DNA of 64,000 nt from Streptomyces sp. NBC_00663 (GTDB taxonomy: Bacteria; Actinomycetota; Actinomycetes; Streptomycetales; Streptomycetaceae): the NCBI RefSeq assembly GCF_036226885.1, contig NZ_CP109027.1, forward strand, positions 9,610,001 through 9,674,000, in the 5' to 3' direction. Position numbers and translations under genes: made by a program. Below are positions 1 through 64,000 of the stretch, one piece after another. The notes below the pieces were generated by a model. That model did no database searches and was not told the DNA's origin. It was given only the letters and a program-made list of their open reading frames with translations. Position 1 is the first letter of the stretch. Every line of letters starts with the position of its first letter.

Positions 1-1578
1 GTACGCATCGACTTCGACCTCGCCACGGACCCCGGCCGCGCCGCTGCCCGTCGCTTCCTCCAAGAGGCCGCCGCCCTGGTCGTCGCGCACGGCGGCACGC
101 TGTCCGGCGAGCACGGTGACGGGCGGGCGCGCGGTGAGCTGCTGGAGGTCATGTACAGCCACCGGATGATCGGGGCGTTCGCTGCCTTCAAGAAGGTCTT
201 CGACCCCGAGGGACTGCTGAATCCGGGCGTCATCGTGGCCCCGGCTCCGCTGGACGCCGACCTCGCACTGCATCAAATCCAGCCCCTGGCAACCGAGTTC
301 ACCTTCCCGCACGACGAGGACGGCTTCGCGGGCGCGGCCCGCCGCTGCGTCGGCGTCGGCCGCTGCCGCAGCGACGCGGGCGGCGTGATGTGTCCCAGCT
401 ACCGGGCCACCGGGGAGGAGAACGACTCCACGCGGGGCCGGGCCCGCCTGCTCCAGGAGATGGTGCGCGGCGAGACGGTGAAGGACGGCTGGCGCTCGAC
501 CGAGGTCAAGGACGCCCTCGACCTGTGCCTGTCCTGCAAGGCGTGTTCCAGCGACTGCCCGGTCGGCGTCGACATGGCCACGTACAAGGCGGAGTTCCTG
601 CACCAGCACTACAAGGGCCGCGTGCGACCCCGTTCGCACTACTCCCTGGGCTGGCTGCCCCTGACCTCCGCGCTCGCCGGATGGGCAGCCCGCCCGGTCA
701 ACGCCCTCCTGCGCGGACCGGTCGGCACCCTGCTCGCCCGCCTCGGCGGCGTCACCACGAAGCGCAGGATCCCGGCCTTCGCTTCCCGGCGCACCTTCCG
801 CAAGGTCCTGCGCCAGGCGAAGAACGGCGAACCGGCGAAGGCCCTGCTCTTCGTCGACAGCTTCACCCGCGCCTTCCGGCCCGAGGTCGCGGGCGCCGCG
901 AGCCGGGTACTCGCCGACTCCGGAATCCCCTGCACGGCCGAAGACGGCCTGTGCTGCGGTCTGACGTGGGTGAGCACCGGCCAGCTGTCGGTCGCGCGCC
1001 GCATCATGACCCGTACGGTCGCCCACCTCGACAACGGCGACGAGCGGCCGATCATCGTGGCCGAGCCCAGCTGCGCCGCCGCCCTCAAGCGGGACGTGCC
1101 CGAACTCCTCGGTACCGACGCCGCCCAGCGCGTCGCGGACCGGGTCCACACCTTCACCGGCGCGCTGACCGACCTCGCCGACCCCGGCTGGACCCCGCCC
1201 CCCGTGCCGACGAGCGTCGTCCTGCAGACCCACTGCCACGAGTACGCCACCTTCAAGGGCCGCCGTCCCGCTGACCTGCTGCGCCGGCTCGGCGTGGACA
1301 AGGTCGACGAGGCCGAGGGCTGCTGCGGACTGGCCGGGAACTTCGGCTTCGAGGAGCAGCATTACGACACCTCGATGGCCGTCGCCGACCTGGCACTGAA
1401 GCCCCGCCTCGACGCCATCGACCAGGCCGCACCGGCCGTCGTCGTGGCCGACGGCTTCAGCTGCGCCACCCAGATCGACCATCTCGCCGGTGACCGGGAC
1501 ATCCGCGCCCTGCACCTGGCCGAACTGCTCGACCCCGCCGCCGACCGAACTGTCGACCGACCAGGAGTGACCCGATGA
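1..1578 (+). CDS. FAD-linked oxidase / Fe-S reductase fusion, C-terminal part (5' end outside window)
   Basis: The reading frame is open from base 1, so the true start lies upstream and about 525 residues are visible. The first residues (GGTLSGEHGDGRAR) match the end of the FAD_binding_4/FAD-oxidase_C flavoprotein fold of the GlcD/D-lactate/D-2-hydroxyglutarate dehydrogenase group. A ferredoxin-like Fe-S module follows (CVGVGRC with a later CP, then CLSCKACSSDCP). Two cysteine-rich CCG-type domains come next (GLCCGLTW; QTHCHEY and GCCGLAGNFG), as in GlcF and LutA. The protein is therefore probably a soluble 2-hydroxyacid dehydrogenase of about 900-1000 residues that passes electrons from flavin through Fe-S clusters. 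Its stop overlaps the start of the next gene by 4 nt (ATGA), which implies translational coupling. The exact hydroxyacid cannot be told from sequence. Confidence 0.88.
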   Translation, partial: VRIDFDLATDPGRAAARRFLQEAAALVVAHGGTLSGEHGDGRARGELLEVMYSHRMIGAFAAFKKVFDPEGLLNPGVIVAPAPLDADLALHQIQPLATEFTFPHDEDGFAGAARRCVGVGRCRSDAGGVMCPSYRATGEENDSTRGRARLLQEMVRGETVKDGWRSTEVKDALDLCLSCKACSSDCPVGVDMATYKAEFLHQHYKGRVRPRSHYSLGWLPLTSALAGWAARPVNALLRGPVGTLLARLGGVTTKRRIPAFASRRTFRKVLRQAKNGEPAKALLFVDSFTRAFRPEVAGAASRVLADSGIPCTAEDGLCCGLTWVSTGQLSVARRIMTRTVAHLDNGDERPIIVAEPSCAAALKRDVPELLGTDAAQRVADRVHTFTGALTDLADPGWTPPPVPTSVVLQTHCHEYATFKGRRPADLLRRLGVDKVDEAEGCCGLAGNFGFEEQHYDTSMAVADLALKPRLDAIDQAAPAVVVADGFSCATQIDHLAGDRDIRALHLAELLDPAADRTVDRPGVTR

Positions 1579-3014
1579 CCGACACACCCACGCAGTTGTT
1601 CATCGGCGGGACCTGGGTGGACGCCGCGGACGGCGCCACCATGCCCGTCGACGACCCCGCCACCGGCGAGATCCTCTGCCACGTCGCCGACGCCGGCGCC
1701 AAGGACACCCGGCTCGCCGAGGACGCGGCCGTCCAGGCGCAGGAGGAGTGGGCCCGTACCGCGCCCCGGGCACGCAGCGAGATCCTGCGCCGTGCCTACG
1801 AGATCATCCTCGACCGCGTCGACGAGCTCGCCCACCTCATGACGTCCGAGATGGGCAAGCCGCTGCCCGAGGCGAGGGGAGAGGTCGCGTACGCGGCGGA
1901 GTTCTTCCGCTGGTTCTCCGAGGAGGCCGTACGGATCGACGGCGGCGCAGGCATCCTGCCCGACGGCCGCAACCGCATGCTGCTCTCCCGCCGCCCGGTC
2001 GGCCCCTGTCTGCTGATCACCCCGTGGAACTTCCCGCTGGCCATGGGCACCCGCAAGATCGGCCCCGCCATCGCCGCGGGCTGCACGATGATCCTCAAGC
2101 CGGCCCCCCAGACCCCGCTCTCCAGCCTGGCCCTCGCCGCGATCCTCAAGGAGGCCGGGCTGCCCGACGGCGTCCTGAACGTCGTCACCACCTCCCGTGC
2201 GGGGGAGGTGTGTGAACCGCTCCTGCGCGGCGGGCGGATTCGCAAACTGTCCTTCACCGGCTCCACGCAGGTCGGACGGATTCTCCTGGCCCAGAGCGCG
2301 GACGCGGTCGTACGGACCTCGATGGAGCTGGGCGGCAACGCGCCGTTCCTCGTCTTCGACGACGCCGACCTCGACGTGGCCGTGGACGGCGCCATGCTCG
2401 CCAAGATGCGCAACATGGGCGAGGCGTGCACCGCCGCGAACCGGTTCTTCGTCCACAGCTCGGTGGCCGAGGAGTTCGGGCGGCGCCTGGCCGAACGCAT
2501 GGGCGCCCTCGTGGTCGGCCCCGGCACCCGGGACGGTGTCGATGTCGGCCCGCTGATCGACGCCACCGGTCGCGCCAAGGTCGAGGAACTGGTCGCCGAC
2601 GCGGTGGAGCGCGGCGCCGAGGTGCTTGTCGGCGGCCGTACGCCGGAAGGGCCGGGCTGCTTCTATCCGCCGACCGTGCTCGCGGGAGTCGACCCCGAAA
2701 GCCGCCTGATGGACACGGAGATCTTCGGCCCGGTCGCCGCGATCGTCACCTTCGACGACGAGGACGAGGTCGTCCGCCGCGCCAACGACACCCCCTGGGG
2801 CCTGGTCGGCTACGTCTTCACCGAGGGCCTCGACCGCGCCCTGCGCGTCAGCGAACGCCTGGAGGTGGGCATGGTCGGCCTCAACACCGGCCTCGTCTCC
2901 AACCCGGCCGCTCCCTTCGGCGGCGTCAAGCAGTCCGGGCTCGGCCGCGAGGGCGGGCGGGTCGGGATCGAGGAGTTCCTGGAGTACCAGTACCTCGCGG
3001 TGCCCGTGCGATGA
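1575..3014 (+). CDS. NAD(P)-dependent aldehyde dehydrogenase, succinate-semialdehyde dehydrogenase type
   Basis: 479 residues, full length for the ALDH superfamily. It carries the substrate/cofactor motif TPWNFPLAMGTRKIGPA, the FTGSTQVG glycine motif, the general-base motif MELGGNAPF and the catalytic cysteine in MGEACTAANRF. The C-terminal AAPFGGVKQSGLGREGG is typical of the GabD/SSADH subgroup. The start is the ATG overlapping the upstream stop, with AGGAGTGA just before it. It would oxidise a semialdehyde to an acid, which fits an amine-degradation route with the aminotransferase further downstream. Succinate semialdehyde as substrate is inferred from subgroup resemblance only. A strong hairpin lies 46 bp after the stop. 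Confidence 0.9.
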   Translation: MTDTPTQLFIGGTWVDAADGATMPVDDPATGEILCHVADAGAKDTRLAEDAAVQAQEEWARTAPRARSEILRRAYEIILDRVDELAHLMTSEMGKPLPEARGEVAYAAEFFRWFSEEAVRIDGGAGILPDGRNRMLLSRRPVGPCLLITPWNFPLAMGTRKIGPAIAAGCTMILKPAPQTPLSSLALAAILKEAGLPDGVLNVVTTSRAGEVCEPLLRGGRIRKLSFTGSTQVGRILLAQSADAVVRTSMELGGNAPFLVFDDADLDVAVDGAMLAKMRNMGEACTAANRFFVHSSVAEEFGRRLAERMGALVVGPGTRDGVDVGPLIDATGRAKVEELVADAVERGAEVLVGGRTPEGPGCFYPPTVLAGVDPESRLMDTEIFGPVAAIVTFDDEDEVVRRANDTPWGLVGYVFTEGLDRALRVSERLEVGMVGLNTGLVSNPAAPFGGVKQSGLGREGGRVGIEEFLEYQYLAVPVR

Positions 3015-3060
3015 CGGCGGTCATGCCCTGACACACGCCCCATCGAGCACCGCGCGGGCC

Positions 3061-3095
3061 GCCCCGTGCCCGGCCGCCCTGGCCGGGCACGGGGC
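3061..3095 (+). terminator. Strong stem-loop terminator
   Basis: Perfect inverted repeat of 15 bp (GCCCCGTGCCCGGCC and its complement) with a 5-nt loop, shortly after the aldehyde dehydrogenase stop. There is no long U tract, which is common for actinobacterial terminators. Confidence 0.75.
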
Positions 3096-3145
3096 ACACC
3101 TGTGTGGCGTTGCTGCGGGGGAGTGGGCGTACGCGGTCGATGTCC

Positions 3146-3256
3146 GACGGTCCGCGCTCCGGCGCCGAGGTGCTGGGCTTTCTCCGCAACTCCGTAAGGG
3201 AGTTGGGGCAGACGGTCGTCATGGTGACCCACGACTCGGGTGCCCGTCGACCGCCT
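3146..3256 (+). pseudogene. Remnant of an ABC transporter ATPase (LolD/MacB type)
   Basis: A short frame reads RSGAEVLGFLRNSVREL followed by GQTVVMVTHD. This is the D-loop-to-H-loop segment found near the end of LolD/MacB-like ATPases (normally preceded by a Walker B and LDSRSG). No Walker A, signature motif or usable start is present, so this is a decayed fragment between the terminator and the convergent IclR gene. Confidence 0.6.
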
Positions 3257-3332
3257 GGGCCGGTGAGGCGGACCCACAGCCGCTTTCCCGCAGTGCGGCC
3301 CTCTCGGCGGTGGGACGTGCTCGGCGCTGTCC

Positions 3333-4082
3333 TCAGCCCAGGTGGCGGGCGGTGATTTCCGCCGCGGTGTCGGTCACCCGCCGCCCCAGCTCGGCGAGCC
3401 GGTCGGGATCGAAGCGGGAGTCGGGCATGGAGATGCCCACGGCGGCCAGCGGCACGCCGTCACCGTCCAGGACGGGTGCCGCGATGGCGCAGACACCCTG
3501 GATGTACTGGTTGTGGTTGACGGCGTATCCGCGCTCTCTGACCCGGCGTATCTCCGCGCGTAGAGCGACCGGGTCGGTGATGGTCTCCTCGCCGTAGCCC
3601 TCCAGCGTGCCCGCTGTGAGCTGGTCGACCTCGGACTTCGGCAGATGGGCGAGGACGGCGCGCCCGGTGGCCGTGGCGTGCAGGGGTGAAGTGTCTCCGA
3701 TGGCGTGGAAGGTCCGTACGGCGTGGTCGCAGTCGACGCGGTCCACCACGACCATGCAGTGCAGGGCGTCCGGAACGGTCAGGTGGATGGTCTCGTTCAG
3801 CGCGTCACGGAGCCGCACCATCGGTTCGCGGGCGGCGGCGTACAGGCTGGAGCCCTGGAGGGCGGCGGGGCGTACGGCGAGCACGCGTGCGCCGATCTCC
3901 CAGCGGGTGGTGTCTGTCCGGTTGGCCCGCAGCCAGCCCGCCTCATTGAGCGTGATCAGGGTGCGCTGCACGGTCGATTTCGGGAGACCGAAGAGCTTCG
4001 TCAGCTCCCCGACGGTCAACGGCTGATGCTGTGCCACGGCCTCCAGCATGCGCAGTGACCTGGTCACACTCTTCATTTCCAT
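3333..4082 (-). CDS. IclR-family transcriptional regulator (first of a tandem pair)
   Basis: 249 residues with the usual IclR plan. The N-terminal winged helix-turn-helix covers about residues 1-65 (SVTRSLRMLEAVAQHQPLTVGELTKLFG in two stretches, then PKSTVQRTL). The C-terminal effector-binding GAF-like domain includes ATATGRAVLAHLP and NHNQYIQGVCAIAAPVLD. It is very similar along its whole length to the neighbouring regulator ending at 4333, so the two arose by gene duplication. Both start MEMKSVTRSLR. It is divergent from the catabolic genes and probably binds the 38-bp block upstream. The ligand is unknown. Confidence 0.93.
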   Translation of the reverse strand: MEMKSVTRSLRMLEAVAQHQPLTVGELTKLFGLPKSTVQRTLITLNEAGWLRANRTDTTRWEIGARVLAVRPAALQGSSLYAAAREPMVRLRDALNETIHLTVPDALHCMVVVDRVDCDHAVRTFHAIGDTSPLHATATGRAVLAHLPKSEVDQLTAGTLEGYGEETITDPVALRAEIRRVRERGYAVNHNQYIQGVCAIAAPVLDGDGVPLAAVGISMPDSRFDPDRLAELGRRVTDTAAEITARHLG

Positions 4083-4157
4083 ACCGGGCCCCCGGGGGTT
4101 CTGCGGACTTCGTCGGACTCACCTCTTTGACTCGCTCCCGGAGCCGCAGGCATGATC

Positions 4158-4195
4158 GTGCCGGACTCTAGCATGGCGTCCCACAATGTGGCACG
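4158..4195 (-). promoter_or_regulatory. Conserved putative IclR operator/promoter, copy 1
   Basis: A 38-bp block 76 bp upstream of the first IclR start matches, at most positions, a block at 5162-5199 upstream of the second. It contains the palindrome CCACAATGTGG followed by CAC, and a GTGCC...CTAGCA motif. Conservation in intergenic DNA at the same distance from both starts suggests an operator. It may also reflect recent duplication. Confidence 0.55.
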
Positions 4196-4267
4196 CATTG
4201 AGTTGCTGCGTGAGGCGGCGACCCCTGCGCCCGGCGATCTCCCCCAGGGCCTGCCGCGAAGTGCGCC

Positions 4268-4301
4268 GAGGGCCGACTCCCAGGCATGGGAACCGGCCCT
4301 C
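4268..4301 (-). terminator. Hairpin after the second IclR gene
   Basis: Inverted repeat GAGGGCCG...CGGCCCTC with an inner CCCA...TGGG pair, 31 bp past the stop of the - strand IclR gene ending at 4333. Confidence 0.6.
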
Positions 4302-4332
4302 GTTGCTGCGGGGCCGAGGTGCCGCTTCTTGC

Positions 4333-5085
4333 TCAGGCTCCCAGGCGGCGCCCCGTGATCTCCGCGGCCGTGTCGGCGACGAGACGGCCCCACTCGGGCA
4401 GCTTGTCCTCGGCGTACCGGGAATCGGGCATGGACATGGCTACGGTGGCCAGCGGTGTGCCGTCCTCGTCGAGGACGGGCGCGGCGATGGCGCAGACGCC
4501 CGGCCGGTACTGGTTGATGTTGACCGCGTAACCGTCCGTGCTGATCCGGCGCAGCTCGGCGCGGAGGTCCGCGGGGTCCGCCGGTGTCGTCTCGCTGTAA
4601 CGCTCCAGCCCCTGGCTGATGAACTCCTCGACCTCCGACTTCGCCAGATGGGCGAGGACGGCGCGCCCGGTGGCGGTCGCGTGCAGGGGTGAGGTGTCGC
4701 CGATGGTGTGGAAGGTCCGTACGGGGTGGTCGCAGTCCACACGGTCCACCACGACCATGCAGTGCAGGGCGTCCGGGACCGACAGGTGAATGGTCTCGTT
4801 CACCTTGTCCCTCAGCCGCACCATCGGCTCGCGGGCGGCGGCGAACAGGCTGGAGCCCTGGAGGGCGGCGGGGCGTACGGCGAGCACGCGTGCGCCGATC
4901 TCCCAGCGGGTGGTGTCCCTGCGGTTCGCCCGCAACCACCCCGCCTCGTTCAGGGTGACCAGGGTGCGCTGCACGGTCGACTTCGGGAGACCGAAGAGCT
5001 TCGTCAGCTCCCCGACGGTCACCGGCTGATGCTGGGCGACCGCCTCCAGGATGCGCAGTGATCTGGTGACGCTCTTCATTTCCAT
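4333..5085 (-). CDS. IclR-family transcriptional regulator (second of a tandem pair)
   Basis: 250 residues. The ATG at 5085 is chosen because it gives the same MEMKSVTRSLR N-terminus as the paralogue and has a GGGGGA ribosome-binding site just upstream; the frame extends further 5' but reads through the promoter. It has an N-terminal winged HTH (LTKLFGLPKSTVQRTLVTL) and a C-terminal IclR effector domain. It diverges from the flavoprotein gene at 5363 and shares the 277-bp intergenic region with it, so it is the most likely direct regulator of the catabolic operon. Differences from its twin cluster in the C-terminal domain, where ligand choice would be made. Confidence 0.93.
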   Translation of the reverse strand: MEMKSVTRSLRILEAVAQHQPVTVGELTKLFGLPKSTVQRTLVTLNEAGWLRANRRDTTRWEIGARVLAVRPAALQGSSLFAAAREPMVRLRDKVNETIHLSVPDALHCMVVVDRVDCDHPVRTFHTIGDTSPLHATATGRAVLAHLAKSEVEEFISQGLERYSETTPADPADLRAELRRISTDGYAVNINQYRPGVCAIAAPVLDEDGTPLATVAMSMPDSRYAEDKLPEWGRLVADTAAEITGRRLGA

Positions 5086-5161
5086 CCGATTTCCCCCTGT
5101 TAATCCTCGGAATCCTTGGTGGACACCCTCTTGACTCCCCTTCGTGCCCCTGCCATCGTCT

Positions 5162-5199
5162 GTGCCAGATTCTAGCACAGCGTTCCACAATGTGGCACG
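5162..5199 (-). promoter_or_regulatory. Conserved putative IclR operator/promoter, copy 2
   Basis: It contains GTGCCAGA/TTCTAGCAC and the palindrome CCACAATGTGG, 77 bp upstream of the IclR start, and matches the block at 4158-4195. On the - strand a TAGAAT -10-like element overlaps it, so binding would repress iclR. It sits between the regulator and the divergent flavoprotein gene and could control both. Confidence 0.55.
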
Positions 5200-5362
5200 G
5201 CCTCGGGAGGGATCCCCGCCGAAACGAGTCGGACTCCGAGATGCGGGCGATAGCGAGCTGTTGGGCCGCGGAGAAGCCCCAGCCCTCGTCCCAACCACCA
5301 GGAATCGAACAGCCCCACGTCGGGGCCAGCATGCGCCCCCGGCGAAACGAAAGGAAAGTCCC

Positions 5363-6499
5363 GTGTCAGCTGCCAGGAAGCGCGTCGCCGTCGTCGGCGT
5401 CGGAACGATGGGCAGCCAGGCCGCCTGGCGCCTGGCGGCCCGTGGTGCCGAGGTGGTCGGCTACGACCGCTTCGCCCCGGGCCACGACCGAAGCGCCGCC
5501 GGCGGCGAGACCCGCATCTTCCGCAGCGCCCACTTCGAGGACTCCCGGTACGTCCCGCTCCTCCAGCACGCCGACGCCCTCTGGGAGCAGCTCCAGCAGG
5601 AGACCGGCCGCGAACTGCGCAGCCTCACCGGATGCCTCCTGATGGGGCCCACCGAGCACCACCAGATGGCCACCGTCCTCCAGTCCATCGCCGAGCACGG
5701 CCTGGACCACGAGGTGCTCGACGTGGACGCCCTCGCCAAGCGCTTCCCGCAGTTCCGTATCGAGGACGGTGACGCGGCCGTACTCGACCGCAGGGCCGGC
5801 TTCATCCGCCCGGAACTGACCATCCAGACCGCCGCCCGCCGCGCCGAGGAACTGGGCGCCCGCATCCACCGCTACACCACGGTCCGCGAGATCGTCCCCG
5901 TCGCGAACGGCGTCGCGATCCGCACCGACGCCGGCAGCGAGCACTTCGACGCGGCCGTGGTCAGCCCCGGTCCGTGGGTCAACGACCTGATGCCGGACCT
6001 GCCGTGGGAGGTGGACATCCGTCGGCTGATCAATGCCTGGTACGTGCCCACCACGGACGCCTGGTTCGGCGAGGAGCGTCCGGCCTTCATCCGTACGGCG
6101 CCCACGCACCTGTACGGCCTGCCCTCCCCGGACGGCGTCTCCGTCAAGCTCGGCCTCTCCCGCGCCCTGCACCGCCCCGCCGGCGACCCGAACCAGCTGG
6201 ACCGGACCGTCGAGCCCGAGGAGCTGGAGATCTTCACTGAGCTGATCGGCCGTCACATGCCGGACCTGAACCCCGACCCGACCCGCCTCTCCGTCTATAT
6301 GGAGGGCTACACCGAGAGCAGCCGCCCGCTCGTCGGGCCCCTGCCCGGCGCCGAGAACGTCGTCCTGCTCGCCGGCTTCTCCGGCCACGGTTTCAAGCTC
6401 TCGCCCGCCTTCGGAGACATCGCGGCCGACCTGGCGCTGGACGGCAACTCGGCGCAGCCCATCGACTTCCTGTCCACCCTCGACCGAACGGAGGCGTGA
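5363..6499 (+). CDS. FAD-dependent amine oxidoreductase, sarcosine oxidase / N-methyltryptophan oxidase family
   Basis: 378 residues from the GTG at 5363, which has GAAAGGAAAG upstream; the frame is open further 5' but that part is non-coding in character. It has an N-terminal Rossmann motif VVGVGTMGSQAAW and the family motif RSAAGGETRIFRSAHFEDSRYVPL. The C-terminal flavin-binding segment is AGFSGHGFKLSPAFGD. Members oxidise secondary or N-methyl amino acids with release of an aldehyde and H2O2. The cysteine that binds FAD covalently in monomeric sarcosine oxidase appears replaced by tyrosine in my hand alignment (region SVYMEGYTESSRPLVG). It is the first gene of the transporter/catabolic chain. 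Confidence 0.88.
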   Translation: MSAARKRVAVVGVGTMGSQAAWRLAARGAEVVGYDRFAPGHDRSAAGGETRIFRSAHFEDSRYVPLLQHADALWEQLQQETGRELRSLTGCLLMGPTEHHQMATVLQSIAEHGLDHEVLDVDALAKRFPQFRIEDGDAAVLDRRAGFIRPELTIQTAARRAEELGARIHRYTTVREIVPVANGVAIRTDAGSEHFDAAVVSPGPWVNDLMPDLPWEVDIRRLINAWYVPTTDAWFGEERPAFIRTAPTHLYGLPSPDGVSVKLGLSRALHRPAGDPNQLDRTVEPEELEIFTELIGRHMPDLNPDPTRLSVYMEGYTESSRPLVGPLPGAENVVLLAGFSGHGFKLSPAFGDIAADLALDGNSAQPIDFLSTLDRTEA

Positions 6500-6504
6500 C
6501 GACC

Positions 6505-7503
6505 ATGACCTCGACGAAGAGCTCCCTGTCCGTCGGCGCCCTGAGCGCCGAGCCCGGCACCAAGGTCCGCGGCACTGTCTCCGCCGACCTGGGCACGCTC
6601 ACTGTGGACATCCCGCTGACCCTGGTCAACGGCGCCCACCCCGGCCCCCGCGTCCTCGTCACGGCAGGCGTGCACGGCGGCGAGTTCACCGGCATCGACG
6701 CGGCCACCCGGCTCGCGGCCCTGCTGGAACCCGGCGAGGTGCACGGCCAGGTCGTCCTGTGCCCGGTCGCCAACCCGCCGGCCGTGTACCAGGGGCGGCT
6801 CGGCGTCTCCCCGCTCGACGGTGTCAACATCAACCGCGTCTTCCCCGGCGACCCGGACGGCGGCCCCACCGAGCGGCTGGCCGCCTGGCTCTTCGCTCAC
6901 CTCGTCGAAGGCGCCGACGCCTACGTCGACCTGCACTCCGGCGGCATCGACGAGGTCCTCAAGGACTTCGTCGGCTACCGCCTCACCGGCGACCCCGAAC
7001 TCGACGGCAGGACGGCCGACACGGCCGGCGCCCTCGGCATCGACGACGTCATCTTCGGCATGAACACCGACGGCGGCAACAGCCACGCGGCCGCCGCCCG
7101 ACAGGGCATCCCGGCGATCCTCGTCGAGACCGGCCAGCTGGGCGAGCGCGACCCGGAGGCCGCCCGGCGGCTCGTCGGCGGCCTGTACGGGGTACTGAAC
7201 CGGCTCGGAGTCCTCGACACACGGCCCCAGGGCCCCGGGTCGCCGGTCCGCGAGTGGGTCTGGGCCGCGGGCGTCACCGCCGAGAACAGCGGCCTCTGGT
7301 ACCCGGAGTTCACCGCCGGCGACGACGTGACGTCCGGCCAGGTCATCGGCCACGTCATCGACCCGGCCGACGGCCAGGAATACAAGGTCCACACCCCCGC
7401 CACCGGACGCATCTTCTACGGAATGCGCGGCCTCACCGTCGCCCCCGGCGCCGAACTGGCAGCCATCGCCGCTCCGGCTCCCCGGATCTCCGGCGACCAC
7501 TGA
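6505..7503 (+). CDS. Succinylglutamate desuccinylase / aspartoacylase (AstE/DoeB-like) zinc deacylase
   Basis: 332 residues. The ATG at 6505 is preferred over the GTG at 6496 because GGAGG at 6490-6494 sits 10 nt before it. Zinc-carboxypeptidase fold: the metal ligands are visible as AGVHGGEF (His, Glu) and DLHSGG (His), with NINRVFPGDPDG between them. A C-terminal beta-sandwich/lipoyl-like extension is present, as in AstE and ectoine-pathway DoeB. Such enzymes hydrolyse an N-acyl group from an amino acid. A distant paralogue lies at 13058. It starts 5 nt after the flavoprotein stop, so the two are co-transcribed. Confidence 0.85.
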   Translation: MTSTKSSLSVGALSAEPGTKVRGTVSADLGTLTVDIPLTLVNGAHPGPRVLVTAGVHGGEFTGIDAATRLAALLEPGEVHGQVVLCPVANPPAVYQGRLGVSPLDGVNINRVFPGDPDGGPTERLAAWLFAHLVEGADAYVDLHSGGIDEVLKDFVGYRLTGDPELDGRTADTAGALGIDDVIFGMNTDGGNSHAAAARQGIPAILVETGQLGERDPEAARRLVGGLYGVLNRLGVLDTRPQGPGSPVREWVWAAGVTAENSGLWYPEFTAGDDVTSGQVIGHVIDPADGQEYKVHTPATGRIFYGMRGLTVAPGAELAAIAAPAPRISGDH

Positions 7504-7609
7504 ACCCACCCCCTGCAAAGCCCCCGCACGACCAGAACGAGAAACCGCTCCAGCCCGCACCCCCCACACGCATCCCCTCCCCTCGTAACGCACCACCAGG
7601 AGGCACCCG

Positions 7610-8713
7610 GTGAAGGACTTTCGGATCGACCGCAGAGTGTTTCTGCGCGGAGCAGGCGGCGTTGCCGCAGGCATCGCCGCCGCCACGTCCCTCAGCGCCT
7701 GCGGCACCGGCACCAGCCGGTCCGGCAGCAGCGGCGGCAAGGGCTCCAAGACGCTCGTCGTGCGCAACAGCGGCGGCTCCTACGGCGACGCCAACCAGCA
7801 GGCGATCTACGAGCCGTTCACCAAGGAGACCGGCATCCAGGTCAAGGTGGTGAACATCGAGTACGCCCAGATGCTCGCCCAGATCAAGCAGGGCCGCCCT
7901 CAGTTCGACGTCATCGACGACTCGATGGCCGACTTCGTCCTCTTCAAGCAGCAGGACGCGACCGAGGACCTCGACTTCGACCGGCTGAAGAACTTCAAGA
8001 GCGCGGGCATCGCCAAGACCCTGGTCACCTCCAACGCTGTCGGCAAGAACTACTGGGCCAGCGTGATGGCCTACCGCACCGACTCCTTCGGCAAGCAGAA
8101 ACCTTCCTCCTGGGCCGACTTCTGGGACACCAAGGCGTTCCCCGGCAACCGCGCCCTCCAGGCCCTGGACGCCGATCTGCCCGAGCTGGAGTTCGCCCTC
8201 CTCGCCGACGGCGTGGCCCTGGACAAGCTCTACCCCCTCGACGTGGACCGCGCCTTCAAGGTCCTGAGCGAGATCAAGCCCCACGTCCGCAAGTTCTGGG
8301 ACACCGGCGCCCTGCCCGGAGTGCTCCTGGGCCGCAAGGAGGTCGACGCCTCCAGCGTCTGGCACGGCCGCCTGGACGCCCTGATCAAGGGCGGCGCCCC
8401 GCTCGCCTATCAGTGGAACGGCGCCCGCCGGCAGAGCAACGCCCTCGGCATCCCCAAGGGCGCCGCGAACGTCGACGCCGCCTACCAGCTCATCGACTTC
8501 GCGCTGCGCCCCGAGGTGCAGGCCGCCTACGCCGAGATCTATCCGATGGCCCCGTCGGTGCCCGGCGCCTACAAGAAGCTCTCCACCACCACCGCCGCGA
8601 ATCTGGGCAGTTCCCCGAAGCACCTGGAGACCGGCTTCGACCTGGACGTCGAATGGTGGATCAAGAACCAGGACGCCGTGTCCAAGCGCTGGCAGGAGTG
8701 GACGCATGCCTGA
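7610..8713 (+). CDS. PotD-like ABC transporter substrate-binding lipoprotein
   Basis: 367 residues from a GTG with AGGAGG 5 nt upstream. The signal is a Tat type (RRVFLRGAGG) ending in a lipobox (LSAC), so the mature protein is a lipid-anchored extracellular receptor. The fold is that of spermidine/putrescine-type family 1 binding proteins (LVVRNSGGSYGDANQQAIYEP in two parts near the start; PKGAANVDAAYQLIDFALRPE near the end). Overlaps by 8 nt with the ATPase gene that follows. The ligand is probably a polyamine or other cationic or zwitterionic nitrogen compound. Confidence 0.9.
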   Translation: MKDFRIDRRVFLRGAGGVAAGIAAATSLSACGTGTSRSGSSGGKGSKTLVVRNSGGSYGDANQQAIYEPFTKETGIQVKVVNIEYAQMLAQIKQGRPQFDVIDDSMADFVLFKQQDATEDLDFDRLKNFKSAGIAKTLVTSNAVGKNYWASVMAYRTDSFGKQKPSSWADFWDTKAFPGNRALQALDADLPELEFALLADGVALDKLYPLDVDRAFKVLSEIKPHVRKFWDTGALPGVLLGRKEVDASSVWHGRLDALIKGGAPLAYQWNGARRQSNALGIPKGAANVDAAYQLIDFALRPEVQAAYAEIYPMAPSVPGAYKKLSTTTAANLGSSPKHLETGFDLDVEWWIKNQDAVSKRWQEWTHA

Positions 8714-9839
8714 GATCGACGTGATGCCCTCGCTCACTCGGCCGGAGACCCTGGCCGGTAGCGGAAAACCCTTGTCCATAACACGACTTCGCAAGACCTA
8801 CGGGGGCGTCACCGCAGTCGACGAGGTCTCCATGGAGATCGCTGCGGGTGAGTTCGTCACCTTCCTCGGCTCCTCCGGCTCCGGCAAGACCACCACCCTC
8901 ATGATGATCGCCGGGTTCTGCGAGCCCGATTCCGGCAGCATCGTCGTCGGTGGCAACGACGTCACCCGCCTCGCCCCGCAGAAGCGCGGCCTGGGCTTCG
9001 TCTTCCAGCAGTACCTGCTCTTCCCGCACATGACGGTGTGGGAGAACGTGGCCTTCCCGCTGCAACTGCGCGGCGTGCCGAAGGCGGAGCTGCGCCGCCG
9101 GGTCGGCGAGACCCTGGAGATGGCCGGACTGTCCGCCATGGCCCGGCGCCGCCCGCGCGAACTGTCCGGCGGCCAGCAGCAACGCGTCGCCCTGTGCCGG
9201 GCCCTGGTCTACCGCCCGCCGGTCATCCTCATGGACGAGCCCCTCGGCGCCCTCGACAAGAAGCTGCGCGACCAGCTCCAGACCGAGATCAAGCGCATCC
9301 AGCAGGAACTCGGCCTGACCGTCATCTATGTGACGCACGATCAGGAGGAAGCCCTGGTCCTGTCCGACCGGATCGCGGTGATGCGGGACGGCCTGATCGA
9401 CCAGTTCGACACCCCGCAGGAACTGTTTGAGCGGCCCCGCACTCCGTTCGTCGCCGACTTCCTCGGCGCGGCCAACTTCCTCCCGGGCCGCGTGGAGCAG
9501 CAGACCTCCGCCCACACCCTCGTCCGGCTCGACAGCGGCGGCGCGCTGAAGGCGCGTCCGCAGGTCGGTTCCGAGGGGGTTCGGGTCCGCGCGGCGGTCC
9601 AGCCCGGCCGGCTCGCCCTGTGTCCGCCGGGCGACGGGTTCTGTACGGGGACCGTCGAGACGGTCACCTACGTCGGCACCCTGGTCCGCGTCACCGTCCG
9701 CCCCCTCGGCGGCACGGACACCGCACTCATACGACTCGAACTGCCCGCCGGCCGCGCCCCCGCCCTCGGCGAGCGGGTCGACCTGGCCGCGGACCCCGCC
9801 AACGTCAGCGTCTTTCCCGACGCGGAAGACGAGAGGTGA
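8706..9839 (+). CDS. PotA-like ABC transporter ATP-binding protein
   Basis: 377 residues. Walker A GSSGSGKTT, Q-loop FVFQQYLLFPHMTV, signature LSGGQQQRV, Walker B VILMDEPLGALD and H-loop VTHDQEEA are all present. A C-terminal TOBE domain (about residues 280-370) is typical of the spermidine/putrescine and Fe3+ importer class. It energises uptake with the two permeases that follow. The start overlaps the binding-protein gene. Confidence 0.94.
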   Translation: MPEIDVMPSLTRPETLAGSGKPLSITRLRKTYGGVTAVDEVSMEIAAGEFVTFLGSSGSGKTTTLMMIAGFCEPDSGSIVVGGNDVTRLAPQKRGLGFVFQQYLLFPHMTVWENVAFPLQLRGVPKAELRRRVGETLEMAGLSAMARRRPRELSGGQQQRVALCRALVYRPPVILMDEPLGALDKKLRDQLQTEIKRIQQELGLTVIYVTHDQEEALVLSDRIAVMRDGLIDQFDTPQELFERPRTPFVADFLGAANFLPGRVEQQTSAHTLVRLDSGGALKARPQVGSEGVRVRAAVQPGRLALCPPGDGFCTGTVETVTYVGTLVRVTVRPLGGTDTALIRLELPAGRAPALGERVDLAADPANVSVFPDAEDER

Positions 9840-9844
9840 GGACA

Positions 9845-10768
9845 GTGGCCGTACTCGCTCCGGTATCGGGCTCCGCCACTCCGGCGCCCCAGAAGAAACG
9901 ACGGGGCCGCGTCTCACTGTCCGACCGCCGCACCCGCTTCGGCCTGATCAACGCGACCCCCGTCGTCGTCTACCTGCTGATCCTCTTCGTCTATCCCATC
10001 TTCAGCACCCTGATGCTGAGCCTGAAGGGCGACAACGGCGGTCTGACCCTCCACTGGTACGCGGACGCGTTCCAGGGCGCCAACCTGGAGATCCTGCTCA
10101 CCACCCTGCGGATCTCCGCCGAGACCTCCCTGCTCGCCCTGGTCATCGGCTTCCTGCTGGCCTCCGCGATCTCCCGGCTCAAGCCCCTGTGGGCGGGCCT
10201 GGCGATGATCGTGGTGGTCGTCCCCCACTTCATCAGCGCCCTGGTGCGCACCTACGGCTGGATCATCCTGCTCGGCGACAACGGCGTGGTGAACAACGTC
10301 CTGACGGACATCCACTTCCCGGGCGCGCCCTTCCAGTTGCTCTACAACGAGATCGGCGTCGTCATCGGCACCACCGCCGTGATGCTGCCGTACACCGTGC
10401 TGCTGCTGTACGCGGTGATGAAGGGCATCGACAGGCGGCTGCTGGCCGCCGCGGCGAGCATGGGCGCCGGACGGATCACCATCTTCCGCCGGGTCTACGT
10501 CCCCCTGGTGGCCCCCGGCCTGGTCAACGCCGGCGTGTTGTCCTTCATCCTCTGCCTGGGCTACTACCTCACCCCCGCCCTCATGGGCGGCGAGAAGCAG
10601 ACCATGGTCGCCTCCCTCATCGACGAACAGGTCATGAAGCAGAACCAGTGGAACGGCGCCTCGGCGCTCGGCATCATCCTGCTGCTCCTCACCTTCGCCG
10701 GACTGCTGCTGCTCAGGCTGCTGAAGTCGGCCGGCGAGGCCCTTCGGAACCGGGGGACGGCATCATGA
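9845..10768 (+). CDS. PotB-like ABC transporter permease
   Basis: 307 residues from the GTG at 9845 (GAGGTGAGGA upstream); longer in-frame extensions run into the ATPase gene. It has about six membrane segments, beginning TPVVVYLLILFVYPIF. The cytoplasmic EAA loop reads AAASMGAGRITIFRRVYVPL, which docks onto the ATPase. It overlaps the next permease by 4 nt. Confidence 0.92.
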   Translation: MAVLAPVSGSATPAPQKKRRGRVSLSDRRTRFGLINATPVVVYLLILFVYPIFSTLMLSLKGDNGGLTLHWYADAFQGANLEILLTTLRISAETSLLALVIGFLLASAISRLKPLWAGLAMIVVVVPHFISALVRTYGWIILLGDNGVVNNVLTDIHFPGAPFQLLYNEIGVVIGTTAVMLPYTVLLLYAVMKGIDRRLLAAAASMGAGRITIFRRVYVPLVAPGLVNAGVLSFILCLGYYLTPALMGGEKQTMVASLIDEQVMKQNQWNGASALGIILLLLTFAGLLLLRLLKSAGEALRNRGTAS

Positions 10769-11634
10769 TCGAGCTCCGTTCCACCCTGGCCGGGCGCATC
10801 ACGCTGGCTGTGTTCTCCACGCTCATCCTGCTGTTCCTGGCGATGCCGATCGTCGTCATCGTCGTCACCTCCTTCGGCAAGGACGCCTTCGGCTCCTTCC
10901 CGCCGGACTCCTGGACGCTCGGCTGGTACAAGCAGCTGTTCGCCGACGGCAGCAAGTGGCCCGCCGCGCTGTCGCTCAGCGCCCTGGTCGCGGCGATGAC
11001 CACGGTCTTCTCGCTGGTCCTGGGCATGACCGCTGCGACGGCCCTGGTCCGCAGCGAACTGCCGCTGCGCTCGGCGGTCTACGGTCTGGTCCTGGCCCCT
11101 CTGGTGATTCCCCAAGTGGTCATCGCCCTCGGCCTGTTCCTGCTCTTCGAGCCCGCCTCGATGCTCGGCAGTCCGATCGCCATCGCCCTCGGACACACCG
11201 TGCTGGCCTCACCGATCGCCGTGATGATCCTCATGGCCACGCTGAAGGGCATCGACGAACGCCTGGAGGACGCGGCGGCCAGCATGGGCGCGAACCGCTT
11301 CACCATCGCCCGCCGCATCACCCTCCCGCTGGCCATGCCCGGCCTGGTCGCCGCCGGGATCTTTGCCTTCATCACCAGCTTCGACGAGTTCTTCATCTCG
11401 CAGTTCCTGTCCTCCGTGGACACCACGACCCTGCCGGTCCAGGTGTTCAACGTCCTTCAGTACAACGTCGACCCGTCGGTGACCGCCGTCAGCGCGATCC
11501 TCATCGCGGTCGCCGTCGTGGCCCTGGCAATGGTCGGCGTCGTGCGCAAGCTCAGCGGCTCCGGCAAGCAGGACGGCCTGCTGCCCACAGAACCCGGAGT
11601 GGGGCTCCCCGCCGGAAGTGAGACCGCATCATGA
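10765..11634 (+). CDS. PotC-like ABC transporter permease
   Basis: 289 residues with about six membrane helices (first LAVFSTLILLFLAMPIVVIV) and the EAA loop DAAASMGANRFTIARRITLP. It is the second permease of the importer. The ATGA overlaps at both ends show it is part of a tightly coupled operon with the binding protein, ATPase and aminotransferase. Confidence 0.92.
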   Translation: MIELRSTLAGRITLAVFSTLILLFLAMPIVVIVVTSFGKDAFGSFPPDSWTLGWYKQLFADGSKWPAALSLSALVAAMTTVFSLVLGMTAATALVRSELPLRSAVYGLVLAPLVIPQVVIALGLFLLFEPASMLGSPIAIALGHTVLASPIAVMILMATLKGIDERLEDAAASMGANRFTIARRITLPLAMPGLVAAGIFAFITSFDEFFISQFLSSVDTTTLPVQVFNVLQYNVDPSVTAVSAILIAVAVVALAMVGVVRKLSGSGKQDGLLPTEPGVGLPAGSETAS

Positions 11635-13019
11635 CCACCACCAGCACCCCCGCCGACGAGTTGTCCGCCACCGCGGCCCGACACCTCCTGCTCAACATGA
11701 CCCCCAACGGTTCGCTCGGGCAGGACGGCGAGAACCTCTTCGTCGTCCAGCGCGGGGAGGGCCCGTACATCGACGACGCGGACGGCAAGCGCTACATCGA
11801 CGGCCTGTCCGGCCTCTACTGCTGCCAGATCGGCTACTCCTACGCCCCCGAGTTCGCCGAGGCCGCCGACAAGCAGCTGCGCGAACTGTGCTTCAGCCCG
11901 TTGTGGTCCGGGTCCGCGCACCCCACGGCGATCGAACTCGCCGAGCGGCTCTCACGGATCGCGCCCGTCGACATCGAGCACACCTTCTTCTCCGGCGGCG
12001 GCGCCGAGGCCGTCGAGACCGCCTGGAAGATCGCCCGCCGCTACCACGCCCTGTGCGGGGAACCGGGCCGGGTCAAGGCGATCTCCCGCCGTGGCGCCTA
12101 CCACGGCCTGACCATCGGTGCCCTCTCCCTCACCGACGACCCCGGGCTGCGCGAGCCCTACGGCCCCGGCGCGATCGATACCCGTTTCGTGTCCAACACC
12201 AACCGCTTCGGACTCGCCCCCGAGTTCGCCGACGACGACGTGTACGCGACCCATCTGCTCGCCGAGCTGGAGGCCGCGATCCTGGCCGAGGGCCCGGAGA
12301 CGATCGCCATGCTGATCGCCGAGCCGGTGCAGAACCGGGGCGGCTGCATCACCCCGCCCCGGGGCTACTGGCCGGGCCTGCGGGCGCTGGCCGACCGGTA
12401 CGGCTTCCTCCTCGTCGCCGACGAGGTCATCACCGCGTTCGGGCGGCTGGGGGAGTGGTTCGGCGGCGACCTGTACGGCGCCCGCCCCGACATGGTCACC
12501 GTCGCCAAGGGCATCACCGCCGGCTACGCCCCCATGGGCGCCACCCTGGTCAGCAACCGGATCACCGAGGTCATCAACCGGCCCGGCACGGTCCTCAACC
12601 ACGGCTACACCTTCGCCGGACACCCGCTCAGTGCCGCGATCGCCCTGCGCAGCCTGGAGATCATGGAGCGGGACCGGATCCTGGAGAACGTCCGCGGCCA
12701 GCAGGACCACCTGGCCCAGCGCATGGCCTCCCTCGCGGACCTGCCGATCGTCGGCGACGTCCGCGGTGCCGGATTCTTCTACGCCTGCGAACTCGTCGGT
12801 GACCTTGACGGCGGCGGCTTCAGCGACACCGTCCGGGCCGAGCTGATCGCCGACCTGATCCCGCGCCGCCTGCGCGAGGCCGGCCTGCTGGCCCGCGTCT
12901 ACAACCGCGCCGCCCCCCTGGTGCAGATCGCGCCCCCGCTGATCAGCGACCGCCACCTGCTCGACCGTATCGCCGACATCCTCGCCCAGACCCTCCACGA
13001 GGCGTCCCACCGCCTCTGA
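11631..13019 (+). CDS. Class III pyridoxal-phosphate aminotransferase (omega-amino acid/amine:pyruvate type)
   Basis: 462 residues. The PLP lysine lies in VTVAKGITAGYAPMGA. The fold-type I acidic motif is VADEVITAFGRLGEWFG, and the glycine-rich phosphate site is FFSGGGAEAVETAWK. It would move the terminal amino group of a diamine or omega-amino acid to pyruvate or 2-oxoglutarate, leaving an aldehyde for the dehydrogenase at 14008. It is coupled to the importer (4-nt overlap), which suggests that the imported compound or its deacylated product is the substrate. Class III enzymes are hard to assign to one amine. Confidence 0.9.
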   Translation: MTTTSTPADELSATAARHLLLNMTPNGSLGQDGENLFVVQRGEGPYIDDADGKRYIDGLSGLYCCQIGYSYAPEFAEAADKQLRELCFSPLWSGSAHPTAIELAERLSRIAPVDIEHTFFSGGGAEAVETAWKIARRYHALCGEPGRVKAISRRGAYHGLTIGALSLTDDPGLREPYGPGAIDTRFVSNTNRFGLAPEFADDDVYATHLLAELEAAILAEGPETIAMLIAEPVQNRGGCITPPRGYWPGLRALADRYGFLLVADEVITAFGRLGEWFGGDLYGARPDMVTVAKGITAGYAPMGATLVSNRITEVINRPGTVLNHGYTFAGHPLSAAIALRSLEIMERDRILENVRGQQDHLAQRMASLADLPIVGDVRGAGFFYACELVGDLDGGGFSDTVRAELIADLIPRRLREAGLLARVYNRAAPLVQIAPPLISDRHLLDRIADILAQTLHEASHRL

Positions 13020-13057
13020 TCCACGCCCGTGAACCCGCTTTCGAAAGGAACCCCCTG

Positions 13058-14011
13058 ATGTATTCCATCGGTCCGCTGACCGTCGCCCCCGGCGAGCGAG
13101 CCCAGGGCCTCATCCCGGTCGGCACCAGCAGCTACGGCGTGGAACTCGGCATCCCGCTGATCGTCGTCAACGGCGCCGAGCCCGGCCCGGTGCTCTGCGT
13201 GGACGCAGGCGTGCACGGCGACGAGTACGACGGCCAGGAGTCCATCCGCCGCGTCCTCGCCGAGATCGACCCGGCCACCCTGCGCGGCACCCTCGTCGGC
13301 ATCCCCTGCATGAACACCCCCGCCTTCGAGGCGGCGGCCCGCACCAGCGGCCTGGACTACCTCAACCTCAACCGGATCTTCCCCGGTGACGCGGACGGCT
13401 CGTACTCCCTGCGCCTCGCGGCCACCTTCGTCGAGCAGGTCGTCCCGGCCATCGACGCCCTCGTCGACCTGCACACCGGCGGCACCTTCGGCGAGATCGC
13501 CCCGCTCGTCATCCTCCAGGGCGGCTACGAGGAACTCGCCACCGACCTCGCCCTCGCGGCCGGTCACGACCTGGTCTGGAAGGGCGGCAAGTGGGGCGGC
13601 ACGGTCCGCCACCCCACCCTCGCGGCCGGCAAGCCCGCCATCACCATCGAGGCGGGCGGCGGCACCTACCGCGAGGCCAACGTCGAACTGCACATCAAGT
13701 CGATCCGCAACATCATGCGCCAACTCGGCATGACCGACGGCGAGGCCGAACTGCGCGACAGCTACACCACGGTCTCCGGCACCTTCGCCCGCTCCGACTC
13801 CGGCGGCTTCTTCCTCGGACACGCCGAGCCGGGCGAGACCTGCAAGGAAGGCGACCTGATCGCCCACATCGTCGACCACTACGGCAACATCCTTGAGGAG
13901 GTCCGCGCCCCGCAGGACGGCACCGTGCTCTGGGTCCGCCGGATCCGTACCGTGCGGCCGGGCGACGAGGTCGTCATCTTCGGCGAGGTGCTGGGGGAGA
14001 TCCGGCCATGA
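13058..14011 (+). CDS. Second succinylglutamate desuccinylase / aspartoacylase family deacylase
   Basis: 317 residues, with GAAAGGAA before the ATG. Zinc-site motifs are DAGVHGDEYDG (His, Glu) and DLHTGG (His), with NLNRIFPGDADG between. Later residues TIEAGGGTYREANVE would contribute the catalytic glutamate. It shares the layout of the product at 6505 but is clearly divergent, so two different acyl substrates or two steps are likely. Nearest functional models are ectoine-pathway DoeB/EutE and AstE. Overlaps the next dehydrogenase by 4 nt. Confidence 0.85.
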   Translation: MYSIGPLTVAPGERAQGLIPVGTSSYGVELGIPLIVVNGAEPGPVLCVDAGVHGDEYDGQESIRRVLAEIDPATLRGTLVGIPCMNTPAFEAAARTSGLDYLNLNRIFPGDADGSYSLRLAATFVEQVVPAIDALVDLHTGGTFGEIAPLVILQGGYEELATDLALAAGHDLVWKGGKWGGTVRHPTLAAGKPAITIEAGGGTYREANVELHIKSIRNIMRQLGMTDGEAELRDSYTTVSGTFARSDSGGFFLGHAEPGETCKEGDLIAHIVDHYGNILEEVRAPQDGTVLWVRRIRTVRPGDEVVIFGEVLGEIRP

Positions 14012-15462
14012 GCGGTGACACGCAGTTGCTCCTCGTCGACGGCAAGCAGGTCCCGGCCGCCGACGGCCGCACCTTCACCGTCCTCGACCCTTCGGACGGC
14101 ACGCCCCTCGCCCGGGTGGCGCTGGCCGGCCAGGCGGACGTGGACCAGGCGGTGGCGGCGGCCCGGGCGGCCTTCACCTCGCCCGAGTGGGCACGGATGC
14201 GCGCCGCCGACCGGGGCAGGATCCTGTACCGGATCGCCGAGGCGATCCGGTACCAGGGGGAGCGTCTGGCCCGCCTGGAGAGCCAGGACGTCGGCAAGCC
14301 GCTCCGCCAGGCCAAGGCCGACGTCGAGGGCGCCGCCCGCTACTTCGAGTTCTACGCCGGCATCGCCGACAAGCTCGGCGGCACGACCATCCCCCTCGGC
14401 CCCGGTCTGGTCGACTACACCGTCCGTGAGCCGATCGGCGTCTCCGGCCAGATCATCCCGTTCAACTACCCGTTGCAGAACACCGCGAGGGGTTCCGCCC
14501 CCGCGCTGGCGGCAGGCTGCACGGTGGTGCTCAAGCCCTCCCCGGAGGCACCGCTGACCCCGCTGGAGATCGGCAGGATCGCCCTCGAATGCGGTCTTCC
14601 GGCGGGTGTGCTGAACATCGTCCCCGGTGACGCGGAGACGGGTGCGGCCCTGGCCGGTCACCCGGACATCGACCAGGTCACCTTCACCGGTTCGGTGCCG
14701 ACCGGCATCAAGGTCGCCCAGGCGGCCGCCGCCAACGTGGTGCCGTCCGTGACGGAGTTGGGGGGCAAGTCGCCGTTCGTCGTCTTCGCCGACGCCGACT
14801 TCGACCTGGCACTGAACGCCGTCCTCGGCTGGTCCTTCAGCAACGCCGGCCAGATGTGCTCGGCCGGCACGAGGCTGCTGCTCCAGCGCGGTGCCGAGGA
14901 CTTCCTGGACCGGCTGGTCGAGAAGATCGCCACCCTGCGCATCGGTCCCGGTCTGACGGACCCGGACATCGGCCCGCTCGTCGCCGCCCGGCAACGCGAC
15001 CGGGTTCTGGGCTACCTGGACCTGGCCCGGCAGGAGGGCGCCGTCGCACGGGTCGGTGGCGGCGCTCCCTCCGCCCCAGAGCTGGCCGACGGCTACTACA
15101 TCGAGCCGACCGTCCTCACCGGCCTGACGAACCAGGCCCGTTGCGCCCGCGAGGAGATCTTCGGCCCCGTCGTCACCGTCATCGAGTTCGACGACGCCGA
15201 CGAGGCCCTTCAGATCGCCAACGACAGCCCGTACGGCCTCGCTTCCTACGTCTGGACCCGCGACATCGACAAGGCGATGACCCTGGCCGGCGGTATCCGG
15301 GCCGGCCAGGTCTACGTCAACGTCACCGGCGCGGGGACCGGCATCGAACTCCCCTTCGGCGGCTACAAGCACAGCGGCTGGGGCCGGGAGAAGGGCCTGG
15401 AAGCCCTGGCCGGCTACACGCAGACCAAGAACGTCTGCATCGGATTCGGGGACCGGTCATGA
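14008..15462 (+). CDS. NAD-dependent aldehyde dehydrogenase (betaine/aminoaldehyde dehydrogenase type)
   Basis: 484 residues. Motifs: IIPFNYPL, FTGSVPTG, general base TELGGKSPFVVF, catalytic cysteine in SNAGQMCSAGTR, and the C-terminal ELPFGGYKHSGWGREKG. Residue choice around these motifs is closest to betaine-aldehyde/aminoaldehyde dehydrogenases. It probably oxidises the aldehyde formed by the aminotransferase or the flavin oxidases of this cluster. It is overlapped at both ends by neighbours in the same operon. Confidence 0.9.
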   Translation: MSGDTQLLLVDGKQVPAADGRTFTVLDPSDGTPLARVALAGQADVDQAVAAARAAFTSPEWARMRAADRGRILYRIAEAIRYQGERLARLESQDVGKPLRQAKADVEGAARYFEFYAGIADKLGGTTIPLGPGLVDYTVREPIGVSGQIIPFNYPLQNTARGSAPALAAGCTVVLKPSPEAPLTPLEIGRIALECGLPAGVLNIVPGDAETGAALAGHPDIDQVTFTGSVPTGIKVAQAAAANVVPSVTELGGKSPFVVFADADFDLALNAVLGWSFSNAGQMCSAGTRLLLQRGAEDFLDRLVEKIATLRIGPGLTDPDIGPLVAARQRDRVLGYLDLARQEGAVARVGGGAPSAPELADGYYIEPTVLTGLTNQARCAREEIFGPVVTVIEFDDADEALQIANDSPYGLASYVWTRDIDKAMTLAGGIRAGQVYVNVTGAGTGIELPFGGYKHSGWGREKGLEALAGYTQTKNVCIGFGDRS

Positions 15463-16397
15463 GATACCGCACCCTCGGTGAGCGCGGACCGACCGTCTCC
15501 GTCGTCGGCGTCGGCGGCAACAACTTCGGCTCCCGCCTCGACGAGGAGGGCACGAAAGCCGTCGTGCACGCGGCCCTCGACGCCGGGATCACCCTGTTCG
15601 ACACGGCTGACATGTACGGCGGCTTCGGCGAACAGGGCGGGACGCGCGGCGATGGGGAACGGCTCCTCGGAGCCGCCCTCAAGGGCCACCGCGACGAGGT
15701 CGTGCTGGCCACCAAGTTCGGCATGGAGATGGGTCCGGAGGCCGACCAGTACGGCAGGCGCGGTGCCCGTGCCTACATCCGGTACGCCGTGGAGGCGTCC
15801 CTGCGCCGCCTGGGCACCGACCGGATCGACCTGTTCCAGTACCACGAGCCGGACGGCGCCACGCCGCTGGACGAAACGATCGCCGCTCTGCGGGAACTGA
15901 TGGACGAGGGGAAGATCGGCCACATCGGCTGCTCCGACCTCCCGCCCGAGGACCTGTCCGACGCCTTCGTGTCGACCCAGGCCCGCTACCACCTGCTCGA
16001 CCGCAGCGTGGAAGCCGACCTGATCCCGGCCTGCCTGCACCACGGCATCGGCCTGCTCCCGTACTACCCGCTCGCCAACGGCCTGCTCAGCGGCAAGTAC
16101 CGGCGCGGCGAGCAGCCACCCGCCGGCAGCCGCCTGTCCTGGCGGCAGGGCTGGCTCACCGACGCAGCCCTCGACCGAGTCGAAGCCCTCACCGCGTACG
16201 GCGCCGAACGCGGCCTGACGCTCCTTCAGGTCGCCGTCGGCGGCCTGGCCGCCCTCCCCGCCGTCGGCTCCGTGATCTGCGGCGCCATGACCCCCGAACA
16301 GGTCACCGCCAACGCGGCGGCGGCCGACTGGATCCCCGACGCGGCCGACCTGGCCGCCCTGGACGCGATCGTCACTCCGGGCGAGCGGATCGTCTGA
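15459..16397 (+). CDS. Aldo/keto reductase
   Basis: 312 residues starting MRYRTLGERG at the ATG that overlaps the upstream stop. AKR signatures: GITLFDTADMYGG (catalytic Asp and Tyr), VLATKFGM (Lys) and FQYHEPD (His), then an NADPH-site C-terminus (GSVICGAMTPEQV). It would reduce an aldehyde or ketone, perhaps as a side branch or detoxification step. No specific substrate can be named. Confidence 0.9.
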   Translation: MRYRTLGERGPTVSVVGVGGNNFGSRLDEEGTKAVVHAALDAGITLFDTADMYGGFGEQGGTRGDGERLLGAALKGHRDEVVLATKFGMEMGPEADQYGRRGARAYIRYAVEASLRRLGTDRIDLFQYHEPDGATPLDETIAALRELMDEGKIGHIGCSDLPPEDLSDAFVSTQARYHLLDRSVEADLIPACLHHGIGLLPYYPLANGLLSGKYRRGEQPPAGSRLSWRQGWLTDAALDRVEALTAYGAERGLTLLQVAVGGLAALPAVGSVICGAMTPEQVTANAAAADWIPDAADLAALDAIVTPGERIV

Positions 16398-16442
16398 TGT
16401 GCCCCGCCCCCCTGTAAGAACCGGAAACCGAGGTTGAACCCC

Positions 16443-17108
16443 ATGCGAGAGATCGTCACCTTCGACGCCTACGCCACCCTCATCAACTTTCAGCTCGGCC
16501 CCACCACCCTGAAGGTCCTGGAAGACCGGCTGGACCTGGACAACCTGGACGTCGACGAGTTCCTCGACGACTTCCGCGTTATGCGCTTCCAGGCCGTCCT
16601 GGAGGCCTACCGCCCCTACCACGAGGTCCTGCACTCCAGCCTGCGCAACGCCATGCGTCTGCACGGCCTGGAGTACCGCACGTCCGACGGCGACGCCCTC
16701 GTCGACGCCGTCCCCACCTTCGGCCCCTTCCCGGAGGTCCCGGACGCCCTGCGCGCGTTGAAGTCGCGCTACGAGATCGCGATCATCTCCAACACGGACG
16801 ACAACATGATCGCGCGGAACGTCGAGAACATCGGCGTCGAGTTCGACTACGTCATCACCGCCCAGCAGGCCGGCGCCTACAAGCCCGACCGCCAGACCTT
16901 CGAGCACGCCTTCAAGACCATGGGCGTCGAGCCCTCGCAGGTGATCCACACGGCCCAGGGCTGGGAGTACGACCACATCCCCACCCGTGACCTCGGCCTG
17001 AAGCGCCGGGTGTGGATCAACCGCTACGGCCGCAAGGGCAGCGCCGACTACCAGCCCTACGACGAGCTGCCCGACCTGTCGGGCCTGCCGAAGCTGCTCG
17101 GCTGCTGA
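16443..17108 (+). CDS. HAD hydrolase, L-2-haloacid dehalogenase-like (type II)
   Basis: 221 residues from the ATG at 16443 (GAGG 9 nt upstream); a TTG at 16434 is in frame but lacks spacing for a ribosome-binding site. HAD motif I is TFDAYATLIN, motif II IISNTDDN, and the motif III lysine lies in AGAYKPDRQTFEHA. A helical cap lies between about residues 15 and 95. Many proteins of this type act on phosphorylated or halogenated small acids. A role in this operon is not evident. Confidence 0.85.
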   Translation: MREIVTFDAYATLINFQLGPTTLKVLEDRLDLDNLDVDEFLDDFRVMRFQAVLEAYRPYHEVLHSSLRNAMRLHGLEYRTSDGDALVDAVPTFGPFPEVPDALRALKSRYEIAIISNTDDNMIARNVENIGVEFDYVITAQQAGAYKPDRQTFEHAFKTMGVEPSQVIHTAQGWEYDHIPTRDLGLKRRVWINRYGRKGSADYQPYDELPDLSGLPKLLGC

Positions 17109-17157
17109 CCGGCCGGGACCCCCAGCACACAGAGACAGAACACAGAGGACGCACCTC

Positions 17158-18450
17158 ATGAAGCAGATCCCCTACTGGCTCGACACCGCCCCCGCCCTGC
17201 CCGACCGTTCCGGCAAGGCGCTGCCCGACGAGGCGGACGTGGTGGTCATCGGCGGCGGCCTCACCGGTCTGTCCACCGCCTACCACGCCGCCCGCAAGGG
17301 CGCCCGGGTCGTCCTCGTCGAGAAGGACAAGGTCGGCTCGGGCGCCTCGGGGCGCAACGGCAGCATGTGCACCCAGGGCATCACCATCGGCACGGGCGAG
17401 GCCCGAAAGCGCTTCGGGCAGGAGCGCGCCCGTGAGTTGTACGGCGCGTTCCGCGAGGCGGTCGACGTCGTCGAGGAGCTGACCCACACCGAGAAGATCG
17501 ACTGCGACTTCCACCGTGCCGGCCGTCTCGGTGTGGCGTACAAGCCGCAGCACTTCGAGTCGATGAAGGCCACCCAGCGCGACCTGGCCGACAACTTCGG
17601 CCACGAGACCCAGCTCCTGAGCCGCAGTGAGCTGAAGTCGGAACTGGGCTCGGACTACTACCACGGCGCCCTGCTCGACCCGCTGAGTGCCGCCCTGCAT
17701 GTGGGCAAGTACGTCCACGGTCTGGCGGAGGCCGCCGAACGCGCCGGCGCCGAGATCCACGAACGCAACGCCGCCACCGGCCTCACCCGCCTGCCGGGCG
17801 GCGGGTTCGACGTGGAGACCCTGCACGGCACGATCCGCGCCAAGCAGGTCATGGCCGCCACCGACGCCTACACCGACAAGGCGCTGCCCTGGTTCCGCAA
17901 GCGGCTGATCAACGTGGGCAGCTTCATCATCGTCACGGAGCCTCTCGGTGAGGCGCGGGCCCGCGAACTGATCCCCAATGGCCGCCTGGTGGTCGACTCC
18001 AAGAACATCGGCCACTACCTCCGCCTCACCCCGGACAACCGCCTCGCCTTCGGCGGCCGCGCCCGCTTCGCCCCCTCCAACCCGGCCTCCGACGTCAAGA
18101 GCGGCGACATCCTGAAGCGGGAGATGACGGAGATCTTCCCGCAGTTGGCGGGCGTCCGCGTCGACTACGTGTGGGGCGGCATGGTCGGCTTCTCCTGGGA
18201 CCGCCTCCCGCACGCCGGCGAGGCAGAGGGGGCCAAGGGCCTGTACTACTCCATGGGGTACTGCGGCCACGGGGTCCAGATGGCCACGTACATGGGCCGC
18301 GCGGTCGCCGAGATGATGGACGGCAAGCCGGAGGCCAACCCCCTGCGCGGCCTCGGCTTCCCCAAGGTCCCCGTCCCCTTCTACAACGGCACCCCCTGGT
18401 TCCTGCCCTTCGGCGGCGCCTACTACAAGGCCAAGGACAAGCTGCACTGA
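17158..18450 (+). CDS. FAD-dependent amine/amino-acid oxidoreductase (DadA/PuuB-like)
   Basis: 430 residues. N-terminal dinucleotide site VVVIGGGLTGLSTAYHAA, then VGSGASGRNGSM, as in gamma-glutamylputrescine oxidase and D-amino-acid dehydrogenases. The C-terminal flavin contact is YYSMGYCGHGVQMATYMGR. It would oxidise a secondary or primary amine to an imine/aldehyde. It is the last intact gene of the catabolic chain and has GGACGCACCTC before its ATG. With the MSOX-like gene at 5363 the cluster encodes two different flavin amine oxidases. Confidence 0.88.
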   Translation: MKQIPYWLDTAPALPDRSGKALPDEADVVVIGGGLTGLSTAYHAARKGARVVLVEKDKVGSGASGRNGSMCTQGITIGTGEARKRFGQERARELYGAFREAVDVVEELTHTEKIDCDFHRAGRLGVAYKPQHFESMKATQRDLADNFGHETQLLSRSELKSELGSDYYHGALLDPLSAALHVGKYVHGLAEAAERAGAEIHERNAATGLTRLPGGGFDVETLHGTIRAKQVMAATDAYTDKALPWFRKRLINVGSFIIVTEPLGEARARELIPNGRLVVDSKNIGHYLRLTPDNRLAFGGRARFAPSNPASDVKSGDILKREMTEIFPQLAGVRVDYVWGGMVGFSWDRLPHAGEAEGAKGLYYSMGYCGHGVQMATYMGRAVAEMMDGKPEANPLRGLGFPKVPVPFYNGTPWFLPFGGAYYKAKDKLH

Positions 18451-18482
18451 GTCGCTGCCGAGCCGATGCCGGCGCGGTGACA

Positions 18483-18525
18483 CTGCGGGGGCCTTCCGCG
18501 AAATGATCGTGGAGGGCTCCCGCAG
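18483..18525 (+). terminator. Possible hairpin after the catabolic operon
   Basis: The arms CTGCGGGGGCC and GGCTCCCGCAG, with inner TTCC/GGAG pairing, form an imperfect stem 32 bp after the oxidoreductase stop. It runs into the transposase relic, so it may instead belong to that element. Confidence 0.4.
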
Positions 18526-18670
18526 GTGAGATCGGGTGGGACAAGCGGGCGGACTGCACCCAGTTCAAGCCGGCCTTGGAGAAGATCCGCATCCCCAAGA
18601 CCGGTCAGCTACGACAAGCCCGCTACGACAAGCGCGGGTACGTCTTCCTCGGCACCGCCACCGTCCCATC
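18519..18670 (+). pseudogene. IS5-family transposase relic with internal deletion
   Basis: One frame reads GEIGWDKRADC, then LEKIRIPKTG, and continues directly into RYDKRGYVFLGTATV. The first parts are from the middle of IS5-like transposases and the last from their C-terminus, so the intervening catalytic stretch has been removed. No start, DDE triad or inverted ends are visible. Confidence 0.6.
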
Positions 18671-18723
18671 GGGACATCCGGCCTGGGCGGCTTCGTCTGC
18701 GCCTCGGGCAACCGGGTGCTCGG

Positions 18724-20205
18724 TTACGGGGTTGCGTAGGGGTCTTGGCTCAGGAGGTGGGCCTTCAGTCCCTCGCCGACGCCAGGCTCCGGGGTACCGG
18801 CCCAGTCCTTGATGAGTACGGCGCCGGTGCTGCATCCCCACGGGTTCCAGGTCCAGGCGAGATAACCCATGCCGTGCGCGTCGGCCCAGTCGACCAACCG
18901 CTGCATGTAGTCGAAGCCGCAGCCCTCCTGGCCGAACTCGCCGATGACGATCGGCACCTTTTGCGCGAGAGGTGCGACCTGGCTGTCCCAGCAGGATTCG
19001 GTCGCGCAGGCGTTGTTGCTGTAGGAGTGCCAGGACGCGGCGAGGTTGTTCAGTGGGTCGGTCGGCTTGTACGTCAGCCATTCCCGCATGTCGTTGGCCC
19101 ACTCCAGACCGCCCAGCATGAGGACGTTGGTCGCGCCGGTGGCCCGGACCGCGTCGACCAGGTCCTGCATGCCGGCGGTGTCATAGGGAAGGCCGGTGCA
19201 GGTGCCGCCGTCTCGCCAGCACGTCCAGCCGAGGGTCTTGTCCCAGTTGGCGGCGATCTCCGGGTACGGCTCGTTGAACAGATCGAACACGACGGCGTCG
19301 TTGCCCTTGAACGCGCCTGCGACGCCGGTCCAGAACTGGGGGGCGTACTGCGCGTCCGGCATCGGTTTCTGGCACGTCGCGGTGGCGTCCTTGCAGTGCC
19401 AGTCCGGCCCGTTGGTGTAGGCGCCCCGGGTCCAGTGCAGATCGAGGATCGGGGTGATGCCGTTGGCCACCAGCAGGTTGATGTAGTCCTTGACGCCCTG
19501 CTGGTAGGTGGCTCCACTGGGCGAGCCGTTGATGCCGAGCCAGCATTCCTCGTTCAGCGGCACGCGTACGGCGTGGATGTTCCAGGTCTTCATCGCGTCG
19601 ACGGATGCCTGGTCGACCGGGCCGCTGTCCCACAGCCCCTTGCCCTGCACACAAGCGTATTCACCGCTGGAGCGGTCCACACCCAGCAGCCGGTACTGCT
19701 TCCCGTCCGAGGTGACGATCTTGTTGCCGGAGACCTTCAGTTTCGGGGCCGGGCCGCCGGGGGGAGTGGGGGTGGGGGTGGGGGATGGCACCGAGCCGGT
19801 GCAGGTCACGCCATTGAGCGCGAATGACGCCGGTTCCGGATTGGCGTCCTTCCACGCACCGGTGAACCCGATGGAGGTGGACTTGCCGGTGTCCAGTGAC
19901 TGGTTCCAATCCAGACTGGCGGCGGACACCTCGGTCCCGGACTGTTTCCAGGTGGCGCTCCAGCCGTTGGTGACCTTCTGGTCAGCGTTCGGGAATCCGA
20001 ACGTCAGGGTCCACCCCCGCACGGCGGGGCCGAGATTGGTGATGGCCACGTCCGCGCTGAACCCGCCCGGCCATTGGCTCTGCACCTTGTACGTGACCGA
20101 GCAGCCGGTGGCGGCTGCCGATGCGGGCAGGGCGGCGCCTGCAAGGCCACCCAGGATGAGCGCACCGGCGGCGCCGGTGGCCATTAAGGCGTGTCTGCGT
20201 TTCAC
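18724..20205 (-). CDS. Secreted GH5 glycanase (cellulase/mannanase type) with N-terminal CBM2
   Basis: 493 residues from the GTG at 20205, which has AGGAG just upstream. Signal peptide about 1-31 (KRRH... ending ALPASAAA). CBM2 about 32-137 (GCSVTYKVQSQWPGGFSADV, GWTLTFGF, NGWSATW), then a Pro/Thr linker (SPTPTPTPP), then the GH5 barrel about 154-485. The acid/base Glu is in VFDLFNEPYPE (about 312) and the nucleophile Glu in VIGEFGQEG (about 423). It hydrolyses beta-1,4-glucan or mannan outside the cell. The beta-mannosidase and sugar-type importer nearby favour manno- or mixed-linkage substrates, but GH5 subfamily assignment needs a search. Divergent from the ROK regulator. Confidence 0.92.
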   Translation of the reverse strand: MKRRHALMATGAAGALILGGLAGAALPASAAATGCSVTYKVQSQWPGGFSADVAITNLGPAVRGWTLTFGFPNADQKVTNGWSATWKQSGTEVSAASLDWNQSLDTGKSTSIGFTGAWKDANPEPASFALNGVTCTGSVPSPTPTPTPPGGPAPKLKVSGNKIVTSDGKQYRLLGVDRSSGEYACVQGKGLWDSGPVDQASVDAMKTWNIHAVRVPLNEECWLGINGSPSGATYQQGVKDYINLLVANGITPILDLHWTRGAYTNGPDWHCKDATATCQKPMPDAQYAPQFWTGVAGAFKGNDAVVFDLFNEPYPEIAANWDKTLGWTCWRDGGTCTGLPYDTAGMQDLVDAVRATGATNVLMLGGLEWANDMREWLTYKPTDPLNNLAASWHSYSNNACATESCWDSQVAPLAQKVPIVIGEFGQEGCGFDYMQRLVDWADAHGMGYLAWTWNPWGCSTGAVLIKDWAGTPEPGVGEGLKAHLLSQDPYATP

Positions 20206-20337
20206 CTGATCTCCTCGTTGCCGTGAGGGACTGATGGGAGCTATGCACATCGTTATTTCGGCAACTTATGGAAGTCAAGGCGCCTGCAACCGGCTTCTGG
20301 AGCGGGAAGGCGGGCCGGAGCGAAAGGCCCTGCCCGG

Positions 20338-20353
20338 CCTAAGTAAACTAAGG
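20338..20353. promoter_or_regulatory. Palindromic putative ROK operator
   Basis: The inverted repeat CCTAAGTAAACTAAGG lies 28 bp before the ROK start and between it and the divergent GH5 gene. Its core TAAGTNNNCTAAG recurs at 25915-25927 in front of the binding-protein and beta-mannosidase genes. The AT-rich motif stands out in a 70 percent GC background. Confidence 0.6.
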
Positions 20354-20381
20354 TGACAAAGCCCGGAACGAAGGAGAACAC

Positions 20382-21635
20382 GTGGCGACCAGTCCCCTCT
20401 GGGCAAGCCGGCTGAAGACGCGCGGTTTGGTCCTCGATGTGATCAGGTCGGCGCGCGCGACCAGCCGGGTGGAGCTCGCGGCGGCGACGGGTCTGACCGG
20501 TGCGACGATCTCCGCGGTCGTGCGGGAGCTCATCGCCGACGGCCTGGTCGTCGAAACCGGCCGCGGCGCGCCGACGGGCGGCAAGCCGCGCACGCTTCTC
20601 CAGCTCAACCCACAAGCCCGGTACAGCGTCGGAGTTCAACTCGAACGCAACACGTGCGTGATCGTGGTGGTCGATCTGGCCGGCCGACAGGTGGCCCGGA
20701 CCTCGTTCCAGGGCACTGCGGAGATGCCGCCGGAGCGGGCGCTGCCGCTGGTGGCGTCCCAGGTGGAGGCGCTGCTGGCCACCGCGGCGGTCGACCGCGA
20801 GAAGGTGCTGGGCGTGGGCCTGGTCGGCTACGGTCCGCAGGATCGACGCGCGGGTGTGCTGTTGACCCCGCAGCCCACCGAGGAGTGGCTGGGCTGCCCG
20901 GTCGCGCCGAGGCTCGCGGAGAGCCTCGGACTTCCCGTCCTGCTCGACAACGACGCCGCCGCGGCCGCGATCGGCGAGTACTGGCTGGGAGCGGTCGCCC
21001 CGCACAGCACGTATGGCTGCATCTACATGGCCACCGGCATCGGTGGCGGGGTCGTGGTGGCCGGCGAGGTGTACCGCGGCAGCTCCTCGAACAGCGTGGA
21101 GATCGGACACATCTCCATCGATGTCAACGGTGAGGAGTGCCCGTGCGGCAACGTCGGCTGCCTGGAGAACTACGCCGGCCCCTCCGCCCTGGTCCGGCAG
21201 GCCATGGCGACGCCGGGGTTGGCCCAGCGGCTGGCGCTCGGCCCGACCGACGACGGCTTCCTCACCGAGTTCGCGCGGATCGCGGCCGCCGCGAACGCGG
21301 GTGACCTGGAGGCCCGGAGCCTCGTCGAGCGGTCGGCTCGCCATCTGGGGTATGCCGCCGTCACCATGGCCACCCTGTTCGACGTCGACACGATCGTGCT
21401 GGCGGGGCCGAGCTTCGCCGTGGCGGGCTCGATCTACCAGGCGGTGATCCAGCAGGAGGTGGACCGGCGCACGTTCGCGCGCCGGGTGCATCCGGTGCGG
21501 GTCGTGCCGTCGGTCAACGGCTCGGACGCGGCCGCGATCGGCGGCGCGGTCCTCGTCCTGCAGAGCGAGCTGACCCTCGCCCACCCCCAGGACGGGGCCC
21601 GGCCCCTGCTCGCCGGCACGGGCGAGACTCCCTGA
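20382..21635 (+). CDS. ROK-family transcriptional regulator
   Basis: 417 residues from a GTG preceded by AAGGAG. N-terminal winged HTH about residues 10-70 (RVELAAATGLTGATISAVVREL), then the sugar-kinase-like ROK domain with DNDAAAAAIGEYW, the ExGH metal motif in VEIGHISI, and the zinc cluster CPCGNVGCLENY. ROK repressors respond to sugars. Here the neighbours (GH5, oligosaccharide-type ABC importer, GH2 beta-mannosidase) suggest control by a manno- or cello-oligosaccharide or monosaccharide. It probably represses itself and the flanking genes through the TAAGTNNNCTAAG sites. Confidence 0.92.
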   Translation: MATSPLWASRLKTRGLVLDVIRSARATSRVELAAATGLTGATISAVVRELIADGLVVETGRGAPTGGKPRTLLQLNPQARYSVGVQLERNTCVIVVVDLAGRQVARTSFQGTAEMPPERALPLVASQVEALLATAAVDREKVLGVGLVGYGPQDRRAGVLLTPQPTEEWLGCPVAPRLAESLGLPVLLDNDAAAAAIGEYWLGAVAPHSTYGCIYMATGIGGGVVVAGEVYRGSSSNSVEIGHISIDVNGEECPCGNVGCLENYAGPSALVRQAMATPGLAQRLALGPTDDGFLTEFARIAAAANAGDLEARSLVERSARHLGYAAVTMATLFDVDTIVLAGPSFAVAGSIYQAVIQQEVDRRTFARRVHPVRVVPSVNGSDAAAIGGAVLVLQSELTLAHPQDGARPLLAGTGETP

Positions 21636-21683
21636 CCCCTCGACCACCTCGCTAAGCGGGTCGGGTGAAGCCCGCTGCGGTTC

Positions 21684-21754
21684 GGCAGCGCCCTGAAGGG
21701 GCGCGGGGCGGTATTGAATCTGCGGCTCCGCCGCTCGCGCGGGCGCGACCAGCG
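21684..21754. repeat. Streptomyces-type intergenic GC-rich palindromic element / bidirectional terminator
   Basis: A GCGCCC...GGGCGC hairpin is followed by GCGGGGCGGTATTGAATCTG, CGGCTCCGCCG and GGGCGCGACCAGC. The sequence and order resemble a repeated intergenic element known between genes of many Streptomyces genomes. It lies between the convergent ROK and ABC genes, where it can end transcription from both sides. Confidence 0.55.
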
Positions 21755-21782
21755 GCCCACTGCGGTGCTTCCAGCGGAGCGC

Positions 21783-22631
21783 CTAGCGGTGCTCGTACGG
21801 CGGCATGCTGCCTGCCTTGATCACCTCCGCGGGGTCGATGTTCACGAACCGGCCCCGTGCCGCCGGATCGGGTGACGCCGCGGCCAACAGCTTCGTGTAG
21901 GGGTGTTGCGGCGTGCGGATCACCTTGTCCGCGGGGCCTCGCTCGACGACTCGTCCCCGGTACAGGACCAGGATGTCGTCGGCGAAGTGCCGCGCGGTCG
22001 CCAGGTCGTGGGTGATGTAGAGGACGGCGAGGTTCTCTTCCCGTTGCAGCCGGGCCAGCAGGTTGAGCACGTCCAGCCGGATCGAGACGTCCAGCATGGA
22101 GACCGGCTCGTCGGCCACCAGGACGGTCGCACCGGGCGCGAGTGCGCGGGCGATGGCCACGCGCTGGCGCTGACCGCCGGAGAGTTCGTGCGGCCGACGG
22201 TGCGCAAGGGTGTCGGCCGGCAGGCTGACCCGCTCCAGCAGTTCCGCTGTCGCGGACCAGGTCTGCGTACGGGTGCGGGCGCGACCGTGCAGGCGCAGCG
22301 GGCGCGCCAGGTGGTGCGCGATGGTGTGGAACGGGTTCAGCGAGGCGAACGGGTCCTGGAACACCATCTGTACGTGGTGGCGGTAGTCGCGATCCGGGAC
22401 GGGCGTGCCGTCGGCTCCGGTGAGGGCGACCCGGCCGCCGGTGGGCTGTTCGAGCCGGGCGATGATCCGGGCGATCGTGGACTTGCCCGATCCGGATTCA
22501 CCGACCAGTGCCACCGTGCGGCCCGGGGTGAGGGTGAACGAGACCTGGTCGACGGCCCGCAGTCGGGTGGGGCGAAGGCCACCGCGGACCCGGAAGTCCT
22601 TGATCAGATCGGCCACTTCCAGCACGGTCAT
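21783..22631 (-). CDS. Oligopeptide/oligosaccharide ABC transporter ATP-binding protein (OppF type)
   Basis: 282 residues from the ATG at 22631, whose ATGA overlaps the stop of the upstream fusion gene. Walker A GESGSGKST, signature LSGGQRQRVAIARAL, Walker B VLVADEPVSMLD and H-loop YITHDLATA are all intact. The C-terminal oligopeptide-transporter extension includes TPQHPYTKLLAAASPDP. Second ATPase of the importer, working with the ATPase half of the gene before it. Confidence 0.92.
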   Translation of the reverse strand: MTVLEVADLIKDFRVRGGLRPTRLRAVDQVSFTLTPGRTVALVGESGSGKSTIARIIARLEQPTGGRVALTGADGTPVPDRDYRHHVQMVFQDPFASLNPFHTIAHHLARPLRLHGRARTRTQTWSATAELLERVSLPADTLAHRRPHELSGGQRQRVAIARALAPGATVLVADEPVSMLDVSIRLDVLNLLARLQREENLAVLYITHDLATARHFADDILVLYRGRVVERGPADKVIRTPQHPYTKLLAAASPDPAARGRFVNIDPAEVIKAGSMPPYEHR

Positions 22632-24391
22632 GACGCGCCTCCGGATCGCACGAACGACCCGCGCTCGCCGGTGAGGCTGGGGAAGGAGTCCAGCAGGCGG
22701 CGCGTGTACGGGTGTTGTGGCCGGTCCAGGATGTTCTCGGCCGACGTGTTCTCGACGATCCGGCCGTCGAGCATGACGGCGATCCGGTCCGCGACCTCCA
22801 GGAGAAGGGGAAGGTCGTGGGTGATGAACAGGACGGCGAAGCCGCTCTGGTCGCGGAGCCGCATGATCTCCTGAAGGATGCCCCGCTGCACGACCACGTC
22901 GAGCGCGGTGGTCGGTTCGTCCAGGATGACGACCTGCGGTTCGAGCAGCATCGCCATGGCGATCAGCACCCGTTGCCGCATCCCTCCGGAGAGCTCGTGC
23001 GGGTAGGAGCGCAGGCGCTGGGGATCGATGCCGACCGTCGTGAGCAGCTCGGCGCAGCGGGCCCGCCGGGCCGCGCGGGACATCGTCGGCCGGTGGGTGG
23101 TGAGCACGTCCTCCATCTGTGCCCGGATGGTCAGGACGGGGTTGAGCGCGTTCATGGCGCCCTGGAAGACCATGGACAGCTTCGACCACCGGAAGGCGCG
23201 CAGCTCGCCCGGGGACAGGGCGAGCACGTCGAGCGCGCCGCCGTCACGGTCGTGGAAGGTCACGGAGCCGCCGGTGACCTCGGCGGGTGGCAGATGCAGC
23301 CGGTTGACCGCGTACGCGAGGGTGGTCTTGCCGCAGCCCGACTCTCCGGCCAGGCCGAGGATCTCGCCCCGGCGCAGCGTGAGTGACACGTCCCGCACGG
23401 CCTGCACCGGCTGTTCGCCCTGGTAGGTCACGGACAGGTCGGTGATGCTGAGCACCACGTCGTCCTCGGGGGGCGGATCGAGGACAGGCGCAGGGCGGGC
23501 CGTACGTCCTGCCCGCCGCGGACGGTTGCGCAGCGTCGGGTTGATGATCTCGTCGAGGGTGAAGTTCACCAGGGCGAGACCGCAGCCGAACAGGGCGATG
23601 ATCAGCCCTGGCGGCACGAACCACCACCAGGCGCCGAGCTGGAGGGCGAAGCCGTTCTGCGCGTAGTAGAGCATCGTGCCGAGGGTCGACGAGGAGGACG
23701 CGCCCAGGCCCAGGAAGGACAGGCCTGCCTCGCTGAGTATCGCGGCGATCACCGAGAACACGAACTGGGAGGCCAGCAGCGGCAGCAGGTTCGGCAGGAC
23801 TTCGACGCCGATGACCCGCCCGGGTCCCTCCCCGGCGACACGGGCGGCCAGTACGTAGTCCCGGTTGCGCAGGGACAGGGTCTGGGCGCGCAGGACGCGG
23901 GCCGACCCTGCCCAGCCGGTGATCGCCAGCACCAGCGCGATCGTCCACCAGCCGCGCTGTTCCGGTGGGACGAACGCGGAGATCACGATGATCAGGGGAA
24001 GGCCGGGGATCACCAGCATCACGTTGGAGAACAGCGAGAACGCCTCGTCGACCACGCCACCGAGGTAGGCCCCGACGATCCCGAACAGCGCTGCGAGGAC
24101 GGTGGCCAGGATGCCGACCAGGACGCCTATGGAGAGTGAGCCCCGGGTGGCGTAGGCGAGTTGGGCGAGTACGTCCTGACCGGTCTGGGTGGTGCCGAGC
24201 AGGTGCTCGCTGCCCGGCGAGGTCAGACCGATGTTGTCGATCCGGTCCGGGTCGCCGACCAGCAGCGGGCCGACGAGAGCGAACAGGGTGGTCGCGAGAA
24301 TCAGGGCGCATCCGACGGCCAGCTTGGGTGACCGGAGCACGCGCCCGCCGTTGCGGGGGCGCGGCTGGACGTCGGGGTTGATGTTCGTCAT
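22628..24391 (-). CDS. Fused ABC transporter permease and ATPase (DppC-DppD type)
   Basis: 587 residues that combine two usually separate subunits. Residues about 1-290 are a DppC-like permease (first helix VGCALILATTLFALVGPLLV; EAA-type loop VLAARVAGEGPGRVIGVEVL). Residues about 310-587 are a DppD-like ATPase with Walker A GESGCGKTT, signature LSGGMRQRVLIAMA and Walker B VVILDEPTTALD. A short Arg/Pro/Ala-rich linker (RNRPRRAGRTARPAPVLD) joins them. Such fusions exist in actinobacteria. The gene lies 12 bp after the DppB-like gene and overlaps OppF. The frame is intact throughout. Confidence 0.9.
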   Translation of the reverse strand: MTNINPDVQPRPRNGGRVLRSPKLAVGCALILATTLFALVGPLLVGDPDRIDNIGLTSPGSEHLLGTTQTGQDVLAQLAYATRGSLSIGVLVGILATVLAALFGIVGAYLGGVVDEAFSLFSNVMLVIPGLPLIIVISAFVPPEQRGWWTIALVLAITGWAGSARVLRAQTLSLRNRDYVLAARVAGEGPGRVIGVEVLPNLLPLLASQFVFSVIAAILSEAGLSFLGLGASSSSTLGTMLYYAQNGFALQLGAWWWFVPPGLIIALFGCGLALVNFTLDEIINPTLRNRPRRAGRTARPAPVLDPPPEDDVVLSITDLSVTYQGEQPVQAVRDVSLTLRRGEILGLAGESGCGKTTLAYAVNRLHLPPAEVTGGSVTFHDRDGGALDVLALSPGELRAFRWSKLSMVFQGAMNALNPVLTIRAQMEDVLTTHRPTMSRAARRARCAELLTTVGIDPQRLRSYPHELSGGMRQRVLIAMAMLLEPQVVILDEPTTALDVVVQRGILQEIMRLRDQSGFAVLFITHDLPLLLEVADRIAVMLDGRIVENTSAENILDRPQHPYTRRLLDSFPSLTGERGSFVRSGGAS

Positions 24392-24403
24392 CTGATTGCC
24401 GCC

Positions 24404-25393
24404 TCAGCCGCTGGTCCGGGTGCGTGGGTCGATGAGGCCGTAGAGCAGGTCGACGGCGAGGTTGGCGGCGAGCACCGTGACCGTGATGACCAGGAAGATG
24501 GCCTGCATGAGCGCGTAGTCGTTGTTCTGTACCGCCTGCAACAGCTTCGACCCGATGCCGGGGTAGGCGAAGACCTGCTCGGTGACGATCGAGCCGGCGA
24601 CGACGAAGCCGAGGGAGATCGCGAATCCGGCGACGGACGGCAGGATCGCGTTCCGCGCCGCGTACCGGATCATGACGCGTCGCTCGCTCAGGCCTTTCGC
24701 CTTGGCGGTGAGCACGAAGTCCTCGGCCATCGCCGAGACCATCATGTTCCGCGTCGCCAGCACCCAGCCTCCGACCGACGAGATCACGATCGTGGCCGCG
24801 GGCAGAACGCCGTGGTAGAGCGCGGAGCCGATGAAGTCGTTGTACGGGCCGGGGGTGAGGGCGACGTCGTAGCCGCCCAGAAGGGGAAACCAGCCCAGCC
24901 ACGAGCTGAGGACGGCGACCAGGATGAGCGCCAGCCAGAAGTACGGCACCGCGGACAGTACGGTCGTCGCCGGCACCAGTGAGTCCAGCCAGGTGCCGCG
25001 CCGCCACCCCACGAACACGCCCAGCACGATCCCGGACACGACCGCCAGAACCGTCGCGATCCCGACCAGAGCGATGGTCCAGGGCAGCGAGGTGGCGATG
25101 ACCGTCGAGACCGGGGTCGGGAAGTCGCTCACCGAGATCCCGAAGTCACCTTGCAGCAAGTTGCCGAGATAGGCGACGTACTGACTGAGCAGCGACTCGT
25201 CCGTGTGGGCACCGAGCAGAAGCTCGTACGCCCGGCGCGCGGAGGGGTCGACTCCGCCGCCGTGCTGTTGCAGCTTCGCCATGAGGATGTCCGCCGGGTC
25301 GCCCGGCATCATCCGCGGGATGAAGAAGTTCAGCGTCACCGCCGCCCACAGGGCGACCAGATAGAAAGCGAGCTTGCGCAGGTAGTACCGCAT
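24404..25393 (-). CDS. ABC transporter permease (DppB/OppB type)
   Basis: 329 residues. N-terminal helix KLAFYLVALWAAVTLNFFIPRMMPGDP is characteristic of OppB/DppB; about six helices and the cytoplasmic loop TAKAKGLSERRVMIRYAARN follow. It partners the permease half of the fusion gene. It lies 9 bp after the truncated binding-protein gene, so one transcript is expected. Confidence 0.92.
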   Translation of the reverse strand: MRYYLRKLAFYLVALWAAVTLNFFIPRMMPGDPADILMAKLQQHGGGVDPSARRAYELLLGAHTDESLLSQYVAYLGNLLQGDFGISVSDFPTPVSTVIATSLPWTIALVGIATVLAVVSGIVLGVFVGWRRGTWLDSLVPATTVLSAVPYFWLALILVAVLSSWLGWFPLLGGYDVALTPGPYNDFIGSALYHGVLPAATIVISSVGGWVLATRNMMVSAMAEDFVLTAKAKGLSERRVMIRYAARNAILPSVAGFAISLGFVVAGSIVTEQVFAYPGIGSKLLQAVQNNDYALMQAIFLVITVTVLAANLAVDLLYGLIDPRTRTSG

Positions 25394-25402
25394 GGGTCGC
25401 TC

Positions 25403-25852
25403 TCACTTCCCGGCGGGCTTGAGACGCAGGTAGACCTCCGCGCTGTCGGGGCTCTGCCAGACGGCCGGGAAGGCATCGAGGGTGAACACGACGTCGGCGG
25501 CGGTGAACCGCTGGCCGTCGGACCACTTCACCCCGTCCCGGAGGGTGATCGACAGTTTGGTGCCGTCCTTGTTCCAGGAGAACTCCTTGCCCAGCCACGG
25601 CACCGGGGCGTCCTTGCGGACGATGTTGTAGAAGAACAGCGTCTGGAAGATCGTCCCGGTCCCGCCGATAGCGGTCGGCGCGAACGGGTTGAAGTTGATC
25701 TGATAGTCGCTGGCCTGCCCGGTGTACGCGATCAGCGTCGGGGTCTTGCCCTGGGCCGGCGTGCCTGACGCCTGGCATCCCGCTGCGGCGAGCGTCATGG
25801 CGGCCAGGATCACCACGGCACGTGTTCTGGCGCCGCGTTCTGTCGACAACAT
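25403..25852 (-). pseudogene. Family 5 substrate-binding lipoprotein with a large internal deletion
   Basis: Open frame of 149 residues; family 5 (DppA/OppA-like) proteins are normally 500-600. Start ATG at 25852, signal peptide and lipobox AAGC (residues about 10-30). The N-terminal domain appears normal up to GVKWSDGQRFTAADVVFTLD. It then passes straight into AVWQSPDSAEVYLRLKPAGK, which resembles the extreme C-terminus of the family. About 370 residues, including most of the ligand site, are missing in frame. It is first in the importer operon. The transporter may now depend on another binding protein or be dead. An assembly collapse is less likely because no repeat flanks the junction. Confidence 0.75.
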
Positions 25853-25914
25853 GGCGAAGTCCTCTCGTCGTGGCGCTCGGGGGTGCAGCGACGTGGGAGC
25901 ACGCCTGACATTAT

Positions 25915-25927
25915 TAAGTTCGCTAAG
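25915..25927. promoter_or_regulatory. Putative ROK operator, second copy, with nearby promoter-like sequence
   Basis: TAAGTTCGCTAAG matches the TAAGTNNNCTAAG core found before the ROK gene. It lies 63 bp upstream of the binding-protein start and 153 bp from the divergent beta-mannosidase. Around 26004-26032 an AT-rich stretch (TTGACTTAATTAG, then GTAAGC) looks like the beta-mannosidase promoter. Confidence 0.5.
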
Positions 25928-26079
25928 AAAGCGGTCAATACTGGTGACGTGATGTTGTGAGGCCTGCCCCAAAGGCCGACAAGTTCAGTGTTTTCCCTGG
26001 CCGTTGACTTAATTAGATTGACTACGTAAGCATGGTGATCGTCTCGAAGTCGTGCCGACGACCAACGAGGAGAGCACGG

Positions 26080-28530
26080 ATGATCAGGATGACGTTGCAC
26101 GACGACTGGAGCTTGCGGGCCGTGGGAGGGCAGGTGCCGGACGCCCTCGCGAATTGGAAGGTACCGGCTCAGGTGCCGGGAAGCACCCACCTCGATCTGC
26201 TGGCGGCAGGTCTCATCCCGGATCCCTACCTGGACCGCAACGAGGCGGCGCTGACCTGGATGCATCGCGTCGACTGGCAGTACACGACCACGTTCCGGGC
26301 CACCGGGCCGCGCCCCGGCGAGCGGACAGATCTCGTCTTCGAGGGCATCGACACGATCGCCACCGTCGAGCTGAACGGTGACGTGCTCGGGCACACCGCC
26401 AACATGCACCGCAGCTACCGGTTCGACGCCCGCGGGTCGCTGCGCGAGGGTGTCAACGAGTTGACGGTGTCGCTGCGATCAGCGCTCACCCACGCCGAAG
26501 AGGCGGAGGCCCAGCTCGGCTGGCGCCAGCGCGCCTATCCCCACCCGTACAACGCCCTCCGGAAGATGGCGTGTTCCTTCGGCTGGGACTGGGGACCGGA
26601 CCTGCAGACCGCCGGCATCTGGAAACCCGTACGGCTGGAGCGGTGGGAGGCCGGGCGCCTGGCCCAGGTGCGCCCGCTCGTCACCGTCGACCCCGACGGC
26701 ACCGGCCGCGTCGACGTACACACGGACATCGACAGCGCCGACGACCGCGCGTACACGGTGGCCGTCACAATCGGCGACGACCAGGTAAGGACAGCGGTCC
26801 AGCACACCAGCGCGCGTGCCACCCTCCTCGTGCCGGACGTGCGGCTGTGGTGGCCGCTCGGCTACGGCGACCAGCCGCTGTACGACCTCACCGTCACGCT
26901 CCTGGCCGACGGGCAGCCCGTCGACTCGGTCCGGCACCGGATCGGGTTCCGCACCGTCACCGTGGACACCGAGCCGGACGAGATCGGTACGCCGTTCACC
27001 TTCGTCGTCAACGGAAAACGGGTCTTCGCCAAGGGCGCCAACTGGATCCCGGACGACCACTTCCTCACCCGCGTCACCGCGCAGCGCACGGCACGCCGCA
27101 TCGACCAGGCCGTCGACGCGCACATGAACATGCTGCGGGTCTGGGGCGGCGGCATCTACGAGAGCGACGACTTCTACGACGCCTGCGACGAACGCGGTGT
27201 GCTGGTCTGGCAGGACTTCCCCTTCTCCTGCGCCTTCTACGCCGAGGAGGAACCCCTGCGCCACGAGGTCGAGGCGGAGGCCCGGGAGAACGTCACCCGG
27301 CTCCTGCCCCACCCCTCGCTCGTCCTGTGGAACGGCAACAACGAGAACCTGCCCGCCTACACCGACTGGAACTGGCGGGACAGCCTGAAGGGGCGCAGCT
27401 GGGGCCTCGGCTACTACACCGAGCTGCTGCCCGGGCTCGTCGCCGAACTGGACCCCACCCGCCCCTACGCACCCGGCAGCCCCTACAGTCCCGGCGACCT
27501 GCCGCCGAACGACGCCCATCACGGCACCCGCCACGAGTGGGACGTGTGGAACGCGGTCGACTACACCCACTACCGCGACCATGTGCCGCGGTTCTGCGCC
27601 GAGTTCGGCTTCCAGGGCCCGCCCACCTGGACCACTCTGCACCGCTGGATCCACGACGAGCCGATGACACCCGCCTCACCCGCGCTCCTGCTCCACCAGA
27701 AGGCCGAGGACGGCAACGGCAAGCTGCACCGCGGTCTGGAGCCCCACCTGCCGGTCCCCACCGACCTCGAACGCTGGCACTGGGCGACCCAGCTCAACCA
27801 GGCCCGCGCCGTCAGGTTCGGCCTCGAACACTTCCGCTCGTGGTGGCCACGCACCGCCGGGGCACTCGTCTGGCAGCTCAACGACTGCTGGCCCGCCATC
27901 TCCTGGTCCGCGGTGGACAGCGACGAACGACCCAAACCCCTCTACTACGCGATCAGGCAGGCGTTCACGCCGCGGCTGCTCACCGTGCAACCCCGCGAGG
28001 GCAGGACCACACTGGTCGCGGTGAACGACCACGACCAGCCGTGGACGGGAACCGTGCTCGCGACGCGGCAGACCTTCGCCGGTGAGGTGCTGGCCACCGC
28101 CGAATTGCCACTCGACGTGCCACCCAGGTCCACCGCCCAGCTGGACCTGGCCGACGACCTGCTCAAACCCGTCGACCCGCGCAGCGAAGTGCTGGTCGCA
28201 GCGGCAGGCGATGCCCGCGCCCATCACCTCTTCGGCGAGGACCGCGACCTCGACTACGACCCGGCGCCGTTCACCGCCCGCGTCCTGCCCGTGGACGAGG
28301 GCTACCGGATCGACGTACGAGCCACCTCCTACGTGCGCGATCTCGCCCTGCTGGCCGACAAGGTCGCGCCCGACGCGGTCGTGGACGACATGCTCGTCTC
28401 CTTGCCTGCGGGAGAGTCCCGGAGTTTCCTCGTACGCACCTCGACGAACCTCCACGAGCCGTCCGCGTTCCTGGGCCCGGATGTGCTGTGCTGCGCCAAC
28501 CTCGTGGCCCGGGCCGCCGAGGACCTCTGA
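26080..28530 (+). CDS. GH2 beta-mannosidase
   Basis: 816 residues from the ATG at 26080 with GAGGAG 7 nt upstream. It has the GH2 plan of sugar-binding jelly-roll, immunoglobulin-like domain, TIM barrel and C-terminal beta domains. Diagnostic stretches: KMACSFGWDWGPDL, NGKRVFAKGANWIPDDHF, RVWGGGIYESDDFYDACDE, WQDFPFSCAFY. The acid/base Glu is in WNGNNEN (residue 422) and the nucleophile Glu in CAEFGFQ (508). No signal peptide, so it acts in the cytoplasm on imported manno-oligosaccharides, releasing mannose from non-reducing ends. Divergent from the importer operon and probably under the ROK repressor. Confidence 0.94.
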   Translation: MIRMTLHDDWSLRAVGGQVPDALANWKVPAQVPGSTHLDLLAAGLIPDPYLDRNEAALTWMHRVDWQYTTTFRATGPRPGERTDLVFEGIDTIATVELNGDVLGHTANMHRSYRFDARGSLREGVNELTVSLRSALTHAEEAEAQLGWRQRAYPHPYNALRKMACSFGWDWGPDLQTAGIWKPVRLERWEAGRLAQVRPLVTVDPDGTGRVDVHTDIDSADDRAYTVAVTIGDDQVRTAVQHTSARATLLVPDVRLWWPLGYGDQPLYDLTVTLLADGQPVDSVRHRIGFRTVTVDTEPDEIGTPFTFVVNGKRVFAKGANWIPDDHFLTRVTAQRTARRIDQAVDAHMNMLRVWGGGIYESDDFYDACDERGVLVWQDFPFSCAFYAEEEPLRHEVEAEARENVTRLLPHPSLVLWNGNNENLPAYTDWNWRDSLKGRSWGLGYYTELLPGLVAELDPTRPYAPGSPYSPGDLPPNDAHHGTRHEWDVWNAVDYTHYRDHVPRFCAEFGFQGPPTWTTLHRWIHDEPMTPASPALLLHQKAEDGNGKLHRGLEPHLPVPTDLERWHWATQLNQARAVRFGLEHFRSWWPRTAGALVWQLNDCWPAISWSAVDSDERPKPLYYAIRQAFTPRLLTVQPREGRTTLVAVNDHDQPWTGTVLATRQTFAGEVLATAELPLDVPPRSTAQLDLADDLLKPVDPRSEVLVAAAGDARAHHLFGEDRDLDYDPAPFTARVLPVDEGYRIDVRATSYVRDLALLADKVAPDAVVDDMLVSLPAGESRSFLVRTSTNLHEPSAFLGPDVLCCANLVARAAEDL

Positions 28531-28543
28531 AACGAGCGGCGAA

Positions 28544-28577
28544 GATCGCCGGCATCCGGTGACAGACCCCGGCGATC
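28544..28577 (+). terminator. Hairpin terminator after beta-mannosidase
   Basis: The 9-bp arms GATCGCCGG and CCGGCGATC are separated by 16 nt, 14 bp after the stop and in front of the convergent MFS gene. Confidence 0.6.
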
Positions 28578-28662
28578 ACCATTCCGGTTCCGTCAGGAGG
28601 TCGTGCCCGTCGAGTGTGTCAATTCAACGGCCCTGCATTGTCGGTGCCATGGCGTGGGCCGG

Positions 28663-29961
28663 TCACTTCGACGAGGCGCGAGCTGTCGCCGACTTGCTGA
28701 ACGCTGGGGGCGCTTGGCGGCGGGAGGCGACGACGACCAGGCCGCCGATGACGGCCATGCCCGTCAGGACTACGGCGAACACGGTCGCGCCGTTGGTCAG
28801 CCCGATGGCGTCGCTGAGGTAGCCGGCCGAGACCGGCAGCACGCCGGCGGGTACGTAGCCGCCGACGTTGAGCGCCGCGTTGGCCTCGGCGAGCCGCTGC
28901 GCCGGGACGCTGTGGTTGAGCAGGGAGAGCCCGCCGAGCTGCCCCATGCCCTGGCCGGCCCCGGCCAGCAGCGCGGAGGCGGTCAGTACGGCGACCGACG
29001 AGGTGTGTACGGCGGTGGCGAGCGCGATCATGCTGAGTGTGGTGCTGATCGCGCCGGCCGTCAGGATGGTGCGCCGGGGCAGCTTCTGCACCGCGAACTG
29101 CACCCCGGTGGCGGCCAGGAACATCGCGAACGCCATGGCGCCGGCGACGATCCGGCTGGTGGTGCCGAGCAGGCCGGACAGGAGCGAGGGGCCGAGCGAG
29201 AGCACGAACGACGTCGCGGTGATGCCGGGCGCGAACACGGCGATGCCGAGGGTGAGTTGCAGTCCGTTGCCGTGCGGGACGCCGGGGATGCGGATCCAGG
29301 CGCCCTTGGCGGGTGTGGCGGGCCGGCGTACGGGCATGCGCAGCACGGCGAGGACCGCCGTGGCGAGCAGTGCCGTCTCCACCACGAAGACGGTGACGGT
29401 GGGGGAGGGCAGGGTCTCGGACAGGACGCCTGCAAGGAGCGGGCCGAGGCCGGCCCCGAAGACCATGGCGCAGGAGGCGAGCAGGGCCGCGAGCCGCTTG
29501 CGGTGCTGGCCGGCCACATCCGTCACGGCGGCCATGCCTGCGGAGACGACCGCGCCGACCGCGATGCCGGTGAACAGCCGGGCCACGATCAGGGCGGCCA
29601 CCGTGGACGCGGTCGCGAAGACGAGGCAGGCGGCCAGCGCGAGCCCGAGGGCGGGCAGCAGGACCGCCTTGCGGCCGAGCCGGTCGGAGACGACACCGGA
29701 GACGAGCAGCGAGCCGAGCAGTCCGACGATGTAGAAGGCGAAGATCACGGTCAGGGTGCCCTTGGAGAACCCGATCTCGTGCTGCCACACCACGTACAAG
29801 GGCGTTGCCGCGTTGGACAGGACGAAGACCGCCGTCACCGGCCAGGCGGCCAGCCATACCCACCGGGTGGGGGCAGGGGAGGCGGCGGACCTGGACGGCT
29901 CCTTCTCCGCAGCTTGCCGCTCGGCCACCACCTTCACGGGCGCGGTTCGACTCTCCGACAT
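28663..29961 (-). CDS. MFS transporter (drug/metabolite exporter type)
   Basis: 432 residues, start ATG at 29961 with GGAGGAG upstream. About 12 membrane helices with the MFS A-motif GVVSDRLGRKAVLLP after helix 2. Hydrophobic segments begin WLAAWPVTAVFVLSNAATPL. The divergent ArsR-type regulator and shared operators suggest an efflux pump induced by its substrate; no substrate is evident. Confidence 0.88.
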   Translation of the reverse strand: MSESRTAPVKVVAERQAAEKEPSRSAASPAPTRWVWLAAWPVTAVFVLSNAATPLYVVWQHEIGFSKGTLTVIFAFYIVGLLGSLLVSGVVSDRLGRKAVLLPALGLALAACLVFATASTVAALIVARLFTGIAVGAVVSAGMAAVTDVAGQHRKRLAALLASCAMVFGAGLGPLLAGVLSETLPSPTVTVFVVETALLATAVLAVLRMPVRRPATPAKGAWIRIPGVPHGNGLQLTLGIAVFAPGITATSFVLSLGPSLLSGLLGTTSRIVAGAMAFAMFLAATGVQFAVQKLPRRTILTAGAISTTLSMIALATAVHTSSVAVLTASALLAGAGQGMGQLGGLSLLNHSVPAQRLAEANAALNVGGYVPAGVLPVSAGYLSDAIGLTNGATVFAVVLTGMAVIGGLVVVASRRQAPPAFSKSATARASSK

Positions 29962-29983
29962 GACAGGCTCCTCCTGCTAGCTC

Positions 29984-30030
29984 AGTACGAGTTTTCTCGA
30001 ACATAGCATGCAGTACGATTGGAGTCGTAC
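29984..30030. promoter_or_regulatory. Two palindromic operators between MFS and ArsR genes
   Basis: Site 1 is CGAGTTTTCTCG (29988-29999). Site 2 is GTACGA-TTGGAG-TCGTAC (30013-30030), a perfect 6+6 inverted repeat. Both begin with AGTACGA. They lie in the divergent 97-bp spacer, 29 bp before the ArsR start. Confidence 0.65.
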
Positions 30031-30058
30031 AAAGGATTCGGGTCAGGAGGAGTCACCC

Positions 30059-30451
30059 ATGCCGTCCACGGCACCTCCGGCGTCCGCAGGAGCGCCAGCC
30101 TTCAAACTGCTGCCCGCGCCCGCGGACCTGCCCGAGCCCCTGCCCGAGCCCGCGCCGCAGGAGCTGCGCCTGGAGACCGTGCTGGGCGCCCTGAGCGACC
30201 CGCTGCGACTGCGCATCGTGCAGAAACTCCTGCTGGAATCCGAGCAGTTCGACCACACCTGCGGGTGGTTCGGCTTCGACCGTCCCAAGTCCTCGCTGAC
30301 CCATCACTTCAAGGCCCTGCGCGAGGCGGGCATCACCCGGCAGCGCCAGTACGGCCTGGAGCGTCGCAGCCACGTCCGTGTCGATGACCTCAACGCGCGC
30401 TTCCCCGGCCTGCTGGACCTCGTCGCGGCCTGGACGCCCGGCAAGAACTGA
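30059..30451 (+). CDS. ArsR-like winged-helix transcriptional regulator
   Basis: 130 residues from the ATG at 30059 (AGGAGGAG upstream); an ATG at 30008 is in frame but lies before the operator. A proline-rich N-terminal 40 residues precede an ArsR-type winged helix (VLGALSDPLRLRIVQKLLL, then FDRPKSSLTHHFKALREAG). No cysteine metal site of the ArsR/SmtB kind is seen, so it likely senses an organic compound. It probably represses itself and the divergent MFS pump. Confidence 0.88.
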   Translation: MPSTAPPASAGAPAFKLLPAPADLPEPLPEPAPQELRLETVLGALSDPLRLRIVQKLLLESEQFDHTCGWFGFDRPKSSLTHHFKALREAGITRQRQYGLERRSHVRVDDLNARFPGLLDLVAAWTPGKN

Positions 30452-30613
30452 CACGGCTCACGCCGTCACCGTCGCCCGGCCCGCCCCGCTGAACGACCGC
30501 CACAGCCGCACGTCCCGCGGCACCGTGCTGGTGCGGATGCCGTACACCGCCGTCCTGTTGGTGTGAACGGGGGTACTCCGTCGACATCACCCGGATCGTC
30601 AGCGGCGTTCTGC

Positions 30614-31240
30614 TCAAACTCGCCGGGTCCTCGCCGTGACCAACACGAGGGCCAAAGGCAGGGCCAGGATGAGATGACGGGCTGTCAGGTGTGCTCGGAG
30701 GGAGTACTTGCCGACGTGCCTCATCCGGTGCGGGTGATGGTGGTGGTGTTCGCTGGAGCAGACTCGGTGGATGCCGCGTTCGGCCGCGTCGGCGACATCG
30801 GCGAGGTGGTCGCCGGCGAGGTTGGCCAGCTCGTCAAGTACTCCGATCAGGGAGGTGGTGTCGTGGCTGCCCGGCTTGAGGTGGAAGGACAGCCGCGGGC
30901 CGCGTTCGCGGTCGGCGGCGTGGTAGCCCAGTGCGGCGGCCATCCCGGCTCGTTTCCAGTTCAGCCGGTGCGGCAACAGCGGAGTGCGACCGCGGGGCGC
31001 GTAGGTCCGACGAACCTGGGGCAGCAGGGACACGCCCGATTCGTCGAAGAACACGTTTCTTCACCGCCCCCCTTTTGATGCGCGGCCATGCCCAGCCGCC
31101 CCGGTCAGCAGCCGCCATACCGAGGCCCGGGCCAGCTTCACCGCCCGCAGGCGACGGGCCTCGGCCAACTGGGGCCGCGTTAACGGCAGAACAGAGACAT
31201 CGGCAACAACGGCCTGCGACTCGGAAGACACACCAACAGC
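30614..31240 (-). pseudogene. IS630-family transposase relic, frameshifted and internally deleted
   Basis: On the - strand, fragments in different frames read LARASVWRLLTG, then GWAWPRIKRG, then FFDESGVSLLPQVRRTYAPR and NWKRAGMAAALGYHA, as in the IS630 DDE domain. After LIGVLDEL the frame jumps to ANLAGDHLADVADAAERGI. That segment belongs near the C-terminus, so the part with the last catalytic residues is missing. The element cannot be active. It lies just beyond the 3' end of the TIR gene. Confidence 0.7.
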
Positions 31241-31272
31241 CGCACACCGCTGAAGCTCCTGCACCCACAGAA

Positions 31273-34200
31273 CTAATGAAAACCTCTGTTGTCGCCCGGG
31301 GGTCTGCAACTGGTTGGGTAGCGCTGGTCGGGGGCGACGGCTCGCCACTCCTCGGGGCTGATCCAGCGGTCTGCCAGATCGCAGAGGGAGCTTTGCCACT
31401 GGTCCGCGTCGTTGACGATGCGGACGATCGTCCCGCGCCCCGGGGCGACGACTTCCGTACCGTTCGGAGCCGTGTGCAGTTGCCCCTCGGCGCCCGCCAG
31501 CTCGGCGAGCACGGGACCGGGTTCCGCTTGCCGTCCCAGCTCCCAACGGCGCACCACCACAGTGGATTCGGCGGTCTCCCCGACGACCATCAGGGCCCGC
31601 CCGTCAGGGGTGAACACCGCGTCCCGGACCACTTCCCCGTCACCGGCGGAGAGGTTCAGCTGACCGCCCACCTGCCGCTTCGCGGCGACGTCCCACACGG
31701 TCACGCTCGCCCCCGTCGCGTCGCCTGTCATGACGATGCGCTGTCCGTCGGGGGAGAACGCGACGCGTGAGCCCGCCTCCTGAATGCGATAGAGCAGCCG
31801 ACCGGTATGTGCGTTCCACAGCGACACGATGCTCTGCCGGTCGGCGGTGGCGATCGTCTGTCCGTCGGGGGACAGGACGGCCGCGTCGAGGAAGTTCGCC
31901 GTACGTTCGTCGCCGTAGGTGCGGACCTGACGGCGCTCGGCCACGTCCCACTCGCGTACCACGCCCATCTGGGACTCGCCCAGATAAAGCCTTTGCCCGT
32001 CGGGGGAGAACGCCATGCCCACCACGTACGCGCGAGGATCAGGCGGGGAGGAGCTGAGAAGCGTGCCGGTGCGTCGAGTGGCATCCGCGGTGAACAGCCC
32101 AACCTGGACGCGGTACCCGTCCCTGTCGTTGCCGAACAGTTCGCCCACCGCCAAGGTGTGGCCGTCATGGCGGTAGGCGACGCTCACGCCGACACCCATC
32201 AGCCGGTGCTCCGCCCGTTTGCGTCCCGTGCGGACGTCGTACAGGGCGAGACGCGCGTCCTCGTAGGCCACGGCGAGGGTGTGCCCGTCCGGGCTGAGCG
32301 CGCTGCCGTACATCGTGGGAGTGCCGACACCCGGCGCGTCGACCTGGGACACCAGCCGTCCCCAGCCGTCCAGGCGCCAGGCCCACAGACCCTCTTCGGT
32401 GTCCGTGACGGCGGCGTGACCGTCGGGGCTGAAGCGGACCGGGTCGTGGATCGTGTCGAACGAGGACAGTGACATGCCGTACACCGGGTCGGCCTCGACC
32501 AAACCGGCCAGGAGTTCCTCACCGTCGTCGCCGAAGATCTGCGTGGGGAGTCCACGCTGCTCCATCTCCTGGTTGGTCACGCGACCCAGCCTGCGGTGGC
32601 GCCTCAGGTCCCACACCTCGTACACCGTGCCCGTTGAGATGACGGAGAACAGCATGAGCCGGGTGCCGTCCGGCGAAATCGCGTTGACCCCCCAGACCTC
32701 GGTGTCCGAGCCGTCGCCCAGGTCCGGCAGGGTCCAAGAGGCGTCGGAGCCGCTGGCATCCACTACCTGGACATCCGTCAGGCTCTTGTCCGGCCAGTGC
32801 TCCACGACGGGGCGGTCGTCGTAGGTCCAGCCCTGCAACAACGGTCGGCGCGGAAAGGGCTGTTGGGTGCCGTCCGCGACCGCCATCAGCACCCCGGTCC
32901 CGCTGAGCTCGCCCGAGCACCAGACATACCGGCCGTGCGGGCTGAGTGAGGGCGAGAGGCAGGAAGCCGAACGGAGCGGGGTGCCGCCGCCGTCCACGCG
33001 GGCCACGACCGTGCCGGCGCCGTCGGCCGTCGAGGCGATGGCACGCTTGCCGTCGGGAGTGAGGGCACCGGACGGCGGAACGCCACCGCTTCCCTCGATC
33101 ACCTTGAGGATCCGCCCGGACCGGGTGTCGACCACCCTCGCCCCACCGTCGTCGAAGACGACGATCCGTGAACCGTCCGTGCTCAACGCACGGCTCGCGT
33201 CGCGGGGCATGACACCGTTCACGGTCCGTCGCACGGTCCAGCGCGGCACATTCCATATCCGGGTGCGGCCCTCGATCGTCACCGCGAAGACCGAGCTGTC
33301 GGCGCTGAAACCCTGTTGATCGGAGGTGCCTTCCGGGCTCAGCCTCGGTCCCGCGTGCTGGAATCGCTGCAATTGCTCTTGCAGAGCCGCGCGTGCCTCA
33401 ACGGTGTCTGCCTCGCCGTACGCGGCCGCGGCGAGCCGGGCGGCTGCGGCCATGCCAGGGTAGGGGCGGGAGTCGGCGGCCTGTGCCAGCGTCCGGGAGA
33501 GTTCCTCGCGGTTCTGCCGCGCCCGGTCCTCCTGCGTGACCGCCACGAGGGATGCCACAGCCGTCAGGGCGCAGACCGCGGCCACTGCCGCGAGCACTCC
33601 ACCGCGTCGGCGTCGCCGCAGGGCCAGGCGGCTGGCCTTGACGTACGCGACCTGGTCCGAGTTCGGTTCAGCGTGGAAGTCCGTGGCGGTCGGACGGTGC
33701 GCCAACCAGGCTTCAGCGGACACGAGTTCGTGCCTACGCAGCAGCCAGCCGGGAGCATGCTGATGCTGTTGCCAAGCGTGCGCCTGCTCGCCGAGCCGGG
33801 TGTGTTGCGCGACCCACGCGTACTCGTCCCCTACGAACGCCACCGTCTCCCGTACGGCGGATTCGAACTCCTCTGGTCCGCGCATCGACAGCAGCTGGAA
33901 CTCGGTGAGCTCGCGCCAGTCGGCCGACGCCATGGCGGCGGGCGCATCAATGGTGGCGTCGATGACCACCGGCAGCACTCGTTTGCCCTGTTCCAAGGCC
34001 TGCCTGCACTCGTCCCAACAGTACGGAGAGGCCAAGGAGGCGGGCGAGATCAGCGCGACCAGCGCGTCGCTGCTCCGGATCGCCCTGGCCAGTTCCTCCC
34101 GCCACTCGCGGGACGGCTTGATGCCCTCCCAGTCCACCCACACGTCCTGCCCGGCACCCTTCAGCGCGTCTACGTAGGGCCGGGCGATCGCCCCGTCGGC

Positions 34201-34974
34201 GCGCGCGTAACTGAGGAACACCCGAGCCGCAGGCCGGGCGCCGACCGCCGTGGAGGCAGTACGGTCCCGGGGTGCCCCGCGTAGCGCGGCGGCGACGCCA
34301 CCGGCCAGCAAGCCGGCGCCTGCGACGAGAAGCGGCCAGTACCACTGGGCCACGGATGGTCCGAAGACCGTGCTCTGGAGCTGCCGGTCCGCCTCTCGCA
34401 GCATGCGCAGGAAACGCTCGTAGTGTGTGGGTAAGTCCTGACTGCCGTACGCGACCGGAAGAACGCCCTGTCTCAGAGCCCAGGCGAGGACGCCCAGCAG
34501 CAGTGCGGAGCCCAGGGCCCAGCGGGTCACGGACGGAGCGGGTGCCACACGGGGCGGGTCACCGGGCCGTGGGGGCGCGGTGTGCCGCCAGATGATGCCG
34601 GACGCGGCGGTCATCAGCCCCAGACAGACGATCAGCAGGATCACCGCCAGAGAGGCCAGGACCGTACTGAGGAGAGGCCATGTGGCCCACAGCAGCAGTC
34701 CGCCCAGCGCGCCGTGAGCGACGACGACGGCCACGCTCCGTGGAGCGAGGCAGCGTCTCGGCGACCAGGTCATGCGCAGTCCCGGGGTCTTGCGATGCCG
34801 CACCCCGTAACCGAGGAGTTCCGGCAACGGACCGAAGACCAACAACGCCGGCAGCACGCCCGCGAGGGCTCCGTACGGCCCGAGCAGGGGCAGGCACACC
34901 AACCAGCCGACGAGGACGGACCCAGCCCACACGTCTTGCTCCCCCAAGATCTGACGGGCTGCCACATAGACCAT
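31273..34974 (-). CDS. Membrane protein with TIR domain and WD40-like beta-propeller repeats
   Basis: 1233 residues. Hydrophobic helices lie at about 16-55, 80-128, 152-172 and 211-232. A TIR domain spans about 250-385: RVFLSYARADGAIARPYV, then DALVALISPASLASPYCWDE. Glu322 is in the position of the catalytic glutamate of NAD-cleaving TIR domains. A basic patch (RRRRRGG) and a further helix (about 459-480) come next, then a long C-terminal region (about 540-1210) of WD40/PD40-like units with repeated FSPDGQ, LSPDG and TPDG turns. The plan, sensor propeller plus TIR effector, recalls bacterial immune-type proteins, but no NTPase module is present. The start follows from the first hydrophobic segment. 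No partner gene is evident. Confidence 0.85.
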   Translation of the reverse strand: MVYVAARQILGEQDVWAGSVLVGWLVCLPLLGPYGALAGVLPALLVFGPLPELLGYGVRHRKTPGLRMTWSPRRCLAPRSVAVVVAHGALGGLLLWATWPLLSTVLASLAVILLIVCLGLMTAASGIIWRHTAPPRPGDPPRVAPAPSVTRWALGSALLLGVLAWALRQGVLPVAYGSQDLPTHYERFLRMLREADRQLQSTVFGPSVAQWYWPLLVAGAGLLAGGVAAALRGAPRDRTASTAVGARPAARVFLSYARADGAIARPYVDALKGAGQDVWVDWEGIKPSREWREELARAIRSSDALVALISPASLASPYCWDECRQALEQGKRVLPVVIDATIDAPAAMASADWRELTEFQLLSMRGPEEFESAVRETVAFVGDEYAWVAQHTRLGEQAHAWQQHQHAPGWLLRRHELVSAEAWLAHRPTATDFHAEPNSDQVAYVKASRLALRRRRRGGVLAAVAAVCALTAVASLVAVTQEDRARQNREELSRTLAQAADSRPYPGMAAAARLAAAAYGEADTVEARAALQEQLQRFQHAGPRLSPEGTSDQQGFSADSSVFAVTIEGRTRIWNVPRWTVRRTVNGVMPRDASRALSTDGSRIVVFDDGGARVVDTRSGRILKVIEGSGGVPPSGALTPDGKRAIASTADGAGTVVARVDGGGTPLRSASCLSPSLSPHGRYVWCSGELSGTGVLMAVADGTQQPFPRRPLLQGWTYDDRPVVEHWPDKSLTDVQVVDASGSDASWTLPDLGDGSDTEVWGVNAISPDGTRLMLFSVISTGTVYEVWDLRRHRRLGRVTNQEMEQRGLPTQIFGDDGEELLAGLVEADPVYGMSLSSFDTIHDPVRFSPDGHAAVTDTEEGLWAWRLDGWGRLVSQVDAPGVGTPTMYGSALSPDGHTLAVAYEDARLALYDVRTGRKRAEHRLMGVGVSVAYRHDGHTLAVGELFGNDRDGYRVQVGLFTADATRRTGTLLSSSPPDPRAYVVGMAFSPDGQRLYLGESQMGVVREWDVAERRQVRTYGDERTANFLDAAVLSPDGQTIATADRQSIVSLWNAHTGRLLYRIQEAGSRVAFSPDGQRIVMTGDATGASVTVWDVAAKRQVGGQLNLSAGDGEVVRDAVFTPDGRALMVVGETAESTVVVRRWELGRQAEPGPVLAELAGAEGQLHTAPNGTEVVAPGRGTIVRIVNDADQWQSSLCDLADRWISPEEWRAVAPDQRYPTSCRPPGDNRGFH

Positions 34975-35381
34975 CCGGCAGCCCGTGCTCTCCGCTCGCT
35001 CGATGCTAGGGCGCCGGGCGTGACCGGTTCAGCATGTTGGCCCTTTCGCGTGGGCTGATCGGGCCGATCGGCTCCAGACCGGGCGCTGCACGCCGCGGCC
35101 CGACGAAACACACGTCACCGAACCTCGTTCCTCCTGTCTCACAGGTGTAAATGGGCTGGTGGGCAGGGACGTGACAGGGCAGGGCCCTTCGTCGTTGGTG
35201 TGGTGGTCTCACTCATCACACCGGCGACCGATGGCCCTGTGGTTTCGGGGAGGCCCTGCGCCTGAAGAGGCATACGAGGGGAGCTGAGTGAGCCAGCCGT
35301 CCGGTGCCTGGTGCATCAGGCGTCCAACTGCTGACAGCCGCCGGTGTGGGAATGCTCCAGTCTCGTAATTGAGGGGGGAGC
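34975..35381. other. Non-coding stretch upstream of the TIR gene with a long imperfect inverted repeat
   Basis: I see no gene here. At 35180-35202 and 35217-35239 are 23-bp arms (CAGGGCCCTTCG... and ...CGATGGCCCTG) matching at 18 positions around a 14-nt loop. It may be a terminator-like hairpin, or the end of a decayed mobile element. Confidence 0.45.
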
Positions 35382-35767
35382 ATGGTCACAACCGTGACAG
35401 CCGTCGGGGGCCTCGTGGGGTTGATCGTGTCATTGGTGTTCCTGGCGCTACAGACCCGCGCTGTGTCACAGCAGGTGCTGCACAGCAACACCCTGGCTGG
35501 CACGCAGGTTCTCGACCCGACCATGGCTGGGCTGCGAGAGGCGAACCCGTGCCTGTGTCGAACCCTGACAGGGAACGTGTCATGACGTTCGCTGAGATGA
35601 TCGCTGACGTGCTGGGTGGCGGCCTTACGGCGCTTGAGCGGACGCCCGAGAGCGACAACGCCGAGTGGGCCTCGTGCTGCCGCTTCATATACGACCGGAG
35701 TCCGGCCGTGCTGAGTTTGGTAGAGGCTCACCCGGACTGGTGGTCTGACCTGTCAGCGCTTCGCTGA
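35382..35767 (+). pseudogene. Small membrane-anchored hypothetical protein, frameshifted
   Basis: The ATG at 35382 opens VTTVTAVGGLVGLIVSLVFL (one membrane helix) followed by QTRAVSQQVLHSNTLAG. Around 35545-35560 coding-like sequence moves to another frame (MTFAEMIADVLGGGLTAL, later VEAHPDWWSDL). The joined protein would be about 128 residues and resembles small actinobacterial proteins with one N-terminal helix and an acidic helical tail. I recognise no function. Confidence 0.5.
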
Positions 35768-36572
35768 GTGTGCAGGCCGCGGGGGACAGGACACGCTGGG
35801 CCTTGGCCCGGGTGGTCAATTCGGCCCGCGCCACGTCAAGGTCGCGGAAGAACATCTGGTCGTGGTGGTCGAGGGCCACCTCGCCCCCTCCGAAGGAGTC
35901 TGGGCCCAGCTGTCCGACGCGATCGCAGAACTCACCGGCAAGCGTGGGGCACCGGTGCGCGACGCACATCCCCACGAGCACAGCGCCGCACACCGAAGAC
36001 GTCCGTATGGAGTTGAGTCGTCCCCGGATGCATCCCGGGAGGGTCTAGCAGCAGCTGTAGATCCTGTGACGGCTGGTTCGTCTGCGCGTTGGGTCACCAC
36101 CATTCGTAACCGCGGATCGTGTCGAAGGGGCTGGTGTCGATCATCCAGCCGTTGCTGTCCATCCCGGCGCGAAAGCTGGTCGACGGGAGAGTTCGCGTGC
36201 CGGTCCGGGCGGGCGCTGTGCGCGATCCTGTTCGTCCTGCGCACCGGCATCCCGGGGCATGTGCATTCCCGTCCTTTGCCGGCCAGTAGCGGCTCCACCT
36301 CGTCGACCGTCAACTCCCAGATGCCAGCCGCTGTGAGAGCTGCCTGCGGCCCCTGTCCCGCCCGTCGGTCCTCTCCCGCCGTAGGCACTCGCGTGCGCAT
36401 CAGCCGCCCTCGTCCGCACACAGACGCTCCATCATGCGACGTACCAACCCTGGCAGTTGAGGGGACTACGACAGGAGCAGCCCCTCTTCCACGCCTTCAT
36501 GTGCTCCCCGCTCCTGCGAGGAGCCGCTCCGCTCTCCTCGCTGACCTGCCCAGGAATTGACCGGCCCGGGCC
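35768..36572. other. Degenerate region with IS5-like scrap
   Basis: No intact gene is supported. One + frame at about 35850-35990 reads EEHLVVVVEGHLAPSEGVWA and may be a fragment of an unknown protein. At about 36205-36255 the + strand encodes RALCAILFVLRTGIPG, the N-terminal part of an IS5-type transposase. On the - strand about 36100-36165 a coding-like tail ends MIDTSPFDTIRGYEWW then stop. These pieces point to a mosaic of decayed genes. Confidence 0.4.
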
Positions 36573-37775
36573 CTAACCGGCAGCGCTCACACGGGGCCGG
36601 ACCGCGGTGTCCTGGACGAGGACCAGGGTGGTCACGAGCGCGGCCAGGAGGGCCAGGGCGACGAGAGAGGGGACGAAGGTGACGGCGGGTCCTGCGACGA
36701 GGCAGACGGCTCCGCCGGCGAGGAGGAGCGGGGAACGGTGACTCGTGGTGCGCAAGAGCAGGGCGGCCGAGGCGAGGAGGAAGACACCGACGCCGCCGGG
36801 CAGGGCCCAGGCAACGACGCCGTGGAGGGGCTCGGTCAGGTCGTAGTGACCGGTGTCGGCGATCTGCGTGAGGGCCTTCTTCATGCCGAGGGCGGTGATG
36901 ACGGTTCCGGCCACGAGGGGAAGGTGGAGGAAGGTGTAGGCGTCGCGGGCCAGCCGGGTGCGGTCGTCGCCGGTCACGGTGGTCAGGCGATGCTCGACGG
37001 TCTCGGCGAGTTGACGGAAGTACAGGCGCCACAGTCCTGCGGAGATGAGCAGGCCCAGGGCGGCACCGGCCACGACCGGGGTGCTGAGCGCGAGGCCGGA
37101 GACGCCGACGCCGATGGCGACGATGGACTCGCCGAGGGCGATGATGACGATCAGGCCGTGGCGTTCGGCGAAGTGGCCGGGTGAGGCGACCCGCCAGCCG
37201 GATTTTCCGGTGAGGAAGATGCTCAGGTAGTCGATGACCACGGCGGCGAGCCAGATCAGGATCTGGGTGGTGCCGGTGAACGCCGCACCGATGAGGAGCA
37301 GGGCGAACGGCGGGGCCACCGAGAACAGGGCGGTGCGGCGCAAGACGCGGTGCAGGGCCTGGTCGGTGGGGTCGGATAGCCAGTACGTGACCAGGTGAAG
37401 GACGCGGACGGCGCCGTAGCACAGGACGAAGACCAGGGGGGCGGGCAGTCCGCCGGGCGCGTCGTCGTAGATCTCGGGCACGGTCAGCGACACGATCAGG
37501 ACGACGGCCATGACGGACACCAGGACGGTGAACATCGCGCCGGAGTCGGCCCGTACGACGTTTCCCAGCCAGGCGAAACAGCACCAGCACCACCACAGCA
37601 GCGCCAGCGCGACCATCCCGCCGAGTAGCCGCAACCCGCTCGGGTCGGCCGCCATCAGTGCGGTGACCTGAGTGATCGCATAGACGAACACCAAGTCGAA
37701 GAAGAGCTCGGCCGGTGTCACTCGGTGGCCGCCGTTGGTCGCGACCAGCCGCGACCCCTCGCCATTCGCTACCAC
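36573..37775 (-). CDS. Low temperature requirement protein A (LtrA) family membrane protein
   Basis: 400 residues from the GTG at 37775, which has AAGGGGGA upstream. The frame extends further 5' but the N-terminal family motif VTPAELFFDLVFVYAITQVT starts soon after this GTG. About ten to twelve helices. The conserved FAERHGLIVIIALGESIVAIG is the hallmark of LtrA. The molecular role of this family is poorly known; it was named from a Listeria cold-growth mutant. No clear partner is next to it. Confidence 0.85.
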   Translation of the reverse strand: MVANGEGSRLVATNGGHRVTPAELFFDLVFVYAITQVTALMAADPSGLRLLGGMVALALLWWCWCCFAWLGNVVRADSGAMFTVLVSVMAVVLIVSLTVPEIYDDAPGGLPAPLVFVLCYGAVRVLHLVTYWLSDPTDQALHRVLRRTALFSVAPPFALLLIGAAFTGTTQILIWLAAVVIDYLSIFLTGKSGWRVASPGHFAERHGLIVIIALGESIVAIGVGVSGLALSTPVVAGAALGLLISAGLWRLYFRQLAETVEHRLTTVTGDDRTRLARDAYTFLHLPLVAGTVITALGMKKALTQIADTGHYDLTEPLHGVVAWALPGGVGVFLLASAALLLRTTSHRSPLLLAGGAVCLVAGPAVTFVPSLVALALLAALVTTLVLVQDTAVRPRVSAAG

Positions 37776-37983
37776 AACTCCCCCTTTTAGGGCGCCCCAC
37801 CGCCCACCGGCGGAACGATAACCCACTGGATCTGGCCAGAGATGGTCGTTGGTGGGTACGGGAGTTCGCTTCCCGCGTACACAACGGAAGAGGGAAGTGA
37901 TCCTCCGTTTCGGCGGCCGGGCCCGGTCCGGCGTCGGCGAGGTGGACCCAAGGGGCTTGTTTACTGCCCTGCCGTACCACCCG

Positions 37984-40611
37984 TCACCTGAACGGCCTAC
38001 GCGTTCCGGCGCGCAGCGCGCCTTGTTGCCCCGTTCGGGTCGGCCTGGGTGAACCTGCTGTTCCCGGCCATCCCGACAGTGCTGAGCCACCGGACAGAAC
38101 CCGCTGACCCGGGCAGGGCTCCGCGGTTCTCGGGGTGGGGAGGCCGGTTTTCAGGGTGACGTGGTCGGGGTGAGCGTCTGTGCGCACCAGATGGTCTTGC
38201 CCTGGGTGGAGTGCCGGGTACCCCAGCCCTGGGTGAGTTGGGCGACGAGCAGCAGGCCCCGCCCGCCCTCGTCGAGGGCGCGTGCCCGGCGCAGATGCGG
38301 GGCGGTGTTGCTGGATGTCGGAGACCTCGCAGATCAGGGCGCTGTCGCGAATGAGGCGGAGCCGGATCGGGGGCTCGCCGTAGCGGATGGCGTTGGTGAC
38401 CAGTTCGCTGACGACGAGTTCGGTGACGAACGCCTCCTCCTCCAGGCCCCAGGCCTCGACCTGATCGACGGCGACCTTCCTGAGGTGCGGCACCTGTGCG
38501 AAGTCCGCTTCGACGTCCCAGTCGGCCACGTGCTGGGGGTCCAGCGCGCGTGTACGGGCGAGCAGCAGGGCGGCGTCGTCGGTGCGTACTTGGGGGAGGG
38601 TGGCGTCCATCACCGTGTCGCACAGGGTCTCCAGGGAGGCGGCCGTGGGATCCAGGACCCGCAGCAGTTCGGCGCTTCCCTCGTCGAGGTCGCGTTCGCG
38701 GCTTTCGACCAGCCCGTCGGTGTAGAGGGCGAGCAGGCTGCCCTCGGGCAGCTCGATCTCCGTCGCCTCGAACGGCAGCCCGCCGATGCCCAGGGGCGGT
38801 CCCGGATGCGCGGAGACCGTGGTCCTGGTGCCGTCCGGGGAGAAGAGCAGCGGAAGCGGATGCCCCGCGCTCGCCAGCGTAAGTGTGCGCGTGACCGGGT
38901 CGTAGACGGTGTAGAGGCAGGTAGCGCCCGTCTCTCCGGTCGTCTGGAAGCGGCCCGTCGACTGGAGGTCGCTGGCGAGATGGAGGACGAGGTCGTCCAG
39001 GTGGGTCAAGAGCTCGTCCGGCGGCAGATCGACGTCGGCGAGGGTGCGGACCGCGGTGCGCAGCCGGCCCATGCTGGCCGAGGCGTGCAGGCCGTGTCCG
39101 ACGACGTCGCCGACGACCAGCGCGACCCTGGCGCCGGACAGCGGAATGACGTCGAACCAGTCGCCGCCGACCTCCGCCCCGGTGCCCGCCGGCAGGTAGC
39201 GCGATGCCACCTGGACCGCTTCCTGGTTCGGCAGTCCCTGCGGCAGCAGACTGCGTTGCAGGGTCAGCGCGGTCGTGCGCTCGCGCGAGTACCGGCGGGC
39301 GTTGTCGATGGCGACGGCCGCCTTGGCGGTCAGCTCTTCGGCGAGGATCAGGTCGTCGGCGGTGAAGGCCTCCGGTCGGTCCAGGCGGGAGAAGGCGACG
39401 ACGCCGAGCAACGCGCCGCGCGCCCGCAGCGGCACGGTGATCCGGCCTGTCAGCCCGCCCGCGGCGAGGGACTCGTCGATCACCGGGTTGCCTGCCGGCC
39501 AGTGGGCGGGGTCGGCGGCGAGCCCGGGCCCGAAGGCCCACTCGCCGCCCTGGCCGGGGTCAACGGCGAGCTCGACCGTGGACCTGCCGGTCGCCATGCA
39601 GCGGGCGGCGACGGAACCGGGGCTGTGCGTGACCGGTTTCGTGGGCCCGGCAGCCTGGTCGGCGCCGTTCTGCGCGCTGTGCTGGGCGGCACGGATGAGT
39701 CTGATCGCCTCGTCCGGGTTGCCTGCGGATTCGGAAGGTGGTTCCTCTCCGCGCAGCACCTCGTCGAACAGATCCACGCTGACCAGGTCGACGAATCGCG
39801 GTACCGGAGGCATGGCGAGTTCTTGGGCGGTGCCGATCACGTCGAGTGTCCGGCCGATGCCGCCGCTGGCGTTGTTGAGGATGAGCAGGCGTTGCCGAGC
39901 CCAGTACTCGGCGCTCATGTCGAATCCCCAGTTGGCGACCGCGCGGACCGTGCCTTCGGCATCCCGGACAGGCCAGATGCTCGTGGCCCAGGCATTGGCG
40001 TAGTCGCTGCCGCGAGGACGGAAGACAGTGATGAGACGCGCGGGCTCACCCGTCATCGCCACTTCCGCGAGCTTGTCGGTGTAGGGCTTGTCGTCCCTCT
40101 CGGGAAACAGCGTGCGGTCGAACTCGGGAAGCACCTCGCGGTAGTGCTTGCCGAGCACCTGCTCCTCGGAGTGCGCGATCACCCGGCCCGAGGAGGCGTT
40201 GATCCACAGAAACCGCAGCTCAGGGTCGTAAACACCCAGTGCGAAGGGACACTGCTCGAAGGCTCGGTCGGCAATCACCGGGCGACTTTCCCAGCGCTGG
40301 ACTGTCACCACGTGCCCCAGCGCCCGCCCACCGGTGCCGGACAGTGGCTGAGCCGTCACCACGGCGTCCACCGTGGAGCCGTTGCGATGGCGCAGGGGGA
40401 CGGGCCCCGTATGGCCTCGGGCGCTTTCGTGGCCCTCGGGGAACCCGGAGGGTGCGGGACCGAGCAGCAGATCGGTCACCGGGCGCCCGACCATGTCCCT
40501 CGCCGTCCAGCCCAGCAGGAGCCGTCCGCCCTCGCTCCAGCCGCTCACCGTGCCGTTCGGGTCGACCACGACAGCGGCGGTGGGGGCATCGTGCTCGTCG
40601 GCCATGTCCAC
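37984..40611 (-). CDS. PAS/GAF-SpoIIE (PP2C) phosphatase with frameshifted C-terminal ATPase-like domain
   Basis: About 875 residues as read. Two PAS domains (about 1-120 and 120-245), a GAF domain (about 260-445), a SpoIIE/PP2C phosphatase (about 460-680: GAEVGGDWFDVIPL, VVGDVVGHGLHASASMGRLR) and the start of an anti-sigma-factor-like HATPase (LVVSELVTNAIRYGEPPIRL). Just after LICEVSD (about 38312) one extra base shifts the frame. The lost frame reads SSNTAPHLRRARALDEGGRG, LLLVAQLTQGWGTRHSTQGK and TIWCAQTLTP, and would stop at 38151. The GTG at 40611 is preferred because GGAGG lies 9 nt before it. The phosphatase would act on an anti-anti-sigma factor; the kinase-like half is probably dead. 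Confidence 0.85.
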   Translation of the reverse strand: MDMADEHDAPTAAVVVDPNGTVSGWSEGGRLLLGWTARDMVGRPVTDLLLGPAPSGFPEGHESARGHTGPVPLRHRNGSTVDAVVTAQPLSGTGGRALGHVVTVQRWESRPVIADRAFEQCPFALGVYDPELRFLWINASSGRVIAHSEEQVLGKHYREVLPEFDRTLFPERDDKPYTDKLAEVAMTGEPARLITVFRPRGSDYANAWATSIWPVRDAEGTVRAVANWGFDMSAEYWARQRLLILNNASGGIGRTLDVIGTAQELAMPPVPRFVDLVSVDLFDEVLRGEEPPSESAGNPDEAIRLIRAAQHSAQNGADQAAGPTKPVTHSPGSVAARCMATGRSTVELAVDPGQGGEWAFGPGLAADPAHWPAGNPVIDESLAAGGLTGRITVPLRARGALLGVVAFSRLDRPEAFTADDLILAEELTAKAAVAIDNARRYSRERTTALTLQRSLLPQGLPNQEAVQVASRYLPAGTGAEVGGDWFDVIPLSGARVALVVGDVVGHGLHASASMGRLRTAVRTLADVDLPPDELLTHLDDLVLHLASDLQSTGRFQTTGETGATCLYTVYDPVTRTLTLASAGHPLPLLFSPDGTRTTVSAHPGPPLGIGGLPFEATEIELPEGSLLALYTDGLVESRERDLDEGSAELLRVLDPTAASLETLCDTVMDATLPQVRTDDAALLLARTRALDPQHVADWDVEADFAQVPHLRKVAVDQVEAWGLEEEAFVTELVVSELVTNAIRYGEPPIRLRLIRDSALICEVSDIQQHRPASAPGTRPRRGRAGPAARRPTHPGLGYPALHPGQDHLVRTDAHPDHVTLKTGLPTPRTAEPCPGQRVLSGGSALSGWPGTAGSPRPTRTGQQGALRAGTRRPFR
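40349..40384 (-). repeat. 36-bp inverted repeat, copy within SpoIIE gene
   Basis: The - strand here is identical over 36 bp to the + strand at 41527-41562. It encodes NGSTVDAVVTA in the first PAS domain. Confidence 0.85.
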
Positions 40612-40866
40612 GCGCGACACCTCCGTCCGGAGGGCTGTGCCTGCCGGGGCACACTTCCAGCGGTTGCTTCCAGGCTAGATCCGCTGAGGCCGCGCGGCGC
40701 CCTGGCTGGTCCGTTCCGGATCATCGAGGCGGGAGCGGAGAGGCATGCGGGCGCCGCGTCGTGTGACAGGCGCAGGGCGCCCGGACCGGCACCATGGCCA
40801 AGGGCCGTGGGGGAGTACCCGCGCACGGAGCCCGCCGCCGTATCGGCGACACCGTGGTGCTGCCGG

Positions 40867-41039
40867 TTACTGCGCGGTGAAGGTCCACAGCAGGTTGGTG
40901 CTGCTGCCGTACGTCCACTGCTTGGTGAGGGAGCCCGAGCTGACGTTGCCGCCGCCGTCGAGGAGCAGGCCGGTGGTGCGGTTGGCGATCGAGTAGCGGT
41001 GGGTGATGGTCCACTGCTGGTTGGTGCCGCCGTTCCAAG
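40867..41039 (-). pseudogene. C-terminal fragment of a ricin-type lectin domain protein
   Basis: On the - strand: [46 protein letters not shown] then stop. The QxW motifs mark the last part of a beta-trefoil lectin as found on many Streptomyces secreted hydrolases. Everything upstream is missing; the fragment abuts the GntR relic at 41049. Confidence 0.65.
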
Positions 41040-41075
41040 GGACGCGCGGTGTCGCTGACGGACAAGGCGATCGAA

Positions 41076-41103
41076 CAGATCCGTGAACTCAGATCCGTGA
41101 ACT
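41076..41103 (+). repeat. 14-bp perfect tandem duplication
   Basis: CAGATCCGTGAACT occurs twice head to tail inside the GntR coding sequence. Removing one copy restores the frame. Confidence 0.9.
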
Positions 41104-41526
41104 GATCCGTACGGGAGCACTGCCGCCGGGCTCGAAGCTCCCGCCGGAGCCGGACCTGGCCGCCCAACTGGGCCTGCCCCGCAACCTCGCCCGCGAAGCG
41201 GTCAAAGCACTGGCCGTGGCACGCGTACTGGAGGTCAGACGCGGCGACGGCACCTATGTCACCAGCCTCCAGCCGAGTGTGCTTCTGGAAAGGCTCGGCG
41301 GCGCGGTCGAGGTCTTGCAGGGCGACGCCGTCGCCCTGCAAGACCTCATGGAGGTACGGCGACTCCTCGAACCGATGGCCACGGCCCTTGCCGCCACCCG
41401 GATCTCCGACGACCAACTGGCCGAGGTGAAGCGGCATCTGGACGCCATGCGTGAGGCGCGCGACGACGTCGAACAGCTCAACGCCCACGACGCCGCCTTC
41501 CACCGAGCCGTCGTCTTGGCCACCGG

Positions 41527-41562
41527 CAACGGCTCCACGGTGGACGCCGTGGTGACGGCTCA
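41527..41562 (+). repeat. 36-bp inverted repeat, copy at the end of the GntR relic
   Basis: Identical, in opposite orientation, to 40349-40384 inside the SpoIIE gene. The match starts at the point where GntR homology ends. Confidence 0.85.
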
Positions 41563-41797
41563 TCCGCTGTCCACCCGCGACGCCACCCTCAGCCAGGCGG
41601 CCGCGCTGCTGCACGTGAGCAACACCGAGCAGTGGCTGAGGGACACCTGCGAGCCGGAGACCTCCTGCCTCCGGGACGACCGCGGGGGAGTGAGGGCGCT
41701 CCTCCCCGCGCCACGCCCTGACACGTCCGCGGTGTCGACGGGGCCTGGAAGCCGCGGGCGAGCCGAGGGGTGCGGCGGACGACGTTGATGTCCTCCC

Positions 41798-41838
41798 GGA
41801 ACTGGGGCCCGGAAGAGGCTCGGGCGGGCCCCAGTTCC
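41798..41838 (-). terminator. Strong hairpin terminator of the SGNH hydrolase gene
   Basis: 14-bp perfect arms GGAACTGGGGCCCG and CGGGCCCCAGTTCC with a 13-nt loop, 12 bp past the stop on the - strand. Confidence 0.75.
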
Positions 41839-41849
41839 CGAAGGGAAGG

Positions 41850-42956
41850 TCATCCGGCGGTCAGAGTGGTCCACTTCTGGTTGGCGCCTCCGTGGCAGTC
41901 CCACAGCTGCAATTGCGCGCCGTCGGCTGTGGACGAGGCCGGGACATCGAGGCAGCGTCCGGAGGCGGGGTTGCGGTAGCCGCCGTTGTACGGCTGCCAG
42001 ACCTGGTTGGCGCCTCCGTGACAGCTCCAGAGCTGCGCCTTGGTGCCGTTGGCGACGGCCCCGCCGGCGGCGTCAAGGCACTTGCCCATGGAGCGCAGGG
42101 TCCCGTCGGTGTAGGCGGACCAGTACTGGTTGGCGCTGTCGCCGCAGCTCCATGTCTGGACGGCGGTCCCGTCGGCGGTGCCGGCGCCGTTGACGTCCAT
42201 GCACTTACCGGCGATGCCGGACTGCACGTGTGCGGGGGCGGGCGCCGGGTTCCTCAACCACCCTGCGCTGTCCGCGGCCTGGATGCCGCGGTGGAAGGCG
42301 TCGGCCATTTTCTGGTAGCCGGCGTCGTTGGGATGCAGGGAGTCGGCCAGGTCGGCCGTGGTCAGACCGCTCATGTCGACGAATGCGACATGTCTGCCGG
42401 TGGCCTGTGCGTCGCCGACGATCCGGCGGACGGCCTGGTTGTACGTGCCCCGCCACCGCTCCTCCGAACTGCTGGTGGACACGACCAGGGAGGCGACGAG
42501 GACGGTTGCGTCGGGGACGTCGGCGGTGACCTGGTTGACCAGCGACCTCAGCCGGGTGATGGCACCGTCGACCTCGGATGCTCCCTGGAGGTCGTTGGTA
42601 CCGATGTGCAGCGTCACCACATTGGGCCGGTAGCGGGTCAGCGATGCGTCGGCGAGGGCGGCGATCTGGTCGATGCGGTATCCGGAGTGGCCCTCGTTGT
42701 CGGGGTCGGACATCGAACCGCCCCGCACCGTGCCGACGAAATCCAGCGGATGGCCGTCCGCTGCAAGCTGGTTGAACAGCGGTCCTCGGTAGCCGTTACC
42801 CGTGCTGCTCCCCACACCCCAGGTGATCGAATCGCCCAACGGCATGACGCGTAAAGGGGTGTTGGGGGCGGCGGAGGCCGCGGTTGCACCTGTCGCCGTC
42901 ACCCCGAGCGTGGCGGCGACAAGGGTGAGCAGGGACAGGAACCAGGGCTTTCTCAT
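41850..42956 (-). CDS. Secreted SGNH/GDSL hydrolase with C-terminal ricin-type lectin domain
   Basis: 368 residues. Signal peptide about 1-29 (ending ATAASAA). SGNH blocks: PLGDSITWG (Ser43), HIGTNDLQG (Asn121) and DSLHPND (Asp205, His208). A beta-trefoil lectin about 235-366 has three QxW-type repeats (TAVQTWSCGDSANQYW, KAQLWSCHGGANQVW, QLQLWDCHGGANQKW). Likely an extracellular carbohydrate esterase, such as an acetylxylan esterase, anchored to polysaccharide through the lectin. The adjacent GH62 arabinofuranosidase, 37 bp upstream on the same strand, fits arabinoxylan breakdown. Confidence 0.93.
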   Translation of the reverse strand: MRKPWFLSLLTLVAATLGVTATGATAASAAPNTPLRVMPLGDSITWGVGSSTGNGYRGPLFNQLAADGHPLDFVGTVRGGSMSDPDNEGHSGYRIDQIAALADASLTRYRPNVVTLHIGTNDLQGASEVDGAITRLRSLVNQVTADVPDATVLVASLVVSTSSSEERWRGTYNQAVRRIVGDAQATGRHVAFVDMSGLTTADLADSLHPNDAGYQKMADAFHRGIQAADSAGWLRNPAPAPAHVQSGIAGKCMDVNGAGTADGTAVQTWSCGDSANQYWSAYTDGTLRSMGKCLDAAGGAVANGTKAQLWSCHGGANQVWQPYNGGYRNPASGRCLDVPASSTADGAQLQLWDCHGGANQKWTTLTAG

Positions 42957-42993
42957 GCGGGTGTCCTCTTCTGCGAGTGGTTGCTGCTTCGGG

Positions 42994-44949
<1,956 letters not shown>

Positions 44950-45408
44950 CGCCTGTGCGGTGCCAGAGGCTGGAGCGGAGCAGCATGGCGTGATCCCCGT
45001 GGCGGACGAGGACAATGCCGGCGCAGGCTCCGGCCGTTCGGGCCTTGTTGACGTACTGCGCGGAGGCTCGGGGGCTGGTCACCCGGTCGCGCTCGCCATG
45101 TACGACGACGGCTCGCTTTCCGCTCAACTGCCCGGCGGGTTCGCCGGGCGGCAGCCATGGCGCGAGGGCGAGGAGACGTGCACCTGGGGGTGAGAGGCTG
45201 CCCGCAGGGCTGCTCTGCCTCCCATGGAATGGCCGATGGGGACGGTCGGCACCGGTCCGGTGATCTGCTGCGGCTCGTTGAGCGCGCGGTAGGTGTCGTA
45301 GCGGGGATCGTTCCGGTCCCAGCCGCGGTGACGGTAGCGCACGTGTGCCAGAACAAGGTTGCGCGCGGGCTCGGGTGCGTCGAGCCGTCGTGGGCAGTCC
45401 TTGCCCAC
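44950..45408 (-). pseudogene. Alpha/beta hydrolase relic, N-truncated and frameshifted
   Basis: On the - strand: LVLAHVRYRHRGWDRND, then the nucleophile elbow IGHSMGGRAALRAASHP. About 45170 the frame changes to LLALAPWLPPGEPAGQLSG and VVVHGERDRVTSP (acid Asp), ending with HGDHAML (His). The catalytic triad is split between two frames, and the N-terminal beta sheet is missing. Confidence 0.7.
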
Positions 45409-45473
45409 GGTGGCAGCGCATCACGGGTGCCTGGTTGCGGCCCGGAGTGACTGCCGCCGCAACGAGGACGAAG

Positions 45474-45641
45474 GTGCGTGAACATGTCCTATCCGTCGTC
45501 TCGTGCGGGACATGGGAGGTCGACAACAGCGTCTGGATCGTCGGCGACGACCATGAAGCGGTCGTCATCGACGCAGCCCACGACGCCGACGCCACCGCCG
45601 AGGCGCCGCACCTCGGGGCATGGATCGCACGAGGGCGCTGA
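45474..45641 (+). pseudogene. MBL-fold metallo-hydrolase, N-terminal fragment
   Basis: A 55-residue frame reads VVSCGTWEVDNSVWIVGDDH and EAVVIDAAHDADATAEA. This is the N-terminal strand region of glyoxalase II-like MBL proteins. The zinc motif HxHxDH that should follow is absent; the frame ends after 15 unrelated residues. Confidence 0.65.
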
Positions 45642-45659
45642 GGGGCCGCAGTGCTCGCC

Positions 45660-46330
45660 CCCGGTTCCCTGCCGGTGGTCACTTCACCGGCAGGGACGTC
45701 AGGTCCCCGCCGGCAGAGCCTGGCCATGCAACTGGCGGCCACCGGACTCTCCATCGCGGGCTACGCCACGGTCAGCACCGTGATGGCCCGGAGAACGTAC
45801 TGACCAGCTGGAAGGCTGGACCGTTCACTGGGGCAGGCAGCGTGGTCGGGACCCCGGCCTCTACTGGCTCCGGATCTTCGGCCGGCCCGGTGATCGCATC
45901 CGGGCATGGCGACTCGGCGGTCATCACGTTTCCCTGAACAACCTCGTCGTCGCCGGCCGGCTCGTGTCCACAACCCCCGGCTTCATCGGCGCCGACCCCG
46001 CCACCACCGAGCCGCTCGGAGGCATTCCGCGGCCACTCCAGGGTCCCGAGGACACCGCGCGCCGACTGGCCCGCAGCCTCGACGCGGACCAGTTCCGGCG
46101 AGGATTGCTCCACTCCTGCGCCGTGTCCGACATCGTCTCCGGCAACCTGCCGCACGTCCGCCACGGCGACACGATGACGCACATGCAGGACCTGTGGCGG
46201 GGACGGTTCGAAGATCCCGACTTGGACCGGCTCGTCAACGACATCGACCGCCAGGCGGAAGCGACCAGCGGATACACCGACATCGACCACGCGCGCGTGG
46301 GCATCACGATCCCCCTCCGAAGGCATCAGT
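45660..46330 (+). pseudogene. DUF3500-family protein, frameshifted
   Basis: The first frame holds QSLAMQLAATGLSIAGYATV then STVM. At about 45785 the homology moves to the frame reading DQLEGWTVHWGRQRGRDPGL, YWLRIFGRPGDRIRAWRLGG and HHVSLNNLVVAGRLVSTTPG, continuing through GADPATTEPLGGIPRPL to SGYTDIDHARVGI. The last quarter is replaced by unrelated sequence. The intact family is about 300-350 residues of unknown function. Confidence 0.65.
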
Positions 46331-46504
46331 GGCCGCCACCTCGACGAAGGGCAGCGGCACCCACCACGCGTCCGACACGATTTTCGACCTGGTCCATCTC
46401 GGCTGGGCGAGCAGCTGTCGGAGGGGCTCGCCAAGAGGCCGGGAGCCGCGGTCGCTACCCCTACGTCTTCCACCGGCTCCGCTGAGACCCCGCGGTGCGG
46501 TCCG

Positions 46505-46530
46505 CCGAGTGGTACCGCAGTACCACTCGG
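46505..46530. promoter_or_regulatory. Perfect palindrome upstream of the ABC/two-component operon
   Basis: CCGAGTGGTAC-CGCA-GTACCACTCGG, 11-bp arms with a 4-nt spacer, ending 116 bp before the ABC ATPase start. It is probably an operator for the downstream operon; a terminator for the relic upstream is the alternative. Confidence 0.55.
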
Positions 46531-46646
46531 GCACCGAAGATTCCCCTCCGGTCCCAGGGTTTTGGCCTGGTGCGCTTCTAGCTTCGAAGAAGGACGCCGC
46601 GGGCATCCGCGCCGAGTCCACGTCCGAGGCAGGAAGGCCCACTCCC

Positions 46647-47576
46647 ATGATCGAAGCGCGTGAGCTGACGAAGCGGTACGGCGACAAGACGGTCGTCGAC
46701 AACCTGAGCTTCACCGTCAAGCCCGGTGAGGTGACCGGCTTCCTGGGCCCCAACGGAGCGGGCAAGTCGACGACCATGCGCATGATCGTCGGCCTGGACT
46801 CACCCACCAGGGGTTCGGTCACCGTCAGCGGACGCTCCTACGCGCAGCACGCCGCGCCCTTGCATGAGATCGGCACGCTGCTGGAGGCCAAGTCCGTCCA
46901 CCCCGGGCGCAGCGCTTTCAACCACCTGATGGCACTCGCGTACACCCACGGCATCTCGCGCAAGCGGGTCGAGGAGGTCATCGAGCTGGCGGGGTTGACC
47001 AGCGTGGCCGGCAAGCGCGTGGGCGCTTTCTCGCTCGGCATGGGCCAGCGGCTCGGCATCGCCTCGGCGCTCCTCGGTGACCCTGCGATCGTCATGCTCG
47101 ACGAACCGGTCAACGGCCTTGACCCCGAGGGCGTGCTGTGGGTGCGCAATCTCCTGCGTGGGCTGGCCGACGAAGGGCGGGCCGTGATGCTCTCCTCGCA
47201 CCTGATGAGCGAGACCGCGCTGATCGCCGACCATCTCGTGATCATCGGGCGCGGCCGGCTGCTCGCGGACACCACGGTCGACGACTTCACCCGGGAAGCC
47301 AGCGGTGGCGGCGTGAAGGTCGTGACCGGGGAGGCCGTCCGGCTCCGTTCGCTGCTGGCCGGCCCGCACGTCACGATCAGTTCCTCCTCCTCCGAGGAAC
47401 TGCTGGTCACCGGGCGCGACGCTCGTGAGATCGGCGCCATCTCCGCGCAGCACGGAATACCGCTGTACGAACTGACCCCGCAGGCCGTCTCTCTGGAGGC
47501 GGCGTTCATGGATCTCACCCGCGACGTCGTCGAGTACCAGAGTGCTCCGGTCGACACGGAACGAAAGGCCGCCTGA
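46647..47576 (+). CDS. ABC transporter ATP-binding protein (drug/lantibiotic exporter type)
   Basis: 309 residues from the ATG at 46647 (AGGAAGG upstream). Walker A GPNGAGKST, signature FSLGMGQRLGIASAL (a BcrA/DrrA-style degenerate signature), Walker B AIVMLDEPVNGLD, and H-loop LSSHLMSE. The C-terminal extension is typical of bacitracin/daunorubicin-resistance ATPases. It overlaps the permease gene (TGATG), and a histidine kinase and response regulator follow, so this is likely a self-regulated resistance or export module. Confidence 0.92.
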   Translation: MIEARELTKRYGDKTVVDNLSFTVKPGEVTGFLGPNGAGKSTTMRMIVGLDSPTRGSVTVSGRSYAQHAAPLHEIGTLLEAKSVHPGRSAFNHLMALAYTHGISRKRVEEVIELAGLTSVAGKRVGAFSLGMGQRLGIASALLGDPAIVMLDEPVNGLDPEGVLWVRNLLRGLADEGRAVMLSSHLMSETALIADHLVIIGRGRLLADTTVDDFTREASGGGVKVVTGEAVRLRSLLAGPHVTISSSSSEELLVTGRDAREIGAISAQHGIPLYELTPQAVSLEAAFMDLTRDVVEYQSAPVDTERKAA

Positions 47577-48457
47577 TGCCTACGACCGCACTCCGCCGTC
47601 CAGGAAGGCGCCAACCGGTGTCCGAGGCGCCCGATCCCCACACCCCCTCCGGGCGCACGACCTCCTACCAGGTGACCGGCATCCGGGTCCTGCGCTCGGA
47701 GTGGGCCAAGTTCTGGTCGCTGCGCTCCAGCTGGATCACCCTGGGCGTCGCCGCCTTCCTGCTCGTCCTCTTCGGGGCGATCGCCAGCTATACGTACAGT
47801 CCTGACGCGGTCGCGACCTCCGGGCCACCAGGACCGGGCTCCGGCAGTGACAGCGACGCGGTCAGCCTGGCCCTGAGCGGAGTCTCCTTGGCACAGCTCG
47901 CCATCGGCGTCCTCGGGGTACTGCTGGCCGCGGGCGAGTACAGCACCGGCATGATCCGCTCCACCCTCACCGCGGTGCCTCGCCGGCTGCCGGTGCTGTG
48001 GTCCAAGGCGGCCGTGATCGGGCCCATCGCCCTGATCCTCACCACCGTCGGTGCGCTGGCCGCGTTCCAGCTGGGCACCCCGGGCCTGGACGGCGAGAAG
48101 ATCGCGCTCTCCCTGGGCGACGACGGTGTACTGCGCAGCCTGGCCGGCGCCGGTGTCTACCTCGGCCTGGTCGCCGTGTTCGGCGTGGCCCTGGGCATGC
48201 TGATCCGCTCCTCCGCCGGTGCCATCGCGGCCCTCGTCGGGATCCTGCTCGTACTGCCCGGTCTGGCATCGCTGTTGCCCGACTCCTGGTACGACACGCT
48301 CAGCCCCTACTTCCCCAGCAACGCCGGGTCGGCCGTCTACGCCCTGCACGAGTCCTCCGACTCCCTCTCACCGGGCGCAGGGCTCGCGGTCTTCGCCGGC
48401 TGGGTGGCGATCGCCCTCGTGGGTGCGGCGTTCCGGCTCCGCAAGACCGACGCCTGA
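47576..48457 (+). CDS. ABC-2 type transporter permease
   Basis: 293 residues. After a hydrophilic 35-residue N-terminus comes VLRSEWAKFWSLRSSWITLG and about six helices (including LAIGVLGVLLAAGEYSTGMI, typical of ABC-2 permeases linked to BcrA-like ATPases). It works with the ATPase overlapped at its start. Confidence 0.9.
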   Translation: MPTTALRRPGRRQPVSEAPDPHTPSGRTTSYQVTGIRVLRSEWAKFWSLRSSWITLGVAAFLLVLFGAIASYTYSPDAVATSGPPGPGSGSDSDAVSLALSGVSLAQLAIGVLGVLLAAGEYSTGMIRSTLTAVPRRLPVLWSKAAVIGPIALILTTVGALAAFQLGTPGLDGEKIALSLGDDGVLRSLAGAGVYLGLVAVFGVALGMLIRSSAGAIAALVGILLVLPGLASLLPDSWYDTLSPYFPSNAGSAVYALHESSDSLSPGAGLAVFAGWVAIALVGAAFRLRKTDA

Positions 48458-48473
48458 CCAGGGCATGAGGACA

Positions 48474-49823
48474 ATGGTGTCCATGAGTGCGGAACGCGCG
48501 GCAGTCGCCGCGGACACCCCCCGGGGGGCGGCGCTCCCGCCACCCGCGTTCGACGCCGACTGGGCGCACCCCGTCCTGGGGCACATGTGGCGCGGTCAGC
48601 AGGACCGGCAGCGGCTGGACCGCCGCCATCCTTGGCTGCTCGACACGGCGGTGGTACTGGCCGTTGTCCTGATCGGCCTGCCCGACCTGCTCTCCGGGAC
48701 CAGCCACGGCCCCTTCGGGGAGGCGGTGCACCGGAATCAGGGGCCGGACGGCCTCCTGTACCTCTTCACCGCGGGGCTCATCGTGCCGCTGTGGTGGCGG
48801 CGCAGGGCCCCGGCCGTGACCTTCTTCGTGATCGCGTCCGTGTCGCTCGTCCAGTGGTCCTTCGGGGTGTGGCAGCAAGCCGGTATCAGCACGCTCGTCG
48901 CGCTGTATTCCCTGGCCCTGCACGGCTCGTTGCGGATGCTGGGCTGGGCAGCGGCGGTCACGGTCGCCGAGACGACGGTGGCGGTCTGCTTCCTGGTGGA
49001 CATCGGGAACCCGGTGCGCGGCCTGTTCTTCCTGCTGGGAACGGCGACGGCGGCCGTGGCCGTCGGGCTGACCCTGCGGATCCGCCGGATGTATCTGGCG
49101 GCGTTGGAGGACCGCGCCCAGCGTCTGGAGGTCGAACGCGACCAGCGCGTCAAGCTCACCGCCGCCGCCGAACGCGCCCGGGTCGCCCGCGAGATGCACG
49201 ACATCGTCGGCCACAACCTCTCGGTCATGGTCACGGTCGCCGACGGCGCCGCGACCCTCGCCGCCAACCGGAACGAGCAGTCCACCGAGGCCCTGCGCGT
49301 CCTCGGTGACACCGGCCGACAGGCCATGAGCGAACTGCGCCGCATGCTGGGCGTGCTCCGCGAGGAACAGGAAGACGAACGGCTGCTCGGCCCGCAGCCC
49401 GGCATCCGAGATCTGGACGCCCTGCTGGCGCGGGTCCGGGCGGCGGGAGTGACGGTCACCTACCGGACCGTGGGCGACCTCGACGGCCTGGGCGACGGGG
49501 TGCAGCTCACCGTGTACCGCGTGGTTCAGGAATCGCTGACCAACACCCTCAAACACGCCGGGACCGGCACGTCCGCCGACGTCACCCTCGCCGCGGAGGG
49601 GGGCGAGGTACGGATCCGGGTCACCGACACCGGCATCCCGCCCGGGGCCCTACCGCGGGCCAAGCCGACGACGGAAGAAGACGGCCCCGGCCACGGGCTG
49701 GTCGGCATCCGCCAGCGAGCCGCCATGTACGGCGGGACCGTCACCATCGGACCGCGCGACACCGGCCACGGCTGGCTCGTGGACGTCGTGCTCGACGTAC
49801 CGCCGGGAGAGCGCCTGTCATGA
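48474..49823 (+). CDS. Two-component sensor histidine kinase (NarL-type, HisKA_3)
   Basis: 449 residues from the ATG at 48474; ATGs at 48465 and 48483 are equally possible. Four or five membrane helices (about 60-215) without a large extracellular loop, so it may sense through the membrane or the ABC transporter. Phospho-acceptor His is in ARVAREMHDIVGHNLSVMV. C-terminal HATPase with N-box VVQESLTNTLKHAG and G-box GHGLVGIRQRAAMYGG. It overlaps the response regulator by 4 nt. Confidence 0.92.
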   Translation: MVSMSAERAAVAADTPRGAALPPPAFDADWAHPVLGHMWRGQQDRQRLDRRHPWLLDTAVVLAVVLIGLPDLLSGTSHGPFGEAVHRNQGPDGLLYLFTAGLIVPLWWRRRAPAVTFFVIASVSLVQWSFGVWQQAGISTLVALYSLALHGSLRMLGWAAAVTVAETTVAVCFLVDIGNPVRGLFFLLGTATAAVAVGLTLRIRRMYLAALEDRAQRLEVERDQRVKLTAAAERARVAREMHDIVGHNLSVMVTVADGAATLAANRNEQSTEALRVLGDTGRQAMSELRRMLGVLREEQEDERLLGPQPGIRDLDALLARVRAAGVTVTYRTVGDLDGLGDGVQLTVYRVVQESLTNTLKHAGTGTSADVTLAAEGGEVRIRVTDTGIPPGALPRAKPTTEEDGPGHGLVGIRQRAAMYGGTVTIGPRDTGHGWLVDVVLDVPPGERLS

Positions 49824-50491
49824 CCACCGTCCTCATCGCCGACGACCAGCCCCTCCAGCGCCTGGGCGTCCGCATGCTCCTGCAAGGCACGCCGGGTCTG
49901 GAATCGGTCGGCGAGGCCGAACACGGCGCCGAGGCCGTCCGCATGGCCGCCGAACTCCGCCCCGACGTCGTCCTCATGGACGTCCGGATGCCCGGCATGG
50001 ACGGCATCGAGGCCACCCGCCGCATCGTCGAGTCCGGCGGCCGCACCCGCGTCCTCATCGTCACCACCTTCGACCTGGACGAGTACGCCTACGAGGGACT
50101 GCGGGCCGGCGCCAGCGGCTTCCTGCTCAAGGACGCCCGCCCCGAGGAACTCGTCGCCGGGATTCACGCGGTTGCTACCGGCGACGCCGTCGTGGCGCCC
50201 CGCCTGACCCGGCGCCTGCTCGACGCCTACGCCCACCAGGTCCTCGCCCCGGCCCACGCCCCCGGGCCTCGGGATCCTCGCCTGCGAGCCCTCAGCGACC
50301 GCGAACAAGAGGTACTGGTCGCCATCGGCAACGGCTGGACCAACACGGAGATCGCCGAGCGGCTCGTGCTCAGCGAATCCACCGTGAAGAAGCACGTCGG
50401 CCGGGTCCTCGCCAAGATCGGAGCCCGTGACCGGATCCAGGCCGTGATCATGGCCTACGACGTCGGGCTGGTCCGGGCGAAGCCGCAGTAG
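49820..50491 (+). CDS. Response regulator, NarL/FixJ family
   Basis: 223 residues. Receiver domain with acidic pocket (VLIADDQ), phospho-Asp in PDVVLMDVRMPGMDG and switch Lys in GFLLKDARPEEL. LuxR-type HTH about 155-215 (LSDREQEVLVAIGNGWTNTE, STVKKHVGRVLAKIG). The cognate partner of the kinase, probably activating the ABC genes through the palindrome at 46505. Confidence 0.94.
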   Translation: MTTVLIADDQPLQRLGVRMLLQGTPGLESVGEAEHGAEAVRMAAELRPDVVLMDVRMPGMDGIEATRRIVESGGRTRVLIVTTFDLDEYAYEGLRAGASGFLLKDARPEELVAGIHAVATGDAVVAPRLTRRLLDAYAHQVLAPAHAPGPRDPRLRALSDREQEVLVAIGNGWTNTEIAERLVLSESTVKKHVGRVLAKIGARDRIQAVIMAYDVGLVRAKPQ

Positions 50492-50509
50492 CCGCTGTCC
50501 GCCGAGTAC

Positions 50510-50763
50510 GAATTGACGGTCGTGGGCGAGGCGGCGAGCGGGGCCGACGGGTTCCTCCTCGACGACGCCGCTCCGGACGAACTGACCGTGGCCATCCGAG
50601 TCGTTGCCGCCGGAGGCGCGGTGATCACCCTGGCTTTGACCTGCGCTCTCGCCGATGTCGTCCGTCCAGCCACAGGCCGCGTCTCGGCATCCTCACCGGA
50701 CGCGAACGTGATGTGCTCACGGCGGTGGCCTACGAGTCCGGGCTGGTCCGGCCGGCCGCCTGA
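50510..50763 (+). pseudogene. Response-regulator relic with the HTH deleted
   Basis: One frame reads YELTVVGEAASGADGFLLDD and PDELTVAIRVVAAGGAVI, the second half of a receiver domain. After a frameshift, LGILTGRERDVLTAVA joins directly to YESGLVRPAA and stop. The first piece is the start of the LuxR HTH and the last is the extreme C-terminus, so the recognition helices are gone. It directly follows the intact response regulator. Confidence 0.65.
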
Positions 50764-50785
50764 CGGGCGCGGTGCCGTGTCACCC

Positions 50786-51451
50786 TCAGGAGGGGCCCGC
50801 CGTCCCCGTCGCGAGCAGGCCGTTGACCACCAGGGCCGCCAACGACTCCGCCGTGGCCGTGAGTTGCTCCGGCGAGGCGGATTCCGGCCTGCCGAGGCGC
50901 CTCGCCAGCGGGGTGTCGAGCATGCCTGAGACGGGCGGGACGACGGCGAAGAACAGCACGTCCATCGGGACGGGTGCCATACGCCCGGCGGCCACGAGCC
51001 GCTCGATGCTGGGGGTCATGAGCCGCAGGGTCGGAGTGAAGTAGTGCTCGTACAGGTAGTCCAGCCGCTCGGTGTCCTGGGCGAACTCGACGACGACGAC
51101 CCGTCCGATCAGGGGGGTGTCCACGGCGGACCGGTAGAAGCCGGTGATGACTCGCCGCAGGTACTCGGCGTCGTCGACCGATGTGTCCACCGGTGGCATG
51201 CTCGCCAGCTGCGCCCCCAGGGCGGCGTCCATCACCGCCCGCCAGAACGCGGCCTTGGACCCGTACCGGTCGTTGATGAAGTTGTGGCTCACGCCCAGGC
51301 GGCGGGCCAACTCGCGCGCGGAGGCGCGGTCGTACCCGAGCTCCGCGAAGGCCTCCAAGCCGCGCAGCAGGATGCTCTCCTCGTCGGGTACCGCGGGAGT
51401 GTCCGCGCCGGGGCGGCCCGGGCGTCGAGTGGATTCGGCTCTTGCGCCCAC
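50786..51451 (-). CDS. TetR-family transcriptional regulator
   Basis: 221 residues. N-terminal TetR HTH about 22-70 (ILLRGLEAFAELGYDRASAR, ELARRLGVSHNFINDRYGSK). The C-terminal ligand domain includes a hydrophobic RMAPVPMDVLFFAVVPPVSG segment. Divergent from the DHA2 efflux pump, with a 42-bp palindrome between. It most likely represses both until a drug-like ligand binds. Confidence 0.93.
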   Translation of the reverse strand: MGARAESTRRPGRPGADTPAVPDEESILLRGLEAFAELGYDRASARELARRLGVSHNFINDRYGSKAAFWRAVMDAALGAQLASMPPVDTSVDDAEYLRRVITGFYRSAVDTPLIGRVVVVEFAQDTERLDYLYEHYFTPTLRLMTPSIERLVAAGRMAPVPMDVLFFAVVPPVSGMLDTPLARRLGRPESASPEQLTATAESLAALVVNGLLATGTAGPS

Positions 51452-51517
51452 CCCTGCCTCCGATTCCTTCTGTGACCCGGACTGTGAAAGGCCATCTTAG
51501 GGGGTCTCGGATCAGTA

Positions 51518-51559
51518 CTTGACACCTGTCAGAATAACTGTAATCTGACAGGTGTCAAG
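51518..51559. promoter_or_regulatory. 42-bp palindromic operator containing face-to-face promoters
   Basis: 16-bp arms CTTGACACCTGTCAGA and its exact complement flank a 10-bp spacer. Read on the + strand it contains TTGACA-16 nt-TAATCT; on the - strand TTGACA-16 nt-TATTCT. One TetR site would thus cover overlapping divergent promoters for the regulator and the pump. Confidence 0.85.
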
Positions 51560-51626
51560 ATGTGTGTCGGCCCAGTGCGCCGAGCACGTAAGGCACTCCC
51601 CTCGCCCACGCTTCGGAGTTCTCGCC

Positions 51627-53135
51627 ATGCCCAGGAAGCCCACCGACACGGCCGCCGGTCCGGCCGTCACCGCCTTGCCGTCAGATCATCCGGCCTACCG
51701 CCACCGCTGGTGGATCCTCGCCGTCATCGGCGTCGCCCAGCTGATGGTCGTGCTGGACGCGACGATCGTGAACATCGCTCTGCCGTCCGCTCAGAAGGAC
51801 CTGGGATTCTCCGACGGGGACCGGCAGTGGGTCGTCACCGCCTACGCGCTCGCCTTCGGCAGCCTTCTGCTGCTCGGCGGTCGGATTGCCGACCTCTTCG
51901 GCCGCAAGGTGACCTTCCTGGTCGGCCTTGTGGGCTTTGCCGGTGCCTCCGCGCTCGGCGGTGCCGCGAGCAGCTTCGAGATGCTCATCGTCGCCCGGGC
52001 CGCGCAGGGTCTGTTCGGCGCGCTGCTCGCCCCGGCCGCCCTGTCCCTGCTGACCACGACCTTCACCGACGCCAAGGAACGAGCCAAGGCCTTCGGCGTC
52101 TACGGTGCCATCGCCGGTGCGGGCGGTGCCATCGGGCTGCTCCTCGGCGGCGTGCTGACCGAGTACCTCGACTGGCGCTGGACCCTCTACGTCAACCTCG
52201 CCTTCGCAGGAGTCGCCTTCGTCGGCGGTGTGCTGCTGCTCCAGCGTGCCCGACGCGACAAGAGCGTGACGATTGACGTCCCTGGTGCCGTTCTGGTCTC
52301 CGGCGGTCTGTTCTGCCTGGTCTACGGCTTCTCCAACGCAGAGAGCCACGACTGGGACTCCTCGGCCACCTGGGGCTTTCTGCTCGCCGGAGCCGCGCTG
52401 CTCGCCGCATTCACCTGGTGGCAGACGCGCTCGGCCCACCCGCTGCTGCCGCTGCGGATCCTGCTCGACCGCAACCGGGGCGCCTCGTTCATCTCCGTGC
52501 TCATCACCGGCGCCGGCATGTTCGGTGTCTTCCTCTTCCTCACCTACTACCTGCAACAGAGCCTGGCCTACACCCCCGTCAAGACCGGGCTGGCCTTCCT
52601 GCCGATGGTCGCCGGGCTCATGCTCGCTTCCACCCTCGCCTCCACCGCGCTGATCCCCCGGTTCGGGCCCAAGCCGGTGGTGCCGCTGGGGATGGGTATG
52701 GCCGCGGCCGCCATGGTCTGGCTCACCGCGCTGGATCTGGGCAGCGGCTACGCCACGGACGTCCTGCCCCCGCTGGTCGTGGCGGGCCTCGGTCTCGGTC
52801 TGGTGATGGCCCCGTCCATGAGCCTGGCCACGGCAGGCGTGGGCGCGGAGGACGCCGGTGTCGCCTCGGCGGCCGTCAACACCATGCAGCAAGTGGGCGG
52901 CTCCCTCGGTACCGCCCTGCTGAACACCCTCTCCACCAGCGCCGCCACGGACTATCTGGCCGACAGGAACCCGAAGGACCCCGCTGTCATCGCCCAGGCC
53001 AGTCTGGAGGCCTACTCCACTGCCTACTGGTGGTCGGCCGCGTTCTTCCTGGCGGGGCTGGTTGTCAGCGTGCTGCTGTACCGGCGTGGGGCGCCCGCCG
53101 TGGACGCGGATGCCGCACCCGTGGTGCACATGTGA
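51627..53135 (+). CDS. DHA2 (EmrB/QacA) family multidrug efflux MFS transporter
   Basis: 502 residues from the ATG at 51627 (GGAG upstream). 14 membrane helices. Family motifs: MVVLDATIVNIALPSAQKDL (helix 1), GGRIADLFGRKVTFLVGL (motif A) and the motif-C-like AIAGAGGAIGLLLGGVLTEY. It exports drug-like molecules with proton exchange. A terminator follows 19 bp after the stop. Confidence 0.94.
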   Translation: MPRKPTDTAAGPAVTALPSDHPAYRHRWWILAVIGVAQLMVVLDATIVNIALPSAQKDLGFSDGDRQWVVTAYALAFGSLLLLGGRIADLFGRKVTFLVGLVGFAGASALGGAASSFEMLIVARAAQGLFGALLAPAALSLLTTTFTDAKERAKAFGVYGAIAGAGGAIGLLLGGVLTEYLDWRWTLYVNLAFAGVAFVGGVLLLQRARRDKSVTIDVPGAVLVSGGLFCLVYGFSNAESHDWDSSATWGFLLAGAALLAAFTWWQTRSAHPLLPLRILLDRNRGASFISVLITGAGMFGVFLFLTYYLQQSLAYTPVKTGLAFLPMVAGLMLASTLASTALIPRFGPKPVVPLGMGMAAAAMVWLTALDLGSGYATDVLPPLVVAGLGLGLVMAPSMSLATAGVGAEDAGVASAAVNTMQQVGGSLGTALLNTLSTSAATDYLADRNPKDPAVIAQASLEAYSTAYWWSAAFFLAGLVVSVLLYRRGAPAVDADAAPVVHM

Positions 53136-53154
53136 GGTCCCCTCACCCTTGGGG

Positions 53155-53187
53155 AGCGGCTCGCCGGACGCCCGGCGAGCCGCTTTC
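53155..53187 (+). terminator. Rho-independent-like terminator
   Basis: 13-bp perfect arms AGCGGCTCGCCGG and CCGGCGAGCCGCT with a 4-nt loop, ending in TTT. Confidence 0.85.
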
Positions 53188-53211
53188 CGGCACCGGTGCG
53201 GTGGGCTCGTC

Positions 53212-53385
53212 GCTGAGCCGGGGGAGCAGGATCCGGAAGGTGGCGCCCTGGCGAGGGGCGAGTCGACCTCGACGTGGCCATCGTGGGCGGCGACCAGGGA
53301 ACCTGACGCAGCCGGGCCTCGTCGGCGAGGGCCGGTGCGGAGCCCGGCAGGCCGACGTCGGCCGGACCGGTGAGCGTGACAGGAC
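53212..53385 (-). pseudogene. Sensor histidine kinase relic (HATPase end)
   Basis: On the - strand, fragments in different frames read TLTGPADVGLPGSAPALADE then ARLRQV (N-box region), AAHDGHVEVDS (after the G-box), and GATFRILLPRL, the usual last strand of HATPase domains. The middle of the ATPase is missing. Confidence 0.6.
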
Positions 53386-53486
53386 GGGCGCGGATCCGCG
53401 GGCTGGGGACGGCGGCCGTCGTACCGGCGAGGACGTAGTGCCGTGCCCGCCGGCACGCGGTTCCTGCCTTGAGCCTGTTGGGGGTG

Positions 53487-54812
53487 TCAGGCCTGAGGGT
53501 CTGCGGGCCCGATGCTGCGCAGCAGCCGCTCTCCGGACTCGCGGAGCCGGTCCTTGACGTCGTCGAGTCCCGACGTGAGCAGGGCGTGGTCGCGTTTGCG
53601 CCAGATGCCGGCGACCATCACCGCTTCGATGTTGGCGATGTCGGCGTGCAGGACAGTGGCGACCGGGTCGTGTGCCGGCCACAGGTTGAATGCCCGGGCC
53701 TCGACGGCGACCAGGTCGGCCTGCATGCCGGCCTCGATCCGGCCCACTCGGTCGGCCAGGCCCAGCGCCTTCGCCCCTTCGACCGTGGCCCAGGCCAGTG
53801 CCTGTTTGGCGGTGACCGAAGCGGTGTTGGCGTGCATGCCGGTCTCCTGCCGGTATTGGGCGTGATCCAGGCCGCGCTGGTGGGCCAGGGCGATGCGGGC
53901 CGCGGTGAGGAGCTTGCCGGGTACGGCGGTGTCGATGTCGGTGCCCAGGGAGGGCGCCGCGCCCAGGCGCAGCAGGGACCCGGTGATGGGCGTGCCGTGG
54001 CCTTGGCCCAGTTCGTTCTCCGGGGTGGTGGTGAAGGTGACGCCCGCCTCGACGAGCATCTCGATCCAGGTGCCGGGCAGGTCGACCCCGTGCACGATGT
54101 TGGTCAGAGGGCTGAACAGTCCGGCGGCGCGCACGGCTTCCCAGCCGGGTGCGGGTTCTCCGCCGCTCTGGTGCATGGAAACGACGAGGCCTCGTTCCGC
54201 GCCGGCTCGGAAATCGGCCACCGCGGCTTCCGGCGAGGAATACTGCGGCCCTTGCAGAGCCATGCCCACCGTCAGCAGGGCGTGCCCGCGGACGGGGCCG
54301 TCGAGCAGCCGGTCGATCTCGGCGAGCGGGTGAGGAGTCTCCGGCGACCGGTAGGGCGTGCCGTGCAGGAAGACGGCACGGATCCCGGCCTGGAGCAGTC
54401 CCTCCACGGCGGCGTCGGCGTGCTCGGGCGAGAGGGCGTTGTGGCACCAGTCGCCCACGGTGGTCGTACCGCAGTTGATCTGGTTCAGTGCGCCGGCGAG
54501 GTTGCTGATGTGCATGTCGGCCGGGGTGTAGTGCCCGACGCACTCGCCGTGGAGGTGGGTGAGGTACTCCATCAGCGTCCAGTCGGCGCCCGCGGAGCGC
54601 AGTGCGGTCTGCCAGGTGTGCAGGTGGGCGTTGACCAGGCCGGGGATGAGGATACGGCCGGAGAAGTCGACGTCCTCGGCGTCGGGTGCCTCGAGGTTCT
54701 CGCCGACGGCGGCGATACGGTCACCGTCGACGAGGACATCGGCGTGCTCGGCGTCCGGACGACCCGGCGCCATCGTGATGACCTGCGCCCCGCGCAGCAG
54801 TACGCGGCTCAT
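53487..54812 (-). CDS. Amidohydrolase family protein (TrzN/ATZ-like deaminase/hydrolase)
   Basis: 441 residues. Metal-site motifs of the mononuclear amidohydrolase barrel: LVNAHLHTWQ (HxH), GLVVSMHQSGG (His), IVHGVDLPG (His) and LGTDIDTAV (Asp). The flanking beta-sandwich comes from both ends (VLLRGAQVITMAPG; LWPAHDPVATVLHADIANIE). Closest by layout to chlorohydrolase/cytosine-deaminase-like enzymes. It is last in the - strand catabolic block, 59 bp after the monooxygenase gene. Substrate unknown. Confidence 0.88.
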   Translation of the reverse strand: MSRVLLRGAQVITMAPGRPDAEHADVLVDGDRIAAVGENLEAPDAEDVDFSGRILIPGLVNAHLHTWQTALRSAGADWTLMEYLTHLHGECVGHYTPADMHISNLAGALNQINCGTTTVGDWCHNALSPEHADAAVEGLLQAGIRAVFLHGTPYRSPETPHPLAEIDRLLDGPVRGHALLTVGMALQGPQYSSPEAAVADFRAGAERGLVVSMHQSGGEPAPGWEAVRAAGLFSPLTNIVHGVDLPGTWIEMLVEAGVTFTTTPENELGQGHGTPITGSLLRLGAAPSLGTDIDTAVPGKLLTAARIALAHQRGLDHAQYRQETGMHANTASVTAKQALAWATVEGAKALGLADRVGRIEAGMQADLVAVEARAFNLWPAHDPVATVLHADIANIEAVMVAGIWRKRDHALLTSGLDDVKDRLRESGERLLRSIGPADPQA

Positions 54813-54871
54813 GCGCCGGCCCCTGAACCGGGGGAGGTGCGGCTCTGCTGGGACATGGTGCGGCTCCTTGC

Positions 54872-56404
54872 TTAGGGCGTCATCGCCCGCGCGGCGGATT
54901 GTGTGGTGGTGAGGAAGTCCCGGGTGGCGATGTGCCCGATGTAGCCGTCGGGACGGATCAGCACCAGCGTGTCGCCGTCCAGGCCGTAAGCGTCCTTCAG
55001 CGCGTTCTCAGGGTCGGAAAGGGTGAGGCTGTCGGCGGCACGCGCCCCGACCGTCAGCCGCTTCAGCTGAGCGCCGGCTGTCGGCCAGGGGAGCACTGCG
55101 AGGTCGCGGGCGGCACCAGGGCCGTAGGCGAGGGCGGTGAAGTGCGGCCCGCGGCAGACGTCGAACAGCCGGGTCCCGGTCCCGTCAGCGCGGAGCAGCT
55201 GGGCGTCCGGGGCGCGGTCACCCACGCGCAGCGTCTTGGTGCGCATGCCGTCGGCGGGGGCGAGCGGACCGCCGTAGTAGGTCAGGGCGAGTTGCTGCTC
55301 GTCCTTGCCCCGCTTCATGCTCGACGGGTCGAGCTTGGCCATGCCGCCCCACTTCTCCGTGGACAGCCCCAGGACCCCGGCGGCGATCGGCTGCCGTTCC
55401 GCCTCGTAGGTGTTCAGCAGTGCCGCGCTCGCCCCGGCGAGGGTCTGACCGATTTTCCAGCCGAGGTTGTAGCCGTCCTGGATGCCGGTGTTCAGGCCCT
55501 GGGCGCCGGCCGGGGTGTGGACGTGGGCGGCGTCGCCGACGAGGAAGACGCGTCCTCGGCCATAGTGTTCCGCCAGGCGGATGTTCGGTCGGAACACCGA
55601 CGTCCAGTGGATGTCGTGCAGCTGAATGCGCCGGTCGCGGGTGTGGGAGTGGATCCGCTGGAGGATGTCGTCCTTGTCCGAGGGCGGTTCCTCGTCGGGC
55701 CCGAGGCTGATCATCCACTGGAACATGTCGCTGCCGGGGAGCGGACAGGCGCCGATGCGCTTGCCGCCGCGGCCGGGCCACATGTGCCACCGGTTGCGGG
55801 CCAGCCCGGTCACGGTGGCATCGACGATGAGCATCCGGTCGCTCTCGTGCGTCGTCCCGACGAACCCGATGCCGAGTTGCTTGCGCACCGCGCTGGAACC
55901 GCCGTCCGCGCCTACGACGTACCGGGCGACGATCGCCTCGGTGCCGTCCCCGTCCGCCACCTTGGCGACCACCGTGTCCTCGTCCTGCGTCAGCTCGGTC
56001 AGTTCCCTGCCGAACTCGATCTCACGGCCGAGTTCGCTGAGCCGGGCGTGCAGTGCGCGGTCCGTGCGGAACTGAGGGATCAGCCAGGTGTTCGGGTAGG
56101 GGACGTCCGGGGTCGCGTCCCTGTGGCTGAACATCTTCCAGGGCACGGCGAGGGGGCCCGCATGGATCCCGAGCTTGGGATAGGTGCTGCCGCCGGCCAG
56201 CACCTCGTCGAGGGCACCGAGGTCTTCGAGGACTTCGAGGCTGCGGGGCTGGACGCCCTTGGCGCGGGACCCCTCGAAGGCACGGGGAGACCTGTCGATG
56301 ATCCGTACGTCGAGTCCCCGCCGTACGAGGTCGATCGCCACGGCGGAGCCCGACGGGCCCGCACCGATGACCAGTACGTCGATGACCTGCTGCGGGTTGT
56401 TCAT
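54872..56404 (-). CDS. FAD-dependent aromatic monooxygenase (PheA/TfdB/MhpA type)
   Basis: 510 residues from the ATG at 56404, which overlaps the upstream stop (ATGA). Motifs of class A flavoprotein hydroxylases: VLVIGAGPSGSAVAIDL (FAD), VGADGGSSAVRKQLG (DG motif), and RVFLVGDAAHVHTPAGAQGL (GD motif). A C-terminal thioredoxin-like domain (about 400-510, without a CxxC) is typical of phenol hydroxylase-like members. It would hydroxylate an aromatic ring with NAD(P)H and O2. Neighbouring hydrolases suggest ring-cleavage catabolism. Confidence 0.92.
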   Translation of the reverse strand: MNNPQQVIDVLVIGAGPSGSAVAIDLVRRGLDVRIIDRSPRAFEGSRAKGVQPRSLEVLEDLGALDEVLAGGSTYPKLGIHAGPLAVPWKMFSHRDATPDVPYPNTWLIPQFRTDRALHARLSELGREIEFGRELTELTQDEDTVVAKVADGDGTEAIVARYVVGADGGSSAVRKQLGIGFVGTTHESDRMLIVDATVTGLARNRWHMWPGRGGKRIGACPLPGSDMFQWMISLGPDEEPPSDKDDILQRIHSHTRDRRIQLHDIHWTSVFRPNIRLAEHYGRGRVFLVGDAAHVHTPAGAQGLNTGIQDGYNLGWKIGQTLAGASAALLNTYEAERQPIAAGVLGLSTEKWGGMAKLDPSSMKRGKDEQQLALTYYGGPLAPADGMRTKTLRVGDRAPDAQLLRADGTGTRLFDVCRGPHFTALAYGPGAARDLAVLPWPTAGAQLKRLTVGARAADSLTLSDPENALKDAYGLDGDTLVLIRPDGYIGHIATRDFLTTTQSAARAMTP

Positions 56405-57306
56405 GAGTCGAGCCTCTCGGCGGGTGCGGCCACGAACGGGACGATCTGATCGGCGACGTGGCGCGGGCGTTCGAATGGGGCCATGTGCCCACACTCGGGA
56501 ATCACATGACGATGCTGGGGCTTCAGCAGGGCGCGGGCCGTGTCGAGGTGGGCCAGGGGTGTGACGTCGTCCTCGTCGCCCCACAGGAGCAGCGTGGGAA
56601 TGCCCAGTGCGCCCGTCTGCCGGAAGAGGTCGTCACGGCCGGAGACCGGCAGGTGTTGCAGCGTGTCGAAGACGGCGTACAGCGAACCCTCGAAGCGAAA
56701 GGCTTCGAGGACCATATCCGTGAGTTTCGAGCCGAGTTCGGGGTCGCGGACGTTGTGCCCGAGGTGCTCCTGGAGTATCCGGCGGCCGCGCCGCCGGGCG
56801 ACGACACCGGCCACCAGATCGTTGCGCAGTATCCGGTGAGGGGAGGTCGGCCGCGGTTTCGCGAGACCGGCGGGGCCGACGATGGTCAGGGTGGCCACCA
56901 GCGCGCGGTGCCGGGCGGCGTAGGTCATGGCGACCAGCGCGCCCATGGAGGTGCCCACGAGATGCAGCGGGCGCGTGGTCAGGCCGAGCCGTTCGGTCAG
57001 CTCGGTCAGCTGTCGCGCGAAGAGGGTTTCGTCGTAGCGCGCCCGCACCCGGTCCGAGTAGCCGCGGCCGTAGGCGCTACAGGTCAGAGTCCGCAGCCCG
57101 CGGGCGTTCAACTCGTTGACGAGGCCGTCCCAGTAGAAGAGCGGGATGGTCAGGCCGCCCGCCATCACGACCAATTCCCCGTCCTCTGGGCCCCTTAGTT
57201 CGTAGTGCGTGACGCCGTCGGAGAGTTCGACGAAACTGCCGCGCAGGGCTTGCCGCGATTCGGCGGTGAGCTGTCGGTCCTCGCCCTGTGCGACGAAGTA
57301 CTTCAT
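56401..57306 (-). CDS. Alpha/beta hydrolase
   Basis: 301 residues from the ATG at 57306 (GGAGG upstream). Nucleophile elbow VGTSMGALVAM (Ser), acid GDEDDVTPL (Asp) and ECGHMAPFERP (His). The order and spacing fit meta-cleavage-product hydrolases or esterases. It is coupled to the monooxygenase by a 4-nt overlap and lies 19 bp after another hydrolase. Confidence 0.9.
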   Translation of the reverse strand: MKYFVAQGEDRQLTAESRQALRGSFVELSDGVTHYELRGPEDGELVVMAGGLTIPLFYWDGLVNELNARGLRTLTCSAYGRGYSDRVRARYDETLFARQLTELTERLGLTTRPLHLVGTSMGALVAMTYAARHRALVATLTIVGPAGLAKPRPTSPHRILRNDLVAGVVARRRGRRILQEHLGHNVRDPELGSKLTDMVLEAFRFEGSLYAVFDTLQHLPVSGRDDLFRQTGALGIPTLLLWGDEDDVTPLAHLDTARALLKPQHRHVIPECGHMAPFERPRHVADQIVPFVAAPAERLDS

Positions 57307-57325
57307 GGAACGGGCCTCCTTGGCC

Positions 57326-58159
57326 TCAGTGCGTGGGGGTGTCGGTGGAGGAGCGCAGGAACTTCGCGATCGCGTCCGAGACCCAGTGGGGCTCCTCTTC
57401 GGGCAGCAGGTGACCGCCGTGGGGGTGCACGAGTTCTGTGGCGCCGGGGATGTCACGGGTGAAGTGCTGGCCGTCGATGCCCGCGCTGCGCAGTACGAGC
57501 GTGGGTGTCGTGATGCGGGGGATCTGCGCGCTGCGGTCGGGCTGATCCGTGTTGCAGAGGTCGACGAAGGCGGAGCGGTTCCCGGGCCGGTTCATGAGCT
57601 GGTGGGCGCGGTCCACCAGGGCGTCGTCCACGATCGTCGAGTGCGAGCCGACGTTCGAGCGCAGGTTGCGCTCGATGGCGCCGCGCGGCATCACCCGCCG
57701 CAACAGGGGTCGCAGTAGGGGGTTGCGTGTCAGGCGCATGCCTGCCGGTATCTCTTTCTCCGGGTATCCGGTGGCATTGACCAGCACCAGGCCGGACAGC
57801 CGCTCCGGATGGTCCAGCGCGAGGTTCCAGGCGATGTTGCCGCCCAGCGAATTGCCCGCCACCGCGTAGCGCGGCACGCCCAGGGTCTCCAGGAAGTCCG
57901 CCACCGTCGCCGTGTAGGTCGGGATGCGGTAGTCGCGGTCGTGGCGAGGTCCGGTCAGGCCGAACCCCGGCAGGTCGGGGCGGATGACGTCGAACGACTC
58001 CGACAGCAGGTCCGCCGCCCGGTCGAAGTGCTGAAGCGACGACGCGCTGCCGTGCAGCAGGACGAGTGCCGGGCCGCCGCCGGCGCGTTTGTAGTGGATC
58101 CGCAGTCCACCCACCACGACGAACCGGGAATCGGGCTGCGGCTCAGACCAGGTACTCAT
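57326..58159 (-). CDS. Alpha/beta hydrolase (MhpC/BphD-like)
   Basis: 277 residues. Oxyanion HGSASSLQHF, nucleophile AGNSLGGNIAWNLAL (Ser), later acid region LRSAGIDGQHF and HGGHLLPEEEPHWV (His). The length and the GNSLGG elbow match C-C bond hydrolases of meta-cleavage pathways. First gene of the four-gene block 58159 to 53487. A TTGACA lies on the - strand at 58191-58196, before the start. Confidence 0.9.
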   Translation of the reverse strand: MSTWSEPQPDSRFVVVGGLRIHYKRAGGGPALVLLHGSASSLQHFDRAADLLSESFDVIRPDLPGFGLTGPRHDRDYRIPTYTATVADFLETLGVPRYAVAGNSLGGNIAWNLALDHPERLSGLVLVNATGYPEKEIPAGMRLTRNPLLRPLLRRVMPRGAIERNLRSNVGSHSTIVDDALVDRAHQLMNRPGNRSAFVDLCNTDQPDRSAQIPRITTPTLVLRSAGIDGQHFTRDIPGATELVHPHGGHLLPEEEPHWVSDAIAKFLRSSTDTPTH

Positions 58160-58731
58160 AATGGCTACACTGTTCCCGATAAGGTGATCGTGTCAAGTGC
58201 AGGTCCTGGGAAGTCGCGGCTTCGCGGCCTACGACGTCGAGAGCACGCTTCGGGGTCGCCTCGCCGGGGTGGCGGCAGTTCACCCGTCGTGGACCTGGCG
58301 ATGCCGAAGCCGATGCGGCTGGGCCGGCTCGAGGGGCCGTGCCTTCGCATGCTGCGCCCGAGCAGTGAGGGCCTGGACCGCAGTATCTCGAGCGTCGCCG
58401 CTGACACCAAGGTCAGCGAGGTGCGAGTGCGTGCCTGTGCCTCGTCGACCTCGTCGGTGCTGCTCCCGGCCGAGCATCGGCATCGTCCGCTCGGCCGTCA
58501 CCGCGTCCGACATCGGCAGCCGCTCGGCCCTGCCGGTGACAGTGAGCTCATCGCTGACCTCGTGGTGACCTGTGAGGGGGAAATACCGAGTACGGAGTGG
58601 CTGTCCGGAACGGGGCCGGCCGATCAGATGGGCGTCGGCAGCGAACACACCTGCGTCACCGTGGCCGGGACGTGCCGTTTCCCGGCAGCCGGGCGCCCGG
58701 CGACGGATCTGCCCGGCCGCTTTCGAGGGTC
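58160..58731. other. Non-coding or degenerate stretch
   Basis: I find no supported gene. Several open frames exist on both strands, but codon bias is inconsistent. The left end should hold the promoter of the hydrolase operon (TTGACA at 58191-58196 on the - strand). A GCCGGGCGCCCGGC palindrome lies near 58691. Confidence 0.4.
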
Positions 58732-60291
58732 TCAGCCAGTGCCGCCGCGCGAGGCCGAGACGGCACGGTCCAGGGTTGCGTGATCAGCCCAGTTGCCATG
58801 GAAGCCGAACGGGACGCGGCTCGGGAGCTTGACCCTTGCCAGAGGAGTACGGCGCAGGTCGGCGGCGTCATGGACGAGCAACTCGGACAACCCGCTGAGG
58901 CGGTTCCACCACAGGGTCAGCAGGTAACCATCGTCCTCCGAGGTGGCGTTCTGGCGGGCCACGAAGACGGGTTCACCAGGGCTGGTCAGCGCCTCGGGAC
59001 CCTCGATCACGGTCGTGGCGTCGCTCAGGAAGTCATGCTTGGCCAGGCCGTCGCTCATGGTGTCCGCGGCCAACGCGCGCGTGGTGACGAAGTAGCCGTA
59101 GCGGTGCTCCCGGCCGGTGTACGCGTCGTTGATCCGCGGGAACTCACCGGCGACACCGCTGGTCATCTCCTCCGTCGCCGAGCCGGTGGCCAGGTCGACT
59201 CGCCAGCGGTGGGGCAGGGCCGGAGGGAACCAGGAGTGGGAGGTGACGGGAGTGTCGAGCCGGTCGGCAGGAGTGCCCAGGCGGGTGATGCGGTGCCCGT
59301 CGACGATGACCTGTCCATCGCACTCGTAGGCGTTGTAGAAGTGGGTGTTGGCCCAGTGGCCGCCCACCTCGTGCCAGGTGGCGGTGTGGGTGCGGCGGTC
59401 CATGAGCACGATCTGTACGCCGTGCGGGAGCGATGCCTCGTCCCATACGACTCCCGGCCTTCCCCGCATGATGTGGTCCAGCCGGAACTGGGCCGGGGTG
59501 ACGAAGAAGATCGCGTAATGGTCGGTGACGGCGAAGTCGTGCATCAGCACGGGCACTTTGATGCCGAGGCTGTGGCTTTCCACGACGTGCCCGGTCTTCA
59601 CGTCCGCCCGGTACCAGGTGATGACCGGCCCGGTCGCGGCGAAGAAGAGCATGTCGCCGCTGTCTGGGTCGATCTTGTAGTGGGCGGTGCACAGTACGTC
59701 GATGCCGCCGTGGAAATCGTGGGTGCCGTACGTCTCCAGGGTCTCGGGGTGCATCGCGTACGGCAGGCCGCCCTCGTAATAGACGAGCAGGTGGTCACCG
59801 AAGACACCGACGTTGGTGTTCGCCACGTTCTTCGCGGGTGGAGCGCCCTGGGGGAGCGGACCGGGGGTGCCGCCGTTGGCGAATCCGCTGTAGACGGCCT
59901 CGCCCTGCTCCACCTCGAACTTCATGGAATCGGTCATCACCCAGCGGGTGCGGAACGCGGCCCGCCCCTCGCGCAGATAGATTCCGCACACCATGCCGTC
60001 GCCCTCCCACCAGTGATAGCGGCCGGGATCGCGAGGCTGGAAACGGGGGTTGGACGAGACCCGGAACAGCGCCCCTGCGAGGTCGGCCGGGATCTCCCCG
60101 TCCACCTCCAGGTCGTAGGCCTCGGTCTCTTCCGTCCAGGGGGTGAAGGGGCCGTCGAGGAACTTGTTGTGGTGCGCCCAGCCGGCGGCGTCCTGTGCCA
60201 GCCGTGGGACCGACGGCCGGAGCACGGCACGCGGCGCGATCGTCATCGGGTCGGGCGGGACCAGGCCCGGGCCGGAGGTGACTGAGGTCAT
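58732..60291 (-). CDS. Carotenoid oxygenase (lignostilbene/apocarotenoid dioxygenase) family protein
   Basis: 519 residues from the ATG at 60291, with GGAG 7 nt upstream; the frame is open to 60381 and beyond without a good ribosome-binding site. Seven-bladed propeller with iron-binding histidines in GTHDFHGGIDVLCTAHYKID, LMHDFAVTDHYAIFF, the central TSHSWFPP region and the C-terminal PFGFHGNWADH. Family members cleave an alkene C=C bond in carotenoids, stilbenes or phenylpropenes, giving aldehydes. The adjacent aldehyde dehydrogenase (stop at 60384) and FAD monooxygenase favour an aromatic alkene over a carotenoid, by inference. Confidence 0.9.
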   Translation of the reverse strand: MTSVTSGPGLVPPDPMTIAPRAVLRPSVPRLAQDAAGWAHHNKFLDGPFTPWTEETEAYDLEVDGEIPADLAGALFRVSSNPRFQPRDPGRYHWWEGDGMVCGIYLREGRAAFRTRWVMTDSMKFEVEQGEAVYSGFANGGTPGPLPQGAPPAKNVANTNVGVFGDHLLVYYEGGLPYAMHPETLETYGTHDFHGGIDVLCTAHYKIDPDSGDMLFFAATGPVITWYRADVKTGHVVESHSLGIKVPVLMHDFAVTDHYAIFFVTPAQFRLDHIMRGRPGVVWDEASLPHGVQIVLMDRRTHTATWHEVGGHWANTHFYNAYECDGQVIVDGHRITRLGTPADRLDTPVTSHSWFPPALPHRWRVDLATGSATEEMTSGVAGEFPRINDAYTGREHRYGYFVTTRALAADTMSDGLAKHDFLSDATTVIEGPEALTSPGEPVFVARQNATSEDDGYLLTLWWNRLSGLSELLVHDAADLRRTPLARVKLPSRVPFGFHGNWADHATLDRAVSASRGGTG

Positions 60292-60383
60292 CGGAGTGCT
60301 CCAGGTGCGGGTGGGGGAGTCGATCTGAGGGAGCGGGAGCGGTCCTTGCCGGGCCTCCATGTCCGGGAGGCCGTGGGTCATGG

Positions 60384-61847
60384 TCAGAACGGGTAGCCGG
60401 GGATCTCCTGGCGGACGGTGACCCACTGCTGCTCGGTGAATGCCTCGAGGTTGGCGGCGGCGCCTCCGTGGCGGGAGCCGTTGCCCGAGTCGCCGACGCC
60501 GCCGAACGGGATGGTCGACTCGTCGTTCACGGTCTGGTCGTTGATGTGCACCAGGCCGGTCGGGATGCGGTCGGCCAGCGCCAGGCCCTTGGCCACATCG
60601 CGGGTCAGGATGCCGAGCGAGAGCCCGTACTCGCTGTCGGAGGCCAGCCGGGCGGCCTCGTCGAGATCCTGGAAAGTCACTACGGGCGCGACAGGGCCGA
60701 AGATCTCCTCCGCGTAGGCGCGGGCGGTGAGCGGGACGTCGGCCAGCACGGTGGGCCGGTAGAACAGGCCTTCATGGGTACCACCGGCAGCGAGCCGTGC
60801 TCCCGCGGTGACACTGTCGGAGACCACGGCATGGACGGCCCGCAGCTGACCCTCGTCGATCATGGGGCCCATCAGGACCGTGCCGGTCATCGGATCACCC
60901 ACGGGTGTGGCGTCGGCATGCTCGGCGAGACGGGCTGTGTACTCCTCGGCGATCGAGGAGTGCACGAGATGACGGCCGGCGGCCATGCAGACCTGCCCGG
61001 CGTTGAAGAAGGAGCCGAAAGCGCCCGCGGACACGGCCTTGTCGAGGTCGGCGTCGTCCAGGACGACCAGCGCCGAGTTGCCGCCCAGCTCCAGGTGGAC
61101 CCGCTTGAGCCGCTGCGCGGCTGCCGCCGCGATGGCCTTCCCCGCCCGAGTGGAGCCGGTGAAGGCGATGACGGGCACGCGCGGGTGCTCCACCAGCGCC
61201 GCGCCGACGGCGGCGCCACCGGGCAGGACGTGCAGGACGCCCTCGGGAAGCCCTGCCTCCTCGAAGATCCGCGCGATGGTGACACCGCCGCAGATCGCGG
61301 TGCGCGGATCGGGCTTGAGAACGACCGCGTTGCCCAGGGCCAGCGCCGGAGCCACCGCACGCATGGCCAGCAACATCGGCGCGTTGAAGGGGGAGATGAC
61401 ACCGACCACGCCCACCGGGCGCCGCCGCGAGAACGACAGTCGGTCCTGGGCTGACCGGAGCACTTCTCCATAGGGAGCCGCAGCGAGTGCGGCGGCCTCG
61501 TGGCACTCCTCGGCCCCACCATCGGTCGCCTGGGTGTCCGCGAACAGCCGCGGCGCGCCCGACTCGCGCACGATCCACTCCGCTATCTCCGCCTGGTGCC
61601 GCTCGAACAGGGCCGCAGCGCGCCGCAGCACCCGCGCACGCTCCACGTACGGCACCGCCGCCCATGCGCGTTGGGCCTGCTGCGCGTGCGCCACGGCCCG
61701 GTCCACATCGGCGGGAGAGGCTGCGCCGACGCGGCCCAGCGTCTTTCCGGTCGCCGGCTCGGTGGAGTCGTGCGGCTCACCCGAGCCCTTGACCCATCCG
61801 CCCGAGAAGATCCGCTCCTGCCAGTCGGCTGCATCGAGAAGGGTCAT
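60384..61847 (-). CDS. Aldehyde dehydrogenase (benzaldehyde/vanillin dehydrogenase type)
   Basis: 487 residues from the ATG at 61847. Motifs: ISPFNAPML, FTGSTRAGKAI, LELGGNSALVVLDD (base Glu), catalytic Cys in FNAGQVCMAAGRHL, and ending STIPFGGVGDSGNGSRHGG. These are the motif variants of salicylaldehyde/benzaldehyde dehydrogenases. It would oxidise the aromatic aldehyde made by the carotenoid-oxygenase family enzyme. Preceded by a promoter with a GACATT...AATGTC palindrome. Confidence 0.92.
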   Translation of the reverse strand: MTLLDAADWQERIFSGGWVKGSGEPHDSTEPATGKTLGRVGAASPADVDRAVAHAQQAQRAWAAVPYVERARVLRRAAALFERHQAEIAEWIVRESGAPRLFADTQATDGGAEECHEAAALAAAPYGEVLRSAQDRLSFSRRRPVGVVGVISPFNAPMLLAMRAVAPALALGNAVVLKPDPRTAICGGVTIARIFEEAGLPEGVLHVLPGGAAVGAALVEHPRVPVIAFTGSTRAGKAIAAAAAQRLKRVHLELGGNSALVVLDDADLDKAVSAGAFGSFFNAGQVCMAAGRHLVHSSIAEEYTARLAEHADATPVGDPMTGTVLMGPMIDEGQLRAVHAVVSDSVTAGARLAAGGTHEGLFYRPTVLADVPLTARAYAEEIFGPVAPVVTFQDLDEAARLASDSEYGLSLGILTRDVAKGLALADRIPTGLVHINDQTVNDESTIPFGGVGDSGNGSRHGGAAANLEAFTEQQWVTVRQEIPGYPF

Positions 61848-62452
61848 GGTGTTCCGTTCTGCGTAGGTGACATGGGAAGGCGCACCGTCTGCGCCGTCCC
61901 TCGGTCCCGGAGGCATCGCGCCAGATGGCGCTGGTCACTCGGTCGGAACCGGGCCGCGGCCCGCTCGGAAAGACTGGGGTGTCCCGTTGGGCAGGACTCG
62001 CATCTTGATTAACAGGACATTGCCGTTGAATGTCAAGCGATATGCCGAAGGCTGCGGCGACGGGTCGTCGTGCCGGCATGCCCGGGGTGCCGCAGCGTCG
62101 GTTCTGGAGGAGCGCCGGGCCCCGGCAGGCTTGCAGCAAGCACAGTATTTTCCTGAATGTGGGGAACTGTACGATGGCGGCGATGGGTCAGGGGCCCACG
62201 CTTGGATCGAGACGTCCGAGGGCTTCGCCCCGACGCACTTCTTCAACGACACCCAGGGGCGACAGGGTGCCTGGGCGCAATGGGACCGGCCTGCGACTGC
62301 GGCCTGGACGGGGACTCCTCGGCGGCGCGGCCACGGTCGACGCCTCGGCCGGGAGGCAACCGCCGGATACCGGGACCGCTGTCGGCGGCCCCGGTATCCG
62401 GCGTGGGCGGGACCCTTCCTTCAGGTACGCCTCGTTCGGCGCTGCCCGGGTG
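61848..62452. other. Intergenic region with promoter of the aldehyde dehydrogenase operon
   Basis: 605 bp without a supported gene. A + frame at about 62180-62290 reads GAHAWIETSEGFAPTHFFND and may be a scrap of an unknown protein. The AT-richer part at 62000-62040 holds the promoter described separately. Confidence 0.45.
62016..62034 (-). promoter_or_regulatory. Putative IclR operator over the aldehyde dehydrogenase promoter
   Basis: Inverted repeat GACATT-GCCGTTG-AATGTC. On the - strand TTGACA overlaps it as a -35 element and GTTAAT, 17 nt on, can be the -10. It lies about 170 bp before the dehydrogenase start and is a candidate site for the IclR protein encoded next door. Confidence 0.5.
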
Positions 62453-63292
62453 TCAGCCTCCGACGGCTGTCAGTCGCTCGCTGATCTCCCGTGCCGTCTC
62501 CTGAACCTTCCCGGCCAGCTCCGCCTCCGCCTCGGGGAACACGCGCGAGGCCAAGGCCGCGATGCTCACCGCTGCCACCACCTGCTGGTGCTCGTCGCGG
62601 ACGGGAGCGGCGACACCCATCACGTCGGCGTCGAGTTCACCACGAGTGACCGAGTAGCCGGCGCGCCGGATGTGGGCCAGTCGCTGCATGAGCGTGTCGA
62701 CGTCCGTGAGGGTGGCGGGAGTGAAACGGCGCAGGTCTGCTGATTCAAGAAGCCGTCGGGCTTCGTCTTCGGGAACCCAGGCCAGCAGGACGAGTGCCGA
62801 AGCGCCCGCGTTGAGGGGGAGAGTGCTGCCTCTCTCGTAGGAGATGCGCACGGCGCCCGTCCCCGCTTCGGCCCGATCGACGCACACGACCAGCTCTCCG
62901 GTCCGCCTGGTGAGCAGGACCGTCTCGCGCACGTCCTCGGCGAGCGTCGTCATCGCCGGGAGGGCGACTTCGGACAGGCCGTAGCTGCGGCGTGCCAGCC
63001 GGGCGATCTCCATGACGCGCAGCCCCAGCCGGAAGCCTCCACCCGGCGCCTCTTCGAGGAAGCGGCTGCTCACGAGGCTCTGGAGGTACCGGTACGCGGT
63101 CGAGCGAGCCACGCCGAGTCGCTCGGCCACAGCGGTGCCGGAGACGACGAGGTGGGTGTCGGTGAACATGAGCAGGATGTCCAGGGCCCGGTCGGCCGTG
63201 GAGTTACGCTCGCGATAGCTGGTGGACGCTGTTCCTGACATGCGAGACATCGTAACGGGTGTCGGGGTGTCATGGGCACCAGGCGTCACCAT
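62453..63292 (-). CDS. IclR-family transcriptional regulator of the aromatic-catabolism block
   Basis: 279 residues from the ATG at 63292, which overlaps the end of the preceding hydrolase gene; ATGs at 63250 and 63241 are alternatives. N-terminal winged HTH (STADRALDILLMFTDTHLVV, AERLGVARSTAYRYLQSLV). C-terminal effector domain (RTGELVVCVDRAEAGTGAVR, GVAAPVRDEHQQVVAAVSIA). Unlike the pair at 3333-5085 it is co-directional and coupled to a catabolic gene. It probably controls the genes on both sides in response to an aromatic acid. Confidence 0.93.
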   Translation of the reverse strand: MVTPGAHDTPTPVTMSRMSGTASTSYRERNSTADRALDILLMFTDTHLVVSGTAVAERLGVARSTAYRYLQSLVSSRFLEEAPGGGFRLGLRVMEIARLARRSYGLSEVALPAMTTLAEDVRETVLLTRRTGELVVCVDRAEAGTGAVRISYERGSTLPLNAGASALVLLAWVPEDEARRLLESADLRRFTPATLTDVDTLMQRLAHIRRAGYSVTRGELDADVMGVAAPVRDEHQQVVAAVSIAALASRVFPEAEAELAGKVQETAREISERLTAVGG

Positions 63293-64000
63293 CGGTCCTT
63301 GACGACTGTATTGCGCAGTTCGCCGATCCCCTCGACGACCGTGACGAGTTCCTGCCCCGGCCGGAGAAAGACCTTGGGATCGCGGCCGGCACCCACGCCT
63401 CCCGGCGTACCCGTGGCGATCAGGTCGCCCGGCAGCAGCGTGATGATGGTGCTGACGTACGCGATGATCGCGGCGACGTCGAAGAGCAGGTCCGCCGTGT
63501 TGGACTTCTGCATCGTGATGCCGTCCACAAGGCAGCTGATCGTCAGCCCGGCCGCACCGCGCGGCAGTTCGTCCGGTGTGACGAGCGAGGGTCCCACCGG
63601 GGTGGTGGCCTCGAAGGTCTTGCCGGACAGGAACTCACGGGTGCGATGCTGCCAGTCCCGGACGGTGACGTCGTTGAGGACGGTGTAGCCCGCGACATGT
63701 GACAGCGCCCGGTCCGGCGACACGTGCCGCGCGCGGTGTCCGATCACCACACCGAGCTCGGCCTCCCAGTCCAGGTCATCGCTCACCGGCGGGATGTGCA
63801 CGTCGTCGTAGGCTCCGACGAGAGAGCCGTCGTACTTGGCGAACAGGGTCGGATGGGCCGGGGTCGCGCGGCCCATCTCCTGGATGTGTGTGGCGTAGTT
63901 GAGGCCCAGACACACGACCTTGTTCGGGTGAGGGACGACGGGAGCGAGGGACGCGGACGACAGGGAGATACGGTCGCCGTCCTCGGCGGCCGCGCGTTCA
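63286..64000 (-). CDS. Fumarylacetoacetate hydrolase family protein (5' end outside window)
   Basis: 238 residues visible; the frame is open to the window edge. Catalytic-domain motifs: CLGLNYATHIQEMG, metal ligands in DWEAELGVVIGHRA (ExE), and the C-terminal LLPGDLIATGTPGGVGAGRD. Members cleave or decarboxylate 2-hydroxy-dienoates and acylpyruvates at the end of meta-cleavage and homogentisate/gentisate routes. It overlaps the IclR start by 7 nt. Confidence 0.92.
   Translation of the reverse strand, partial: ERAAAEDGDRISLSSASLAPVVPHPNKVVCLGLNYATHIQEMGRATPAHPTLFAKYDGSLVGAYDDVHIPPVSDDLDWEAELGVVIGHRARHVSPDRALSHVAGYTVLNDVTVRDWQHRTREFLSGKTFEATTPVGPSLVTPDELPRGAAGLTISCLVDGITMQKSNTADLLFDVAAIIAYVSTIITLLPGDLIATGTPGGVGAGRDPKVFLRPGQELVTVVEGIGELRNTVVKDRW

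What the first reader, a model, noticed from the sequence alone, without database searches (positions are those of the whole stretch)
5363..18450. Catabolic supercluster with two different AstE/DoeB-like deacylases and two flavin amine oxidases
The sequence shows an ordered set: importer, two divergent zinc deacylases, class III aminotransferase, two aldehyde dehydrogenases (one at 1575), two flavin oxidoreductases, aldo/keto reductase and HAD hydrolase. Ectoine degradation uses a DoeB-type deacetylase, an aminotransferase and a semialdehyde dehydrogenase. The M24-type ectoine hydrolase (DoeA/EutD) is not in the window, and the importer is PotABCD-like. By inference this is a pathway for an N-acylated diamine, N-methylated amino acid or similar compatible solute that has not been assigned.
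Basis: partly seen in the sequence, partly recalled or inferred. Interest (0 to 1): 0.65.

Follow-up and report, generated by a model that had tools for sequence, protein, structure and literature searches.

The report
Streptomyces catabolic module, GABA-like substrate
A set of about 18 neighbouring genes, inherited largely together in roughly one in eleven sampled genomes of its (probably Streptomyces) genus, looks like a machine for importing and breaking down a modified relative of the small amino acid GABA; it is not the ectoine pathway it resembles, and its exact food molecule is still unknown.

Summary
In detail: a tight 12-gene run at 5363-18450 with two divergent AstE/DoeB-like zinc deacylases, two DAO-fold flavin oxidases, ABC importer, class-III aminotransferase, ALDH, AKR and HAD. 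The unit is larger (about 21-23 kb): ALDH1, tandem IclR regulators and, upstream of base 1, a GABA-transaminase-like gene, a FAD/Fe-S D-2-hydroxyacid-dehydrogenase-like gene and a PucR regulator. It ends sharply in two compared genomes. Of 34 other genomes of the genus with the SolA oxidase, 33 carry AstE2, 33 the HAD, 31 the dehydrogenase; AstE2 is in 0 of 20 genomes listed without SolA. Ectoine is rejected: no DoeA passes in the genome (73 of 613 bits) and neither deacylase is DoeB. The binding protein resembles GABA/opine binders more than polyamine binders; it keeps the GABA-site Arg but, in all 11 deacylase-bearing loci examined and neither of 2 deacylase-less ones, lacks the Asp that holds the free amine. 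The back end (GABA-AT-like, SSADH-like, D-2-hydroxyacid dehydrogenase; HAD whose nearest solved relative is azetidine-2-carboxylate hydrolase) suits an N-substituted GABA or alpha-hydroxy-GABA compound. The substrate is unproven. New variant of a known kind.

The parts
1..1578 (+). 3' part of a 1000-aa FAD/Fe-S D-2-hydroxyacid-dehydrogenase-like protein (YdiJ-like; starts upstream, in L009 from about 18576). Upstream of it, outside the window: GABA-AT-like aminotransferase AT' (L009 17437-18705, +) and PucR regulator (L009 15526-17211, -)
1575..3014 (+). ALDH1, SSADH-like semialdehyde dehydrogenase, operon with the dehydrogenase
   Evidence: TIGR01780 574 vs 646 bits; 69.7% identical in Rhodococcus JS3073
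3333..4082 (-). IclR-type regulator 1
4158..4193 (.). degenerate copy of the operator-like pair upstream of IclR1 (3 and 1 mismatches)
4333..5085 (-). IclR-type regulator 2, tandem paralogue of regulator 1
   Evidence: start and length; 2 copies in G009, G027, L038-L041, L047
5162..5197 (.). operator-like palindromes GTGCCAGATTCTAGCAC (5162-5178) and TTCCACAATGTGGCA (5183-5197)
   Evidence: first invariant in 7, second in 6 of 7 aligned genomes; first exact in 9 of 17 sequences scanned
5363..6499 (+). SolA-type flavin oxidase (MSOX/N-methyltryptophan oxidase family)
   Evidence: (308.6 vs 257 bits)
6496..7503 (+). AstE1, zinc deacylase
7610..8713 (+). substrate-binding protein, closest to GABA/opine binders
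8706..9839 (+). ABC ATPase
9842..10768 (+). ABC permease 1 (start uncertain)
10768..11634 (+). ABC permease 2
11631..13019 (+). AT, class-III omega-aminotransferase (missing in G027)
13058..14011 (+). AstE2, zinc deacylase
14008..15462 (+). ALDH2, BADH/aminobutyraldehyde-type aldehyde dehydrogenase
15459..16397 (+). aldo/keto reductase
16443..17108 (+). HAD type II hydrolase
17158..18450 (+). DAO2, PuuB/AmaA-like flavin oxidase (PuuB likeness recalled; AmaA model 195 of 600 bits)

Best explanation
This is a patchily distributed, probably horizontally spread catabolic module, probably under IclR and PucR control, for an N-substituted GABA-type (C4 omega-amino acid) compound. Shown by sequence: gene content, synteny, co-inheritance, family membership and kept catalytic residues. 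Inferred: (1) the GABA/opine-type ABC importer takes up a carboxylate whose amine is substituted; (2) AstE1/AstE2 remove acyl groups and SolA/DAO2 oxidatively cleave C-N bonds, the released aldehydes or amines going to AT/ALDH2/AKR; (3) the freed GABA-like core (GABA or 4-amino-2-hydroxybutyrate) is transaminated by AT' to a C4 semialdehyde and oxidised by ALDH1 to a C4 dicarboxylate; (4) the HAD, an Asp-nucleophile hydrolase of the haloacid-dehalogenase/azetidine-2-carboxylate-hydrolase group, makes an (R)-2-hydroxy acid, which is why a D-2-hydroxyacid dehydrogenase travels with it (for example D-malate to oxaloacetate).
For: Synteny with sharp edges over 21-23 kb in two other genomes, one of another genus; gene order as far as AKR, where the 10-kb flank ends, in S. 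canus, S. sporangiiformans and S. griseus WC-3645, and to the contig ends in Micromonospora KC213 and Lentzea indica. Co-inheritance: of 34 other genomes of the genus with SolA at 79% or more, AstE2 in 33 (one in two pieces), HAD in 33, dehydrogenase at 81% or more in 31 (one partial, one with a stop inside), also where unlinked (G654 713 kb, G813 226 kb, G665 other contig). Of 20 genomes listed without SolA at E <= 1e-80: AstE2 in 0, dehydrogenase at 80% or more in 0 (best 68%). SBP: named-ligand PDB neighbours bind GABA, mannopine, agropine; W202 and R205 of the GABA site kept in 13 of 13 SBPs; D228, which bonds the GABA amine (PMC12999171, passages), is N/Q/S in 11 of 11 AstE-bearing loci and D in the 2 AstE-less ones. 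AT' keeps GabT I50, R141, E211, K268, R398. ALDH1 is SSADH-like. SolA keeps MSOX R49, R52, K265, K348. Both window AstE keep the zinc ligands and the N-R motif. HAD: nearest solved protein by sequence and by Foldseek E-value is azetidine-2-carboxylate hydrolase; a homologue, 8hp7, is titled as trapped with (2R)-4-amino-2-hydroxybutanoic acid.
Against: No substrate or product is shown. The HAD is 32% identical to azetidine-2-carboxylate hydrolase, while HADs of other bacteria without assigned function reach 39-40%; cis-epoxysuccinate hydrolase and a Pyrococcus HAD are almost equal by E-value and several reach higher TM-scores, 0.85 vs 0.81. Neighbourhoods of three related HADs (Roseomonas, A. 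vitis, S. meliloti) show no amine oxidase. None of the models shown for ALDH1, AT' or the dehydrogenase passes its NCBIfam cut-off (dehydrogenase 447 vs 1350 bits in G009). SolA lacks MSOX His45, His269 and the FAD-linking Cys315. The two best PDB matches of the SBP have no named ligand, 4eq7 is labelled 'Polyamine' by its depositors, and the best NCBIfam family is PotD (59.8 of 582 bits). The SBP pattern rests on few independent lineages. The AT'-dehydrogenase-ALDH1 operon shows none of the IclR palindromes, lies elsewhere in some genomes, and PucR is outside the block shared with G009, so it might serve another pathway. AT is absent from G027. AstE2 of Lentzea indica lacks the N-R motif in the alignment. 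DAO2, AKR and the second deacylase have no firm place in the scheme.
Confidence: 0.45

Rival explanations
1. Patchwork: two or three independent pathways side by side, e.g. SolA-AstE1 dealkylation, AT-AstE2-ALDH2 deacylation and an AT'-dehydrogenase-ALDH1 GABA/2-hydroxyacid operon.
For: Separate regulator next to AT' and no IclR palindromes there; the sub-operon is unlinked in some genomes; a SolA2-AstE1' pair occurs beside a DUF1537-type kinase and a PdxA gene in S. griseus WC-3645; G864 has AstE2/HAD 5.9 Mb from SolA.
Against: Near-complete co-inheritance even when unlinked and absence in the 20 genomes listed without SolA.
Confidence: 0.2
2. N-acylpolyamine route (e.g. N-acetylputrescine): AT or DAO2 to the aldehyde, ALDH2 to N-acyl-GABA, AstE to GABA, AT' and ALDH1 to succinate.
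For: Enzyme kinds fit in order; solved relatives of AT include putrescine and polyamine:pyruvate transaminases; PotABCD architecture, and PotD is the best NCBIfam family of the SBP though at 59.8 of 582 bits.
Against: SBP scores 139-149 bits to GABA binders and at most 73 to putrescine/spermidine binders, and keeps the GABA-site Arg; it leaves SolA, HAD and the D-2-hydroxyacid dehydrogenase unexplained.
Confidence: 0.12
3. Opine or Amadori-compound catabolism: the oxidases split a sugar- or keto-acid-derived N-substituted amino acid.
For: SBP is close to mannopine- and agropine-binding proteins; SolA keeps carboxylate-binding residues; a DUF1537-type kinase lies beside related SolA genes in S. 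griseus (family search) and, by sequence resemblance only, in Arthrobacter.
Against: No sugar-phosphate gene was recognised in the window module; deacylases and D-2-hydroxyacid dehydrogenase are unexplained.
Confidence: 0.13
4. Ectoine/hydroxyectoine degradation (DoeABCD/EutABCDE).
For: AT, AstE2 and ALDH2 are the same enzyme kinds as DoeD, DoeB and DoeC; against an annotated doe cluster of Paracoccus they show 36, 30 and 39% identity, and ALDH1 46% over the part held.
Against: No DoeA over cut-off in the genome (73 vs 613 bits); deacylases at 110 and 83 vs 402.7 and outside the DoeB clade; no gene of EutB or EutC kind recognised in the module.
Confidence: 0.02

Closest known systems
Ectoine degradation cluster doeA-B-C-D / eutABCDE
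   Same: DoeB-type zinc deacylase, class-III aminotransferase and semialdehyde dehydrogenase kinds together (annotated example)
   Different: No DoeA/EutD in the genome, no EutB or EutC in the module; two deacylases outside the DoeB clade; GABA/opine-type importer; flavin oxidases, HAD and D-2-hydroxyacid dehydrogenase added
GABA shunt genes gabT-gabD with GABA/opine-type ABC importers
   Same: GabT-like AT' with kept active-site residues, SSADH-like ALDH1, SBP near GABA/mannopine binders
   Different: SBP amine-site Asp replaced; front-end deacylases and oxidases; FAD/Fe-S D-2-hydroxyacid-dehydrogenase-like gene inside the operon
L-azetidine-2-carboxylate hydrolase (Pseudomonas A2C; AzhA of Aspergillus nidulans) feeding GABA metabolism
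   Same: HAD type II hydrolase, the nearest solved structure; a GABA-transaminase step follows in A. nidulans (PMC8016842)
   Different: Only 32% identity; I found no described cluster of this make-up
Puu / Spu polyamine catabolism
   Same: PuuB-like flavin oxidase, aldehyde dehydrogenase, GABA-AT and SSADH kinds
   Different: No gamma-glutamyl ligase or hydrolase recognised in the module; binding protein closer to GABA/opine binders

Membership tests
Ectoine degradation (doe/eut) | ectoine hydrolase DoeA/EutD present | tested here: not met
   TIGR02993 best 73 of 613 bits in the whole genome; gene 11 kb past the window 45.6 bits
Ectoine degradation (doe/eut) | deacetylase DoeB over model cut-off / in the DoeB clade | tested here: not met
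   110 and 83 of 402.7 bits; both outside the DoeB clade
AstE/AspA/DoeB zinc deacylases (superfamily) | zinc ligands H..E and H, catalytic Glu, N-R carboxylate motif | tested here: met
   both window proteins; roles of the motifs recalled
Monomeric sarcosine oxidase / N-methyltryptophan oxidase | carboxylate-site Arg52/Lys348 and Lys265 | tested here: met
   R54, K345, K262; NF008425 308.6 vs 257 bits; residue roles recalled
Monomeric sarcosine oxidase / N-methyltryptophan oxidase | covalent-FAD Cys315 | tested here: not met
   Tyr in its place, His45 and His269 also replaced; position may shift by local alignment
GABA transaminase | GabT residues I50, R141, E211, K268, R398 | tested here: met
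   residue list recalled
GABA transaminase | NCBIfam equivalog score | tested here: not met
   TIGR00700 346 vs 507 bits
Succinate-semialdehyde dehydrogenase | NCBIfam TIGR01780 score | tested here: not met
   574 vs 646 bits
GABA-type solute-binding protein | GABA site W202, R205, D228 | tested here: inconclusive
   W and R kept, D replaced by N
Polyamine (PotD) binding protein | closest to polyamine binders | tested here: not met
   73.3 bits at most vs 191.5 for 4i1d and 139-149 for GABA binders; NCBIfam PotD 59.8 of 582
L-azetidine-2-carboxylate hydrolase | orthologue-level identity (AzhA is 44.5% to the Pseudomonas enzyme, PMC8016842) | tested here: not met
   32%
L-azetidine-2-carboxylate hydrolase | activity on azetidine-2-carboxylate | not testable with these tools
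   needs enzyme assay
HAD type II (haloacid dehalogenase group) | model score and nucleophile Asp, Thr, Lys | tested here: met
   TIGR01428 129.5 vs 125.4 bits; D8, T12, K147 invariant in 12 sequences
D-2-hydroxyglutarate dehydrogenase YdiJ | NCBIfam equivalog score | tested here: not met
   447 vs 1350 bits for the G009 orthologue

The most novel reading that the evidence does not exclude
The module is a dedicated bacterial pathway for plant compounds built on azetidine-2-carboxylate: the free toxin, its N-acetyl form made by fungi, or nicotianamine/mugineic-acid phytosiderophores. Deacylases and flavin oxidases free azetidine-2-carboxylate; the HAD opens the ring to (2R)-4-amino-2-hydroxybutyrate; AT' and ALDH1 turn it into D-malate; the FAD/Fe-S enzyme oxidises that to oxaloacetate. 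My paper searches showed no complete gene set described for such compounds.
Probability: 0.15. Interest if true: 0.75.

Novelty: new variant of a known kind. Interest (0 to 1): 0.42.

Why it matters
If the GABA-type reading is right, a defined set of genes and an operator-like sequence give a direct route to the substrate of a module whose SolA gene is carried by 34 of 391 other genomes of the genus sampled, and an example of an importer losing its amine-binding residue where deacylases are present. If the azetidine reading is right, it would give genes for microbial breakdown of a plant toxin or of phytosiderophores.

Tried and rejected
Ectoine: rejected at sequence level. Polyamine import: rejected as the simple reading after the SBP comparison. 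HAD as a true orthologue of azetidine-2-carboxylate hydrolase: rejected. HAD fold search: did not discriminate between azetidine hydrolase, epoxysuccinate hydrolase and haloacid dehalogenase. Aminophosphonate catabolism: considered because DAO2 and the ATPase hit such models (TIGR03329 187.6 of 632.8; TIGR03265 339.8 of 457.7); both are below cut-off. Homarine/trigonelline: paper searches gave nothing I could use. Neighbourhoods of distant AstE, SBP, HAD, SolA and DAO2 relatives on plasmids were too varied to name a substrate. My early impression that the module is very rare (close AstE2 in 2 of 149 other genomes of the family sample; in a phylum sample of 396 genomes G009 was the only close match besides the window's own genome) was corrected by the genus sample.

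Control caveats: of the 34 control genomes (G534-G556) are listed without a SolA match at E <= 1e-80; the other 14 were taken from genomes already shown to lack AstE2, so I do not count them (none of the 14 has the dehydrogenase at 80% or more either). One search had no positive control in it; the same query rang in 33 of 34 genomes. One search included G009 as positive control (100%). All carriers and controls are from one genus, so they are not independent draws. SBP count: 13 loci used; L040 (contig ends) and L045/L048 (no such SBP found) were dropped.

Not in print: searches listed no description of this cluster; the library is open-access only and I saw listings, not all the papers. Papers: PMC8016842 abstract and passages; PMC12999171 passages; PMC11113362 passages (not used in the argument); all others search listings only.

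Full report
What is there. The window is bases 9,610,001-9,674,000 of a 9.86-Mb contig. Between 5363 and 18450 twelve genes lie on the + strand with gaps from -8 to +106 nt, four junctions being 4-nt overlaps: SolA-type flavin oxidase, AstE1, substrate-binding protein, ATPase, two permeases, class-III aminotransferase (AT), AstE2, ALDH2, aldo/keto reductase, HAD type II hydrolase, DAO2 flavin oxidase. Two points were missed. The space between 4082 and 5363 holds a second IclR gene (4333-5085), a tandem paralogue of the first. And the open frame at base 1 is the end of a FAD/Fe-S dehydrogenase, 1000 aa from its first GTG, related to D-2-hydroxyglutarate dehydrogenase YdiJ but far below that model's cut-off (447 vs 1350 bits for the G009 orthologue), preceded by a GABA-transaminase-like gene (AT') and a divergent PucR regulator.

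A unit with edges. Comparison with G009 (same genus) and G027 (another genus of the family) gives one collinear block from 2.8 kb (G009) or 4.5 kb (G027) before base 1 to about base 18,510, at 83-89% nucleotide identity, with no blastn hit over 250 bases outside it in the stretches compared; PucR is outside the part shared with G009, and AT is missing in G027. The same order, as far as AKR where the flank ends, appears in S. canus, S. sporangiiformans and S. griseus NRRL WC-3645, and, as far as contigs or flanks reach, in S. dysideae, Streptomyces sp. GESEQ-4, Micromonospora sp. KC213 and Lentzea indica (the last two with one IclR). Rhodococcus sp. JS3073 (plasmid) and Amycolatopsis marina carry a smaller version in which no AstE relative was found: SolA, SBP, permeases, ATPase, HAD and the dehydrogenase (in JS3073 also AT', AT and ALDH1).

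Co-inheritance. In 392 genomes of the genus, 34 besides the window's own carry SolA at 79% identity or more. Of these 34, AstE2 is in 33 (one as two pieces), the HAD in 33 and the dehydrogenase at 81% or more in 31, one of them partial and one with a stop inside. Within 20 kb of SolA on the same contig lie AstE2 in 28, HAD in 28 and the dehydrogenase in 25; in G654, G813 and G665 the dehydrogenase is present but 713 kb away, 226 kb away or on another contig, and in G864 AstE2 and HAD are 5.9 Mb from SolA. Of the 20 genomes listed without SolA, AstE2 is in none, and none has the dehydrogenase at 80% or more (best 68%). The genomes are related, so these are not independent events, but presence while unlinked argues for shared function.

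Regulation. Upstream of SolA lie two palindromes whose starts are 21 bases apart, GTGCCAGATTCTAGCAC (14 of 17 positions self-complementary) and TTCCACAATGTGGCA; the first is invariant in seven aligned genomes, the second in six of the seven. The first is exact in 9 of 17 sequences scanned; a degenerate pair lies before IclR1; approximate pairs (1 to 3 mismatches) also lie before the second SolA gene of S. lanatus and S. griseus; none with up to 3 mismatches was found in the 20 kb upstream of base 1 that hold AT' and PucR. So the long operon is probably IclR-controlled and the AT' operon probably PucR-controlled (inference).

Not ectoine. No ectoine hydrolase passes in the genome (best 73 of 613 bits). 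An M24 gene 11 kb past the window scores 45.6. The two AstE genes are the only DoeB-model matches and score 110 and 83 of 402.7. In a tree with the DoeB of an annotated doe cluster of Paracoccus, AstE1 and AstE2 form two separate clades outside DoeB; both window proteins keep the zinc ligands, the catalytic Glu and the N-R motif, while the AstE2 of Lentzea indica lacks the N-R motif in the alignment (motif roles recalled).

The importer. The binding protein is nearest in the PDB to 4i1d and 3rpw (ligands not named in the output), then the Pseudomonas GABA-binding protein Pf622, 4eq7 (labelled 'Polyamine' by its depositors; that it is the GABA binder Atu4243 is recalled), and mannopine and agropine binders; putrescine/spermidine binders score 73 bits or less, PotD 58.7. 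In NCBIfam its best family is nevertheless PotD, at 59.8 of 582 bits. The GABA site of Pf622 is W9, T13, F100, Y102, W202, R205, D228, Y264, with D228 bonded to the GABA amine (PMC12999171, passages). Among 13 loci, W202 and R205 are kept in all. D228 is N, Q or S in the 11 loci with AstE1 and D in the two without; Y264 is M, S or A in the 11 and Y in the two. I read this as import of a GABA-like carboxylate with a masked amine where deacylases exist, and with a free amine where they do not. This is an inference from few lineages.

The enzymes. AT' keeps the GabT residues I50, R141, E211, K268 and R398 (list recalled) and ALDH1 is SSADH-like (574 vs 646 bits). SolA keeps the carboxylate-site residues of monomeric sarcosine oxidase but not His45, His269 or the Cys that binds FAD (roles recalled). 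The HAD's nearest solved relative is L-azetidine-2-carboxylate hydrolase by sequence (97 bits) and by Foldseek E-value (model pLDDT 91.8; rank 1, but cis-epoxysuccinate hydrolase and a Pyrococcus HAD are nearly equal, and several others have higher TM-scores, 0.85 vs 0.81). Identity to azetidine hydrolase is 32%, below HADs of Roseomonas, A. vitis and R. opacus at 39-40%, so it is not filed as that enzyme. One homologue structure, 8hp7, is titled as trapped with (2R)-4-amino-2-hydroxybutanoic acid. A 2R product would explain why a D-2-hydroxyacid dehydrogenase, a GABA-transaminase and a semialdehyde dehydrogenase travel with the HAD: the chain would end in D-malate and oxaloacetate. HAD genes next to amine-oxidase-type genes recur in Arthrobacter, R. 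opacus, Gemmobacter, G233 and in a second SolA-HAD pair of G009; three other HAD neighbourhoods show none (Roseomonas, A. vitis, S. meliloti).

How it most likely works. Uptake of an N-substituted GABA-type acid; removal of acyl groups by AstE1/AstE2 and of alkyl substituents by SolA/DAO2; ALDH2, AT and the AKR handle released aldehydes or amines; AT' and ALDH1 finish the C4 core; HAD and the FAD/Fe-S enzyme handle a 2-hydroxy branch. Only the gene content, conservation and residue patterns are shown; every reaction is inferred. In a Pseudomonas azetidine-2-carboxylate is hydrolysed to 2-hydroxy-4-aminobutyrate and transaminated, in A. nidulans its use needs GABA transaminase, and fungi also N-acetylate the toxin (PMC8016842, abstract and passages); this makes an azetidine-based substrate the boldest reading not excluded (0.15).

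Verdict. A real, co-inherited, so far unassigned catabolic module made of known enzyme families: a new variant of a known kind.

Noticed in passing
L045 6729-12127; L042 6737-13368; L044 9175-12130: A second SolA (70% identical) plus AstE1-like gene. In S. griseus WC-3645 (L045) it sits beside a DUF1537-type kinase, a PdxA-family gene and a frame without Pfam match, with approximate IclR palindromes, on the same contig as the main module; S. lanatus (L044) also has both on one contig. In L042 the neighbours were recognised by sequence resemblance only.
   Followed up: partly
L023 13971-29944 (Cytobacillus oceanisediminis plasmid): Five AstE-like deacylases within 16 kb, interleaved with ABC transporter genes; a two-copy version lies on a 16.6-kb plasmid of Pukyongiella typed as mobilizable (L022).
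   Followed up: no
L146-L147 (G233:C1:1119001-1159000): Four HAD type II genes within 34 kb, among flavin oxidases, class-III aminotransferases and ALDHs; SolA there overlaps an isocitrate/isopropylmalate-dehydrogenase-like frame (named from its sequence, not from a family search).
   Followed up: partly
G009:C1:6525917-6527802: A third SolA-like gene (62%) is followed about 0.2 kb later by a HAD (32%), away from the main module.
   Followed up: no
window 18724-20250: GH5 cellulase with CBM2 immediately downstream of the module, on the other strand, outside the conserved block.
   Followed up: no
L048 13340-15216 (Lentzea alba): The module's usual binding protein was not found here; a different, SBP_bac_3-type importer lies between AstE1 and AstE2.
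   Followed up: no
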